Assembly: GCF_000003815.2 (NCBI RefSeq) | Contig: NC_049981.1 | Coordinates: 18,027,041 to 18,091,040, forward strand | DNA length: 64,000 nucleotides | Direction of reading: 5' to 3' | Origin: Branchiostoma floridae | Lineage: Eukaryota; Chordata; Leptocardii; Amphioxiformes; Branchiostomatidae | Shown: in pieces, positions 1 through 64,000 of the stretch | Position numbering within the stretch: the first letter of the stretch is position 1 | Layout of the letters: every line of letters begins with the position of its first letter | Translations under genes and position numbers: made by a program | The notes under the pieces: model-generated | Told to the model about the DNA's origin: nothing | Seen by the model: the letters and a program-made list of their open reading frames with translations, nothing else | The model's database searches: none

Positions 1-405
1 GTATGTCCAAGTCCCTGACATATGGAGAAAAAAGGTGTGATTTCAATCTTCAATTCTTGCTGAAAAAGACCATATATAATCCAAAAATATTATGATTAGC
101 TAAAGAAACATCTTTTATTATACACCAGAAAAAGCTGAAACATGATATGCCAATGATGGTAAAAGGATAAGGTTTAGCGGTCAAACCTCAGCCTGAGGAC
201 GAAGCATGGTGCTTTTTTGTCAGCTAGTAGTGCAATGCAGTTTATTGCTACAGCTTGCATGTTTAAGCCAAGCAGACAAGGTGAGCCCTACTCTTTTGGA
301 ATAGTGTTTTGGATCCTTTTACGAGTTTGCAAAGACATAAAAATTTCATTTCTAGTGTTACTGACAGATAATGATGTTGAGAGACAAAGTTACAACCACA
401 CTGAC
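1..405. other. ALPK1 intron, left window edge
   Basis: This stretch follows the donor of the exon at 406-502 on the minus strand. I see no exon with homology to the next part of ALPK1 and no recognisable repeat. Confidence 0.5.
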
Positions 406-3400
406 CTTTTTCCTTGTCAGGGCTCAGAACATCATCCAGAACTCTCTCAGCACCTTGAAGATCACCCGCGTTTGTTAACACCCTGGCTTTACGGATGACA
501 ATCTGTACGTTTCAAGATCACATTGAACAGTTAGCAAAAGAAAAATTCATTTAGTGATGATGACAGCTTTGGATATACAGTTTTTAGAATTTCTTTCATA
601 TGCATGTAACGGGGGCTGCCCTTATAAGATGCTCCCTGCCCTAAGATGCCACGGATTTTTTGCTTATCTTATTATGCATAAGTATGCCATGTTCGTTGCC
701 ACTGACTATGATGATTAGAATGGTAAATAAACCAAGTCCAAACAAACAGCTATTTTTTCTATTAGAAAAATACTTAGTAATATTCACTTCCCCTTTTTTT
801 TGAAGATAGGATTTTCACAATAATGTTGGTAGCGCCGAATCATTGTGGTCACCTGTTACTAGGTATCGGTGGCTCGTGTCCCTAAATATACAACCAGTAC
901 AAAACAGCTACACAACTGTCATACACATAAGAAATAAAGCTTCACAAAACACTACAAATATTGGTATTCAAATGTTTGTTGAGCAGAAGACTGGCCATAG
1001 GAAAAACAACATAAGCATCACCGGTGTTGTTTTCCCGTAACATCTTAGGGTGGCCCCCGTTACCAGCCCTCTAATCTTCTACATGTATATCACCCTCCCT
1101 TAGCATGTCTTTCTGGGAGTGTGAACCCTGAATCTAATCAAGTCTTAAACTTTTAAGTTTGCTAACTGCAGAGTGCAACTAAAAATCAGCAAGTTCTGCA
1201 AAAATTCCTATGCAGAGATGAACCAACGTCCTAGAACTCTGCCTGGTTGTTTCTCAGCTTATTCACAATGCAGGTCCCACTATTGACCTGTCCTGCTTGT
1301 AAATATTAGAAAGCTTAGTACGTTATTTGGCTATTTAGTAGCCAGAGACTGCAAATTTCCAATATAAACTGTTTGTTTTTGTGCTAATAGTTTCTTTGTA
1401 TGTCTGGTTGACATCCAACAGATCTAAAATCTGGTGCCTGATATACAGGACTGTCAAAAGTGCTGTTCTCTTGCTTTTAAATATCAACAACCAGGCCTTA
1501 TTTGGCACAAGTTTTTCCTTTGGACAACTCAAAGGCCTCATAATTCTCTGATTGGATGACAGCTGGTAAGTGGCATCACCCACAATTATGTTGTGGAAAT
1601 AGGAATAGGCAGTTAAGCAGAGTAGCAGTTAAGCAGAGTACAAACCAGGCAGAGTTCTAGGACATGGGTTCATCTCTACGTAGGAGAATGACACTAATAC
1701 ACTGGTTAGGAAATGCTAAAAATTTCTAAATACATATTACAGTATGTAGATTTGTGAGTGTAGTCATTTTACCTGGGGAGGGACGGGTGTGCTTGGACTA
1801 TTTTGACGGATGTCATCAATGGCTTTAAGCAAACGAGGAGATGTACCCTGCCAAAAGGCATACCTGTCCAACAAGAACAGGATAGCAACAGCACGAGGGT
1901 AGCTCTTACACTCCACTGCTAGGTCTGCACACTCCTGTAGAAAAGGATGTGGGATCAACTAAATGGCAACGTGTTGCACATAGATGATGTCGTACCCAAC
2001 CGAGTAAACACGTTTCAATGCAAAATGCAGCAGAGGTTGAGAAAATTTGGTGTCTTTGAATAACAAATTGTAACAACAGACATTCCAATGTCTGACTTGT
2101 ATATTCAAAACTCAGAGCATGCAAAGTGCATTCAAATAATTCTATGGAAGCCTGTCTGATAACAGTAGGACACCATGTGATTACCCATTATCACCCGGTC
2201 TTGAACAGCATTGAACTCGGTAGGTGGCCTAGTGTGAATGCGAGTTTATACTACTGTTATATTATTTTATTATAACAGTAACATTAGTGATTTCTACAAA
2301 GTTGTGTGGCCAAGGGGCTTCAAATCAGAGATGGGTGCTACCAATGTGCCACCATGTTTGGTGTGGTCAAGGACTTAAAAGAATCTTTAACATGAACTAT
2401 CTCTCACCCAGAGTATGTCTGCTTCAGTTTTGCCTGGCCTTTGTGTACTTGGTGCAGTGATGAGATCCTTGACATTGTAAATGTCCTGTTCCCCAACCCT
2501 GTCCTCAAACTGCCATGTCTCTGGGATGAAGGCCCATTTCTGATCCTCAGCATCCCTGAGAAGAGCCTGCAGCTGCACAGATAACAGTCCTATGGAAACA
2601 GAATTAAACATGTGACTGTGCTGTCAATAGTGATATCCCTGTGGCTCAACTGGTAGCAGCTTCAAAGGTAGGCTGAGCCCGGGAGACCCCAGTTCAAATT
2701 TTGGAAAAGGGCATCTCTGTTGGGGCTGCACCAGGTCTTTCAGGTCTTGGGGTCCGCCTTGGATGTTCGCCACAAGCACATTATGGAGAAAGCTTGCGAC
2801 CACTCCCTATGAACAAGGACGTTTATTATATACCCCGCTACCACTAAGCTGACCTCATGTGCCACTTAAGGCACTTCAAGGTGAACAACAACTGCACCGT
2901 CAATCTTAAAATGTTTGTTTGCACTTGTTACATTTTCTCTGTATCGAGTGCTCCAGGTAATAGATAGATCATGGGAGTGGCCTGACTATGTGGATTTGGT
3001 ACTGCTCCGCCCACCCGAGGAGTTTGTTGGGGTGGCGAGGGCGAAGCCGAGGGACCCAACAAACTCCAAGGGTGGCGGAGCAGTACCAAATCCACATAGT
3101 CAGGACACTACCAGGATCTATCTGACTTAGAACATGGCCATCTTTCCGAAGCAAAATACACCTTTTTAGTCATTAGAAACATGCAGTTTGTTTTCCTAGC
3201 AAGCGAACAGACAGGCTATATTATTCTCCTATTTCCCATTCATGACCCTGGTGATGGCGCCTCACACCTTTCCTCATGAGGCTTGTGTGAAATTCATGTC
3301 TGGTTTTACAACACTTTTTTGCACCACAATGCCATTGTTCTGTGGGTGTTTGTCAGATCAATCCCAGTTCCCAACCTGACCTCAAATGAGCAGGACGTGG

Positions 3401-4546
3401 CATGTCTTGGAGGCCCATTTTCTCGAGTATGTTCAGGGAGGCCCATTTTCTCGAGTATGTTCAGCCGTTATCACAGTATGTTCAGGCGAGTTCCGTACAC
3501 AACCCGACATGTCTGAGTTCCAGCTCGAGCTGGTGTAAAACGTTTTGCTGCAGCATGGTGGCATCTCTGCCGAACTGTTCTGTAGTTTTGATCCTGACCA
3601 GTTCTTGCCAGACAGACCGGCCGATGTCGCTCCTGCCTCCTTCCCCCATTTCATTCGCCCTGCTGGAGCAACCGTTCTGACGAGCTGTCCTGTTCCCACT
3701 TTGACCCGTTCCTGGTAGACCACATCATGCATTATCTTCCTGCATTTTTAGTTTGTTTCCCGTTTATGGAAGTATTGATCGTTTTGATCAATTTAACTCG
3801 CATGTTTTTATGTAGCATCTCTACTAGTTTTTCTTTACTATCTTGGAGCCTGTTCCCTAGCTTGATGTAACCAAGGAGGTTATATTTTTCATGTCTTTGA
3901 CAGTTTGATGTAACGCTGTTTGTACATTTTCTTGTTACAAGAAACTCTTTATTATTGTCTTGTTCGTTTTCTGACTTTCTTTCATGATCGCAAGAATTTC
4001 CTTTGTTTATGTTATGAATAAAGATGTTCAGTAACATAGGTTGATTTGCTGTTTCCCTTTTTGTTAATTCTTTAATTGCTTTTATTTGCATGAGAAAGGT
4101 GGGCGTCTCCAACTTAGTCAATTTATTCCTTGGTTGGTACACCCCTACCCCAAGGGAGACCATTCAGTTGAATGGTGGGCGTCTCCAACTTAGTCAATTT
4201 ATTCGTTACTTAGTACACCCCTACCCCTAGGGACACCATACTATCATGTGGATATAGTCACAAGAAATACTCGCTCCTGATTGGCTGAGGAAAGATGGCC
4301 ATGTTCTAATTCTCTTTCCTACAAAATAATGACACAGTAAATATGTGTTTCTGGTGTATTAATTACATACTCGGTATTACAGGAATGTTTCCATCTAGGA
4401 GGCTTTCTTGGGAACTGCTTTGAGTCATCAACGTTACTAACATTAACATTTACTTGAAATGTGTGAAACCAATAGCAGTATGACATACCCAGGTTGTTGG
4501 AAAGTCTCTGCACACTGTCGGCATATGTTTCCTGCTCCATCTCCAT
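406..4546 (-). CDS. ALPK1: ALPK1 (alpha-protein kinase 1), N-terminal four coding exons, partial gene
   Basis: ALPK1 is a cytosolic atypical kinase whose helical N-terminal domain binds bacterial ADP-heptose and then phosphorylates TIFA. Coding exons are 4489-4546, 2408-2589, 1773-1934 and 406-502, with phases 1, 0, 0, 1 and GT-AG junctions. The start is the ATG at 4546, which opens MEMEQETYADSVQRL. The conceptual protein carries WAFIPETWQF (human WPFVPEKWQY), AVAILFLLDRY (human AAIVFLVDRF) and VPPQ joined to IVIRKAR (human IAPQVVIRQAR), all in the human order and spacing. About 166 residues lie in the window. The linker, the rest of the N-terminal domain and the C-terminal kinase are off the left edge; I found no further exon in 1-405. 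The N-terminus is about 20 residues shorter than in human. The gene is divergent from the TIFA-like gene at 5223. Identity is secure; the first exon is the least certain part. Confidence 0.9.
503..1772. other. ALPK1 intron without recognised genes
   Basis: Intron between the third and fourth ALPK1 exons. It is AT-rich, and short open frames here have no family signature. A short direct duplication (a motif reading cagagttctaggac, with a reverse-strand counterpart) occurs near 1200-1250 and 1640-1670 around a sequence ending in catctctac or its complement. Confidence 0.4.
1960..2215. repeat. Dispersed repeat, family A, copy 1
   Basis: Shares ordered blocks with copies at about 7750-8070, 12970-13235 and 28735-29035: a cgtttcaatgcaaaatgcag-like block, tgtaacaacagacattcc, and aaagtgcattcaaat followed by ttctatggaag. 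It sits in the ALPK1 intron next to the exon at 1773-1934. Confidence 0.6.
2636..2830 (+). repeat. tRNA-derived SINE
   Basis: An A-box-like gtggctcaactggtagcagc (2641-2660) and a B-box-like segment agttcaaattttgg (from about 2691) have tRNA spacing. The sequence does not fold as an intact tRNA and runs on into a non-tRNA body (caggtctttcaggtcttggg, then cttgcgaccactccctatga). This pattern is typical of a pol III-derived SINE. It lies in the first long ALPK1 intron. Confidence 0.65.
2958..3124. repeat. Long inverted repeat (foldback or MITE-like)
   Basis: The left arm 2981-3016 and right arm 3070-3104 are complementary with one single-base indel (cctgactatgtggatttggt against its complement). 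Imperfect pairing extends inward through gagtttgttgg / ccaacaaactc and outward to gatagatc / gatctatc. The GC-rich loop is about 20 bases. Confidence 0.8.
3126..4306. mobile_element. Candidate 1.18-kb element with short terminal inverted repeats
   Basis: The sequence ttagaacatggccatctttc at 3126-3145 reappears inverted at about 4287-4306. Inside are two local tandem duplications: aggcccattttctcgagtat twice at 3410-3463, and a roughly 75-bp unit containing gggcgtctccaacttagtca twice at about 4100-4240. The longest internal frame (3732-4163, minus, 143 codons) matches no transposase that I recognise, so the element would be non-autonomous. No clear target-site duplication is visible. Confidence 0.5.
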
Positions 4547-4630
4547 ACGATGCCCTGAGCTTTGAAGGATAATATTTATGAGGTTCCTGGTTGCATACTG
4601 TGTCCAAAAACTGAAAGCTGGTTTTCAGAA

Positions 4631-4638
4631 TGACGTCA
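4631..4638. promoter_or_regulatory. Consensus CRE (CREB/ATF site)
   Basis: TGACGTCA, the full palindromic cAMP-response element, lies about 85 bp upstream of the ALPK1 start codon. Confidence 0.5.
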
Positions 4639-4790
4639 CTTTTGGTTTCGTTCCCGCTTGAATGATTCACACAAGACGACCCCACGCGCTAAGAAAACAG
4701 GGACACGCCACTCGTTCAAATCAAATCGTTACCACACAGCTATAAATATAGACACGCATAACTCATTTCCTCCCTCATTGTCTCCTTCTC

Positions 4791-4800
4791 GGAAATCCCC
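4791..4800 (-). promoter_or_regulatory. Candidate NF-kappaB site 1
   Basis: GGAAATCCCC on the plus strand reads GGGGATTTCC on the minus strand. This fits GGGRNNYYCC exactly. It lies about 250 bp upstream of the ALPK1 start. Confidence 0.55.
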
Positions 4801-4880
4801 AACCTTTACCCTTTCACCCGGATTTCCATATATGGTATGATGATATCATCGCCAGCCAATCGCTGACCAGCAAAGTTGTT

Positions 4881-4892
4881 GGGGACTTCCCC
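4881..4892 (+). promoter_or_regulatory. Candidate NF-kappaB site 2
   Basis: GGGGACTTCCCC contains GGGACTTCCC, a full match to GGGRNNYYCC on either strand. It lies about 80 bp from the first site and 330 bp upstream of the TIFA-like start codon. Confidence 0.6.
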
Positions 4893-5222
4893 TGTACGTC
4901 ACCACTTAGGACACAAGGGGAATTTTCAGAACAAGCGGTGCAGACGAGCTGAGCACAGGGGAACTGACGGGTGTACATGTTAACAGGTAAATCATTGCCT
5001 TACAGTCTAATCCTAGCACTGCGAGGAAAAGTCGGCGTTTACTCCAAGATTCCATGATAGCGGAACGAAGCTGGGGAGGGGGGAGGGGGGCGCCAGTTGG
5101 CGCGTTTGTCAGTGGAAAAAAAATATGGACGGGACACAACAAAAAATAATTGTAACGTGTTAACTATTACCGTATGTTTACCTGTGTATGATGGTGCTGC
5201 CCATGTTATTACCAGGTGCACG

Positions 5223-8200
5223 ATGTCTTCATCTACAAACCAGCAGGACGTACCTGGAACTGTAGATACTGACAGAGACACTATGGACGGGGAAGGTGAG
5301 ACTCAGACAAACCATGATGTCCGCACGCACTTTGACCTGTTACGAATCTTTAAACGTTATAACGTTATGGCAAGAAATTGGACATAGTAGACCATAGCAC
5401 ATTTTAGAACCTTACAGAAACAGTCGAGGAAAATAAACATTTTAAAAGTGTTCTATAATTTTATATCAACACTGAACAGCTCCTGGTTTAGATATACCAA
5501 ACTCCCCAGGGAGATATGAGATAAATGTACAATTAATGAATTATGACCATGATCATGAGCCCTCAACATCATTATCTGGTAGTTCTGTAGGGTTTTCTGT
5601 AAGGTTTTAAAATTCATAAACTTAATGTTCTACAGTGTCCAATATCTTGCCACTAGTCTACTGTTTGACCTTTGCCAATATACTATGTGAGGTATTTTAT
5701 TGTAGCTGGTTCAGTCTAATTCAGTGATGTGGGTAAATTATTTGTGATGCATAATTGGTCCCTTACACTTAAAGTCTACAATTCTACATAGCACGTTATA
5801 TGTAATATCCAGAAGTCAACATTCAGCGTTCAGATTATTCGTATCATGAAGCTGAACACCAGCAAAAAAGTCTAACGTTAGTTACATGTATGTCTGTGTT
5901 CACAGGCAATTATGTTTTGACACACACCCAAAGACTACAAAATAATGAACAAATTGATGAAATCATTCGCAGTAAGATGAAGAGATTGCTGCAGATTACT
6001 GTAAATGCATTTAAGTTCACGGGGATTTAATTTCGCGGTAGCGGGAAAAAGGACTATTTGCGGTAACACCATAGACTGCAGTCTAATACCATAAAGTGGC
6101 AGTGACAGGCCTTTGTGGTGGTGACAGGCCATAGGGGCATGTTCGGGCATGACGCACCCGCCATGACACACGAGTCAGGGGTAGGAGGAACCCCTTGCAT
6201 CCTTGGTCGGAAGTCCTCCTAGGAGACGGAAACTCCGAACAACAAACCTGCATCTGCTGGGGCCGCCTTACACGTTGCATACAGTTGCCCCTGTAAGACT
6301 AGTGCGCCAGTGGACGAGAGGGTGGATAAGGACGTGCACACCCCTCCTTCACCTTAAAAATCCAAGTGCAGGCCAGGCAGACGGGTCGCCTTAAAACCCG
6401 TCTGCCTACCATTGTCTTCCGAGACAGACGGATGCCAACAATACCATAAAACAAAAATATTCGCGGTAGTTTTAAGTTCGCGGTGAAGTGGTCACCGCTA
6501 AAACCGCGAACATTAATCCACCGCGAACATTTCTGCATTTACAGTAACTTCATTTTAAAAGATTTCTGAAGATTGGGATGTTAGTGTGAGACTATCATAA
6601 ACAGGGCTGTATCCATGTCCTGTCCTTTCAGTCCTAAGATTGAAGATTGCTTGTTTTGATGGATGGAAGTTTCATGAGGTTGTTTGTGTGAACAAAACTG
6701 TCACCCACTCTGATATTACAGTTTATGTCATACCTGTGACGCGAAAACATTCGATACAGGAGTTCCGGACTGGGTGATTATAGTATGGTTTATTTCTTCT
6801 TCATCACTTTACACGGTACAGAATGGCAGGGCCATGGCCCTGAATTGCACTGTCGTGTTACATTTATTAAAATCGAAGACAGTTATTAAAAACGATGTTC
6901 GTACATCAGCGAATATTGCACATAGTATTTACATATATTGCACACAGTTGCTTAACAGTGACAAATTTGGCTAGAAATACAACAAATTTGACTTCGAAGG
7001 TGATGGGTAGTTAGTCAAAGTTCTCTTATAAAACAGATTGTCACATCTAGAGCGCAGATTCAGGTATTTACATGTTCAGCTTGCGCACCATGTAGGGTAT
7101 AGCACTCGATCTGTATCTTTCCGTTCTACAATGAACAGTGTCCAGTTTGTGTGATGAACGAGTCATCCTGCCACTGATATCCACACGTGAGAGTGGAAGT
7201 AGGTGCCTGTACAGCTTCGACTGTTCAAGTGATTTGGCGAAGTTAACAGTTAATTGTTCACGACGTGACTTGAGTGTAGGTAGGCCCAGCCGAATACATG
7301 CTTTGGAGTAGGATGTGTAGTTGGTGCCCAAGATGATTCGAAGTGCTCGGCGTTGGACGTTCTCGATTTTGTTGCTGAGAGTTGTGGATAGTCCGGAGTG
7401 CCAAACGGGCGACGCATACTCCAGAGTCGGGCGGATATAACAGGTGTAAACCGTAACTAGATCATCAGCAGGAACGCGGAAGTGCTTCAGTTTGATGAGT
7501 AAGTACAGACGTTGGCATGACTTCGTGCACATGGAGTCAACGTGCGTATTCCATTTCAAGTCTTCTTGGAGGTGAAGACCCAAAATCTTTATGACTTTCA
7601 CATGTTGAAGTTCAATGTTACTTATCATGAGTGGTGGTGGCACGAACGATGTCTTACTAAACTGGATGTGAAGGACGTTGCATTTGCGAGGGTGTAACAC
7701 CATGTCGCTTTCACGGGACCAGATTACTTCCGTATCAGACTGACTCTAAGTTGTATCACACGGGCTCCATTCGCATAAATCGAACTGTTTCGAGCGGGCC
7801 GAGTGCGGCGCCATCGAAAGTTCAAATACCTGATTCGAACGTTAATTGGAACATTGCTGTTGCAACACTTTTTGTTCGAGGGCACAAAATTTATTCAACT
7901 TCTGGCACATTTCGCATCAAAACGGGTTTTCTCATAAATAAAATACAACACGGTGTATTCCACATCACCATCGGTCCCAGCTCCTTCGGCCGTCGGGCGA
8001 TCCGACCCGCGATCATGCTGGTACCTCGGGCTGGTACCTCGGGTGATACACCGTGTTGTATTCTATATTAATGTAAAATTCATCATGTTGAAAAATGACA
8101 TAATGCGATTATGGCTGTACTAGATTATGGCTTCCCATAGCATATATTACATACATTCAAAACCATTGTTTTGTGGTTTTCACAATGTCATTATGAGATT

Positions 8201-10493
8201 CTCAATCTAAAAAGCATTTCTTTTGTTTTAGGAGAAGTAGCCTTTGCCTGTGGTACAGTCAACTCAGAAGCTGAGACAGTGGACATTGAAGCCAAGCCAG
8301 GTGAGCCAGGCAGTATTTTGAGGCAGCAGCAGCACTACCCCCTGACACCCCCTTCTTGAAAGTAGAGTGGTTATTCCATGGACAGCTGGCCTGGTCAGCC
8401 GTTAACGCGTTCTTGAGGGAAGATGCTTATAGGGAAGGGGAGCATCTACTAACATCTGAATGGCTATGGCTATAGCATTGAGGCATTAACATACCAAGAC
8501 TCTACATAGTTTACAAAGGTCATATGAGATCTTTAATTCCTTGTCACCTCCATGTTTTACAGAGCATGTGTGTTTGTTTAATTACTGTAGGTAACGTTAT
8601 ACATTTTGTATCTTCAGAACGTTACGTGTGATTGCAAATTGAATTTGGTACATGTGTTTGTGTTGAGGTTTGCTTTTGGGCATCCTGGTGTTTGACCTTG
8701 ATACTGCAGCTGGGCTTCCTGTTTTGACCCTATGGTCCTGATGTTTCGATAATGCACAGATTTTCGTATATTGTGGAAGTGGTGTAAGTTTAGGCCACCT
8801 AGCACCATGCACTGGAACTGCAGGAGCAGTTTGGTGGAATCTTCTCACAACATGTGCAGTACTTATTGCTTGTGTTGCTTCACAGTTGCTTATGGGTTGT
8901 GTTTCCATTCACCAATGAGGGTGTGACTGTGTTCATGGAAATTTGTGGTCAGCAACACTTAATTCATGAATTGTATTTTGCACAGATAACACAGTAGATG
9001 CTCCCACACACCTCCTCTTCCATATTACTTCTGAGTCCTCTGACACCAAGAGAATTCTTAAGTTTCTACCGAGAGGAAGCATCAAGAAGAACAGCCGGGA
9101 ACATATCAGTATTGGTCGACGTGAGACGAGTGACTTGAGGCTTCATCACGCTCAGGCGTCCAGGGACCTGATGCGCATTACACCCACAGTAAATTCCTCC
9201 AACTTATCTTTCACAATAACGAACGTAGGGAGCAAAGGGTTTTCTGTCAACAACATGGTACTGTGTAAGGGAGCTGAAACACCTTTAACTTCTGGTTCAG
9301 TTATCGCACTAGATTTTCTCAACTTACAAATGACAGCAGATATCAAACCAGGAGATGATGAGAAGATGTATGAGGTCCAGTTCCATCATGTAAATCAAGT
9401 TGCACAGGCTGCCACAAATGACCATGACAGACTAACTAGTAGCAGGAAACAGCAGCCCTCTTCAAATTGTACAGACCTAAATGTCCCTGTTTGTAAGGAA
9501 GTGTGCACATCAAGTGATTTCACTGACCAAAATGAACACCTGTGTGGTAAGCATGTTCAGCCCCCACCTCCACAGCAGCCACCTGTAGAATGTCCACATG
9601 GTCAGTGTACATCACAGTCAAAGCCAGTGGAGAAGCAGGCATCAGCAGAACCTACAGTACAAGAGCTGCTAACACAGTTATCTTCTGGCAATGGGTCTGC
9701 CCCCCAGGTTGTTTTTCTGGCACGTGACATTGTTGTGAACATGGGAGGTCAGGGGTTAGACACACGGCCACAGGGCCCTAAAAACACAACAGACACTACT
9801 AGAAATGGGGAAGTGACTGCCATGCAGGAGAGTGGGCAGGGGGGCTCTGAAGAGGGGTGTCCCATCCAGGTAACAGAAGACGGGGAGTCAAGTAACCTGC
9901 CAGTCATGTGCACTGATACACAGAATGAGGAGTGTAGTAAGAGCCCCATGACTGATATCCAGGGAAGTGGAGGATTACAGCCAACAAGTCCAGTAGAGAG
10001 TGATGATAGGGATTCACGACATGCCGATGACGAAAGGCAAGGAGTTAATCCTGGAGGTACTGTAGCAGAAACAGTGGACACTCCAACACGACTGACCCTT
10101 TTGGTTCACAATCCTTATCCAGGGTTGAAATTACACTATCCCAGCACCACTATCACAAAAACTGCCAAACAGCCTTTTCTCATAGCTGCAGCTAGAAACG
10201 AGAAGGCAGATATTCAAATAGACGACCAACGCGTCTCTCGTGACCACATGCAGATTGAATTCCTCACTACCAAGGCAGGACACTTCGGATTTCAACTGAG
10301 GAAAGTGAAGAAGAATAAGATTGTTAATGTTGATGGACAGAGTGTTGATGCTGAGGTGCCAGTCCAGCTGAAGTCTGGTAACAGCATTTGTCTTAAGTTA
10401 CCCGGATCCCCAGTAGTCAATGTGGAGTTCAGCGTTAAGGTTGAAACTGGGGATGCTCCTGATGTTTATGAAGTTATGGTGAAGAAAAAGTGA
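5223..10493 (+). CDS. TIFA: TIFA-like adaptor with two FHA domains (549 residues, three exons)
   Basis: Exons are 5223-5295, 8232-8300 and 8986-10493, joined in phase 1 at both junctions, with a TGA stop at 10491. TIFA is the ALPK1 substrate: its FHA domain binds a phosphothreonine on another TIFA molecule, and the oligomer recruits TRAF6 to activate NF-kappaB. FHA1 spans about residues 57-165 (GRR at 91, SRD at 106). FHA2 spans about 416-535 (ARNEKADIQI, then S465-R466-D-H, then NVDGQ). The linker is a 250-residue Cys/Pro/Ser/Gln-rich, probably disordered region with PVESDD at 383-388, which fits the TRAF6 consensus PxExx(D/E). Acidic Thr sites before FHA1 (T13, T16, T20, T40, T50) could serve as the phosphothreonine. 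Human TIFA is 184 residues with one FHA domain, so this is a duplicated-domain form. The assignment rests on FHA style, the TRAF6 motif and the adjacent ALPK1. The first exon is less certain than the third. Confidence 0.8.
5996..6547. mobile_element. 552-bp MITE-like element with terminal inverted repeats
   Basis: TTACTGTAAATGCA (5996-6009) is repeated inverted at 6534-6547. The subterminal DNA is rich in gttcgcgg and its complement. An inner perfect hairpin (aggcagacgggt at 6375-6386, complement at 6396-6407) lies within it. No transposase is present. It lies in the first intron of the TIFA-like gene. Confidence 0.65.
7068..7703 (-). mobile_element. Non-LTR retrotransposon fragment (C-terminal reverse transcriptase region)
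   Basis: An open frame of 211 codons, truncated at its 5' end. It shows the signature downstream of the RT palm: KILGLHLQEDLKWNTHVD, then YTCYIRPTLEYASPVW, then IENVQRRALRIILG. These are typical of Jockey/CR1-type LINEs. The catalytic YADD region is missing, so it is not active. The element probably extends from about 6760 (3' untranslated part) to about 7745. It is inserted antisense in the first intron of the TIFA-like gene. Confidence 0.85.
7750..8070. repeat. Dispersed repeat, family A, copy 2, with terminal inverted repeat
   Basis: Contains the shared blocks ctggcacatttcgcatcaaaa and aatacaacacggtgtat. The latter is repeated inverted (atacaccgtgttgtatt) at about 8046-8062, so the GC-rich 3' part (7940-8065) is a foldback. 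Confidence 0.6.
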
Positions 10494-12567
10494 TCTTGAA
10501 CCACTTCAGCTCACTGAAGAGAAGGCAGACAGCTTCATGTGTGTAGTTATTTTATCCGTACACCTTTGCTGTGTTACATTTAAAACTCTGTGGCCTTTTT
10601 GTATTCTCTATGATTGTCATCAGTGCACATGGAATATTCCTTCTTCAGCAAAATATGACATAAAAGTTAATGTAAAGCCAAATGCGTAATGTAATTGAAG
10701 GTAGGGTATTGTTTAAACAAAGTGTTAGTCCTAAGGACAAAGTAATGTGTTAAGATATACTTGTTACAGTGTTGTACATATAGTTTGTACTGTGACATAT
10801 GTAATAATTATAGATAGTGTTGAACTTTATCATAGGTGCTTTGATGTGAATCTAAATATTGTGGAAAAATTGATTCTACCCAATAATTTTTCTTGGTCAA
10901 AACAATAGCTTTATAAATCCCCATATACACGTAAAAGACCCAACTTCTTTGTTGTGAAATCTCTTTAATTATGGAGAGAGAAAGAAAACACACATTACAA
11001 ATGCAGCATTTACAGCAGTGGGTCAAAAATATCACACTTAAGTGAAAATAATGCAAAAAATAATCTGTTTGTATATATATATTACCAGTGTGATCAATTC
11101 AGCTATCACACCTTATCTAAAGATCACTAAGAATTAGTAAGATAGACTGTTCTTGCATAGATCAAAGGTCAAAAGCACATAAAAACCACAACATTCAACA
11201 TTACTACTACTACCAGTCTACATATGATGTGGAAAAAAATTATTATAAAAAGTACTCATGTTGAAATGATGGTACATTGTAACATATAATTCTGCATATT
11301 AATGATTCACTTTAACTTCAGTATTTTATTCAAATGTGTCATTTTAGGGTATATGAATCAAGTTGAATTTTGAGAGTTGCTATTTCAGTAATAGTTATGA
11401 GGTTTGTACATACCAGTTGGAAGCCAATACTGTCAAAAGAATTTTTACAGTCTATATTTATGTTGATATTTGTTGCGTGTCTTTACATGATGCCACCTTT
11501 TGAACAACTTGGAAGAATTGTCATGAATTCTAATTCAGTGTGTACAAAATACAAATCCTCCCAGTAATTTAAATTTTTCCGTTTGACTACATGTAACATG
11601 TTACATGTTTGTTGTACATGTATGTCAAGTGTAGTGAAATATGTCAGCCCTTTGTGTTGTCTATATCCTCTGAAATTAAAAATGATTTGCATGAAAAAGA
11701 ATTTGTTTCATATTATTGATGATCTTAACAATGCAAAGACAGATCTCTAATATATACATTGTAACTGTTACCTATTATGAATAGCACACCCTTCAAATCC
11801 ATTCACTTTCTCTAATATTGTACATTGTCTATTGTAAATCTCTTTATCACCTTATTGAAAAATATTGGACAAAGCATTAGGCTTTTCAAAATGTAGGTTT
11901 GTAGCAAAATTTATGTTGTCAAAGGTAAATCTCTGACAATTTGGAACCAGGGACTGAGGGACTGACATGAAAAAGGAAAATCAAATAGGTTATATATATT
12001 ATGAAGTATATATTATGAATTTGTTGATTTATCTTATATTCCAAATAGCAACTGTACCACTGTCTTGGCAATCCACTGCATACCATATCATAACTGAAAT
12101 CATAATTGTATAAAAAAATTATTTGGGAGTACAGATACAAAATGTACCTCACAATTGACAAAATCACAATGACCAAAAAGTATGTCATATGATCCTCTTC
12201 ATATTCTGAATGAGTAATACACAGTAGCAAGCTGTATACTAGTCAAGCAAGGTAGACCTACCACTCCATGTAAACCTGAAAGTAGATTTCACCCTAAACT
12301 GTGTCCATAAACTGTGTAGTACATGATTGTTTTCAAGACTGCACATACCAGCACAAAATATTGGGTTACAATATGTTTAAGTCTTTTTAGCAACACCTTC
12401 GCGGCTATCCTAATATTCTATGGACTCCATAACTTGAGAAGCTGTGGATGGATCCTTGTGATATTCACTAGGTGGGTAGGGGTCAGGAACAGGAAGGTCA
12501 AATTTGATAATTGCCCTCCTTGATTTAAGTGTCTCACTATGCTAGTTGTAGAATTTGAATTTGGAAG
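10494..12567. other. Convergent intergenic region (3' ends of the TIFA-like and cadherin genes)
   Basis: An AT-rich 2.1-kb stretch between two stop codons on opposite strands. It should hold both 3' untranslated regions. A minus-strand AATAAA (plus-strand tttatt, near 11324) could serve the cadherin transcript. I saw no AATAAA close after the TIFA-like stop. No coding signature was found. Confidence 0.5.
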
Positions 12568-15500
12568 CTAGATGAGTGAGATTGGTACATCTGTCTCTGG
12601 GTCAGCCCCTGAGCTGGATGATCCCGTAGATTTAGACATCTGCTCAAAGAACATGATCTGCTTGGCCACACTGCGCTTGGGAAGTGACTCCTTCGCAGGG
12701 GTGACTGAGTCAAAGTTCTGCTGAAAGCCTTCTGTTTCACTTTCCGTCCTTGTCTTACTTCCCTGTGAGGGAGTCACATGCACTGTCAGTCCAGAGTCAT
12801 TAGGGGGCGTTTCGTTCTTGGTTGGGATGAATTCAATGCGAGGGGTGTCCTCCTTGGCTTTTGACGGCTGGAATGCTGCTTGGTGCACCTGCTTCATGGA
12901 CACATTCTGTACCCTTGGAATGGAGTAGCTGTACAGAAAGGAGCAATAGGAGTGCAATATTGGAACATTAGTAGTTGATAAGAATACAACAGGATGTATT
13001 CCATATCGACCAGGATACCAGACTGGTTGCTAGTCAAATGCCAAAGGTTGTACCTTATCCTATGTCATACCCACCCTTGAAACACACATTTCAATGCAAG
13101 ATGCACCAGAATTTGACAAAATTAAGCACCTTCAAAAATTGTAACAACAGCAATTCCTATGTCTGAATTTGGTATTCAAATTTCCAATAGGTGCATGTGA
13201 AGTGCATTCGATTGATTCTATGGAAGTCTATGTGTAACCCAATATGACACTCTAGGAAATGTCCTTGGTGCTGAACATGATATCTATTGTTGTGCCTAGC
13301 TCAACTCAGCTGAAAATTTGCAAAGTTAAAATGTATTTCATCTTAGACTTTTTTTGCATAGAACAAGTAGTTCAGAACAATGTATATTAATTTCACAAAT
13401 TGTTCAGGCACAAGTGTAGGTCCAGACCTACACACATAAACCTCTGTTTTGTTTGTTTGTACCGGTACCTGTGATGTTACAAGGTACGTTTAGGTACTCA
13501 TCTCTAATCTAAAGTTGTGCCTAATCTCAACTTCATTAAAAAGTCACTACCTTGTAAAATATCACACCATGTCAAAGAAATGCATGAAAATTTAAAAAAA
13601 AATTCATAGTCCACCTCTTGAATCTCTTTGACAAGTAAAATGAAAACAATCCAGCAGCTGACCTGGCTAGGCGCACTGGAGAGCTGTCTGCTGACGACGT
13701 CTCCGTCACGTGATGTACCTGAGCGGCTACATGCATCCTTCTAGAAGGCGACATCAGCCTTCCCGTTACTGTCCTCACCGGTGAAGAATCGGAACTATCG
13801 TGGAAAGCAATCCAAGGACGTTCATTGTTCAAGGATCCCCTCCCCGAGGAAGAGTTCTGCTCCAGCTGCGGACTCTCGTCTCCCCTTGGAGAATCCAAAC
13901 CCAGCACATCCTCAGGGCTCTCTTCTGGGATACTGCCACCGGGAGACAGCAATTGGACTGGTCTACCTCCGCGATATTGGGACATTTTGGGGTTTCTCAG
14001 ATCAGGTCGCACAAGGGGATTGTAGACCTCATCCCTTTGTGGACTGGCATCTGGCGGCAGAACCTGCGGTGTCCCACGCTTGCCCGCCATTTCTGGGTGA
14101 CTCGTGTGATCGATGTATTGACTGTATGTTGGCTCATCAGGGATTTCTTCTCCAGCGGTTTCCCAGTGGCTGTGAGGCTGGGCCCTTCCTGGGTACACAG
14201 GATGATGATTGACATGTGCTGCACCCAGCAATGTGCCATCTTCTCCCTCATCATTATCATACGGATACCCCTCATGTCTGATCAGATGGGATGTCTCTTC
14301 ATCTGTATCATAACAAAGACAGGGTTTAAAGCAATAGTCAACTGTATCACTATGGAGGTCTGTGGTGGTAATCGACATACAATGTTGTAAAGGTTTTGAA
14401 CTTGAGAGGGATCAGAGGACTGATCAAAAGTTTGTTGGTAGGTTCCTCACACTATTGTGTACGGAGATAACATGTAAAGACTTTATGAACTAGAATGATA
14501 TCTATTGACAACACTGCAGGGAGCTTAGTGGAATGGAAGGCTAGTCCCACTGGCATAAAAAAGCATTCAGTGTTCTACTTAACTCCACAAGTGCCTTCTA
14601 ATCAAACCCTAGCAATCTTAGCCTATATAAGGCTGTATATGATGTGCCTGTCAAGGCCAGAAGACAGTAAGGTTACAAAAATACTTTCTGGGGTGATAAA
14701 ACTTATCAATTATTGCTTGGCCTTCTTGGTTTGCTTATCTTCCCGCATTTATGCTAAAGGAAGTTTCTATACCTATAGGGAATGCAAGAGTAGGATTTGC
14801 ATGGGTACCTGCAGTAGAAATCTGGAAAAAAAAAGTCAGCTGATTATGTATTGATTGATACAGGCATTAGAAAACAAAGCTCCCTTTTGGAGTTTAGTAC
14901 TCCTTAGGATTAAAAAGAATATATTATATGGCTGTACCATCCTGAAGGTCCTCCTGATATGTCTGTACTTGTACGTTCCTCTGTGGGGAGTGGGACTGGG
15001 TCCTCCTGGTCTTGTCTCTCTTCTTTTTGTCTTTGTGTTGAGCCCTGTGTGTGGAGTGACTCCGAGGCTTGTGGTGGTGGCCATTGTGGGAATCTGGACG
15101 TTCAAACACGATCTCTGTTGTTGTCTGTCTCCGGAGCAGTGGCTCTCTTTTATGTGGAGACCTGGAAGGATGCAGAATAAACCATTTTTAGGCCTAGGAA
15201 AAATGTAGTGTTTCCAGTAGCAGCCCTAAAAAATTGGGATCAGCAGGTTCTTTTTCTTCTTGATGGCAGATCAAAACTTACATGTCCCGTCACCTGCAGG
15301 CTTCATAAAAGGGTTGACAGGTTTTTTGCCAGGGTCAGTTGGAAAACTGGATACATTCTTTTTTCCTATACCTGATATCACAGGGAGTCAAGTTTATACA
15401 CTTTTGTTCCTCTTGGTAAATTGGTGACCAAATTTCTGTGTGTATTTGGCACTCTTTAGACAGATTGAGTGGCCCTCCAGGGAAAGTCATGTTAATCCAA

Positions 15501-18500
15501 AGGCAAGGCAAAGTATCAAACCTATTGTTTCTGAATCCCACGCTCTAAACTGTTAAGCCACCATCCACCCCTCCAACCAAAATGGGCCACTCGGAACAAA
15601 AATTATTTTGTTATAGAGGAAAGTATCATGAAACATGATGTGCAGTTAACATAATATGTCAGTCATTGTAAGACCTTGAGGAGTTGTGCGAACTTTGTCC
15701 CTGTAGGTCCCTTAGTTGTCTCTTGTAGGGTGACCTTTGCCCTCTGTCCTTTGTTCTCCCACGATTCCAGGACTGATGATAGTGATGCGGGTCCCTCACA
15801 ATCTCTATTGCAGTTCTTCTGGGAGAGACTAGAGGGATGGAAAGGTGTTAAGATTCGTACCAGGAATTACCAGTATGTCTTAGCTTAAACCAGTTTTCGT
15901 TCTTCTCAGCAATTCTTTTAAAAGTAAGCAAGATGAAAAAGACTTGATTTTTAGGAAAAGTGGGAAAGAATGTGTGCTGTACTGTCCTAATACCCATCCT
16001 GTGCTATCTCCTGTCAGCACTAGGAAGTAAACAATGAGTGCTGTAACAGTGTTGGCAGTACCCATTCTGTGCTGTCTCCTATCAGCACAAATAAGTAAAC
16101 AATGAGTTCTGTAACAGTGTTGTCATTATCCATCCTGTGCTGTCTACTATCAGCACCAGTAAGTAAACATTAAGTGCTGTAACAGTTCTGTCCTTACCCA
16201 TCCTGTGCTGTCTTCTACCAGCACCAGTAAGTAAACAATGAGTGCTGTAACAGTGTTGTCATTACCCATCCTGTGCTGTCTCCTACCAGCACCAGTAAGT
16301 AAACATCAAGTGCTGTGCTGTCTCCTATCAGCACCAGTAAGTAAATATTAACTGCTGTAACAGTTCTGCCCTTACCCATCCTGTGCTGTCTCCTGTCAGG
16401 ACTGGTGTGTGATGACAGCGTGCTGTCTGGGATCTCCATCAGAATGGCTTTCTCCAGCCGGTACAGTGGGTTGGACTCACTGCTCTTCCTTCTCAAGTGG
16501 TGTGGGGAGGGGTTTCTTGGGCGTGGTAGGGGGGTATCTGTTGTAGAAGCGAACAAAAAGTTATATCCTAACATCTTGTTGCCTGCCATTGGTGCCATTT
16601 AATTACGACTGGGGGCCCCTTTAACTCACTTCCTGATTTTTTTCAGGGCAGTCAGTATACATGTAGGAACCCGGTCATAATCAGAGAGCACCCAGGCTAA
16701 AAATCATGATCATAACTTCAATGTATCATGATAAACCACTGAGTTCTTCCTGTTCTAATCATGGCAGAATATCTGACGAGACAGAATGAATGCTCCTGAA
16801 TTAGTAGTAGTTGCCAATTGTGCAATTATTGATATATACATGTATTAGGTAATGTAGAAGTGTGCTAAGTTTGTCAAAATGATACTATTATCCCTCTTCT
16901 TTGACTTTCATCACACAAGCTACCTGTTTAACAATTCTTACATGTTATGGCTTGCTTTATTGTTTTTTAGATCATAGAACCCAAGGATGCAGTCACTTGG
17001 CATTAAACTCAATATAGGAGTAGCAGTGAGTCATGATACTGATACACTAGGGATTGACACATGTTGAAGGATTAGCAGCACATACTGTCAGATGGTAGGG
17101 GTAATCACACAATGTATATTAGGTAAATACTAACTACAGTACATACACAATGTCATGTATACTGAATTGAGAGTAAAACCTGAAATTGAAAACCCTATTA
17201 TATATGCTAGATATACCCCAAAGTCAAGTTCTCACTTGTTTTACACTAGTCCGTTCAGCACTATAGGAAATGCCAGTCAGTCAAGTAGCCATCAGTTTCC
17301 AAATGTGGGAGAGCCCTGAATTATGATGGCCTTATGTGAAATAAGTAAGGACTTTGTGGTATATTTAGCATACATAACTAAGGTTTTTCAATTTCACATT
17401 CAGCTCTCCTTGAATGGAATCATGCAGGTGAGTGATTGTTAGTAAGACCACATGCAGCTGTTCACAGGGAACACACCTGCATCAGGTGCAGGGTTTGGCA
17501 CCCCCGCACAGTACAGGTGATCAACCACCGAGTTCCACAACATGGCCGCGCGAACTGCCATCTCGTTAACCGGTACGCTCTTACCCGACACAGATTGTGC
17601 TGTGGGTACGGCTGAATCATATAAGAAAACTCAATGATTTATTGAAAATTATGAACCATTATGAACTCTAACTCTAATAACATAAAGTATTAGCAGAATA
17701 CTGATTTTTTATGTGTGCAGGACTTATGTACTTGATCATACTGTGAAGTTGTGTGCATTTTTATCCCCTAAGTTTTTTTTTGTTTTTGGAAGAAAACACC
17801 CTCTTCTAGCTAGTGATCTTTCAAAATCGTTATCTAGGTGGAGGATTTTCTTCTACGTACATGCATAAAATGCCCTGGTCTGCAAGACAAGGTGCATTTA
17901 CATTTGCTTGTTATACAAGATATGTCCTGTGTAACTAAAATCTCCAGGAACTTCCAATCAGCAACAAAGCAGCTGAAAATACTCTATTTAAAGTGAAGCA
18001 ACAATACCCCAATCCAATGTGTACACAGTTGATTGATTATCAAATGTATAGAATGGTCTGCTATTCAATATCATTCAAGACAGTGCATGTCCTTGGTGCT
18101 GAACTCTATATCTGTTCTGCCTAAATTCAACTTGGCTAAAATTTTGCAAAAGTTTAATTCGTCTTTTGAACTTTTTTGTCATATAACAATATACAACAAA
18201 TAATCAATGGCATGATTCAAAATCAACATTCAACAAACCTTTGTTTTCGTTTCTCTTCACGGTCGGTCGTTGCTGTTTTATGGGCGATGGGCCAATGTGA
18301 GAATCTTGAAAGGGAATAGTGACCGCCCTGCCGCGGCCTGTACCTGAAACCAGGTAGGCTGTGTAAGCCCCACAGTTGTCCAGGGGAGAGGTGGAAAGAA
18401 AATTGAAGGTAAAATCAAAGAAAAAAATTAAAATTGAAGGTAAAATCAAAGAAAGGAAACCATTTATAGCACAATGTACATGTAAAAGAATTCAAATCAT

Positions 18501-21500
18501 CCAGGCTGATCGAAAAGAAAAAAAAAGAGACTCAAACTAGAAAGGCCGACATTTGCTTGGGTGCAAATACAGCATATTTCAGCCATACCCATTCCCACGC
18601 AACATTGGACTGTTCCAAGTCACCCCTGCTCAAAAATGCAATATTTAATGTAAGTTATCCCCAAAAGAGAACTAATATTGTGAATTGATTCCATGTCAAA
18701 ACAGAGCTTGCCCAATATGCCCCGGGCCCATATGGAAGAATATAATCTTCCACAGGAGCGCCTATGCATAACTGATTGGTTTTTAGAATTGCGGCAGCTC
18801 CTATTTTTCCGAGAGTGAAAAAAAACGCATCTTCCATTCAGAAGATTTTCGTCATGAAATTACATGACGCCATTCAACAATTTCCACTTCGATAACTAGG
18901 TCTAAGTACCGTCATAATCTCCTTGTGATGTGGGTGCATTTATTATTGCAGTGAACTTTTTTTAAGCAAGTAGGGCATACGTTTTAATAATTGTCAGGTG
19001 CAGGTACTGTGTAGTAGGAGTGTTGTTGTTTTTTTCAAGCTAAAAACTTCAATCTTCTTCTTGTTTTGTATGAGCCATTACATAAACGGAGACGTCTCGA
19101 AATTTTACAAGAATTTTACCACCCTGTCGCTTCATTTCTTTTCTGAAAAATCCCAGGACGAACAAGTTAACTTGATTTGGCTTTATCTATATATTTCATT
19201 TTCCTTCGAATTCTTTGTTAAGTATATGCCCCTGCATACCACTGTTAAATTGTTTTACTTTGTATGCAATCAGCCATCGGACGTAATCTTGTCTGAGTGT
19301 TTCCTGCTCGTAGCGTGCGAGACCTGGAGGATAGGTGTTTCTACTTTGTTCGGGGGTTTCTTTTCGGAGGTCAGTGGTGATACTCTGGTATTGAGAGTGT
19401 TTTATTGGGCTCAAACTCTGGCAGTTTAAAGTTACTTACAATTTGAATGTACAAAGTTTACGTCAAAAAAGAACAACAACAACACTAGAAGTACCTACAT
19501 TTGTTCGGGGAAAAATACATGCATTCTCGCCACTGTCAAACTTACGTATCAAAACTAAACGCAAGCCGTCCAATTTTCCCTGTCCAAATCTGCCGAAAAT
19601 GATTGATAGTGCCATGCGGAATGTTGGTAAATTCATCGACACTAACGTTCAATGCACGCGTACCGTCCGCTACCGCTCAAATGACCCTGTCTGAACTCCA
19701 AATCCTCGCAAACTACAATTTCAAACCCGGCAAAGGGGACCATATGGCCACTGTAAGGCTGTAATATGCATCTGTTTGTGTATATACGGGATTGCAAGGC
19801 CCCGCTTATGAATATTAACTAGCATTCGCCTTTCTCGTCGCTGATTGGCTGGCGTCCATAAAGTAATTATCTCTCGCTCCCCCCAGACCGCTGGCACCTG
19901 GCACGTGTGGGCTCTGGGGTCACTGGAGTTCACGGCAGGAAGCCGAAAGAAAACCAATTTCCCCTCAGAAAAGCGCTGAAATTAAGCATTTTAAAGTAGT
20001 TTATGCCCAAAATTTTACTTGGATCATTTTACCAACTATCTAATGCCTATCTACACCAAATTTAAGGTCATTCCATTGTAATTCAAGGGAACAGGGGGCC
20101 ACAATATACCGTTTTGGTCAAAACATGACCTTTAAACTTCAATAAAATCATTTTAGAGGCAGATATGAAAAAAATGAGAAAACAGCACCTCGGTATTGAC
20201 CCACTCTACCCTTGTGCCAAATTTCAGGTCATTCGGTCACGGAACGACGGAGATGAATCGCTTTGAAGATTTGACAGGAGAAAGAAAGAAAGAAAGAAAG
20301 AAAGAAACATTACGAATACAATATATTTCACCATACCATATATGGTATGGCTGAAATATAAATATATAGAATAGCTTGAAACATTGCAAAGAGAGGAAGA
20401 TCATAATATCCCCAGATATAACTACAATTTGCAGTATGTCCTATTGAAAGGTATATGTTGTAGGAAAATACATGTACATGTAAGAGGGGTGATCAATGAG
20501 CCTCACCAAGAAATACTATGCACAACTCAAATTTCGAGGCATAAAAATTAAGTAGAAAGTCTTTTATGAGAATTTTTCAAATCATTGTGATCATTACTTT
20601 GAAAGGTGTACCTTTTGGAAACTAGTAACGTTAGGTGAGAGAGAAGGACAAATGAGCTGCCCCCCAGATTTGTACATGTATGTCACGTTCAGCTCTACTG
20701 CAAGGCCGAAAACCACTTCTCTCTAGTATGAAGGGATTCCTGACAGAACCTACCAGATGCCGGTATGTCTGGATCAGTACCTCTTCTCTGTGAAGATACT
20801 CGGGGAGGGGGGCCATGAGGAGACATGGGTGTTGGCTCTGCAACTAACAAAGAACAAATTGATCATGCAGCAACAACATAGGTAAAAGTCAACTCATAAA
20901 ATTCTAACTGGTACCCTAAGATTACCACATTAAAAAAGGGGTAAAGCTAAATAGATGTACTACATTGTAGCATTAGAAATTCCTGAGGTACATTTTTGTA
21001 TTACTTTGTGCACTTCAGACATCCAGGTGCTCAAGACAACACGGCTTTTTCATGTGAGTTTTGACATTACAGATACAATGAATCTCTTTCTTACTTTACT
21101 TATTGTAATGTTGAAGGCAATGTACCAGTTGTAAGAAAACTTTCAGCTAGACCACCTAGCACAGACATTAACATTACATTGTCGTTACTAACTCAAAGCC
21201 TTTTTCAGCAAAACTGGGGTTAAATTGTGATGCAAATATATCACCTGTGGGAAAGGTTCTTTTAAGTCAGATGCAATTAAGTCAGCCACCGCCTACCAAA
21301 AAACAACATTACAATAATTTGGCTTCTTCCCTTGAAAGAAGGTGTGGCCAAGGAGCTTTTATCTGATAAAAGCTCCTTGGTGTGGCATAGTGTATCAAAC
21401 TCAACCTTCATTTTCCCAACCCCATCCCACCAGCTCAAAATGTCAACAGAAAACATCCAAGGCTTCTCAAGTTACATTGTTCACACACACACACACACAC

Positions 21501-22821
21501 ACACCGAAAACACAACCTTGGAGAAGGTAAAAATTGTTGATGTGAATGTACCTTCCTCCATGTCTAGTAGATCCCCATCACTCCTGCGTCTGGACTGTGT
21601 GCCAGTAGAGCTACAGGTGTCCACAGGTGGGCTAAAGGTGTCCACAGGTGGCCCATGTTCTGTCAGCACACCTGCTGAGATGAGGAAATCATTTAGACAT
21701 GGTCGAGACCCACAGTGGGGGGGGGGGGGGAAGTGATGGATAGGACTCACCTGTTATTGCACCAAAGCAGTCACTACATGTACGTCTAAGTAGGGCACAA
21801 ATAAGGATTTATGGAGGTTGTGTGGCAGGGCATTTTTTTCTGACTTTTCCTGTATAGTGAAAAATTGATGTGTGTGAGTGATAGTACCTGTAAGTGTGTG
21901 AGTGACACTACGTGTAATGGTGTGTGAATGAGTGCCAGTACCTGTAGGAGTACCAGTACCTTTAGGTGTGTGAGAGACAGTACCTGTAGAGACTCCTGAA
22001 GGCAGGTTAGTGTCAGTTTGTTGGACAGAGGTGGGAGGTTCACCAGGTAGGGAGGGCATCTGAGTACTGAGGGCAGGGTTGAGTTCTGGAGAATGGGAAT
22101 GATGGGTTATCATACAGAGAGATTAATTGACGACATCTAGCAAAGTTGTATTGCTTCAGCAGCATCATTCACTAAATGTACAATCTTCAACATAACAGGG
22201 TTGTGTACTCTACTACATACAAATACCATGTGTGTTTAGTCTAACAGCATCGGAAAAACCACAATGTCCCAAACCTGCTCCAAACAATCTTCAATTGTCA
22301 CACAATGTTCAGGTATCTCAATCATAGTCATCATACTTCAATTTGATTTGCTATGTTAGCTGCCAATCCAAGTGATATGTCTTGTTTGTTACAGTTTTAC
22401 TTTTCAATTAATACTTTATTTTTTGGTAAGTACTGTATGTATTGCTTTAATTTGATCCTTTATTTTTATTTGCAAATATTTCATATCACAGTTCCTTAGG
22501 TAAACATGCATGTTGTGTGAGTGACAGTGCCTATAGGTTACTTGTAACTATTAGTGTTACTGTCTATTTAGTGAAAAGAATTTTTCTTGCAAAGTAAGGT
22601 TTACCATTGACTCAGTACTAAGTGTGTAAAAGTTCTATCTTTTTACTACAGCTTTAGATATTAATCTGAGGATCTACTGCTCCAGGAATAGTGCTTGTAG
22701 TTCTAGTTAGCACAGTCAGTAGTGAATGTACCTGGATCCACAGGTGCAGTCAATATCTCAGTTGTTCTCCTGGCAGGGGGGTGTCTCAGGGGGGAAGGGA
22801 TGGGGGGTCTGGAGTGGGGAT
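12568..22821 (-). CDS. Cadherin block H: exons 44-54, distal cytoplasmic tail and stop
   Basis: Exons, in transcript order: 22732-22821, 21984-22085, 21552-21674, 20754-20843, 18239-18343, 17477-17599, 16376-16537, 15675-15828, 14938-15161, 13663-14302, 12568-12928 (stop TAG at 12568-12570). The first seven are all phase 1-1. The tail is Pro/Ser/Thr-rich, then basic and His-rich (HKDKKKRDKTRR, exon 52), then acidic with PYDNDEGEDG (exon 53). Exon 50 carries ESNPLY. The last exon ends ETDVPISLI, a class I PDZ-binding form (S-x-hydrophobic). The exon 51 acceptor was placed at 15828 because only that choice avoids a TAG and keeps frame. The exon 47 start could be 20843 or 20837. Confidence 0.82.
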
Positions 22822-25800
22822 CTGGGACAAGGGAATGAAGACAGTACTCTTACTAACGTCTTGACTTATCTTGATTAATTTATGATTGTGAATATACCAA
22901 CATGTTGAGTTAGACATTGTGTTATAGATTACATGCTGGTTCTAAGACCTAAGTTTGATTTCAAAATTTACCTGTTTGTACACAGTAAGGGTTATCACCT
23001 CCTAGAATGTAATCATATGCATGTTTACAGTTACCTTTCCTATTTACTGCAGTTTTTTTTCCTCTGTGACTGCTCTACAAATTTCAAAATTATGTGAGCA
23101 TGTAATTTTAGCGATTACTTTTAGTTTCTATCTCTCCTCAGAGTGATTGAAATAAATGCGATGATGAAAATTAATATTAGCGTTGGCTTTCTCTACAAAT
23201 AACGCAAAATCAATTTTGAAAGTAGACTGCCTATGCCTTATGTGAATGGGGCATACAGGCCCAAATTTAAGAAGAAAGGTAGTGAATTCACAGTGTCCTG
23301 AGTATGGATGGATTAACTGTACACAACTCTATAGCTAGTTAACACACCAATGCAATGCCTTGAAAGCTGATCTATCCAAACATGATGATTTGGGAACACT
23401 AACCTGTCCGAGGAGTGGACTTCTTGAGAATACCAACAGGGTGCTTCTTATCCATGCTCATGCTGTACTCAGACTTGGGTTGGACCTGGGAGTATGTGGT
23501 TTCTACTGGTGCTGCTGGCTGGATAGTTGACACTCCATTCTCTACTGTAACTGTCAGCTGAACACAGCGAAGGAAGAGGAAGTCAAAACTGTCACTGCTA
23601 AAGGTAAAAAGGTAAAGGTAGTCTTACAGTCTTTTGAGGGCATAGAAGCAGTGGGTTGTTATCCACTGTATCTAGGGCTTGGTACTGGAAGGAGGAGCCC
23701 AACCCTGACTCCTTCCACCACTTTTTACCTAAGCTTAAGTCAGACACACATTTTTACACCTGTGTGCGGAGTAAGGAAAGGGCACAACACTGATTCTGAT
23801 TTTTCAGAATTCAAATTACAGTAATTTAATGTAATGTAATGAACAAAGCATAGAATGCCTACATCTAAAATAATCTCTAAGACTTAGTTAGAAACAAAAA
23901 GATACACAATGAACAGAACATGCTTTATGGTCGGACTCACCATCAACAAAGTTGTGCACACCCTGCTAGGTACTCGTCTCTTTGAGACCAGTTTGGTGCC
24001 AATTTGGGCCATATTTGGGGGTTACAAAACAGCTGTTTCCTCTGGCATAAAACACCTGTTGTTTATGATACAGATTTTCTATAACTTAGAATATCCTTTC
24101 CTTGAAAGGTGGATGACCGTAGAAAACATTATTATGGCCACAGCAAGTTGTGGCTCAGTGCAGAATTCCTGTCCATTTACAGCCTGTGTAACATTATGTC
24201 TGGTTAACAATGAGTTTTCCTACAGCAGTTAAAACATTACCACTCTATTTCCCAGTGGGTGCAAATAATAGACTGATCCCATAGCCCCACCCGTTTCTAA
24301 CAAAATGCAGAAAGACAAAACAAGAACATAAAAAATGCAGATATTTGAAAAACTATTTTTTCGCACTCATTGGTCAGACTGCTAATGGTCAGGATTGGTT
24401 TATCATTTCTAACGACACGCAAGACATTTCCAAGTTCAACAACATCTCTTTTAAACACTCTTCTGCTCTGTTCATGATAACCTGGGCACATCATGCATGT
24501 CATTTTCATGACTAATTCCTACTCCACCTCCACCCATGTAATAAATAATTCAATGACAGATTGATTATGATGTGAAATGTTCTGTAATGATTTGTAGGTC
24601 TCACCTGTTCGTCTGGCTCCACAAAGGCGGACACAGATCTATGTTGAATTGGCAACGTTGGTGGGAGACAGTTAGTAATCTAACAAATATCCCCTCCAAT
24701 CAAATATGTTTTTTATTTCCACCTGAAAGGCCATGTTGATATGATTATATGAATGGCATCCATGTGCACATCAATTTTAATCCATTTCTAAAAAAACATT
24801 TTGACCACATTGTACAATGTACATTGTACAAATCAGCTACAAAATGCATAAACCAAGAATGTCAAATTGGAAAAGAATATTGGAAAATGGACTAATGTTG
24901 AATGCCAAAGTCAATTACAAATTTAAGATGAAGACGTCAAAGTACGTAAATGAAGAATCTATTATTCAGTGTACAATACTCTGTGTGTTCAGTCATTTGT
25001 TCAACTTTCCTGACCACATAGATTTCATACAAGATTTCAGGGGTTACTTTTGCCCAACTTTTTTTGCATGCTACCTTAAGTTTTGGCGTTCCCAGATGAC
25101 ATTTTCATCCATATAATCAAATTAACATGGCTTAAGGCCAAAGCAAATTCATTCTCATTTCCTTGGTTTATATACATATTTCTATGTTCGTAAAAATAAA
25201 GCAAGCGGACCAATTGAGCCATCGGTTACTACCAAGGATGGCTATCCTGACCACATGTACATCTGGATACTTGTGGAAATATTCCTGTAATGAAAAAAGT
25301 GAGGTCATAGTACAGTTGCGTGCAGCAAAGGTGTGTTGCCTCTGGGTCTAGGATACATCATTTTCATTTTCAGCTTTGAGGTAGCAGAACACAGTATTCA
25401 GTAGTTCAGTAAGAAGGTTCATGCCTCAAAAATCATAGCAGGTTGCAGACTGTGGATCTGTAGGCCTGAGATCAACTCTAGGGTTGGCTCAGTCTGGACA
25501 TGTTGTATTGTAAAGGGATTGCATTCGTCATTTCGGATGGTGAGCTGACGGCCCCTTGTATGAGGGAGCTCAGGCATATTGAGCCTCAAGCATCAAACCT
25601 CCGCACATAAAAGTACTTGCCGGGAAAAACACTGTGTTCTGCTAGTAACCTTCATGGGCATTTAAGAAGCTGAAAAATCAATCAATCTAATTTTGGTTTT
25701 AGCTCTTGAAACATTATCTCTGAAGCTCTGATTGGCATTGTACAATCTGTTTCACAAACTGAAAAGTGCATTGCTGCTGTGCATATTCTACAGGTGTACA

Positions 25801-28800
25801 CAGTGCAGGCACCTATCTCATCTGAAATGTACAAACCCTTGTGGTGATAAGGACCCATCAGAGGTTATGTCTTCCCTAAGTCTCTCTTGTGGAGGGGAGT
25901 GTTCATTGTTGGTCAGGGGTGCTTCCTCATCAAATCTACAAGTAGAGAATTCTGACGTGTCATTCCATTCAAGATGTTGGTATCAAGATTATTTAACCCT
26001 TCTAGTTTGAGCCAAATAGACTGCAAAACATACAATTTTTTTATTGTTACAATTTAACACTAGCAGGTTTATTGTGATTCTCTCAGCAAAACAAAGGATA
26101 GTAACTGTGAAGTTCCTAACTGTCACATTTCAGTAAATCAGCATTTCTGTCACTTCACTGCAATATCACTGACAATTGCAAGTACTTACTAGTACTTTGC
26201 TAAGGATTAGTACGAGTATCTATCAATAGTTCTCTTACTGCTGGTTATTGTCTTGACAGTACTGAAATGATACTGTGGAAATTACTGACATGCCAGTAAT
26301 ACAAAGACAAATTTCATCTCTTACTGACAGTTAATGTTCCACTTACTGTCCTCTACTGTGCTATTACTGACATCTTCTTGAATGTTAAACCAATCACAGT
26401 CTTGCATTAATGCTGCATCCTGCATTAATGTTGCATCTGTTATTGAAAATACATACTTTGTGAATATTTAGTAACTGTCATGACAGTGAGATTTCAGCAG
26501 CAAATAAGTCCTGGCTATTAGTAATGGCCAGTAATTTCTAGTACTAATAGTTTCCTATACAAGCGAAGGCTCAAGCCTTTCAATGCTCGGTTCAGGAAAC
26601 AAATCAAGGCAAGTAGGAAACTGTCTGAGTATACAACACCTCTCCATCCATTTATTCATGAAGTCATAAGAACTGCCATCATTTTAAACACGAGTTGCCT
26701 ATAAGGAGACTTCTTTGTTCTAACATGAGATATGAAGTCTTGCTGCTATACCATTGCAAACATCCTGAATATTATCAAAAGCTTAGACTTATAGAGATTT
26801 TGTATAACAAAGTTCAAGATTTTCAACATCATTATACATTGTAAAAATCTTTCAACAATGAATAAGCAGGAAAGAATCAATACATATAAGATTGCTAAGT
26901 GTCACAGCTTGCACAATAATCTTTCATTAATGAAAAGTCTCAGACTTCTTTGTCTAACTGGGGCAACTACAAATTAAGTTCTTCCCACAAGTATGTTTAC
27001 ATACTGTAACTGGATAAGAAGGCTTACAACAACAATAATGTACCTATGATAAGCTGAGATTTATTCAATAACAAGAGGAATGGTGATTTTTGTGCAACTT
27101 TACCCTCATAGTAGTCATAGCCAATAATCATCACTTAAGACAGACATGGCAACATTATACTTCATAACAAATTAACTGAATTCATGTACATGAGTGTGCA
27201 ATATATTGACTGTTACAAACGGTGGGTCCAATGGAACTGTGCTGGACACCTTGTATATAGTGTTTCTATGACTAACTGAGCTAAGATGACGTTATCTTTG
27301 GTGCAGACAGTGTTTTATAAACAAATCCATAACTTACAGTGTTGAGTGCTGCCTGCGGTACATGCATGTGAAGTAGTGCATAGGGTGCTGTGACAGAACG
27401 TGCGACATCATAGCCGGACAGACCTTCTGTCGTACGCAGGATTCTGCACACCACGAGGTCGGTAGGCGGGGGTGAACAACGTCTCATCAACGGTTTTCAC
27501 TTGGGTTTCTTTTGGATCTTTGGATGCAACTACCATACCATAAGGAAGAAAAATATGCATCTCAGTACAGTTACAGCTGAGTTGAGATTAGACACAGATT
27601 ACGAGTTCAGCACCAAGGACATGTAGGTTCTGGTTTGATGTTACACAATTATGTTTGCTCTTAATTTCAAAATGGTTAAGGAATCAGCCAAAATGCTTCA
27701 GAGTGTGAAATGTGTGTCAGGGAACATTTCTCCCAATGTCATCACCACTGCGTCATTACAAGCTGGTATCCACAAAACTTATCATGAGAAGTACAGAAAC
27801 TTAAGTTTAGTCAATCATATCCCTATCGATTCAATGAAACATAAAACAATGAAATGAGCATCAGGCATTGTTGATTCAAATAACATAATACATGAATTGA
27901 TAACAAATGTAAATTGTAATGACCATACTGTAAATCGTACAGAGCAGCTGCTGCAAAATTTCTTGACCACTAAGATTTCATAATGATGGCAACTTTTTTG
28001 TTGCCAAACGTTTTTTATTTATTTGCATGCTTGCATCAGTTTTAGAGTTCCCAATGGATGGAATACTTACAATATGGCCACAACAGTGGTATGATCAAGT
28101 TAATTTTTTGTAGTTCTTAATTCAAAATAGGTTTCCTTGAATACAACGTAAAGTTACAGTATTAATGTATTTTGTTTCTGTCCATGTTTGCAAGCCCACA
28201 AAAAGCTTTTAAAAACTGTACTGACCCTCCAAGTTTGTGCTGAGAAATCCATTTCCTTGAGGTTTGTCACCTCTCAGACATCTTGAGGTTGGAGTTTGTG
28301 GGAAATTATCGAAAAGATTAATCAAATCAAGAAAGATTGTCATTTATAGTAATAACTGTGAATAACATGCATCACATCTTTTTAATGACAAATTAAGGAT
28401 AACAAATAAGATGAAGCCATGACAATCTTATGGCACTTGACCTATAATTTACTGACAATGCTAAATGTTGATATAGAATAGGCCGGCTACTATTAACCAT
28501 GAATTTAGATAGCTTGTTTCACCTCACAGAAAAAGCCTTGCGAACCCTATGTTAACTGAAAAGTGCATGACCTACCTGTGCTTCAGACAGAATGTTATGC
28601 AAATGAGGCTGACAGTTCCAACAAACAGCACAGCCCCCAGGCCGATCAGAATGCCCTCCAACACAGAGCAGTCAGCTTCTGATGCACAGGTTTCTGCCTC
28701 CAGAGGCTGTATGGGACCAACAGATGACTTAGTCATACTTTCTGTTCAACATAGAGTGCATCTGTATCACCCGGACCCAAGGTACCGGCCTGACAGATCA

Positions 28801-31800
28801 CTCGAAGGCCAGAGGGCGAATCAACCTGTGGGAAGGCAGGGACCGAGGGTGATGCGGAGTACACTGACTTGCATTTTTAAAATTTAAGACATACCTATAA
28901 AAAACCCATGATGTTAAAAAACATGTTTTGATGTGAAATGTGCCAGAACTTGAGAGAGTCCGGTATTTGAATGTTCCACAGCAGCAATGGCATTGCACAC
29001 AAAGTGCATTCAAATTATTATTTCAAGGAGAGCTAGTGAACTGTAACATATAAGCAGAAGCCCATGGGGTACCATAAAATATAGACCAGTCCAGAACACC
29101 TGTAAACAAATGTTATTGCAATCTGGGTATGACTTAAACAGCAGTACGCACCCAAACTTTCCGTAAATGCACATTTACGACACATTTAATATACATCTAT
29201 AGCATCTTACCGTCACTTCAGAGATGGATGCTGTTGACATGACATCCATGTCATCACTGATCAGCCTGGCAGGGCAGAAAATTGGGGTTGAGGCAGGATG
29301 TTAAATAGAAGGGGAAAAATATTATTGAAGTATGCAGTTGTATGCAAAAGTAACAATCCCTTAGCATGCTCAAGCATCTGGATATTATACATGTAGATTA
29401 AGTGTGATCTACTCCAGTGTAAAGTTGCTAGGATTCAAAACTCAATTTTGCTCTAGACAGAAGGATACCAACAAAAGTTACTGGGATCGTGCAAAAGTTA
29501 AAGGAAACAAAAGTAAGCAAAATACTAGCTCTTTTCAGTTATAATGATATAAGTATTCATTCAGTTATAAGTATTTCAGATTAAGCTGTATGAGAAATAT
29601 TTTGAGAAACAGGCTGCACACATAGATACAAGGAAAACTGATACAGTAATACAGGCTGTATCATAATGTTTATTGTGGTAATGACCTTGATAGTGTATCT
29701 GCATCAGTCAGCAGTCTGGTGGTGGTATCCACCCCATGTACAGTCACATCAGACCTGCAACAATAATAAGTGAGCTAATTAAGTTACATGAAAATAACAA
29801 ATAATGCTGAGTATAATACTCTATTTGGTGTAAATGCTAAAATGGTATAACTTCTAACTTCAAATTGGGTTTGACTTCTTTTCCTGTAACAGTGGAGGAT
29901 TAAGGATACCACTTTTTCTGTAATGTGTGTATTCTGTGATGTTAAGAGGAGGGTAGTTTATCTGTAGACACATACATGTATTAGGATGTATGGAATCGGT
30001 GGCCTCTCTTAGGGATTCTTTTCTAAAGTTATTATAGAAGGAACAGTTTGGAATAAAATGTGTTTTGTCTTTCACCATGTTTAACATGCAGTATATACAA
30101 GTTCTTTCTCACACTTCTTGTACCACCCTTTCTACATTTCAAGAGGGTGGATAAGAACACCACAAGCTGTGTCATGCTATGTTTCATTATACCATCTAAT
30201 CAACAATTAACCAATCCACCATGGTGTGAAACATGTACAGTACCTCCTGTTAACAACAGTGTAACACCTGTCTTTTTCAATAGGTTCAAGAAAAACATGG
30301 TAAATTTCAGTTGTCCAACCAACTAGTTGTTGATTGTTATTTGTGTTACCTGGGATGTTGAGGGGGTTAGGATGGAAAAACTTTGCGACTGTAACATTAT
30401 ATTCCACAGATGAGGATAGCTAGGATGTTGTTTCATGTTACCTTAAGCCCCGGTCACAAGAATCGTACGATTGACTGCGATGGAGGTTTTATGCGCGGCA
30501 TAAGCGCAGTACGTCGTAAGTCGGGGAAGAATCGGAAGCAATGGTTTAAATATATGAAGCCGTGGTCACAAGAATCGTAGTGCATCGTACGATGAGGTCA
30601 TTAGAGCGTACCTGCGTCAATCGCAGGTAAATCATAGTATATCGGGGAGCCTCCTATGACGAAAATAGAGCTGAAATGGATTTTGAACATGTTCAAAATT
30701 TCGCTATCGTCGTAAGATTTTATTTGCCCCCAAAGCAGACTTCATTACGGCAATTTTTGTCTACTGATGAGGTTTTACATTTATGAATTTTTAGCATGTT
30801 GTGATAGTTTCAGTTTTCCCTGATATTGTCGATATTGACGAAAAGGGAAAATATATCAGTCGCAACTGCCACAATCGCAACCAGAGATCAGCGCGCCACG
30901 CACAGGTGATGCAGACAATTGTTTGATCGCTTCATGCACGTGAGTTTATAATTAGATCAAATCTCAGCTCTCGTCGGTCTTGGGTCAGTTTACCATAATC
31001 GTAATAACCATGGGGACAACTCAAACATAAAGGCAGGCTCTATGAGTCGGAAATATATATGATATAATGCTTATGATATGATTTTTGTATGATGGCATCT
31101 TTTTGTTGATAGCATATCATGATACAATCTTCGAAAGAGCCTGACACGCAGAGCCGGCAAGCAGGCCGAGATAACCATACCAGTACTCACGCTTGATTTG
31201 AACTTTTCCTTGTAATACTCTTGTTGTCATGGTCTTTTTTTATTTATTTTTACAGTTAAAGATATTATTGGAAGGTATTCAACAGCTATGTCCACATTTT
31301 GTTGGTTAAAGAAGAACAAAAAACGGTCAGACGGCTATACAGAAGAGACACGAGTGAAAAATCGTACGACGCTGGACAAATTTTGAACATCATCCGATGC
31401 TCTGCGATGCTCTGCGATGGCTGATTTTGCTTACGATTTAGCTGCGATCCACTGTGATCATCGTGCGATAGGCGTAATATGCCATCGCAAGGACGTCGTA
31501 CGATTCTTGTGACCGGGGCTTTAATTATCCATGGTGACTTATCCAATATCCAATGGTTCAATGGTTAGCCCAATGCCGAAAATACCATGTTCATGGTCTC
31601 TTTGTTACATAAAACCAACCATATTGTCTGCCTTTCTGTAGTTGTAACAAACAATAAGTTTAAAGAATGTTAGCAATGACTGTCAGTGGCTTTCCTGATC
31701 AAATGCAGATCTGACAGTCTTCAAGATCAATTTTCTGGCTTATTTCCCCAACACTTCTTTTTATTTCAAGTTGAGAATTTTTTGTTCAAAATTATAATCT

Positions 31801-34800
31801 TCACCTCCATTGTTTTTGTTACATTTGAAAGTAAACAATGCTTACTTGGTTTCGTCCACCCTGCTTTTCTGTGGAGTGTGGTACTGGATATCATCTACCA
31901 CTACCTCCAGCCCAGTAGCTGTCTGCAGGGACCTAAAACAACAACAGGATCTTTATTGTTGTTGGTCACTTTGTAGTGCCTAGTGGCATTGTAAGGCAGC
32001 AAGTTTCCTTGCTGTTTCTGTAGAAGGTATACTTCACAGGAGTGGTTACAAGCCATTTCTTTTTTTGCTTGTGGCACCTGTTATGAAAAGATATGCTTGT
32101 AAGAAGACGTAACATTCCATTGTGCTTTTTTCTTCAAGTACATAATTTCTAACTTGTCAATCTCCTTTTGCAATGATTGTAATGTCTAAAGTAAAATTGT
32201 AGAAAAGTAATGAATCAAAGAAGAAGCTTATTAATAAGCAGTATCTTACTCACATGTTTTCTTTTTTGAGAAGAGTAAAAACTTGTCATCTAATGTTTAG
32301 AGACAGTGGGAATAAACAGCCAAAAATTCAACACATCTGCAAATGTTAAGAAAATATTGCGATGTTGATTTGATATGGAAGACATCCTTGCAATTCCTGA
32401 CCTGACCAACTCCTCCTCCCCAGTCCGCACGTCAGCAGGTGCCCTGTCCACAGTCAAAAGAACCTGCTGATTCTCACTTAGGATGTACACCTGTCACACA
32501 GAAAGGGCTTCGAATCAGTAAAAAATGATGATATCCCATCTTTCCACACATTTTGTAAGCATGAAAAGTCTATTTCATCAAAACAAATATGTTGCATCAT
32601 GCAGACTTTATTAAAGATATTGAGTTCTTAGTTGTCTTATACTTGTCAGTATTTTGCAAACCCTACTGGGCCTTTTAAAGTCAATTGCCACTCCAAAAAA
32701 CTTTCCTAAAACAGGCACTACAATTTCAACAATACCTTCTGAACTGTTTGATGTCATTAGAAAATAAATGATTTTTTTTTGATTAAGCAAAAACAATTTT
32801 TTCTAATAGCTATCAACAATTAATCAGAACATTTGCAACTTTGCTCATTATGTACATGAGAAATAAACATGTAGCTCTATTCCATTTGTATGTACCAAAG
32901 CATTATTTTTCTTTTAGAAAACATAATTTTAGGGCTTACAAAATTTAATGACATCATCCTTATGGTAAAAAAAAAACAAATTTAGAATTTTTTTAGTATG
33001 GCTACAGTTCTTACTCAATCAAGGAGAAAACAATGGAGAGTCAAAATGCCAATGTAGCCAGGGAGGAACCCACTTGAGTATCCAGGCCAAAGCACAAAGA
33101 AACAGAAAGATAAGGACAAGTTTTATGGTGCACATTTAACTTACTTCAACCTCTGCCACATCAACAAAGTCCGCTCTGACAGAGTCCACAGCCTGGATCA
33201 GCAGTTTGAAGTAACCCTGGTCCCTGTACGCACCAAACAGCTCATTGGTCACCAGAGACCCACCAGTCCTGTCCAGTCGGAATGTGTCTGGAAAAGATAA
33301 AAGAGAAACTTTGCCGAACAAAATCTACATATAATATTTCTCACATGTAAAATGGTCCCTGTATGATCATGACTGTAGCATTGTGTCGGCATAATAGTCA
33401 GGGTGTTTGACCCAAAACCCAGTGATTCTGGGTTCAAATCCCCTGACATGCCACTGATGCTGCGTCCTTAGGAAAGGCACTTTACATGACTTTCCACACT
33501 CCACCCAGCTGTAACAATGAGTGCCTATCTTCGATTGGGGAGGCAAAAGGCAGTGGAGGGAGAAGGTTTGGCTCCACCTTCCAATGCTGTGCCCTAGACG
33601 CCCAAGATGCAGTGGATACCAACCTACTGCGCCTATGGTCTCATAAAAGGCACATTTACCTTCTTTTATGGTCATAATATAGCTATGTAACACTACTGCG
33701 GCAAAACATATTAAAGACTTTTAAGAGGACACAGACATCAATGATGACCAAAACATGCATTTCCTACCATGTTATTTTGAGTGTGTGTATGTGTGCATGG
33801 TGGATGTTGTTTGTATGTTTGGGTGTGTTTGTATACTGTCATCTGTCATGCTATTAGAACCCAATCAAATGGAAAGCTGGATTGCACAACTTAAATTTCA
33901 GCACCAAGGACAAAACCTGAAAACTATTTCATTGTGTTTCAAGATCACTTATGCGCAAATGTTGTAGCAGAAGACATGGATAATTTTGATACTGACAACA
34001 ACAACTGTTATACTTCATGCTATTTCTTTGATGTGATGGAAACACAATTCTACTCTAAGGCTTAATGAAAAGCTGACCTGGACATGGAGTCCTGCTGTTC
34101 TGTTGAACAAAGTTGCAGGAGTGGAGGTAGAACCACGTCACACTGAAGTTCCCAGAGTCTGCATCAGAGGCCTGCAGAATACCAGAGCATGGTCATTACA
34201 GAGAAATAACAAGAGTCCATATAAAACCTCCTTGAAGAAATTATGATATTTGCAGCATGGTATAACTAAGTTGTTATGAACCCTCTTTGTCATTAATAAC
34301 AATATGTTTAGGACCCGTTTACAGTATGTCAAGGAATTTTTTTATTACTTAAGTTGCTAATTACAATGTAGCTCCTGCCAGGCAAACTGAAGATGTTTGC
34401 TGGACTGTACCACACTACTATCAAGATGGGGTGTCATCAAAGGTGTCATTGTATAATTCTGCATTACGTGAAAATACTGATACAATGCCCAGAACTGCCA
34501 TGCATCATCAGGAGCTCTTCTGACATGCCAAATTTGTAAGAAACCTATTATAAAATACACATCTTAGTGCAAGAATGGTTTTGCAGGATTCACACTCAAA
34601 CTAGTGTCAATCAAATGTCTTGAACTGATCTGCCAGCTACATAATGTGTAAATGTATAATGCAATCATTAAAGATAGATACAAAAATGTAACAAAAAATC
34701 ATTCACTTACCTCAGTTTGAATGACTGTTGTTCCATATTTTGTATCTGCGGATACAACTGTAAATTCAGGAGACAAGAATGGTTTGTAAATGTGTGCTTC

Positions 34801-37800
34801 ATTCAACTCTACCACATAGAACTGTCCTCCTGCTCTGTCTTGCCTTTAGTACTGCAGTCAATCCTTTCACCCAAGATAGGAGACAGACACAGTTAAACAC
34901 AGATCTACAGGAATCTCTTGATAACCTTGAAAAAGCACGATGGATGTATCTATAGCACTGTGTGCCAGTATTTTCTTTGAGGTTTTCTCTTGTAGATTTT
35001 TTGAGACTAGCAAAAAGATTTTGAAAACCCAACCCCTGAAATGGCATTTCCTGCATTTTTGAGAGGATTGCAAACTAGGAAATGTAGATTGATGGTAACA
35101 GCACTGTAAAGGTGGAATGCATTGATTATTCCTTTTGAGTACCTCAGAGAGTGTAGGGGTTCTTCTGAACCACCACCCTCAGGCCTTCGGGCATGTAACC
35201 AATATTGTTATTATACCAAAAGATAGCCTACCAGTGCTGTACTTCTGTTTGGAAAATCTGGGTGCATTGTCATTGGTGTCCTTTAGATGGATAGCAACTT
35301 CCAAGACTGAGGGATCATCATGTGAAGATCTCTTCCCTCTTGTGGTAAGTACGGTATAGAACTCGGGGTCACTCGAAGTCTTGATGGTCAGTGTGAAGTC
35401 ACTCTGGTCCTCAAAGTCAAGGTCAGATGAGCGAGTAGACAGAACTCCTGTTGTTTTGCTGATGGCAAATTTGTTACTTGCTCCCCCTATCGGTTGAAGA
35501 GGAAAGTGCAAGTCTTGAATGATTTTGGAACTACATGTAGGCACTGACCTGAGACAGATGCAAACAAGCTGCCACATTTCAAACATGACCAGTTCATAAC
35601 ATAACAAACATAACAAATGTCTTTACTTCATTCCCAGTGATAACAAAACTAATTTAACTTGAAAGTTCATATGCTGTCTTGGTAAAAGTAATTCTGGATC
35701 AAAGGAGGCGCAATAGACTTTTGCAACTTTTGATCCAAGACTCACTGAGTCACGCATGCTGTCTACATAACACAACATCACAGAAGCAGTACGGCGGATT
35801 GCTCATCCCTTGACAAAGCTGGAGTTCTTCAGCCAATTAGGCTAATTCAAAATAAGTTTCTGTGTTAGATGTTACTCTATTAACTCTGATCCAGGACAAA
35901 GCAATGCTGACCCACCTATGATGTAGTAGTAAGGAACTGCATTAGCTCCCAGGTCATCATCAACAGCAGGTGGCACAGCCCCGATCTCTGTTCCCACGGC
36001 CAAGTTCTCTCTGATATCAAACTCTACCGCCACATCTGTTGCACTGTGCTGCAATACCAGATGTCAGGCTTAACTTTCTCTTAAGACTTAAAAACCCTAA
36101 TCAGAACATTCCAAGTATATGTTGTTGTCCTGAGAAAGCACTTCCTTCAAGAAAATGTTAGAAAATTATGCTTTTCAGGCCTAAAAAATTTACATTATAC
36201 AACAGATTCTACCCCAAATAAAGGGACAACAGACTGTACATGTACTGACAGCTCCATCAGACAGCAACAAGAAACCACTTTGATGATTGAGTGATGGATT
36301 ATGTGTTGCATACTACTTTTCTTAGCAGAGTTATAGACCTTTGACCAGAGGGTGTCTGCATACCTACAAACTTGTACATGTGTAAGAAACTCTGGTCTGA
36401 GACTGGTACTCTAAACTGTTATCATAAAATAGGGGAAATATTTATCTTGTCCAAAGTATGCAAATCTTATACATACACAATGATCACACGTTTTTATAGC
36501 AGGTAAAGAGCCGTTAAGATGCTTACCCAGATCTCTGGGAAGTAAGGTTCACTGTCGTCCACATCTGTAACCCGGATAGTGATGAACCGGTAAGAGGAGA
36601 AGGACGTTGGACTGCCTCTGTCTTCAACCACCAACAACAGCTGGGACACAGAAGAACTGTTTGAACATCTATGTCACCAACAGCTGGATGCTCATGCTTT
36701 CAAGCTACAGAAGCTTGCATGTAAGACCAACTAATACAGGCTCTTCTTCTTCCCTAAAATATGTACCATTAAAGAGTGGAACGAACTTGAGCCTAGTGTG
36801 GCGGAGTCCCATTCCCAGTTCAAAGCTGAGCTTGGACATGTTTGCAGCACTGAGCTGCTCCCCTGTCTTTTGTATATATCAAATAATATGTAATCACTAA
36901 CATCAGTGATTCACTTAATTTCACATGTCTTGTTCTTTGCACACACCAACATCTATCCCCATCGTCCGGCCCTTTGTTTGCACTTACTAACATTGTGTAG
37001 CTGCCAATTTTCATTACAATCTGAAACGAGATATCAGAACCGGAGCTTCATTGCAGTACTATAGAAAGCTGCTATGGGGCCCAAAATTTGATTATGTCTC
37101 CTGTTGCCAACCCTACCAACATGTATCATCAAAATGCGTCCATGACTTCTTGAGTTATGTTGTCCTCAGACAAACACACACATAAAAAAAAACATACATT
37201 TGTACCCTTCTCGGCAAATCAACGGTATCATACATTTTGTACCAATGAATTCAATAGGTAGAATATCACTCACATTGTAGTATTCTTGCACCTCTCTGTC
37301 CAGGCGTCGTGCTGTAGTAAGGTCCCCGTTGTCTTCGTTGATGGTGAACATGAGTGAGTCATTGATGTGTCCCACATTGTCCGTAATCCTGTAAGAGATC
37401 CTCCCACCATCTGACGGGTCAGTGTCCACCGCAGAGACTTTCAGGATGAAATAGCCAACGTATTGATTCTGGAAAGACGTCATAACAGTAATAACAGAGC
37501 ACCATCCTTGACAGAGAGAGCAATTGGTTTGAACGAGGGTCAAAGAGGGATACACATCAGATCCCACTCCCTATCCTTGAGCCACGATCAAGGCCACCAT
37601 GGTCTCCTCCCATCTATGACACAATCATGTCAGGTGTCCTTGTGACCTCTCTCAGATCACATGTCAACTCCTCTCTGAGCTGAAGGAAGATGGTGGATGC
37701 CATAGGAAAGACCCACCCCCCTGTTTGTGTTGGAAATTACAGTTCAACTTTGGTCCATACACAGCTTGTACTTTCTGTACAAAACTGATGTGCTATGCTT

Positions 37801-40800
37801 AATGACAGTTTACTGGTTATATGAAAGAAACAAATAAATGGACAAACTATTCAACCATCTCACCTCAGGTACGGTAACAGTTGTCCCAATCTCAGGCACA
37901 ATAAAAGATGGGGCATGATCATTCACATCCAGCACCACAACTCTCACGGTGCAGGACCCTCGCAGTGCCCCTGGCCCCCGGTCTGTGGCACTGATGGTCA
38001 ACACATACTCTCCTGATAGTTCTATCAGCAGTCCTGCATTTCTAATCTCTCCAGTTGTACCATTGATCTCAAAAAGACCTTAGGGAATGAAAATAAAAAG
38101 GACTTATGAATGAAGACTAAACTTTATGTGACCAGCACTGAGAAGAATTGGAACTTATCCAAATTTTCACAGAATGGACCAGTACTTCCTGGACAGGGTG
38201 TTAGAGCCATGTGATTAATATCTGGCACTTAAGACCCATTGCTGCAGTCAAGTGGCTCTAAGTAGCAGCAGACAGGTCCATTCCACAAAGTCTATGAAGT
38301 CCCACTTCTTTGTTTTAAGTCTTGGTCACACAAAGTTGAATCAGACATCCAGGTATTCTTAGGTCATGGTTTTGGTTACAGACCTGCTAATTTCATATTC
38401 TGAATTAGTCACTGACAAGAGACAGCCATTTTCAAGTTACTTGACTTTGAGTTACTGAGCTTTGCATATTTTACAGTTTACAGCTATTTTTCCATGATGA
38501 TGGTGGTACTAACCAGCTCCATTCCCTGCCAGGATGGAGTAGTTGATCTCCCCACTTGGCCCTTCATCAGGGTCGTGTGCCTGGACTGTTATGACATGAG
38601 AATACAGCAGCACGTGTTCCTGTATGTCAGCATGGTACACAGCATGCGGGAAGGTTGGGGGAACATCATTCACATCCAGTACTGTCACCTCCACCTGAGG
38701 AAATGGGAACAAAACATTTCACAATAGATCCACTGTTTTTTTCTTTACAAAACATCAAATATATAATGGACAAGACAAAGTGGTGGCAGAATTGAGTTAT
38801 TTTAACCAACCAGATCTCGTTTCACCATCTGAATGCTCAGAGCTGGACATCATTATCAGAGTCCAAACTTATCAGCTCCATATAAATCAAATTTAAGCTT
38901 CATTTATTTCTAAGACAACTTAACACTAGAAATATTATACTCAATCAGCACATTGAAGCTTTTATAGGATGTTTCTGTCCCTGTCCCTTCCCTGTGCAAA
39001 AATAATACCCAAATTTCATATTTCAATCCAAACCTAACTTCCATGCTTCATTTTGTGGTACTTTTGACCATCTTTTTTCTTCTAAGATCAGCACAAGTTT
39101 GTATTTCCTCTCTCAGATCCCTTTCCAGGAGCTTCGCTGATAGCTTGGAAGTCTACTTATCTCAAGTTTGCTTCTCCAGAGGCCTCTCCAGAGGCTTCTA
39201 TCCAATCTCAATCTACAATCATTAAATACTATTTTTAAAATCCAAGACCCAATTAGTTCGATTGATGTTACCATTAGACTGTTCTATCTGCACTCACCAC
39301 AGATACAGCTGATCTGGGGACCCCAACACTGGGTTTGTCTGTCGCCATCACTTCAAACAAGTACAGAGACTGGTTCTCTCTGTCCACTGTCTGCTCCAGT
39401 ATGATACAACCCTGTTGGAACATATGGGGAAAATGTCGAAAATATAGAATACAGCACAATGTATTACATATTACCCAAGGGACCAGCCTGACCACAGGTC
39501 AGATCACCTAAGGGCTAAGTTGTACTGTATTTATATCATACATGCCAGAGAAAATGCAAATGTCCATGGCAAATGAGCCAGACACTGTGAAATTTTGACT
39601 CTTTTTAAGAAAGTCTGTGTGATAACCCAAAATATCACCCAGTCAGGAATACCAGATGCTATCATGGCCCAAGTATGACAAAAAAAAGGATTTGTGTTAA
39701 TTCAGACCTCTGTGAAATACATTTTGTATTTTGATTTTGTGCAGATGTGTTGTGTGGATGCTAAATATCATCACAATTCTTTCATATCTATTATAGGTTA
39801 TGGTAACAAATTATAGTTACAATCTGACCCGGGGGATGTACACTTACCAATGTAGAATGAACTGAAAACATGCCCCCTCCCCCTGTTACGTTGTAGAATA
39901 TGTTGCCATTCAGTCTGGAATCAGCATCCGATGCCGAAACATTGAGGATGACATCACCAACACGAGCGTCTTCTGGGATAGATACTGCAGCACACAAGAC
40001 AAGATATATAATGATAACTGTTACTTGTTGTTTTGTATAAATTTGAGTACAGATTCTGAAGCAAATGTTGTCTCACAGGGGTGGGACACCAGGTCCCAAG
40101 TGCGAGAAAGTTTTGACCTTTCTTGTTGAGGGGGACTGTACTTTTGCACAAAGATTGCTTCTCTAACTTGCCATTCAAATCAGCAGGTTTTGCAGTCTAA
40201 AATATTTGTGGATTTGAAAGACCAACTTTTAATAGAGCTGTATGCCCACCTCTGTAGAAATCCTCCTGGAAGACAGGGCTGTTGTCATTTATATCCACAA
40301 TCTGGATACTGACAGGAGTTGAGGCTGACAATGGAGGGTTCCCATCATCTGTAGCCTGGACAGTGAAGTTAACCCACCTCACACCCATCTCATAGTCCAC
40401 TGGTCTGGCCACAGTTACTACACCTGGGGAGGGAACATGACAAAAAGTCTCAAGACAAACAAGTGTATACTGGACACAATCCTGGTGAGGTAATTAGTAT
40501 GTGCTTGCAGTGTGGGTTAAGATCTTTATTATACCCTCTTTTCCAGGAATTAAAATTTCTTTAAAACCTTTTTTTGCTGATGATATGCCTTCCTCTACCA
40601 ATGAAGGCATGTCAGCACCATGCACTTACAAAAAAAGTATTTCAGCACCATGTACTTGCAAAAAAGGCATCTTAGCTCCATGTAGTTGCAAAACAGGCAT
40701 TTCAGCACCATGTACTTGCAGAAAAGGCATCTCAGCACCATGTACTTGCAGAAAAGGCATCTCAGCACCATGTACTTGCAGCAGAAAAGGCATCTCAGCA

Positions 40801-43800
40801 CCATGTACATGCAAAGGAAGGCTTTTCAGCACCATGCACTTGCTAAACAAAGGCATTTCACCACCATGCACTTGCAAATAAGGCAATTGAGCTCCATGCA
40901 TTTGCAACGAAGGCATTTCAGCACGATGTACTCGAAAAAAGGCATTTCAGCACCATGTACTTGCTAAGGAAGGCATTTCAGCACCATGCACTTGCAATAA
41001 AGGCAATTTCAGCACCATGCACTTGCTAAGCATGGCATTTCAGCACCATGCACTTGCAATGAAGGCATTTCAGCACCATGCACTTGCAATGAAGGCATTT
41101 CAGCACCATGCACTTGCACATTTGTAACATGACTGTACAATGTTCTAGAGCTACAATCCACCTAACCATCCATAGCTACAGTTATAGTACTGTGTAGCCT
41201 CAGCAACAGCGGAAGAATTTTCTTTTCAGCCCAATATTTGAACTCTAATTGTAAATCTAAGATTTTCCTTTGCATGTCACATGTACACGTCACTCACCTG
41301 TTACATTGTCTATGGCAAAGTAGCCTTCATTGTGCCAGACTAACTGGTAGTTGATGATAGTCCAAGGTGAGTCGGGATCTTCTGCACTGATGGTGAGAAC
41401 AGAGATGCCATGGCTTGTCTCCTCCAACATGGACAGGTGGTAGTAAGGAGTGTCGGGGGTATGGGGGGACATGAACACTGGGGGGTTGTCATTCCTATCC
41501 TCAATGAAAATGGCAACCAGAGCTGTAGTTTGGATAAATTTGAAGTCAGAGGCAGTGGATGTCACTTTTAAGATAGAAGAAACATGTCCAGATTTTGCAT
41601 GCTGTACAAAATGACTAATAGAATTTTCCTTATTTTCAAAGGTGTGGCTTTTAGGTTTTTTTTCTTCATTATTCACTTTGGCAGACACGACAGACGTAGT
41701 GGTGGTGCACTCAAGTAATCTTATTCATGCCACCACTATACATATATATACAAAAAGTTTAGGAGTTAACCCTGACTAATACATCTTCCACATATGGAGA
41801 GGCCTTTGCATTAAGTGTTGGTTTAAGAGATAATTGTTGTGTCATGATAACATCTTGAAATATGTACACTGACTTTGACAGAATGGAAATTGAGAGTAAT
41901 TGCATTTTGCAGTTTGGGCACCAAAGTTCTACCTATAAAACAGGATAAGCACTAAAGGCAAGCTATTACTAACAGATCTCAGAGATTTTAAAGAAAGAAC
42001 AAGTACTGTGTCGCATGCTTACCTGTTGCAGTTTGTCCTGAGGTTTCGGCCTCAGCATCAACAGCTAGAACAGTGAGCTCAAACATGGCCGCTGTTTCCC
42101 TGTCCAGCTCCCTCCCCACTGTCACCACACCAGTGGTAGAGTCCACTTCAAACCAATCCTAACAACCACAAAACATTCAGCACCACATAGAAAACTGACA
42201 TCAATTCACAATTTTGTACAAACCTTTTAATCCAAGATTCCCTTTGAGTCACTGAAAAAAGACAGCAGATGCCGTCTGGAACGTCTGACCATTTACAATT
42301 TCTATCCAGTTCTGGCCTGCTAGTTTCAAGACACATTAGAAATTTAGCTCTTAACCCTTTTCTCTACTTGTTTCTTTCTTCACCTTTAAATGGTGGTTAC
42401 ATGGACAGTAAACAAGCTTAACAATTTCTATCATTCATTGTTAAAATGGGTTTGTTGTGATGACAATGAGTAGGTGCAACCAACCTCAAACGTCTGGTTT
42501 GTACCAGTGAAGACAGAGTTGTTGAGAATGGCTCCATTCCAGGCCCTGACAAAGTACGGCCTGATAGGCAGGAACTGGACATCAGACGTGTTGTCTGCAT
42601 CACTGGCGTTCAACTGCGCCACCTGCCAGCCCACCATGGTGTCCTCCAGTACTGCAGCACTGGAGCAGAAAATAATGAGATAATGATGAAGGGGCCATTT
42701 AGAGATTGATCTATCGTATGGATTTAATATCGTAAGCATATGTTGGTAACTGGGAGACCCTGGTTCAAATCCCAGATGTCTTCACCCTGCAGACATCTTT
42801 ATTAGGGTTGCAACCATCTTTCAGATGAGACGTAAGATGGGGATCCCATGTTTGAGGATGTGCAACCCCGGCCCTCCTTATAAAAAGATACCCTGCTACA
42901 CAAACAGCAAGGAAACATGCTGTCCTATTTTCCACTAGGCACAACAAGGTCATGAATGATTAATTGGAAGCAAGATGCTTGCTTAGGAGTAGCAGCTGCA
43001 TACTATACAATTGGGCCCCAAATTGGAGTTGTGCATCTTATTTCTTGATGAGGTGCAGGATGCATTGATAACCTCTCACGTATCAATGAAATTTTTTTCC
43101 ACTACTTCTACCAGATATATAACCTATAACTTCTATACAGTACCTGATGAAAGGTTGAAAGAATGTTGGTGCCTTATTGTTGCCCTCTAGGACCCTGATG
43201 ACCAGGTTGACCGTACCAGACCTTGCTGGTGCACCAAAGTCTGTGGCAATCACGAGCAGGCGGTATTCATCCACTAAGTCCTGGTCAAACTGGCTGCCTG
43301 TCAGGAACAATAGTCAGTACAAGTTAGAATACAAAACTGAGGATATTTTATTTCATTATATATACCGGACATTTGCTGTATCCAAAATGTGCTTCTATCC
43401 AAGATGAGGCACATCCTGGATATTCAGAACACTTAGCAAGCAAAGCACCATGCATCCAGGATGTGCTTTCATCGGGATGCATTCTGGATAAGCAACGTGG
43501 CTAGTACATGTAGCCTCAGATGTACTAGCCACAAGAAGCAGGACCATTTTAACCTGTACTGACAGGTCGTATTTCTTAATAGCCAGTGTCTGGGGAGAGT
43601 GTATAATATTAATAGGTGTGGCTATCAGGCTAAATGTGTACATGAATGTGTACATGAATGCTAACACCAATTATACAACAATAGCCTACCAGCAGCCACT
43701 GTGACCAGTCCTGTCCTGGGTTCGATGGAAAACAGCTGGCTGTGTTCCCCAACCAGGGAGTAAACCAGCGCCTGGTTGGGCCCAGAGTCAGCATCTGTGG

Positions 43801-46800
43801 CACGCACCTGGACAATGGTCGCACCTACATGGGTTCAAACAGCAACGTGTCATTCTGAAGGCTTACTGTTCAAAGATCTGGACAAGCACAGCTAACGTTA
43901 GGCCATCTTATTTAATGACAATTTTATCTCTAATGTATAAAAAATCAAAGATTTACTTCCGGACGTTACGAGTGACACCCATCACTGTTCTTTAGCATGA
44001 CTAGAATGAACTGGAAGAACAATTCCATACAAGCACATCTAACTAGAAAAGCTTGATGACTATGTCAAACGTATCAACTCATAAGGATCATATGCAAATG
44101 TCACTCAGGCAGATGTTGTCTGAAATGTCTCACCATTTCCAAATTTTAACTTGTTTCTCGAGGAACTGTTACTTTGTGTGTATATCTAGATTGTTAAGTA
44201 CAGTTTCATAACAGAGAGCAACATTCTGACTAAAAGAGTACCAGCAGAAGCAGACAAGTCTACAACTGAAGGTTGAACAAATGAACCCAAATTCTCACCT
44301 GCTTCAACCACTTCTGCAATCTCTACTCTGTACTCATCTTCCTCAAACACAGGTGTATTGTCATTCATGTCCTGCACCAGAAATAATGAGCATAGATACT
44401 GATGACAACATTTAATGTGACCCCTTGTTTCCTTAGCTGTATTATAAATTGATGTCTACTAAACGACTTTCAAAGTCATGAAGCAGACTTTGGATTTCAT
44501 GAAAATTTCAGATTTTGAAGCTGTTTTCATGTAACATTCTTTTACATAATGCTAGGTCACTTTTATTTGTGGGGGTAACCAAGGCCAAGTTTTACGGACT
44601 ACATTACAGTTGTAAACAAACTGTGTGTATTCCTTCCACTAAGATGGTCTTTGTACGCAGCATCCCTCACTACACTGCCCCTATGGACTAAAAATGGCCA
44701 CAGGGCTACCTTTATCTTTCCTTTTTAAGTAACATAGTTAGGCTCCAATAGTCGAGATTCCTAAAGCATACCATGATGAACACAGTGACATTAGCCATGG
44801 CACTGAGTGCTGGTGTGCCGCTATCCTTTGCAGTCACCTCAAGATGAATCTCTGGCTTCCCATTGGTGAATATAACATCTTCATAGTCAACAGCCTGAAT
44901 GATTGACAGGAGTCCTGATGTCTGTCCAATGCCGAAGTGGCTGGCAAAGTTGGTGGTGTTGGACAGAGTGTAACTCTCTATTCTGTTGTTCAGTTCTGAG
45001 CCATCATAGTCGGTGGCCTAGACAAACACCAAAAAGGTACATGGTTTGTTTTATATGAAGTTTTTGAACAAAATGACAAATATGTGGGAAAATTGCAAAC
45101 TGAAAAAAAGCTACATGTAACGTTATAAGATTTTAATCAGAGAAAATGAACAATGACTTAAGCATTGACACTCAATTCCACCACTTATTGAAAGAGTACC
45201 ACATTTCAGAAGATGGTGAATTCAAAGCAATCTAATAACAGTTATATGCAAATGCTGCATCAGTATGCACACTTAAGATATCAATATCTTCAAGTTAGAC
45301 ATTCTTGAGATGGCCTCAATGGCGCTGCTTTTTAAATCATAGATGTCTTAGGTACGAGGTATTGTTATGAGAGTTCATGTTACCTACATAATAATTGGAT
45401 TAGTTTTTACCATATATTCATTGCCTGTGTGCATGTTCATGTATATATTATGATGTCATAGACCATTGTTTAATTTTGATGCCATACAAGTTTCAAGTAG
45501 GCTGTGACAGAGCAAACCAGCAAGGCTCTAAGACAGCCTCTTCCATAACAAGACAGGGCACATACATGGCTCTCCCAAGAATGCCTTCAGTTTGCAATTG
45601 TATGACAATTGCAGGACATAACAGGCCATAGATTTCAAATGAAAATGAAAATTGGATATAAAAGAGGTTTGTATTAGTACTCACATGGACAAACATCCAT
45701 TGAGGCATGTCTAGACTGTTTTCTTCTATATACACCTGATATTCGTCAATCAGAAAAATTGGCTGGACATCGTTATAGTCCAGGACTGTGATCTCCACTG
45801 GGACAGTGGTGATCAGGCCGGGTCCATCTTCGGCTTGTGCAATCAGGTAATATTTGGGATTATCCTCGTAATCCAGGGATCCAGCCAGCGTGATAATCCC
45901 AGAGATGGGGTCAATGGCAAATCTGCAAAATCAAAGGAAGATATACTAGATAAATAAATGTTAATGCCATTTTTATACAAAAGTTCTCTTATATTATTTT
46001 ATAATACCTAAGCCACACCAGTTTCAAGTTTGCCTAATGTCATCTTTGAAGGTATTTTAAACACCTTCAAAGATGACAGCAAAGTGTCAACTATGAAATT
46101 ATAGATACAAAAGATATGAAATAAAGCATTGTATTAAAGAATAAACTGCTTAATTATTGTACTTTTAAGAAAATCCATTGTGTTAAACAATAGGGAGTTA
46201 CCAACCTGTCTGATCCAGCTCCATGCAGAGAATACTGGATTGTCCTATATTCAAGCACTGTGTCATAGTCCATTGCCTGGAAATAGATATTACCCCAAAA
46301 TAGGTTTTAGATCTCAGTACATTGGCCAAACAAGAAATCAATGATCTCATACCTCCTGAAATACCTAGATTTTGTGAATTTCCTAATGCCATAGCTCTAG
46401 CTGTCAGGTGATCCTCCCCTTCCCTTCTTCCTTTCTCCCTACAATAAGGGGTCATTGGCCGTCACCATTCTATGGCAGTTGACTGACCAGCTGTCCATGG
46501 ATGACACCACCCTCTTTCAGGGTGGGGGTGTCAGGTTATAATGCTGCAGTACCTGTAAATACTGCTAGGGGGGCTCAAAATCTCTTCAGGACTTCCATTA
46601 AGTACCTACATACCAAAACTCATACAAACCCATCAAAATGACCATGAGTTATGGGTGAAACACACAGAACACAGTCAAAAACAGCACCCCTGTGAGGTGT
46701 GAACCCTCCTGACCAATTTCATAACCTGACCAACTTTCTTTTCCAACTCGTGCATCACCTTTGGGGTTCCCAGAGGATATCATTGATATGTGATAAAGTC

Positions 46801-49800
46801 AATATGCATTAATGTTATCTTCAAGTACAGTGTAGCATACTTACCAACACAGCTGTAACATAGGTGTCAGGGACAGCTGCCTCGCTGACTTCCCCCCTAT
46901 ACATGGCATGGTTGAAGATCGGTGCATTGTCATTCTGGTCCTCCAGCAGGATAGTCACCAGCGCTGAGTCAGAGAACTGCTCATTTGTGTCTGATTCCAC
47001 AGCAACAATCTGAAATGAATTTTGATTTCTTTATTTTGACTTAGTCCTTCTGGACATGCTTGGCATAAAATCAATTAAATTTCCTTACATTACATGTACA
47101 TGTATCAAGCCATAACCACCCTCACCGCTACAGTAGCTGTAAAGTGTCAATAAATAAATTATGTATTCGCAAGTTATGCTCTAGAATATTTTTGTTCATT
47201 TTGCGTGTTTTGTTGTCTTTTGTATGATACTGTTTGTTTCCCAAAACTGCTGTGCCAGGCCCCAGATTACAAATGTGACCCTAGGATAATGCTAACAGTA
47301 CTCCCTAGCCCTATATAGGCCTGTTTCCCTGCCTTACCCTGAGTGTGAAGTTATCCATGGTCTCATAGTCCAGTACTGTGGAGTTGGTGATGTAGACTTG
47401 GATATCTGCTGACCCCTCCAGTTCACTCGGAGTGACTGTAAATGCTCCCCAGTCATCGTCCAGGTAGATCTGCAGTTTACTGTTAGCACCCTGATGGACA
47501 ATAACACAAAGTCCTACAGCTTAATCAAGTTCTTTAAATACAACCCCAGTTATGACAATTATTAGCAGCATGCATGGTGTAAGTAACAATAAACTTTGAC
47601 CCATTGCCGACAACACATGACTGTGCATAAAACTCAGGAAATCAGGAAAAAATCAGAGCGAGAACAAATTTTTAAATTGGAGAACAGTCCGTCATATGAC
47701 TTAATATGACTTATCAGTTCAGTACACAAATGGAAAAATTCACTCTTGCAATGTGAGATGATTGACAGGAGATTGTATGGAAATCCTTACTTCATCCAGG
47801 TCTGCCACAAAGATGTTTAGGTTGGGGAGGGGGACACCTTCAGGGTAGTTCTCTGGGAAGGTCGCAGTGTAGGAGCGATGGTCAAAAGTGGGTGCCTCAT
47901 CATTTACATCTTCAATGGTGATGGTAACAATGGTGGAAGTGGCCTGTCCCGGCAAGCCATTCTTGTCCTCTGTTGCCTAAAAGTACATGTGAGTTATCAG
48001 GCTTCATGGACACACAAATCCACATTAAAAAATACAGTGTGGAAATTGCATGAAAAAATTGTACCAGGAAAAATCCCCTTGCTTTTTTTTTTACTAGCAC
48101 AATGATGGACCATGGCCTATCATTCCGTCCTAAAGGACAACAATCCTTTCTGGTATATTGTGTATGTTGGTTGAGCGACACAGCCAGAATCAAACTCATG
48201 GCTTCTAGTTCCAGAAGCAGAGTTGCTAACCACTGGACTGAACAAGCTACCTGAAATTCAACCCAAGACTGAAGAACTATTAAGAATGAATTTTGAGGTT
48301 TTCACTGCATAAATTAAGCTCTGGAGTATTCAAGCAACCATAACCATATATAATATGAAAGACAGGACTTTAAAAAGTGTCTTACTGTAACTGTCAGCTG
48401 CCATATGCCAAACTTATCCAAGTAGGCATCCCTGTCAAGTGGACGGGCTACTGTAATCTCTCCTGTTGTAGCTCTGATTAGGAAAAAATTTCCATCATCT
48501 GTGGAAAATAGAATAGAGTAGTGTTACTGGAAGTTGTACACTGTATGATTCTTATAATTATAGTAAACCAATTTCATAATAAAGCCATGTTAAAGCAGTT
48601 TTATGGATTGCATACTCATGCGAGCATGCAAATATAAAAGTTTGGCAAGAAAAAATATTGCTTTAATCATAAAATCTAAGTGGTCAAGAAGGACAAATGA
48701 CTTAACACACATAGTATGATGTACAGAACAACAGATTCTTTATTTTTATCCTTTCATATTCTTTCAATTCAGCATTAGCATCGATTTTGCAAAATTTTTT
48801 GCCATGTACGGCTCACACTGCAACTGCTTTGTATGATTTACAGTATGGTCCATGGAAAGGCACAAAGATTGATGCGCTTATGGAACAAGCTGAAGTGGTC
48901 AGTTAAAGATTTCTATTATTCTAATCAAAAATCACAATTTCAGTGGAGTCTTGGTGTAGGGTTTCTCAATGTGATATCAAGTCAGTGTACGATATCTCGT
49001 GACCTACTTACTTCCTCCGCTAATTGAATAGCCAATGGGATTGTCCACTCCCCTGTCTCCATCAACAGCAGCAGTTGTCACAACTGAAAAGCCCTGGAAG
49101 CAACATACATGAACGTTATGACTATGCTCTTATGCAAATAAGTGTTATACATTTTGTGCTACATAAAGACCTTTAGAGTATTGCCTGTCATCCCAATGTA
49201 GGAACAGGTCTGTCCTGTATGGTAAACACTATCTACAAATATGAACAACTCTATCCCTGGTCCTGAATACTATCTACAGAAAGGAACAGGCCTGACTTTT
49301 ATGCTTAACACCATTCATACTGATAAACAGGTTTGTCCTTGTTGCTGACCACTATCCACACATAGTAACAGACCTGTCCTTGGTACTGAACATGTTCCAC
49401 ACATAGTAACAGGCCTGTCCTTGGTGCTGAACACTACTCACATGTAGTAACAGGTCTGTTCTTGGTGCTGAACACTATTCACACATAAAACAAGCCTGTC
49501 TTTGGTGCTGAACACTATCTACACATAGTAACAGACCTGTCCTTGGTGCTGAACACTACTCACATGTAGTAACAGGTCTGTTCTTGGTGCTGAACACTAT
49601 TCACACATAAAACAAGCCTGTCCTTGGTGCTGAACACTATCTACACATAGTAACAGGCCTGTCCTTGGTGCTGAACACTACTCACATGTAGTAACAGGTC
49701 TGTTCTTGGTGCTGAACACTATTCACACATAAAACAAGCCTGTCCTTGGTGCTGAACACTATCTACACATAGTAACCGGCCTGTCCTTGGTGCTGAACAC

Positions 49801-52800
49801 TGCTCACATGTAGTAACAGGTCTGTTCTTGGTGCTGAACACTATCCACGCATAAAACAAGCCTGTCCATGGTGCTGAACACTATCTACACATAGTAACAG
49901 GTCTGTTCTTGGTGCTGAACACTATCCACACATGAAACAAGCCTGTCCTTGGTGCTGAACACTATCCACACATAAAATAGGCCTGTCCTGTTACTGTGAA
50001 ATACTTACCACAGGCACGTTTTCTTGTAGGGTGACTTCATATGTCCCCACCTCAAACACAGGTGGTTCATCTTCAGTGTCTTTAACATGGACCAACAAGA
50101 TAGTTGAGCTGGTCCGACCACCCCCATCCTGCAGTATACACAGGAAAAACACTTTGCTCTTAAAGTAATAATGTTCACCTTCACTGAAAATAAACATTAT
50201 TTTTGCCCTGTTTTCCTACTTCTTCCATTCCAAACAAATAAGGTCAATAACCAGGACCAGACAACTGTCACCGTGGTTACTGGAAGTAGCAAGCGGCAGG
50301 ACAGATCTTTAGATATATTTTTCATCTCAAAGAGTAGTAATTTCTAGAAAGACAACAACTTAGCCAAAATTATCAATGTCCTTGTGTCAAACAAATTCAT
50401 GATAATGATAATGATAATGATAATATGCCCAAAAAATTGTTACTGGTTACAGTTAGTGATAGTATTGATGATGTATATTCTTTTATTATTTTTGCTATTA
50501 GGTCCAACATTGCAGTGACCATGCACGGATAGTAGAACCCAACAATATCCATTGTTTTTAAATGTTTGAACTTACAGTGCAGTTGATGAGCATCCAATAG
50601 GCAGGCAGGAACTCATAGTCCAGTGGTTTACTGAGCAGGATCAGCCCAGAGATTGGGTCAATATCAAACCAGTCACATCCCTGGAAAACACAGGCAATAA
50701 CATTACTGTTTATTGTATGCCTAGGCAATATTGATCTGATTATATGGATGACATCCTCTGGTAACCCCAAAACTGATGCGAGTGTGCAAATAAAAAGTTT
50801 GTTCCCCCAACAAAGTTGCCTTCTATATGAAGTGGTTAGGGAAGTTGAAAACTAAACACCTGGAGTATGTAGACAACAGATTCATCACTTCTCAAATATC
50901 CTTCTTTGACTTTGGTACTGACGTTGGCATTCTACATTACTACCTATTTTCTGATATTTCTTTTGCGATATACTGCATGTTTGCTCATTTTGCAGCTGTT
51001 GTACAATATGCAGTATAGTAAAAAATTAATGCATGTCCTGATGTCATTCAATATAATCCAATCAACACGGCCCTATAGTCTGAGTGTGTTTTCATGTCTT
51101 ATTCTCTTCCTGAAAAATAATTACCAGTAGTATAGACTGTTGAAAATTGGGAAAGTAGGAAATCCATCAACTTATATTAAAGAAATATAAAAGCTGTGTT
51201 GTGTCTAAAAGGAAAATATCCAACATATGTATGCTCACCCCTCCACAGGAAAATTGGTATGCCCCACCAGGCCCTGAATCCGGATCTTCCACCTCAATGC
51301 CCAGGAAGACAGGAAAGCCAACTCTGTAATCCTACAACAGGCAGACAAAGGAACAAGACACTTTAAAGCTTTATCTCTCACTTACAAATAAGCTTTCAGT
51401 CAATCCTCTAACACTTCTCAAGTTGAAATGACCCAAAGCCCATGTCACGTAACCTGAACAGAAGTGTGTCATTAAAGACAGGTCAATGGCAACCAGTAGT
51501 TGATATCGGCCCCCATCACAGGAGGGTCAGAGGACGGGCTGAAAGTTTGATGTTGAGTGCTTTGCAATTGTGTGCTGAAATGACGGTTTACCTTCAAAGA
51601 TGAACATTCATACAAATATGTATGTTAGGTTGATTTTCCATCCAGCAGATGGAAAAAGATCCACAGATTCTATACTATTCTTCTTCAAGGTAATTGAGAA
51701 ATGTTAATTTAACGGTTATCACATTCATCAAAAGAAAATAGTTGTTAAGTTTAAGTTTTGATCCAACCCAAAAGAAAGCAACTCATGGATTCTATGGACT
51801 CTACCAACACAGATGAGCTTTCATTCAGAGAAAACAAGACATTTAGTTCATTTCCTCAGAAGAAAAAAATACATGTAACATAAGTTTCCTACCTCATCAA
51901 GTGTGACAATGTAGGGAGTGGACAGAAACTTGGGGTCATTATCATTGACATCTGATACCCTGATGGTTGCAAGGTAGGAGACCTGAAAATTATCAACATT
52001 GCATAAAGATATGATTTAATCTTAGCATTCTGTCAAGACAGTTCTCAGTCTGGCAATAATTGGCCCATGTAAAGTTAAGCACATACACATAAATCAACAG
52101 CAGGATAAGGGTGCTCCAATTGGCCATCAAGCTTCTATGTAGGCTCTGACTAGTGGAAAGGTAGCCAGAAGCTTGATTTAGTCAGGCTAGGGAACAATGG
52201 CTTTGCAAATTTTGTGTTGTGTCGTCAACATCTCATGCTGGAATGATACTGAATGCAGCAATACAAGAACTAGTTGAATTGCAAAAGAAAAACTATCGTC
52301 AACAATTTTCTGACATTATCACACAGTCCACACCCTTAGGAAACTATCAGATACCGACAGTCACATTTTAGTGACATTTCAATAAATCAGCTTCGCTGTT
52401 ACTGCTGTAATACAGAGGACAAGTACCTAAACTTTAGCTAAAGCTAATTTTTCCTAGTCGTTATATGAGTCTAAATACCATCACTCCTATCATACAGCTG
52501 ACGAGTACTTAAAGCTATCCTAGTCGTTGTATGAGTCTTTGATACTGAGATCTTGCTATTGATTACTGTCTGGACACTAGTGAAATGTTACTGGTGATTT
52601 CTGACATACCTAGTGCACCTATGACAGTCCATACTCAGGTCTATCCCAGAAATGATTTAGTTATCATAAAATCTTTGATACCACTAGCAACACTAAAGAC
52701 GGATTTTTACCAGTTTGACCTCCATGTAAAAATAGCCTTTGTAGTAGTATTAAAGAAAATACAGATGTACTTACGGAGTTGAGAGCTGGTGAGTTGTCTG

Positions 52801-55225
52801 TGGCAGTAACTCTTACTTCAAAGCTGTCCTCTTTCTACATAGTTCCACATAAGAGGTGATGACGGTTAGACATCCAGGTGGTAAGACACACAAGGTACCA
52901 GTTTTCAACGAGATTTGGAAATTAGTAGAAGTTTCAGACAGCATCCAGGTTGCATCGCACTACTACATTTTGTTTGGCATGATGCATTATCAAACTCACA
53001 CACTACGCTATGTCGTGCGAGCGACCAACCACTATATGCACCAATGATCAAATTAACGAAGACCTAATAGATCAGGCTCAGCATGAAGAATAAAATATTT
53101 GAGCTATTGTCCTGACTTCCAAATAAAAGATCTTTCTTTTCAATTTTCCTCCATTATTTATTCAATTTATTCACTGGTTTCTAGCCATTCGGTGGTACGG
53201 CATTATCTTTAGAATCTGTGTTTTGATCAATTTTGCTGGCACCACCCAAATCGGCAAATGCTTAAGTTAAATAATTGAAAACCTGAAAGTTTCCAAATTC
53301 ACTTGCAGAGCTCATTATTATATTTGACCTGCGGCAACCTGATATGTTCAAGGGCAACCTTAGCGTTTGGTTGTGGCTGCCAACTGGGCAAACTGGCTAC
53401 AAAAAATACTTCAAACGACTTACCTCCCTGTCCAACGCTTTGATCAGGATAACCCGGCCGGTGACCTGGTCAACACCTAGAAACTCAGACTCAATGCTGA
53501 AGTAAACATTGTCTTGATCTGGATCTGTGGCCTGCAAAGTGAAGACTGTTGCCCCTGGTAGTGCCAATGAAGAAAATAATATTTTTACATCCAGCAACTT
53601 CATAATCAACTAGAAATCTTACATACAAGATGCAAGATACAAGATCACTTAGTTGTCATTTAGTTGTACAAAAATGATTTGAAGCATATCATTATGATTG
53701 CATTTGCACAGTTTACCATATAACTAGCTGACATGATTAGTTTGACAAACAGCACGTAACACTACTCCCTACTGTACCACACTTTTTGTCTGTAGCCGCA
53801 TTATGTGACGTAGCCGTGAGGTTATCGGGATTGCTCGTATAATGAATGATTTTATTGTACAACAATATTGCATTGGTGACAGTGCATGACAATGCACAGA
53901 TAAGATCCAATCTAAGGCTATTCATCAACATTTCTCATTACTAATTTATTGCATTACTTCATATTGGACTACATCAGGTGAAACCTAATAAGTGATGGAC
54001 AATGTAGTAAAAATTAACACTCAACCAATGTACGTGTCCTCTGCCAGTGCAAGTCCATCAAAGTCATCAAAGTTGGTAAATTGCGGAGAAGCCGTTCCCC
54101 GTACTGAAACATTATTGAAGATGACTAGACAATGTATAAGATGTTACACTAAAAACGACAAGGCCTAGCACCTAGGAAAAAAAAAGTTACCCGACCGATC
54201 CCAGCTAAAACCTACCTATCCTAACCTTTTTTGTTGACCGTGCCCGAAGGGCATAAAAGTTTCGATTAGACATCTGAAAGAAAAAACCCCAACAAAATTC
54301 CAAGTAGCAAATTTTCATTTCACAATCAGTTAACAGATTACTCTTTCCACAGTTGACGTAACCTGTGTAGTAGACATTGTACTTTCATAATCTATTTCTG
54401 GATCAGCAATATTTTGAAATGATGTTGAAAATACCAGTGCATTTAATTGTTAAACTGTATATGATATTTGTTGGATCACTTCGAAATCCAACATTATCCC
54501 TACCTATCATCCCTGATTTTTTCAGCACCTGTGTTTGTAAGATGAAAAGTAAGGTTTGGAAAAAAGCCTCCTTTTTATCTCAGAGCATTAAGTGCTCACA
54601 GGCTGCAAGAGAAAAAACCTTACACTTTACATCTTACAAACATGGCTCATTAACCTTACACTTTACAGACACGGCTCATTAACCATGGTGGTTAATGAGC
54701 CGTGTCTGTAAAGTGAAAGGTTTGGAAAAAAGCCTCCGTTTTTTCTCAGAGCCTGTGTGCTGATAATTATGGTGGTTGATGAGCTGTACACATGTGTCTG
54801 TAAGGTGCTTAGAGTGTAAGGTTTGGAAAAAGCCATGGTGGTAATCTGTAAGATGTAAATATAAGGTTTGTTTCTGCTAAATCTAATGAATCCCCCAGGG
54901 TGCAACTGCAGTGATCAAAGTTCCTTATAGCACTTGGTTGCTTTGTAAGATTTTCTGCAAGATCCTGAAATCTGCCTTGTTTTTTATGTCCAATTTTTGG
55001 CCACTACTGTGTCAATTGTTGTCCTCTCAGAAAAATGAGTAATAGCACAATCCATGACAAAATGAACATGAATGTTTTATAACGACGTGTTTGAACTGGC
55101 TACAGCTAACACAAGCTGTGATGACTTACAGTTTACAGCATCTGATAGGATACGATTAAACCATTCTTACCGGCAAGAAACTGAGCCAGTTGCAGTACCA
55201 AAGTTAGGATGACTTTCAGCAACAT
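12568..55225 (-). CDS. Large non-classical cadherin of CDH23/PCDH15 type, 54 coding exons, 2,541 residues
   Basis: Calcium-dependent adhesion protein of the plasma membrane. I joined 54 exons with GT-AG borders. The total is 7,626 nt and all junctions are in frame; exon coordinates are in the block entries below. The protein has a signal peptide (1-18) and about 14 extracellular cadherin repeats with DxND-type calcium linkers (VNDND, VNDEAP, QNDNAP, MNDNTP, RNDNPP, INDNSP, TNDNAP and others). A membrane-adjacent domain (VYILSENQQVLLTVDRAP) like those of CDH23 and PCDH15 precedes a span at about 1675-1698. The cytoplasmic tail is about 840 residues, rich in Ser/Pro/Arg, with NPAY (1749-1752), NPLY (2051-2054) and C-terminal PISLI. 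CDH23 has 27 repeats and PCDH15 has 11, so strict orthology is unclear; an invertebrate Cad87A-like family is another option. There is no laminin-G or EGF domain. Confidence 0.88.
12970..13235. repeat. Dispersed repeat, family A, copy 3
   Basis: Carries aatacaacaggatgtattcc, then tttcaatgcaagatgcacca, tgtaacaacagcaattcc and aagtgcattcgattgattct in the same order as copy 1. It lies in the last intron of the cadherin gene. Confidence 0.65.
15994..16377. repeat. 68-bp minisatellite overlapping the end of cadherin exon 50
   Basis: About five and a half copies of a 68-bp unit that starts catcctgtgctgtctcct and contains cagcaccagtaagtaaaca. One copy has an internal partial duplication (16310-16350). 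The last copy runs into exon 50 (16376-16537), so each unit carries a degenerate copy of that exon's 3' end and donor. Confidence 0.85.
18574..20359. mobile_element. Candidate 1.79-kb element with 16-bp terminal inverted repeats
   Basis: ATATTTCAGCCATACC (18574-18589) recurs exactly inverted at 20344-20359. The right end also holds a palindrome (ccataccatatatggtatgg) and a GAAA microsatellite (20279-20307). A 143-codon plus-strand frame (18998-19429) has no recognisable transposase motif. No target duplication was identified. It lies in the intron between cadherin exons 47 and 48. Confidence 0.5.
20279..20307 (+). repeat. GAAA microsatellite
   Basis: About seven perfect gaaa units. Confidence 0.95.
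21348..21380. repeat. Perfect 14-bp hairpin
   Basis: ccaaggagctttta (21348-21361), a five-base loop, then the exact complement (21367-21380). It lies in a cadherin intron. Confidence 0.8.
21483..21504 (+). repeat. CA dinucleotide microsatellite
   Basis: A run of about 10 ca units lies in the intron just 3' (minus strand) of cadherin exon 46. A G12 run is also present near 21718-21730. Confidence 0.9.
23404..28706 (-). CDS. Cadherin block G: exons 39-43, membrane span and proximal tail
   Basis: Exons: 28576-28706, 28226-28281, 27424-27529, 24605-24638, 23404-23557. Exon 39 holds the span (ILIGLGAVLFVGTVSLICIT) followed by CLKH. Two small exons (56 and 34 nt) were found by frame logic: without 28226-28281 the phases on either side do not join. 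Exon 41 reads VASKDPKETQVKT... GVQNPAYDRR and gives the first NPxY motif. Exon 43 reads YSQVQPKSEYSMSMDKK... GILKKSTPRT. Confidence 0.8.
23590..23790. repeat. SINE-like repeat
   Basis: A segment with ctaaaggtaaaaaggtaaag, then a body with gggtggttatccactgt-like text and tttttacacctgtgtgcgga, resembling the body of the element at about 33390-33660. Family membership is inferred from that resemblance. Confidence 0.4.
24639..27423. other. 2.8-kb cadherin intron with repeats
   Basis: Intron between exons 41 and 42. It holds a copy of dispersed family B (about 24950-25110), a SINE-like segment (about 25430-25640) and a segment at about 26100-26540, rich in agtact/tgacag motifs, that resembles 52350-52640. 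No coding signature was found. Confidence 0.5.
24950..25110. repeat. Dispersed repeat, family B, copy 1
   Basis: Shares gaagaatctattattcag, tgtgttcagtcatttgttca and gttttggcgttcccagatga with a copy at about 59945-60100. Weaker related segments lie near 27950-28060, 46740-46790 and 50750-50820 (inverted). Confidence 0.65.
28735..29035. repeat. Dispersed repeat, family A, copy 4 (inverted relative to copy 2)
   Basis: Contains ttttgatgtgaaatgtgcca, complementary to a block of the 7750-8070 copy, and aaagtgcattcaaattatt as in copy 1. A GC-rich segment (accgagggtgatgcggagta) corresponds inverted to the one near 7970-8040. Confidence 0.6.
29211..36048 (-). CDS. Cadherin block F: exons 30-38, last cadherin repeats and membrane-adjacent domain
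   Basis: Exons: 35916-36048, 35232-35486, 34711-34757, 34078-34171, 33145-33287, 32407-32490, 31846-31922, 29686-29754, 29211-29265. They encode repeat 13 (ending KDTNDNAPRF), a divergent repeat 14 (FRLDRTGGSLVT, then YFKLLIQAVD) and the membrane-adjacent domain (VYILSENQQVLLTVDRAPAD, GLEVVVDDIQYH, SDVTVHGVD). This last region follows the pattern known in CDH23 and PCDH15 just outside the membrane. Repeat 14 has an unusual Cys pair (HSCNF and RTPCP). Confidence 0.82.
30446..31520. mobile_element. 1,075-bp MITE with 25-bp terminal inverted repeats and TTA duplication
   Basis: The terminal repeats begin agccccggtcacaagaatcg (left 30446-30470; exact complement at 31496-31520). TTA flanks both ends (30443-30445 and 31521-31523), as expected for the PIF/Harbinger superfamily. 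A degraded subterminal copy (gccgtggtcacaagaatcgt) lies near 30559. There is no transposase. It lies in the intron between cadherin exons 36 and 37. Confidence 0.85.
33390..33660 (+). repeat. tRNA-derived SINE
   Basis: A strong B box (gggttcaaatcccc, 33430-33443) follows a degenerate A-box region. The body contains cttaggaaaggcactttaca and cttcgattggggaggcaaaa. It lies in a cadherin intron. Confidence 0.75.
34960..35070. repeat. Dispersed repeat, family C fragment
   Basis: ttgaaaacccaacccctgaa followed by atggcatttcctgcattttt is the inverted form of gtgcaggaaatggcgtttca, seen at about 61615 and, diverged, at 61955 and 62135. Confidence 0.55.
36527..40423 (-). CDS. Cadherin block E: exons 23-29, repeats 9-12
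   Basis: Exons: 40250-40423, 39848-39984, 39298-39411, 38514-38694, 37864-38078, 37274-37468, 36527-36640. They carry calcium-linker motifs IVDINDNSPVF, VLDVNDVPPTF, VLDVNDHAPSF and VTDVDDSEPYF. The repeat signatures ARPVDYE, RRLDREVQEYY and SASDADS are intact. The linkers VNDVPP and VDDSEP depart from the DxNDN consensus, so calcium binding there may be weaker. Confidence 0.85.
36640..36890 (+). mobile_element. Degenerate LINE fragment
   Basis: A plus-strand frame-shifted remnant reads FFFPK, then TIKEWNELEPSVAESHSQFK, the sort of C-terminal tail seen after the reverse transcriptase of non-LTR elements. It abuts the acceptor of cadherin exon 29. Confidence 0.55.
40600..41120 (+). repeat. 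Minisatellite of about 30-bp units (about 17 copies)
   Basis: The unit resembles aggcatctcagcaccatgta followed by cttgcagaaa. Copies become more diverged toward 41100. It is open in several frames only because the unit has few stops. It lies in the intron between cadherin exons 22 and 23. Confidence 0.9.
41298..44371 (-). CDS. Cadherin block D: exons 17-22, repeats 6-8
   Basis: Exons: 44299-44371, 43690-43824, 43144-43297, 42485-42659, 42024-42158 (one end may shift by a base; frame needs 136 nt), 41298-41522. Motifs are DMNDNTPVFEEDEY, ATDADSGPNQALVYSL, ATDFGAPARSG, the degenerate linker LEGNNKAPTF, GRELDRETAAMFEL and EDRNDNPPVF. The GNN linker lacks the acidic residues needed for a full calcium site. 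Confidence 0.84.
42735..42990 (+). repeat. tRNA-derived SINE
   Basis: A B box (ggttcaaatccca, 42762-42774) lies 3' of tggtaactgggagaccc. The body ends with ctacacaaacagcaaggaaa, a motif also seen inverted near 32000. Confidence 0.7.
44772..47490 (-). CDS. Cadherin block C: exons 12-16, repeats 4-6
   Basis: Exons: 47338-47490, 46845-47009, 46206-46276, 45685-45922, 44772-45017. Motifs are LEDQNDNAPIF, FAIDPISGIITLAGSLDYED, VLDYNDVQPIF, AVDYED and TAKDSGTPALS. The exon 14-15 junction (phase 2) is fixed by the codon for the Arg before FAIDPISG. Confidence 0.86.
46038..46078. repeat. Perfect 16-bp hairpin
   Basis: tgtcatctttgaaggt (46038-46053) and its exact complement (46063-46078) flank a nine-base loop. 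It lies in a cadherin intron. Confidence 0.8.
47791..51331 (-). CDS. Cadherin block B: exons 6-11, repeats 2-4
   Basis: Exons: 51239-51331, 50576-50680, 50009-50128, 49012-49093, 48386-48498, 47791-47976. Motifs are EVEDPDSGPGGAYQF, FDIDPISGLILLSKPLDYE, the degenerate linker KDTEDEPPVF, ARPLDRDAYLDKFG and EDVNDEAPTF. Exons 9 and 10 join in phase 1 through a donor at GGAGGAA/gtaagt. Confidence 0.86.
49195..49990 (+). repeat. Minisatellite with 40-bp monomers in a 122-bp higher-order unit
   Basis: The monomer resembles cctgtccttggtgctgaaca followed by ctatctacacatagtaacag. Three monomer types (catagtaacag, catgtagtaacag, cataaaacaag) alternate in fixed order. The diagnostic ctactcacatg recurs at about 49433, 49555, 49678 and 49799. 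It lies in the intron between cadherin exons 8 and 9. Confidence 0.9.
50400..50424 (+). repeat. GATAAT microsatellite
   Basis: Four perfect gataat units in a cadherin intron. Confidence 0.85.
51893..55225 (-). CDS. Cadherin block A: exons 1-5, signal peptide and repeat 1
   Basis: Exons: 55171-55225, 54026-54103, 53424-53554, 52775-52834, 51893-51982. The ATG at 55225 opens MLLKVILTLVLQLAQFLA, a good signal peptide. Repeat 1 begins PQFTNFDDFDGLALAEDTYI and continues TLQATDPDQDN, IKALDRE and SDVNDNDPKF. The first exon is small and short of homology, but its phase fits and the signal peptide is expected there. Confidence 0.84.
52350..52640. repeat. Dispersed repeat related to 26100-26540
   Basis: Both segments share gtgacatttcaataaatcag-like and agtgaaatgttact-like blocks, and both are in cadherin introns. 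Divergence is high, so this is a tentative family call. Confidence 0.4.
54659..54715. repeat. Perfect palindrome with 27-bp arms
   Basis: The arms are 54659-54685 and 54689-54715 (left arm starts cactttacagacacggctca), with a three-base spacer. It sits in a local cluster (about 54530-54870) of repeated ctttacag, aaggtttggaaaaa and gctcattaacc motifs in both orientations. It lies in the first cadherin intron region. Confidence 0.9.
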
Positions 55226-57260
55226 CTTCAAGAAATCATGCCACCATTTCTCGTAGACGCTCACGGTGCTTGCTCCAGGTGAATGGATATGTTGTCAATG
55301 GCTAGAGAACACATAGCAAGAAATCCCATCTTTCAGTATGCATTAAAGCATGCGTATAGATGCAATTTGTTCATGAATGTACTCCTTTACGTGTATTTTA
55401 CAAATGCTTTATGTGTATGTAAAGGTTACATTTTGTTAACTTCAGCATGACATTTGTGATACAACAGCCATTGTCATATTTGTTTGATAATGATGTACAT
55501 AAATCAGTGACAGAAACTATTCAAGATCATTTTGTTTTCCATTGTCAGCATTTTATTACTTAAGGACAGGGGTGGCTAAATATTTATAAGACTTTTACGA
55601 AATTCATACAAGTATCATGGACTTTACAGATGCATACAATCCGCTTTTAAGAAATATACAAATCCTACGGAATTCAAGTTTTAAGAAATTCATATGATTT
55701 TACTAATAGTAAGGCTCACATGTGTATTCCGTAAAAGTCGTATGTTTATTATTAGTGGATCATATGAATTCCAAAGATTCGACTGTTTCTTAGGAGTGGA
55801 TCGTATGAATTCCTCAAAATTTGTACTATGTTTTCAAAGGGTGGATCGTATGCATTTTGTAATATTAGTAAGAATACTTACTAAAATATAAGTTACCCCA
55901 TTCTTACTAATAGTTTGTGGCAACAGTCTCAAACACAAAACAATCCAACACATGCTTTGTAGGTGCTGATATCTACCTACTTTGTAGTCTATGATATGTG
56001 CGAGGAACAATTCACTTACCTATTTTGTCTTTCCTCAGATGGAACCTAGTCCTGTCTCTAAACAATTACATGAAGGAACTTGAACACACAATGGGCTGAA
56101 GTCAGTTGAACGTCATCTTTAGGGCGGACGTACCGTAAGCATAAGACCAGTATGCCTCATCAATGCTTTGCACTTAGCACGATTACGACCACATCTTTCT
56201 TCATCTCCTAGCAATCCAACAGAATTTGAAGGTCATAATCCTTTTCGGTTATAAAGAGGAACAGATTTAACACGCAAGCCCTTTCATTTCCATGAATGGT
56301 ACTAATTTATTATTTAAAAGCTCTTTTATGTCCGTGTGTTCCCTAGAGGCCTGTCAAAGCATGTATACCTCAATGTGGAGTTATTTCTAAAATGCTGATA
56401 TTATCAGCAAATTGTATGATGCAAAAATGATTTACTGCATTTTAATAAACTATCAATAAGATGGTTGATTCAGAATTCACTGACCAGAGTATCTGATTGT
56501 TGTTTGCACTACTGTAACAATGCTTTCAAAGAATTATAGCAGAACTGTTAGTCATCTGCAGTGATTCACCACCTGCAGGACTATTGTTTGCAGCATACAT
56601 GCAGGGATGGTCCATTTTTCAGATTAAGTCTTTCAAGGGGTGTTACTTTTCAATAATTCTGCATTCTTTTTCTCCAAAATGCGGCAATGTTTGATACCCA
56701 TATTTTCACTCCACTTATGAGGCATTAGGTCTGATTCATGAATTCATAGGCTAAAACACTAGACATGGGCAAGCAACCTGTCCTTGGTGCTGAATTCTAT
56801 ATTTAATAAATCACATAATATTATTAATTCTATATTTGATAAATACAGTTGAAGCAATCAACACACACATACTATTGCTCACCAATTGCACCATCCACAA
56901 ACACCTGTTTATTTCTCTGGACCAAGAAGTTATGAGACACCGGACATGCACACTCTGGACAGGGTCACAGTCTTTAGGACAGGACATTAAGCTGTGGTCT
57001 ACTGATCACTGTGCTTGTCGAAAAGAGCTAGGGGAATTTTTTACAATGAATTGTATATATTGTCTGTCTTCACTGTCACAACAAGTGGAAGAATTGCTCT
57101 TCATTGAGCTAAACTGGTTGAAGATAACTTTTATTAGTGGTAATCTTTTTTTTTTTTTTTTTTCCAAAAAATTGGAGCGAGCGAATCCGTGAACCAAGAA
57201 ATTAAATTGGTGTGGCCTAAAGAACATAAAAATTACAGAACCAACAACTGAATGAATTCA
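55226..57260. other. Upstream region of the cadherin gene
   Basis: Spacer between the cadherin start codon and the 3' end of the SRA gene, both on the minus strand. A consensus donor (gtaagt on the minus strand, 56015-56020) could end a non-coding 5' exon near 56021, with an acceptor near 55300-55310. One copy of the tgtccttggtgctgaa motif lies near 56780. A T-rich run is at about 57147-57164. I see no coding region. Confidence 0.45.
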
Positions 57261-58544
57261 ACATATTTTATTTGTCAAAAATACGTAATTACATTTTACT
57301 AAAGATCTGAAACCGACAACTTGAATCTTAAAAACGATCTTGTCCATTGAAAAACTTCAGACAAGACTAACATTTGACAACATCACAATTTCACAACATA
57401 TCTCTAAAAACCATGGTATTGAAATTCTAACTCAAAAGTTCATCTCTGTTGTTAGATGTCATTGTATTGGAAATTACAGTTCAACTTTGATCTAGTATCT
57501 AAACCCAATTAAAGATGCCGATTAACTATTTTACATTATAGGCATTTTCCCATCACCTTACCTGAGAACTGAGAACATGGCAGTGCATTTCAAAACTTGG
57601 AAGCAATTGCACCTAACTACTGGCCAAGTACGTTAAGTTATACACAATTAGAGTTACAACTTGTCTACTTTTTGAAAATTACTTAAAAGTCTATGCTTTC
57701 ATTTATACCTAACAGAGGTTGTCCTAGTGTTGGAATTGTTAATTTCAAACTTCATTTCAACATTATTGCGAGTTCTATGCTACTATTTCATTTTTTTCTT
57801 TACTGCACCTAAGCCCAACAGCCCACATGGTCTTTCCCATACAATTTTACAAACAGGGTGAAAATAATTGACATTCATCTACAGCTCTGGCTCCTGAAAT
57901 AGGAAAAAGGAATTGTTATTTTTTTGTCATATGGTTGCACAATGTTGTCAACTTAGTATTCACCATTCTTGCTCATGATTTTCCATAGCAATGAATGAAT
58001 GAATCAATCAATCAATCAATCAATCAACGAACTATCTATCTTTTTATCTATCTATCTTTCTGCTCTATCTGTAATCTATCCATAACTAAAATTCCATCCA
58101 TCTAGCTTTCTTACCATTATCATTCCCTATCCATATTACTTATTTATCTATCATAACAGATCTATCTCTATGGTACACAAAACCTTCATTTTTTGCTAGA
58201 ACAGCCTGAAAAGAACAGACCTGAAAAAATCTGTGGACCTATCGTTGGACCAATTAGATCTACATCCATCATACAATTTGAACATGATTTCTAGCACTCA
58301 AAGAGACCTGATAACTGTACTCGTACTCGTGTTTTGCTCTCCAAAATAGGATATAGGATAACTGTATTACTATAGACCTGGACCTGATCCTCTGGAACTG
58401 GATCAGACCTGGACCTGAGTTTTCTGTAGACGTAACAGTATCAATATTTGTCATAGACACTAACTTTCTCTGTAGATACAACATGGAATAAACATATATA
58501 ATGATTGGATATAACCAGGCACATTAACCTGTATTCAGCATCCT
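57261..58544 (-). other. Probable 3' untranslated region of the SRA gene
   Basis: A minus-strand AATAAA (plus-strand tttatt, about 57267-57272) lies about 1.28 kb beyond the stop codon. Simple repeats (aatc units at about 58006-58026, then tatc units to about 58055) are within this stretch. The UTR extent is inferred. Confidence 0.45.
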
Positions 58545-61500
58545 TCAGTCAGCGTCTGTCTCTGTTCCTGTTGCCATGGAGATGCCTGAGTCACTGTCTG
58601 CCTTGTTTGTGTCTGAATCAGAACCCTGAACAGAGCATGGTGGGACACAAGTATAAGGGAAAAATGTTTTATGTCTGGATACCCGACCTGGTACATGTAT
58701 TTCTGCCAAAAAACTTTCCATTGTCGGGTGATGAAGTGTTGGTTTATATAATAATTAGACCCAACCTACCTTAGCAAAATCTGCCGACGCTCACGTTTTT
58801 TAAATTTATCAGCCACTGGTGAGGGACATAAAATTTTTGATCTCACATCTGAGTGGTGAAATTCAAACAAAATTTTTTCGTCAAACAAAATTGAGAGGAC
58901 CATAAAAAAACTTGTGGAACACTGATGTAGACCGAAACGACAGATCGTGATCAGTGCCTGCCCAAAGCCCAAAGTGCTTAGGTTGATACATGTAGAAATC
59001 AGCTGCACTGTTCAGAACTTACCGAGCTCTCTCCATGTGTAGGTAGGGTCCATGGTGGGGGGGCTTGGTCCGGACACCTACTCAGCACAAACTTGTACAC
59101 CCCAAATCCTGACAACCCAGTCGTGAACCAGAACTTATCTACTGAGTACAGACCTGCAAAATAAAAAGTCACTTCTAGTCATTACAGCTTAATTACAAAG
59201 AAAAGTTTGCATTTGAACAATTAAGGTCTCATTCATGTATCACTCTGAGTGTATGCTCTAATGAAGTATTAGACTCTAAAGAGTACCAAGCAAAAAAGAA
59301 AACGGCTGCATGAACATATGTTTATAGCAGTGGGAAATTCCCTTTTAGCGAGCCCAACTGATCTAAAACATCAAAGCTGTGGAAGCTTGTTTGTAACCAA
59401 GAAATCAGCAGGTAACTTTCGACAGCTTCACACTAGGGCGTTACACAGTCATGGGTCGGGGTGCGGTCGTACAAATAATTTGATTACCGGTTGTGAAATA
59501 CTTACCATCATATCTGTACCCTTCCTCTGGGGCAAATGCGCTGTCCAGCTTGTAGCCTCTCATCACCCGAACTGGCTGACGGGTTTCCACGCTGACACTT
59601 AACGCCAAGTTTCCTTCAAGGGGAGAATAGAGGACTAAGTCATGTTTTTTTTTAGAAGAGCTGAATTTTCTTTTGAATAAATCAGGCAATTATTGGAAGC
59701 GATACGTTACAACATGGAATAATGGCAGGATGGTGACAACACTTACCTCTAGTCAGAGTCTGGTCTTTAGACTGTGGAGCAGTGCGAAGGTTCTGAGAAA
59801 CAGTCATATGAACATGTTGGAAGGACATCTCTATGGTGACTTCATTATTTTTGTCCGTTTCAAAAAATATCAGAAAACGGATACAAATGCAAAAGAATGC
59901 AAACTGACAACACGAAAAGTCAATTCCAAAGTCAAAGAAGATGTGAAAGAACAAATATGAAGAATCTATTGTTCAGCATACCATACTCTGTGTGTGCAGT
60001 CATTTGTTTAACCTTCCTGACCACTTAAAGAATTTATCATGAAGATAACTTTGCCAAACTTCTTTCTTCACAAGCTTCATCAGTTTTGGGGTTCCCAGAG
60101 GATGTGGACATTCTGGAGTCCGTTACACATGTGAGAAGTTACAGAAATGTGCCAGAAATCTATCAGTTCTCTTTGCAACTTGTGCCTGGCTACAACAGAG
60201 CAGCACCACATCCCTACCTTGGGGTTGGCCTTTGTTCCCTTCAGATCACGTCCACCTGTGGGATCAAACGAGAAATGAAGTACATTTGTATAGACAGTCA
60301 AGGTTTGAGCGAGGCTCAAGGTTTCTTTCATGTATCACTCTGCATGCGCACCCTTAAGATAAATTTAGTACCAAAAATAAAACGTCAGCATGAACGTGTG
60401 TTTATAGCGGTGGAAAATTCCACTTTAGCCAGCCCAACTGATCTAAAACATCAAAGAGGTGGAAGCTTGGTTGTAACTGAGAAATTAGCAGGTAATTTTT
60501 GTCAGCTGCATGTTAGGGAAGAAGTACACAAACTCAGGTTTGGAGTGGTGCAGTCGTATGCAAGCAGCATGGCAGTGTCTCTTGCAGTTTTTAATTGCCA
60601 TAAAAAGAGACTAGATGTCAGGTGGTTGTTTTTACACAATGAAGGGTAAATGTTCTCAACATAGAATCAATACTTTTCATGTAGTTTCCTATGGAATGCA
60701 TATGCATTTTTATATGGCCAGGCTCGGGAAATGTTGCCAAATGGTGTTGTATCATTAATGACATGTGCAATGACAATCATACGCAGATTCGAGAAAAAGC
60801 AGTTTGTGTGGTTCAATTTCGTCTATTCACCACCCAGGTTGATTGCCTGGCTGAGTATGGACATTACATTTTCCAACAACACTCAATGAAATGACTTATG
60901 ACTATTGACAAGTCTATCCACACATTCTGCGTAACTAAGATAGGCATTTCTGACCAACCTTCACCGGTGTAGGTGAAGCACTCCCCGTAGTCCAGGTCGT
61001 CTTCGTAACCTCCCGACAACACCAAGGAGTAACATCCCTCGTAGTCATTACCATGGATACCAGCAACTGTGGGTCTGTCAATAAAACAATCAGTCACAAC
61101 AACCCTTTGGTGCAACACACTAGCTTCACAGGCATACATCAGTGATATCTTGTTTAATCTAACCTACCTACCTGTCTAACCTAACTTCTGTGTATTGAAA
61201 TCTGAACATCTACATATGGGTTCTCCCCCCCCAAATATCCCCGCAAGGGGCAAGGTGGGGGGGTGGTGTAATTGAGGTCCCGGGCTAAAGCGGGCAGGCC
61301 TCCCACCTGGCATGGAATTAGACTCAAGGGTGGGAGGCAGGGCATTCCATGCCAGGCAGGGCATTCCACTCTGGAATGGTTCTAGGAGGGTCTGCATGCC
61401 TTTTTCCGTTAACCGTTACGAGCCATTTTAATTTACCGTTAATCGTTACCGACCCGCTTTAATTCACCATTAAGCGTTATAGGTATATTCTTCGTGAAGC

Positions 61501-63815
61501 GTTATTGGTCGTTTTAATTCAACGTTAATCGTTATTTGTTATCCCGAATTCACCGTTAAGCGTTACCAAGAAATTCTTTGTAACAAGTCAAATGCCAGAT
61601 AGAGCCCCTGACAAGTGCAGGAAATGGCGTTTCAAAGGGTCCAGATTTCAAAATTTCGCCGAGCCTCCCGGCCTTCGGCGCTAAACTTAATAAAGATATG
61701 TTGCGCAAGCGTCGCCCTCAAAAACCTTTTCGCTTATACAGATTTCAGTGTCAGACTTAGCTTAGTTTCAGGCAACATTTACTCGAAGGCAGAAAATGAG
61801 GTTTCTCCGGACCTACCTTGCGCCTTCCGGGCGCTCAGGACGACATGGCGAAATGTTGGGGCCGTGGGTCGTCGCCCCCCAAAAAAACTTCTCTCTAATA
61901 AAATGTCATTTAATTCAGCTTCGTCTGCCAGCAAAATTTGTCTTTCAAACTGCGGTAAATGGCGTTTCAGACTATCCAGATTTTAAAATCTCCCCGGACT
62001 TATCTTGCAATGCCTCGTGCCTTCCGAGCTAGAAATGGTAAAATATGTCGGGGGTGGAGGTCAAAGCTACAACCATGTGTAATATTTAGATCAAAATGTC
62101 ATTAGTCTAGATATGTTGGCAAAATTTGCCGAAAACTGCAGGAAAAAGCATTTCAGAGTGTCATGATTTAAAAATTTCTCGGGGGAACATACCCCCGGAC
62201 CCCCTAGGATGCGTTGAAATTGCACCTTCAGCGCCCCATGTTCTGAAAATTTTGTCAGCAATAGTTCAATCCCCCCATAAGAAATTTGCTGCCGCCGCTT
62301 CTGTGGTGGGAACATTGCCCCAGGAAGCGAATGTGATTGATTGAGGCAGCGGACAGTCTTCCTGTTATTCCTCTGGGTTCTGGGCAACTTTTCCTTCTCA
62401 CAATGCCATTTGTCAGACATTTTCACCCATTGAGATACACTAATCTAGCGTTGTACGAATAGGAATGAACGTCAATGTTACTGTTATGCTTTGTGACTCC
62501 TCCTGAATTTACCGTTAAGCGTTACCGGGCCTCCTAAATTCACCGTTAAGCGTTACCAAGCCTCCCGAATTCACCGTTAAGCATTACCAAGACCACCCCA
62601 TGCAGACCCTCTTCTAGGAACAAAATAAAAATCTGTAGGTGTCTGTGCTGGCATATATGGTTTGGTATTTAAGGTGGTAGCTCCCTCTCGTGCACCCCTA
62701 GGCTACTTTGAATATACTCTGTATGTTTATATTAATGTAGTGCAGATGATAATCATTCATTGAACACCTCCATCCTATGTCTGTAGTCCTGACTTTATAA
62801 TTTACCTGTGAACCCCAGCTCGGCATGCCTCCATCCTTGTCTCAAACCAAGTGCCAACTGGAAAATCTGAAAAAGAAAAGCATATTGTGAAATGAAAGGG
62901 ATAGTGACGTGCAAGAACAGAGTGGACAGCCAATGCTTATATTATGTCTATGGGAGAAACTTTTTGTTCTCTTCCTTAAGTCACATTTCCAAACCGGGCC
63001 TGGCCAGGCTGGGAACGAAAAACAAACGTCTATTTCAAGAAATAAACACATACTATGCTAATGACTAACAATTGCCTTCTGTGTTATTGTTGTCTTTATA
63101 TCTTCCTTGTCATCCTAGTCAATAGACTGCCAGGCCCCTGTATGGAAACATGACACTAGCATTTAGTAATGCAAGTGTAAGTAATACTCTGGACACCTAA
63201 TCTGAGGTAACTCCTTATCAAATAAGAAAAGGTTAAACTTTCAGACAAACTGACCTGGGATTTCCCCAAAAACATTGGGTCTGTCTTTAGGCACTGGTTT
63301 GTAGCCAGTGTCCTTCTCTGCTTCTAACTCTTCATCTACCTCAGTTCTTAGCTCCTGTAATGAGGGGGCAGCCTGGTGGGGAACAATGAGAGTGTTTATA
63401 CCAATTGATAAATCTATCAACCTCCCCTCTACCACCCTCCCCCAATGGACATTAATTTTGATTTGATGTGCCAGATTTATTTTTTACGCTGAATGTTGTA
63501 CACTTTTTGTACACTTTTGCCTCCTGACAGTATGTTACATGTCTCATTTATGTACAAACTGGATCCTCTTGGAAACCAACTTTTATACGTTGAAGGGACT
63601 GCCCAGTCGTCTTTATATACTAATAGAATGAAATAAATAAATACGTTTACCTTTCCACGGAGCCTAGCTGACCTCCTTGTGGGTGTGAAGACGTCCTGTT
63701 CTGTATCCACCTGTTCCTCCTCAGCTAATATGACCTTCTTGGCTGGAGTGTGCACTCGAATGGCCTTCTTTCTCTTCACTGGAGCCTTCTTTTTTACTAC
63801 CCTTTTTGGTTTCAC
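58545..63815 (-). CDS. SRA (SAD/YDG) domain protein, SUVH-like type, nine 3'-terminal exons, partial
   Basis: SRA domains bind methylated cytosine by base flipping. Exons: 63651-63815, 63255-63372, 62806-62857, 60959-61074, 60218-60255, 59747-59792, 59506-59613, 59023-59153, 58545-58625. The total is 855 nt in frame (284 residues plus TGA). Upstream exons are off the right edge. A basic region (KPKRVVKKKAPVKRKK, then TPTRRSARLRGK) precedes the SRA domain: FGEIPG, VGTWFETRMEACRAGVHR, PTVAGIHG, YSLVLSGGYEDDLD, FTYTGEGGRDLKG, DQTLTRGNLAL, QPVRVMRGYKL, YRYDGLYSV. Tyr and Asp of GGYEDD and the Tyr-Thr of TYTG, which contact the flipped base in UHRF1, are present. The RGNLAL step followed closely by PVRV is the plant SUVH and fungal arrangement; UHRF1 has a longer insert. 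The UHRF1 NKR finger is not preserved. The protein ends after an acidic Ser/Thr tail, with no RING or SET domain. Confidence 0.87.
59220..59445 (+). repeat. Direct repeat, copy 1 (SRA gene intron)
   Basis: Matches about 60310-60525 through catgtatcactctg, then agcccaactgatctaaaaca and aatcagcaggtaactt. The copies lie about 1.08 kb apart, on either side of three SRA exons. Confidence 0.8.
59945..60100 (+). repeat. Dispersed repeat, family B, copy 2
   Basis: Shares gaagaatctattgttcag, gtgcagtcatttgttta and cagttttggggttcccagag with the copy at 24950-25110. Confidence 0.65.
60310..60525 (+). repeat. Direct repeat, copy 2 (SRA gene intron)
   Basis: Second copy of the segment at 59220-59445, clearly diverged. 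The middle block agcccaactgatctaaaaca is identical. Confidence 0.8.
61381..62618. mobile_element. Composite 1.24-kb element bounded by inverted repeats
   Basis: tctaggagggtctgcatg (61381-61398) is repeated inverted with a one- or two-base gap at 62599-62618. Just inside both ends are direct tandem repeats of an accgttaagcgttac unit (61410-61570 and 62510-62590). The core has three diverged copies of a family C unit containing gcaggaaatggcgtttcaga-like text (about 61615, 61955, 62135). No transposase was found. It lies in the intron between two SRA exons. Confidence 0.65.
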
Positions 63816-63934
63816 CTATATTCAAGAGACATATACATATAACGTTATACATTTTGTTTTGCATGATGACAGGATATTTGCATGATCAAAAATGTTTGTA
63901 AACATGTTTTTGTTATGACCAGAACTTAGCTCAT

Positions 63935-63955
63935 TCATCCATCCATCCATCCATC
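63935..63955 (+). repeat. ATCC microsatellite
   Basis: About five atcc units, beyond the 63651-63815 exon and therefore in an intron of the SRA gene. Confidence 0.85.
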
Positions 63956-64000
63956 TGTAACAGTGGGGGATTCAAGTTGTGCTAACTGACCATGCCAAAC

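What the first reader, a model, noticed from the sequence alone, without database searches (positions are those of the whole stretch)
406..10493. ALPK1 and a TIFA-like gene are head to head, 676 bp apart
The sequence shows ALPK1 N-terminal exons on the minus strand and a TIFA-type FHA protein on the plus strand. In vertebrates ALPK1 phosphorylates TIFA after sensing ADP-heptose, and as I recall the human genes are also divergent neighbours at 4q25. If so, a sensor-adaptor module has kept its arrangement since the chordate ancestor.
Basis: partly seen in the sequence, partly recalled or inferred. Interest (0 to 1): 0.9.

Follow-up and report, generated by a model that had tools for sequence, protein, structure and literature searches.

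The report
Lancelet ALPK1–TIFA sensor–adaptor gene pair
A lancelet carries, back to back, a complete gene for the bacterial-sugar sensor ALPK1 and a gene for a two-headed version of its likely partner TIFA, which suggests that this immune alarm is older than the vertebrates.

Summary
The left gene is a complete ALPK1 model: 10 coding exons, 853 aa, running 4.1 kb past the window's left edge. It has the ADP-heptose-binding N-domain (PDB 5z2c, 1e-58) and the C-terminal alpha-kinase (9j4p, 6e-58; next family eEF2K, 2e-20). The right gene encodes 549 aa with two FHA domains; start codons are 676 bp apart.

TIFA identity is likely, not proven. PDB searches did not return TIFA. Yet FHA1 scores best of 18 genomic FHA stretches under a TIFA/TIFAB profile, and the tail before FHA2 aligns ungapped with human TIFA 7-23, putting T410 on Thr9.

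New here: TVD is the commonest tripeptide in both proteins (9 and 4 copies). The kinase linker has eight TVDs, six within four repeats that keep their amino acids, as if the sensor displayed its substrate's phospho-motif for FHA docking.

Two papers call ALPK1 and TIFA vertebrate-only. Amphioxus GFP matches of up to 97% show this is a lancelet.

The parts
4489..4546 (-). ALPK1 coding exon 1 (ATG at 4546)
   Evidence: splice borders and frame; outside the region aligned to PDB ALPK1
2408..2589 (-). ALPK1 coding exon 2 (start of the N-terminal domain; equivalents of human F61 and Q67)
1773..1934 (-). ALPK1 coding exon 3 (equivalent of human R116)
406..502 (-). ALPK1 coding exon 4 (equivalents of human R150 and R153)
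1..14 (-). first 14 nt of ALPK1 coding exon 5; exons 5-10 continue to window position -4097 (down to C3:18022943): rest of the N-domain, TVD-repeat linker (exon 8), alpha-kinase (exons 9-10)
4547..5222 (.). region between the two start codons (676 bp), inferred shared divergent promoter; CpG observed/expected 0.84 (window mean 0.36, but 6.6% of 676-bp windows are as high and 5300-8200 has 0.89)
4791..4800 (-). NF-kappaB-type site GGGGATTTCC (GGGRNWYYCC)
   Evidence: 2 of the 8 matches in the 64-kb window (both strands) lie in these 676 bp
4882..4891 (+). NF-kappaB-type site GGGACTTCCC
4631..4638 (.). palindromic CRE TGACGTCA, the only one in the window
5223..5295 (+). TIFA-like coding exon 1 (holds TVD at aa 13)
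   Evidence: splice donor and frame only
8232..8300 (+). TIFA-like coding exon 2 (holds TVD at aa 40)
   Evidence: splice borders and frame only
8986..10493 (+). TIFA-like coding exon 3, both FHA domains and the stop
8991..8999 (+). TVD (T50) in TVDAPTHL just before FHA1
9105..9311 (+). FHA1 core (Pfam FHA stretch)
   Evidence: best of 18 FHA stretches under the TIFA/TIFAB profile
9987..10016 (+). SPVESDDRDS (aa 382-391), TRAF6-type motif in the linker, resembling the TIFA C-terminus (SPSEMDENE in PDB 6l9u; SPTEMDENES in human, recalled)
10071..10079 (+). TVD (T410) in TVDTPTRL just before FHA2; aligns ungapped with human TIFA Thr9
10194..10394 (+). FHA2 core (Pfam FHA stretch)

Best explanation
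This is the lancelet form of the ALPK1-TIFA innate sensor-adaptor module. SHOWN: a full-length ALPK1 gene model with the compared ligand-pocket residues kept and a complete kinase stands head to head, 676 bp ATG to ATG, with a tandem-FHA gene found once in the genome. INFERRED: the tandem-FHA protein is the co-orthologue of vertebrate TIFA and TIFAB; ADP-heptose (or another nucleotide heptose) binds the N-domain and switches on the kinase. The kinase then phosphorylates threonines in TVD motifs: T410 (human Thr9 equivalent) and T50 before the two FHA domains, T13 and T40 in the N-terminal tail, and the eight TVDs in its own linker. FHA domains of neighbouring molecules bind these phosphothreonines, so adaptor (and perhaps kinase) polymerise. 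The SPVESDDRDS motif in the inter-FHA linker recruits TRAF6, leading to NF-kappaB. Two kappaB-type sites in the shared promoter would let the output re-induce both genes together.
For: ALPK1: alpha-kinase hit left of the window on the same strand, E 4.1e-37; 10 exons, all GT-AG, 853 aa without a stop. PDB matches: ALPK1 N-domain 1e-58 (aa 20-369) and ALPK1 kinase 6.4e-58 (aa 617-849), against eEF2K 2.4e-20, MHCK-A 6.2e-19, 4kuj 4.5e-9 and 1ia9 (TRPM7) 8.8e-6. Identity to the ALPK1 chains is 127/334 (38%) in the N-domain and 108/232 (47%) in the kinase; of 12 positions looked up, F61, Q67, R116, R150, R153, D231, K233 and F295 are identical, and F117Y, T237S, Y254F and S277E differ (R153 and K233 as pocket residues from PMC10723048; the other six recalled). 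The N-domain was found once. The other two alpha-kinase genes are nearer to eEF2K. TIFA-like protein: found once; FHA1 20.4 bits, best of 18 FHA stretches under a TIFA/TIFAB profile, F2 third at 12.9. F1 against TIFAB z 7.5, 0/1000 shuffles. F2 tail against human TIFA 7-23 ungapped, 1/2000 shuffles reach it, one of two tails tested. Partnership: TVD is the commonest tripeptide in both proteins and the only one with 3 or more copies in both; shuffling both, 0/2000 reach the shared count. TVDP repeats pS 0.77, pN 0.12. Neighbourhood conserved in vertebrates: PMC5336308 (passages). Organism: amphioxus GFPa1 matches at up to 97% identity.
Against: No PDB search with the FHA protein or its parts returned TIFA: whole ORF none, FHA1 only CHFR at E 0.83 and 0.9, FHA2 none, two-domain profile KAPP 0.0055 and no TIFA. 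Mouse TIFAB found nothing in the genome; human TIFA found only a chance-like stretch elsewhere, not this gene (no Pfam family there). Another lancelet FHA stretch, L019, scores higher against human TIFA than FHA1 does (z 6.4 against 3.7). In profile comparison L019 (P 1.2e-4, 35 columns) and L013 (7e-4, 74 columns) do as well as F1 (1.5e-4, 109 columns) and F2 (7.8e-4, 66 columns). Many control FHA loci are exon fragments, which lowers their scores. Trees are unresolved in 2 of 6 builds. A five-way MAFFT alignment shifts Thr9 by three columns against T410. F1's own tail is not significant against the human tail (481/2000). Exons 1-2 of the TIFA-like gene rest on splice signals alone; with exon 3 alone, two TVDs occur in 141/5000 shuffles. 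The generic TRAF6 motif count is not significant (344/5000), nor the TRAF2 one (1752/5000). Structure models failed (pLDDT 33 and 42). No expression or biochemical data.
Confidence: 0.8

Rival explanations
1. The left gene is ALPK1 but the FHA neighbour is an unrelated lineage-specific FHA protein; the head-to-head placement is chance, and the vertebrate linkage arose on its own.
For: No PDB search with the FHA protein returned TIFA; two FHA domains instead of one; control FHA stretches L019 and L013 do as well in profile comparison; long branches and unstable trees.
Against: FHA1 ranks first of 18 FHA stretches under the TIFA/TIFAB profile; Thr9-like tail before FHA2; shared TVD motif with the kinase, 0/2000 shuffles; the same neighbour relation in vertebrates.
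Confidence: 0.12
2. The module is homologous, but lancelet ALPK1 senses another ligand (another nucleotide sugar or an endogenous metabolite) rather than ADP-heptose.
For: The human T237 position is serine, Y254 phenylalanine and S277 glutamate in the lancelet. Changes at human 237, 254 and 277 cause ROSAH syndrome (start of the abstract of PMC11614533, listings), and disease-causing ALPK1 mutants are activated by human nucleotide sugars (start of the abstract of PMC10723048, listings, and one passage).
Against: The eight residues taken as pocket residues, including R153 and K233, which are needed for the response to ADP-heptose, are identical (six of the eight recalled as contacts).
Confidence: 0.2
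3. The TVD repeats in the kinase linker are a neutral tandem duplication or a site for another kinase, unrelated to the FHA protein.
For: They are repeats of one unit at the DNA level (4 copies of 33 nt); linker repeats can be low complexity; with exon 3 alone the TVD excess in the FHA protein is modest; one of the four copies has lost its second half.
Against: Copies differ at most synonymous sites but largely keep their amino acids (pS 0.77, pN 0.12); TVD sits directly before both FHA domains in TVDxPTxL (two observed; 5/20000 shuffles have one or more); 1 TVD in 5049 aa of other open frames.
Confidence: 0.4

Closest known systems
Vertebrate ALPK1 (PDB 5z2c, 8zd3, 9j4p; the tool names the molecule, the species is recalled)
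   Same: N-terminal ADP-heptose-binding domain, long linker, C-terminal alpha-kinase; the eight pocket residues compared are identical; next to TIFA
   Different: 853 aa, shorter than human (139 kDa); linker of about 200 aa with eight TVDs, six of them in four TVDP decamer repeats; F117Y, T237S, Y254F and S277E
Vertebrate TIFA (PDB 4ym4, 6l9u) and TIFAB (8wwy)
   Same: FHA domain, Thr9-like tail in front of an FHA domain, TRAF6-type acidic motif after an FHA domain, gene next to ALPK1
   Different: 549 aa and two FHA domains, each with its own TVD tail; the TRAF6-type motif lies between the FHA domains, not at the C-terminus; the vertebrate TRAF2 motif P159xxE162 was not looked for
eEF2K and the other alpha-kinases
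   Same: alpha-kinase fold
   Different: 75.6 bits against about 200 for ALPK1; eEF2K has its own lancelet gene on C13

Membership tests
ALPK1 | C-terminal alpha-kinase nearest to ALPK1 | tested here: met
   199.8-199.9 bits against ALPK1, 75.6 against eEF2K
ALPK1 | N-terminal ADP-heptose-binding domain | tested here: met
   5z2c E 1e-58 over aa 20-369
ALPK1 | ligand-contact residues (R153 and K233 from PMC10723048; F61, Q67, R116, R150, D231, F295 recalled) | tested here: met
   8 of these 8 identical; of 12 positions looked up in all, 4 differ (117, 237, 254, 277)
ALPK1 | activation by ADP-heptose and phosphorylation of TIFA | not testable with these tools
   needs biochemistry
ALPK1 | gene neighbour of TIFA | tested here: inconclusive
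   676 bp from the tandem-FHA gene; met if that gene is TIFA
TIFA/TIFAB | FHA domain of TIFA type | tested here: inconclusive
   best of 18 FHA stretches under the TIFA/TIFAB profile, but PDB searches do not return TIFA, two control stretches do as well in profile comparison, and trees agree in 4 of 6 builds
TIFA/TIFAB | Thr9 phosphorylation site ahead of the FHA domain | tested here: inconclusive
   T410 aligned ungapped (1/2000 shuffles); the five-way MAFFT alignment is shifted by 3 columns
TIFA/TIFAB | TRAF6-binding motif (human E178) | tested here: inconclusive
   SPVESDDRDS; generic motif count 344/5000, closer post-hoc pattern P.E.D[DE].[DE] 45/20000
TIFA/TIFAB | TRAF2-binding motifs of vertebrate TIFA | tested here: inconclusive
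   two [PSAT]x[QE]E matches, not more than chance (1752/5000); PxxE not tested
TIFA/TIFAB | one FHA domain in a protein of about 184 aa (human size) | tested here: not met
   two FHA domains, 549 aa; hence reported as TIFA-like, a variant
TIFA/TIFAB | phosphorylation-driven polymerisation | not testable with these tools
   needs biochemistry

The most novel reading that the evidence does not exclude
The lancelet sensor kinase carries in its own linker a selected array of copies of its adaptor's phospho-site (TVD), and the adaptor carries two phospho-tail-plus-FHA units. On sensing heptose, ALPK1 would autophosphorylate into a multivalent FHA-docking scaffold, so that kinase and adaptor co-polymerise into one signalling body. 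In the vertebrate scheme as described, the FHA domains of TIFA bind phospho-Thr9 of adjacent TIFA dimers. This would give a function to the ADP-heptose-dependent ALPK1 autophosphorylation, whose sites are unknown (PMC10113258, passages). From recall only, unverified: human ALPK1's linker also holds at least one STVDEEG-like stretch.
Probability: 0.35. Interest if true: 0.85.

Novelty: new variant of a known kind. Interest (0 to 1): 0.72.

Why it matters
Two recent papers state that ALPK1 and TIFA exist only in vertebrates, and one builds an evolutionary story on it: PMC11573728 (part 1 of 2 read) and PMC12457700 (passages). A complete ALPK1 gene with the compared pocket residues kept in a lancelet, next to its likely adaptor, would move the origin back to at least the chordate ancestor and suggest that the gene pair has been held together since. 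The tandem-FHA adaptor and the TVD array in the kinase give a directly testable idea of how sensor and adaptor recognise each other, and a candidate role for ALPK1 autophosphorylation.

Tried and rejected
Structure route: AlphaFold2 of FHA2 alone (pLDDT 33) and of FHA2 with FHA1 as alignment (pLDDT 42) failed; the Foldseek search with the second model gave no match with E <= 0.001 and no FHA protein among the 50 of 265 matches shown, and is not used. Human TIFA in the genome: one stretch at C2:22276096, E 0.79, rejected as a second TIFA because it has no Pfam family and only 9.1 bits under the TIFA profile. TRAF6 presence: family PF18048 found nothing (its controls rang nowhere), and the same kind of search also missed the lancelet GFP genes, so it says nothing. 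Wider synteny with human 4q25 (family PF10382): not completed. Of 10 open frames in the window scanned with Pfam, 4 gave cadherin repeats, 1 a weak hit, 5 nothing. TRAF2/TRAF6 motif counts are near chance. Rfam on the window: no match. A first ALPK1 exon model had a frame error and was replaced. A first control run read the wrong strand for six of eight loci and was replaced.


Full report
WHERE IT IS. The window is C3:18027041-18091040 of a 513-Mb genome in 431 contigs. A search with amphioxus GFPa1 (query checked against PDB 4dkn) gave 73 exon matches, the best 97% identical, most on C17 and C4, so it is a lancelet. The 19-chromosome Branchiostoma floridae assembly described in PMC7269912 (passages) would fit, but the species is inferred.

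LEFT GENE. The alpha-kinase family matched at C3:18022982-18023503, minus strand, E 4.1e-37, 3.5-4.1 kb left of the window. From the fetched flank I built a gene of 10 coding exons, every border GT-AG, one open frame, 853 aa. Against the PDB it matches ALPK1 twice: the ADP-heptose-binding N-domain at 1e-58 and the kinase at 6.4e-58. eEF2K follows at 2.4e-20, myosin heavy-chain kinase A at 6.2e-19, a putative kinase (4kuj) at 4.5e-9 and 1ia9 (TRPM7) at 8.8e-6. Identities to the ALPK1 chains (human, recalled) are 127 of 334 and 108 of 232 aligned residues. Of 12 positions looked up, eight taken as pocket residues are identical, among them R153 and K233, whose mutation blocks the response to ADP-heptose in human ALPK1 (PMC10723048, one passage); the other six (F61, Q67, R116, R150, D231, F295) are recalled as contacts. 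Four differ: F117Y and the three ROSAH positions T237S, Y254F and S277E. The N-domain was found once in the genome. The other alpha-kinase genes, on C13 and at C3:26.9 Mb, are closer to eEF2K than to ALPK1 (299 against 119 and 164 against 67; the last exon of the second is nearly even, 77 against 68). This is an ALPK1 orthologue.

RIGHT GENE. Three exons, 549 aa, found once, two FHA domains in one 1.5-kb exon. The two units resemble each other (z 15.3) from the TVD tail onward, so tail plus FHA was probably duplicated as one unit.

IS IT TIFA? Against: the PDB searches with the whole ORF, each domain, and a profile of both returned no TIFA; the best was KAPP at 0.0055. Genome searches with mouse TIFAB found nothing, and with human TIFA only a chance-like stretch elsewhere. 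For: with a TIFA+TIFAB profile scored on 456 sequences (translations of 40 aa or longer, all frames, from the 16 other FHA loci, plus the two domains), FHA1 is first (20.4 bits), L019 second (16.4, a short stretch that I recall as NIPP1-like) and FHA2 third (12.9). The FHA1 match runs from profile position 28 to 141 and so through the strand after the FHA core. Many of the 16 control loci are exon fragments, which favours FHA1. Pairwise, F1 against TIFAB has z 7.5 (0/1000 shuffles), against human TIFA z 3.7 (4/1000); F2 z 4.3 (7/1000) and 2.4 (32/1000). Among eight control FHA stretches the best were L019 against TIFA z 6.4 and L013 against TIFAB z 4.6. Profile-profile comparison gives P 2.4e-4, probability 43%, but is not specific: L019 (1.2e-4 over 35 columns) and L013 (7e-4) do as well as F1 (1.5e-4 over 109 columns) and F2 (7.8e-4); the other nine controls are at 0.12 or worse. 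Trees put lancelet and TIFA/TIFAB on one side of a branch in 4 of 6 builds, using 4 of the 16 other lancelet loci. The tail before FHA2 aligns ungapped with human TIFA 7-23 (7 of 17 identical; 1/2000 shuffles), placing T410 on Thr9; a five-way MAFFT alignment shifts it by three columns, and the FHA1 tail alone is not significant (481/2000). The linker has SPVESDDRDS, close to the TIFA C-terminus (SPSEMDENE as printed for 6l9u; SPTEMDENES in human, recalled) around E178, the TRAF6-binding residue named in PMC10113258. The generic motif is not significant (344/5000); the closer pattern is post hoc (45/20000). I conclude: probable co-orthologue of TIFA/TIFAB, in a two-FHA form; about 80%.

A LINK BETWEEN THE TWO PROTEINS. 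TVD is the commonest tripeptide in both (9 in the kinase, 4 in the adaptor) and the only tripeptide with 3 or more copies in both. Shuffling both proteins never reached that shared count (0/2000), nor did shuffling the adaptor alone (0/2000). Open frames of 100 aa or more beyond window position 11000 have one TVD in 5049 aa (many of these frames are not genes). In the adaptor, TVD stands directly ahead of each FHA domain in TVDxPTxL. In the kinase, eight TVDs lie in the linker, six of them in four decamer repeats that begin TVDP. The copies differ at most synonymous sites (pS 0.77) but far less at amino-acid sites (pN 0.12; six non-independent pairs of 10 codons; one copy has lost its second half). 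Caution: two of the four adaptor TVDs lie in exons predicted from splice signals alone; exon 3 by itself has two (141/5000 shuffles).

PROMOTER. The 676 bp between the start codons have CpG observed/expected 0.84 against a window mean of 0.36, but 6.6% of windows of that size are as high and the first intron of the FHA gene has 0.89, so this is no distinct island. They hold two of the eight GGGRNWYYCC matches of the window (P about 0.002 against the rest of the window; 84/3000 in a first-order Markov control; 11 matches in 73,382 bases of other loci) and the only TGACGTCA. A candidate 5'UTR intron of the FHA gene (donor near 4987, acceptor just before 5223) is read from the sequence only; if real, the two transcription starts lie closer still.

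LITERATURE. Human alpk1 and tifa are direct neighbours, a neighbourhood kept in coelacanth, Xenopus, chicken and mouse (PMC5336308, passages). PMC12457700 says that neither TIFA nor ALPK1 is found in invertebrate lineages (passages). PMC11573728 says that ALPK1 homologues are present only in vertebrates and reads this as a vertebrate invention (part 1 of 2). Ten full-text searches were made; two searches listed only 40 of 232 and 15 of 64 papers. [quoted passage not shown] Automatic database annotation of these genes may exist and could not be checked.

MECHANISM. Human ALPK1 phosphorylates TIFA at Thr9; FHA domains of adjacent dimers bind phospho-Thr9 and polymerise; ALPK1 also autophosphorylates at unknown sites (PMC10113258, passages). 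The lancelet anatomy fits the same cycle with two phospho-tail/FHA units per adaptor. The shared TVD motif suggests in addition that the autophosphorylated linker of the kinase is itself a ligand for the FHA domains. The genes and motifs are shown; phosphorylation, binding, polymerisation, ligand and co-induction are inferred.

Noticed in passing
window 35179-45930, minus strand: Four open frames with cadherin repeats (PF00028, two of them above the curated cut-off), probably exons of one large cadherin gene downstream of the pair.
   Followed up: partly
window 7068-7745, minus strand, inside intron 1 of the TIFA-like gene: 225-aa open frame resembling the end of a retroelement reverse transcriptase, from its look (recalled) and a weak ALKBH8_N hit below the curated cut-off; described only.
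   Followed up: no
window about 2990-3100: An inverted-repeat stretch in ALPK1 intron 1, seen by eye, looking like a small mobile element.
   Followed up: no
C3:26907779-26909644 (L003, L006): A third lancelet alpha-kinase gene, on the same contig, nearer to eEF2K than to ALPK1.
   Followed up: partly
C2:24453275-24453418 (L019): FHA stretch with FGRNSKMCDF much like TIFA's FGRNSNICHY; recalled as NIPP1/PPP1R8-like; a short similarity that could mislead TIFA searches.
   Followed up: partly
C17:14828601-14925231 and C4:24569428-24647496: Clusters of amphioxus GFP exons that the Pfam GFP family search missed, so negative family searches of this genome are not evidence of absence.
   Followed up: yes
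window 4631-4638, 4856-4860: Palindromic CRE (unique in the window) and a CCAAT box (one of 70 in the window on the + strand) between the two start codons.
   Followed up: partly
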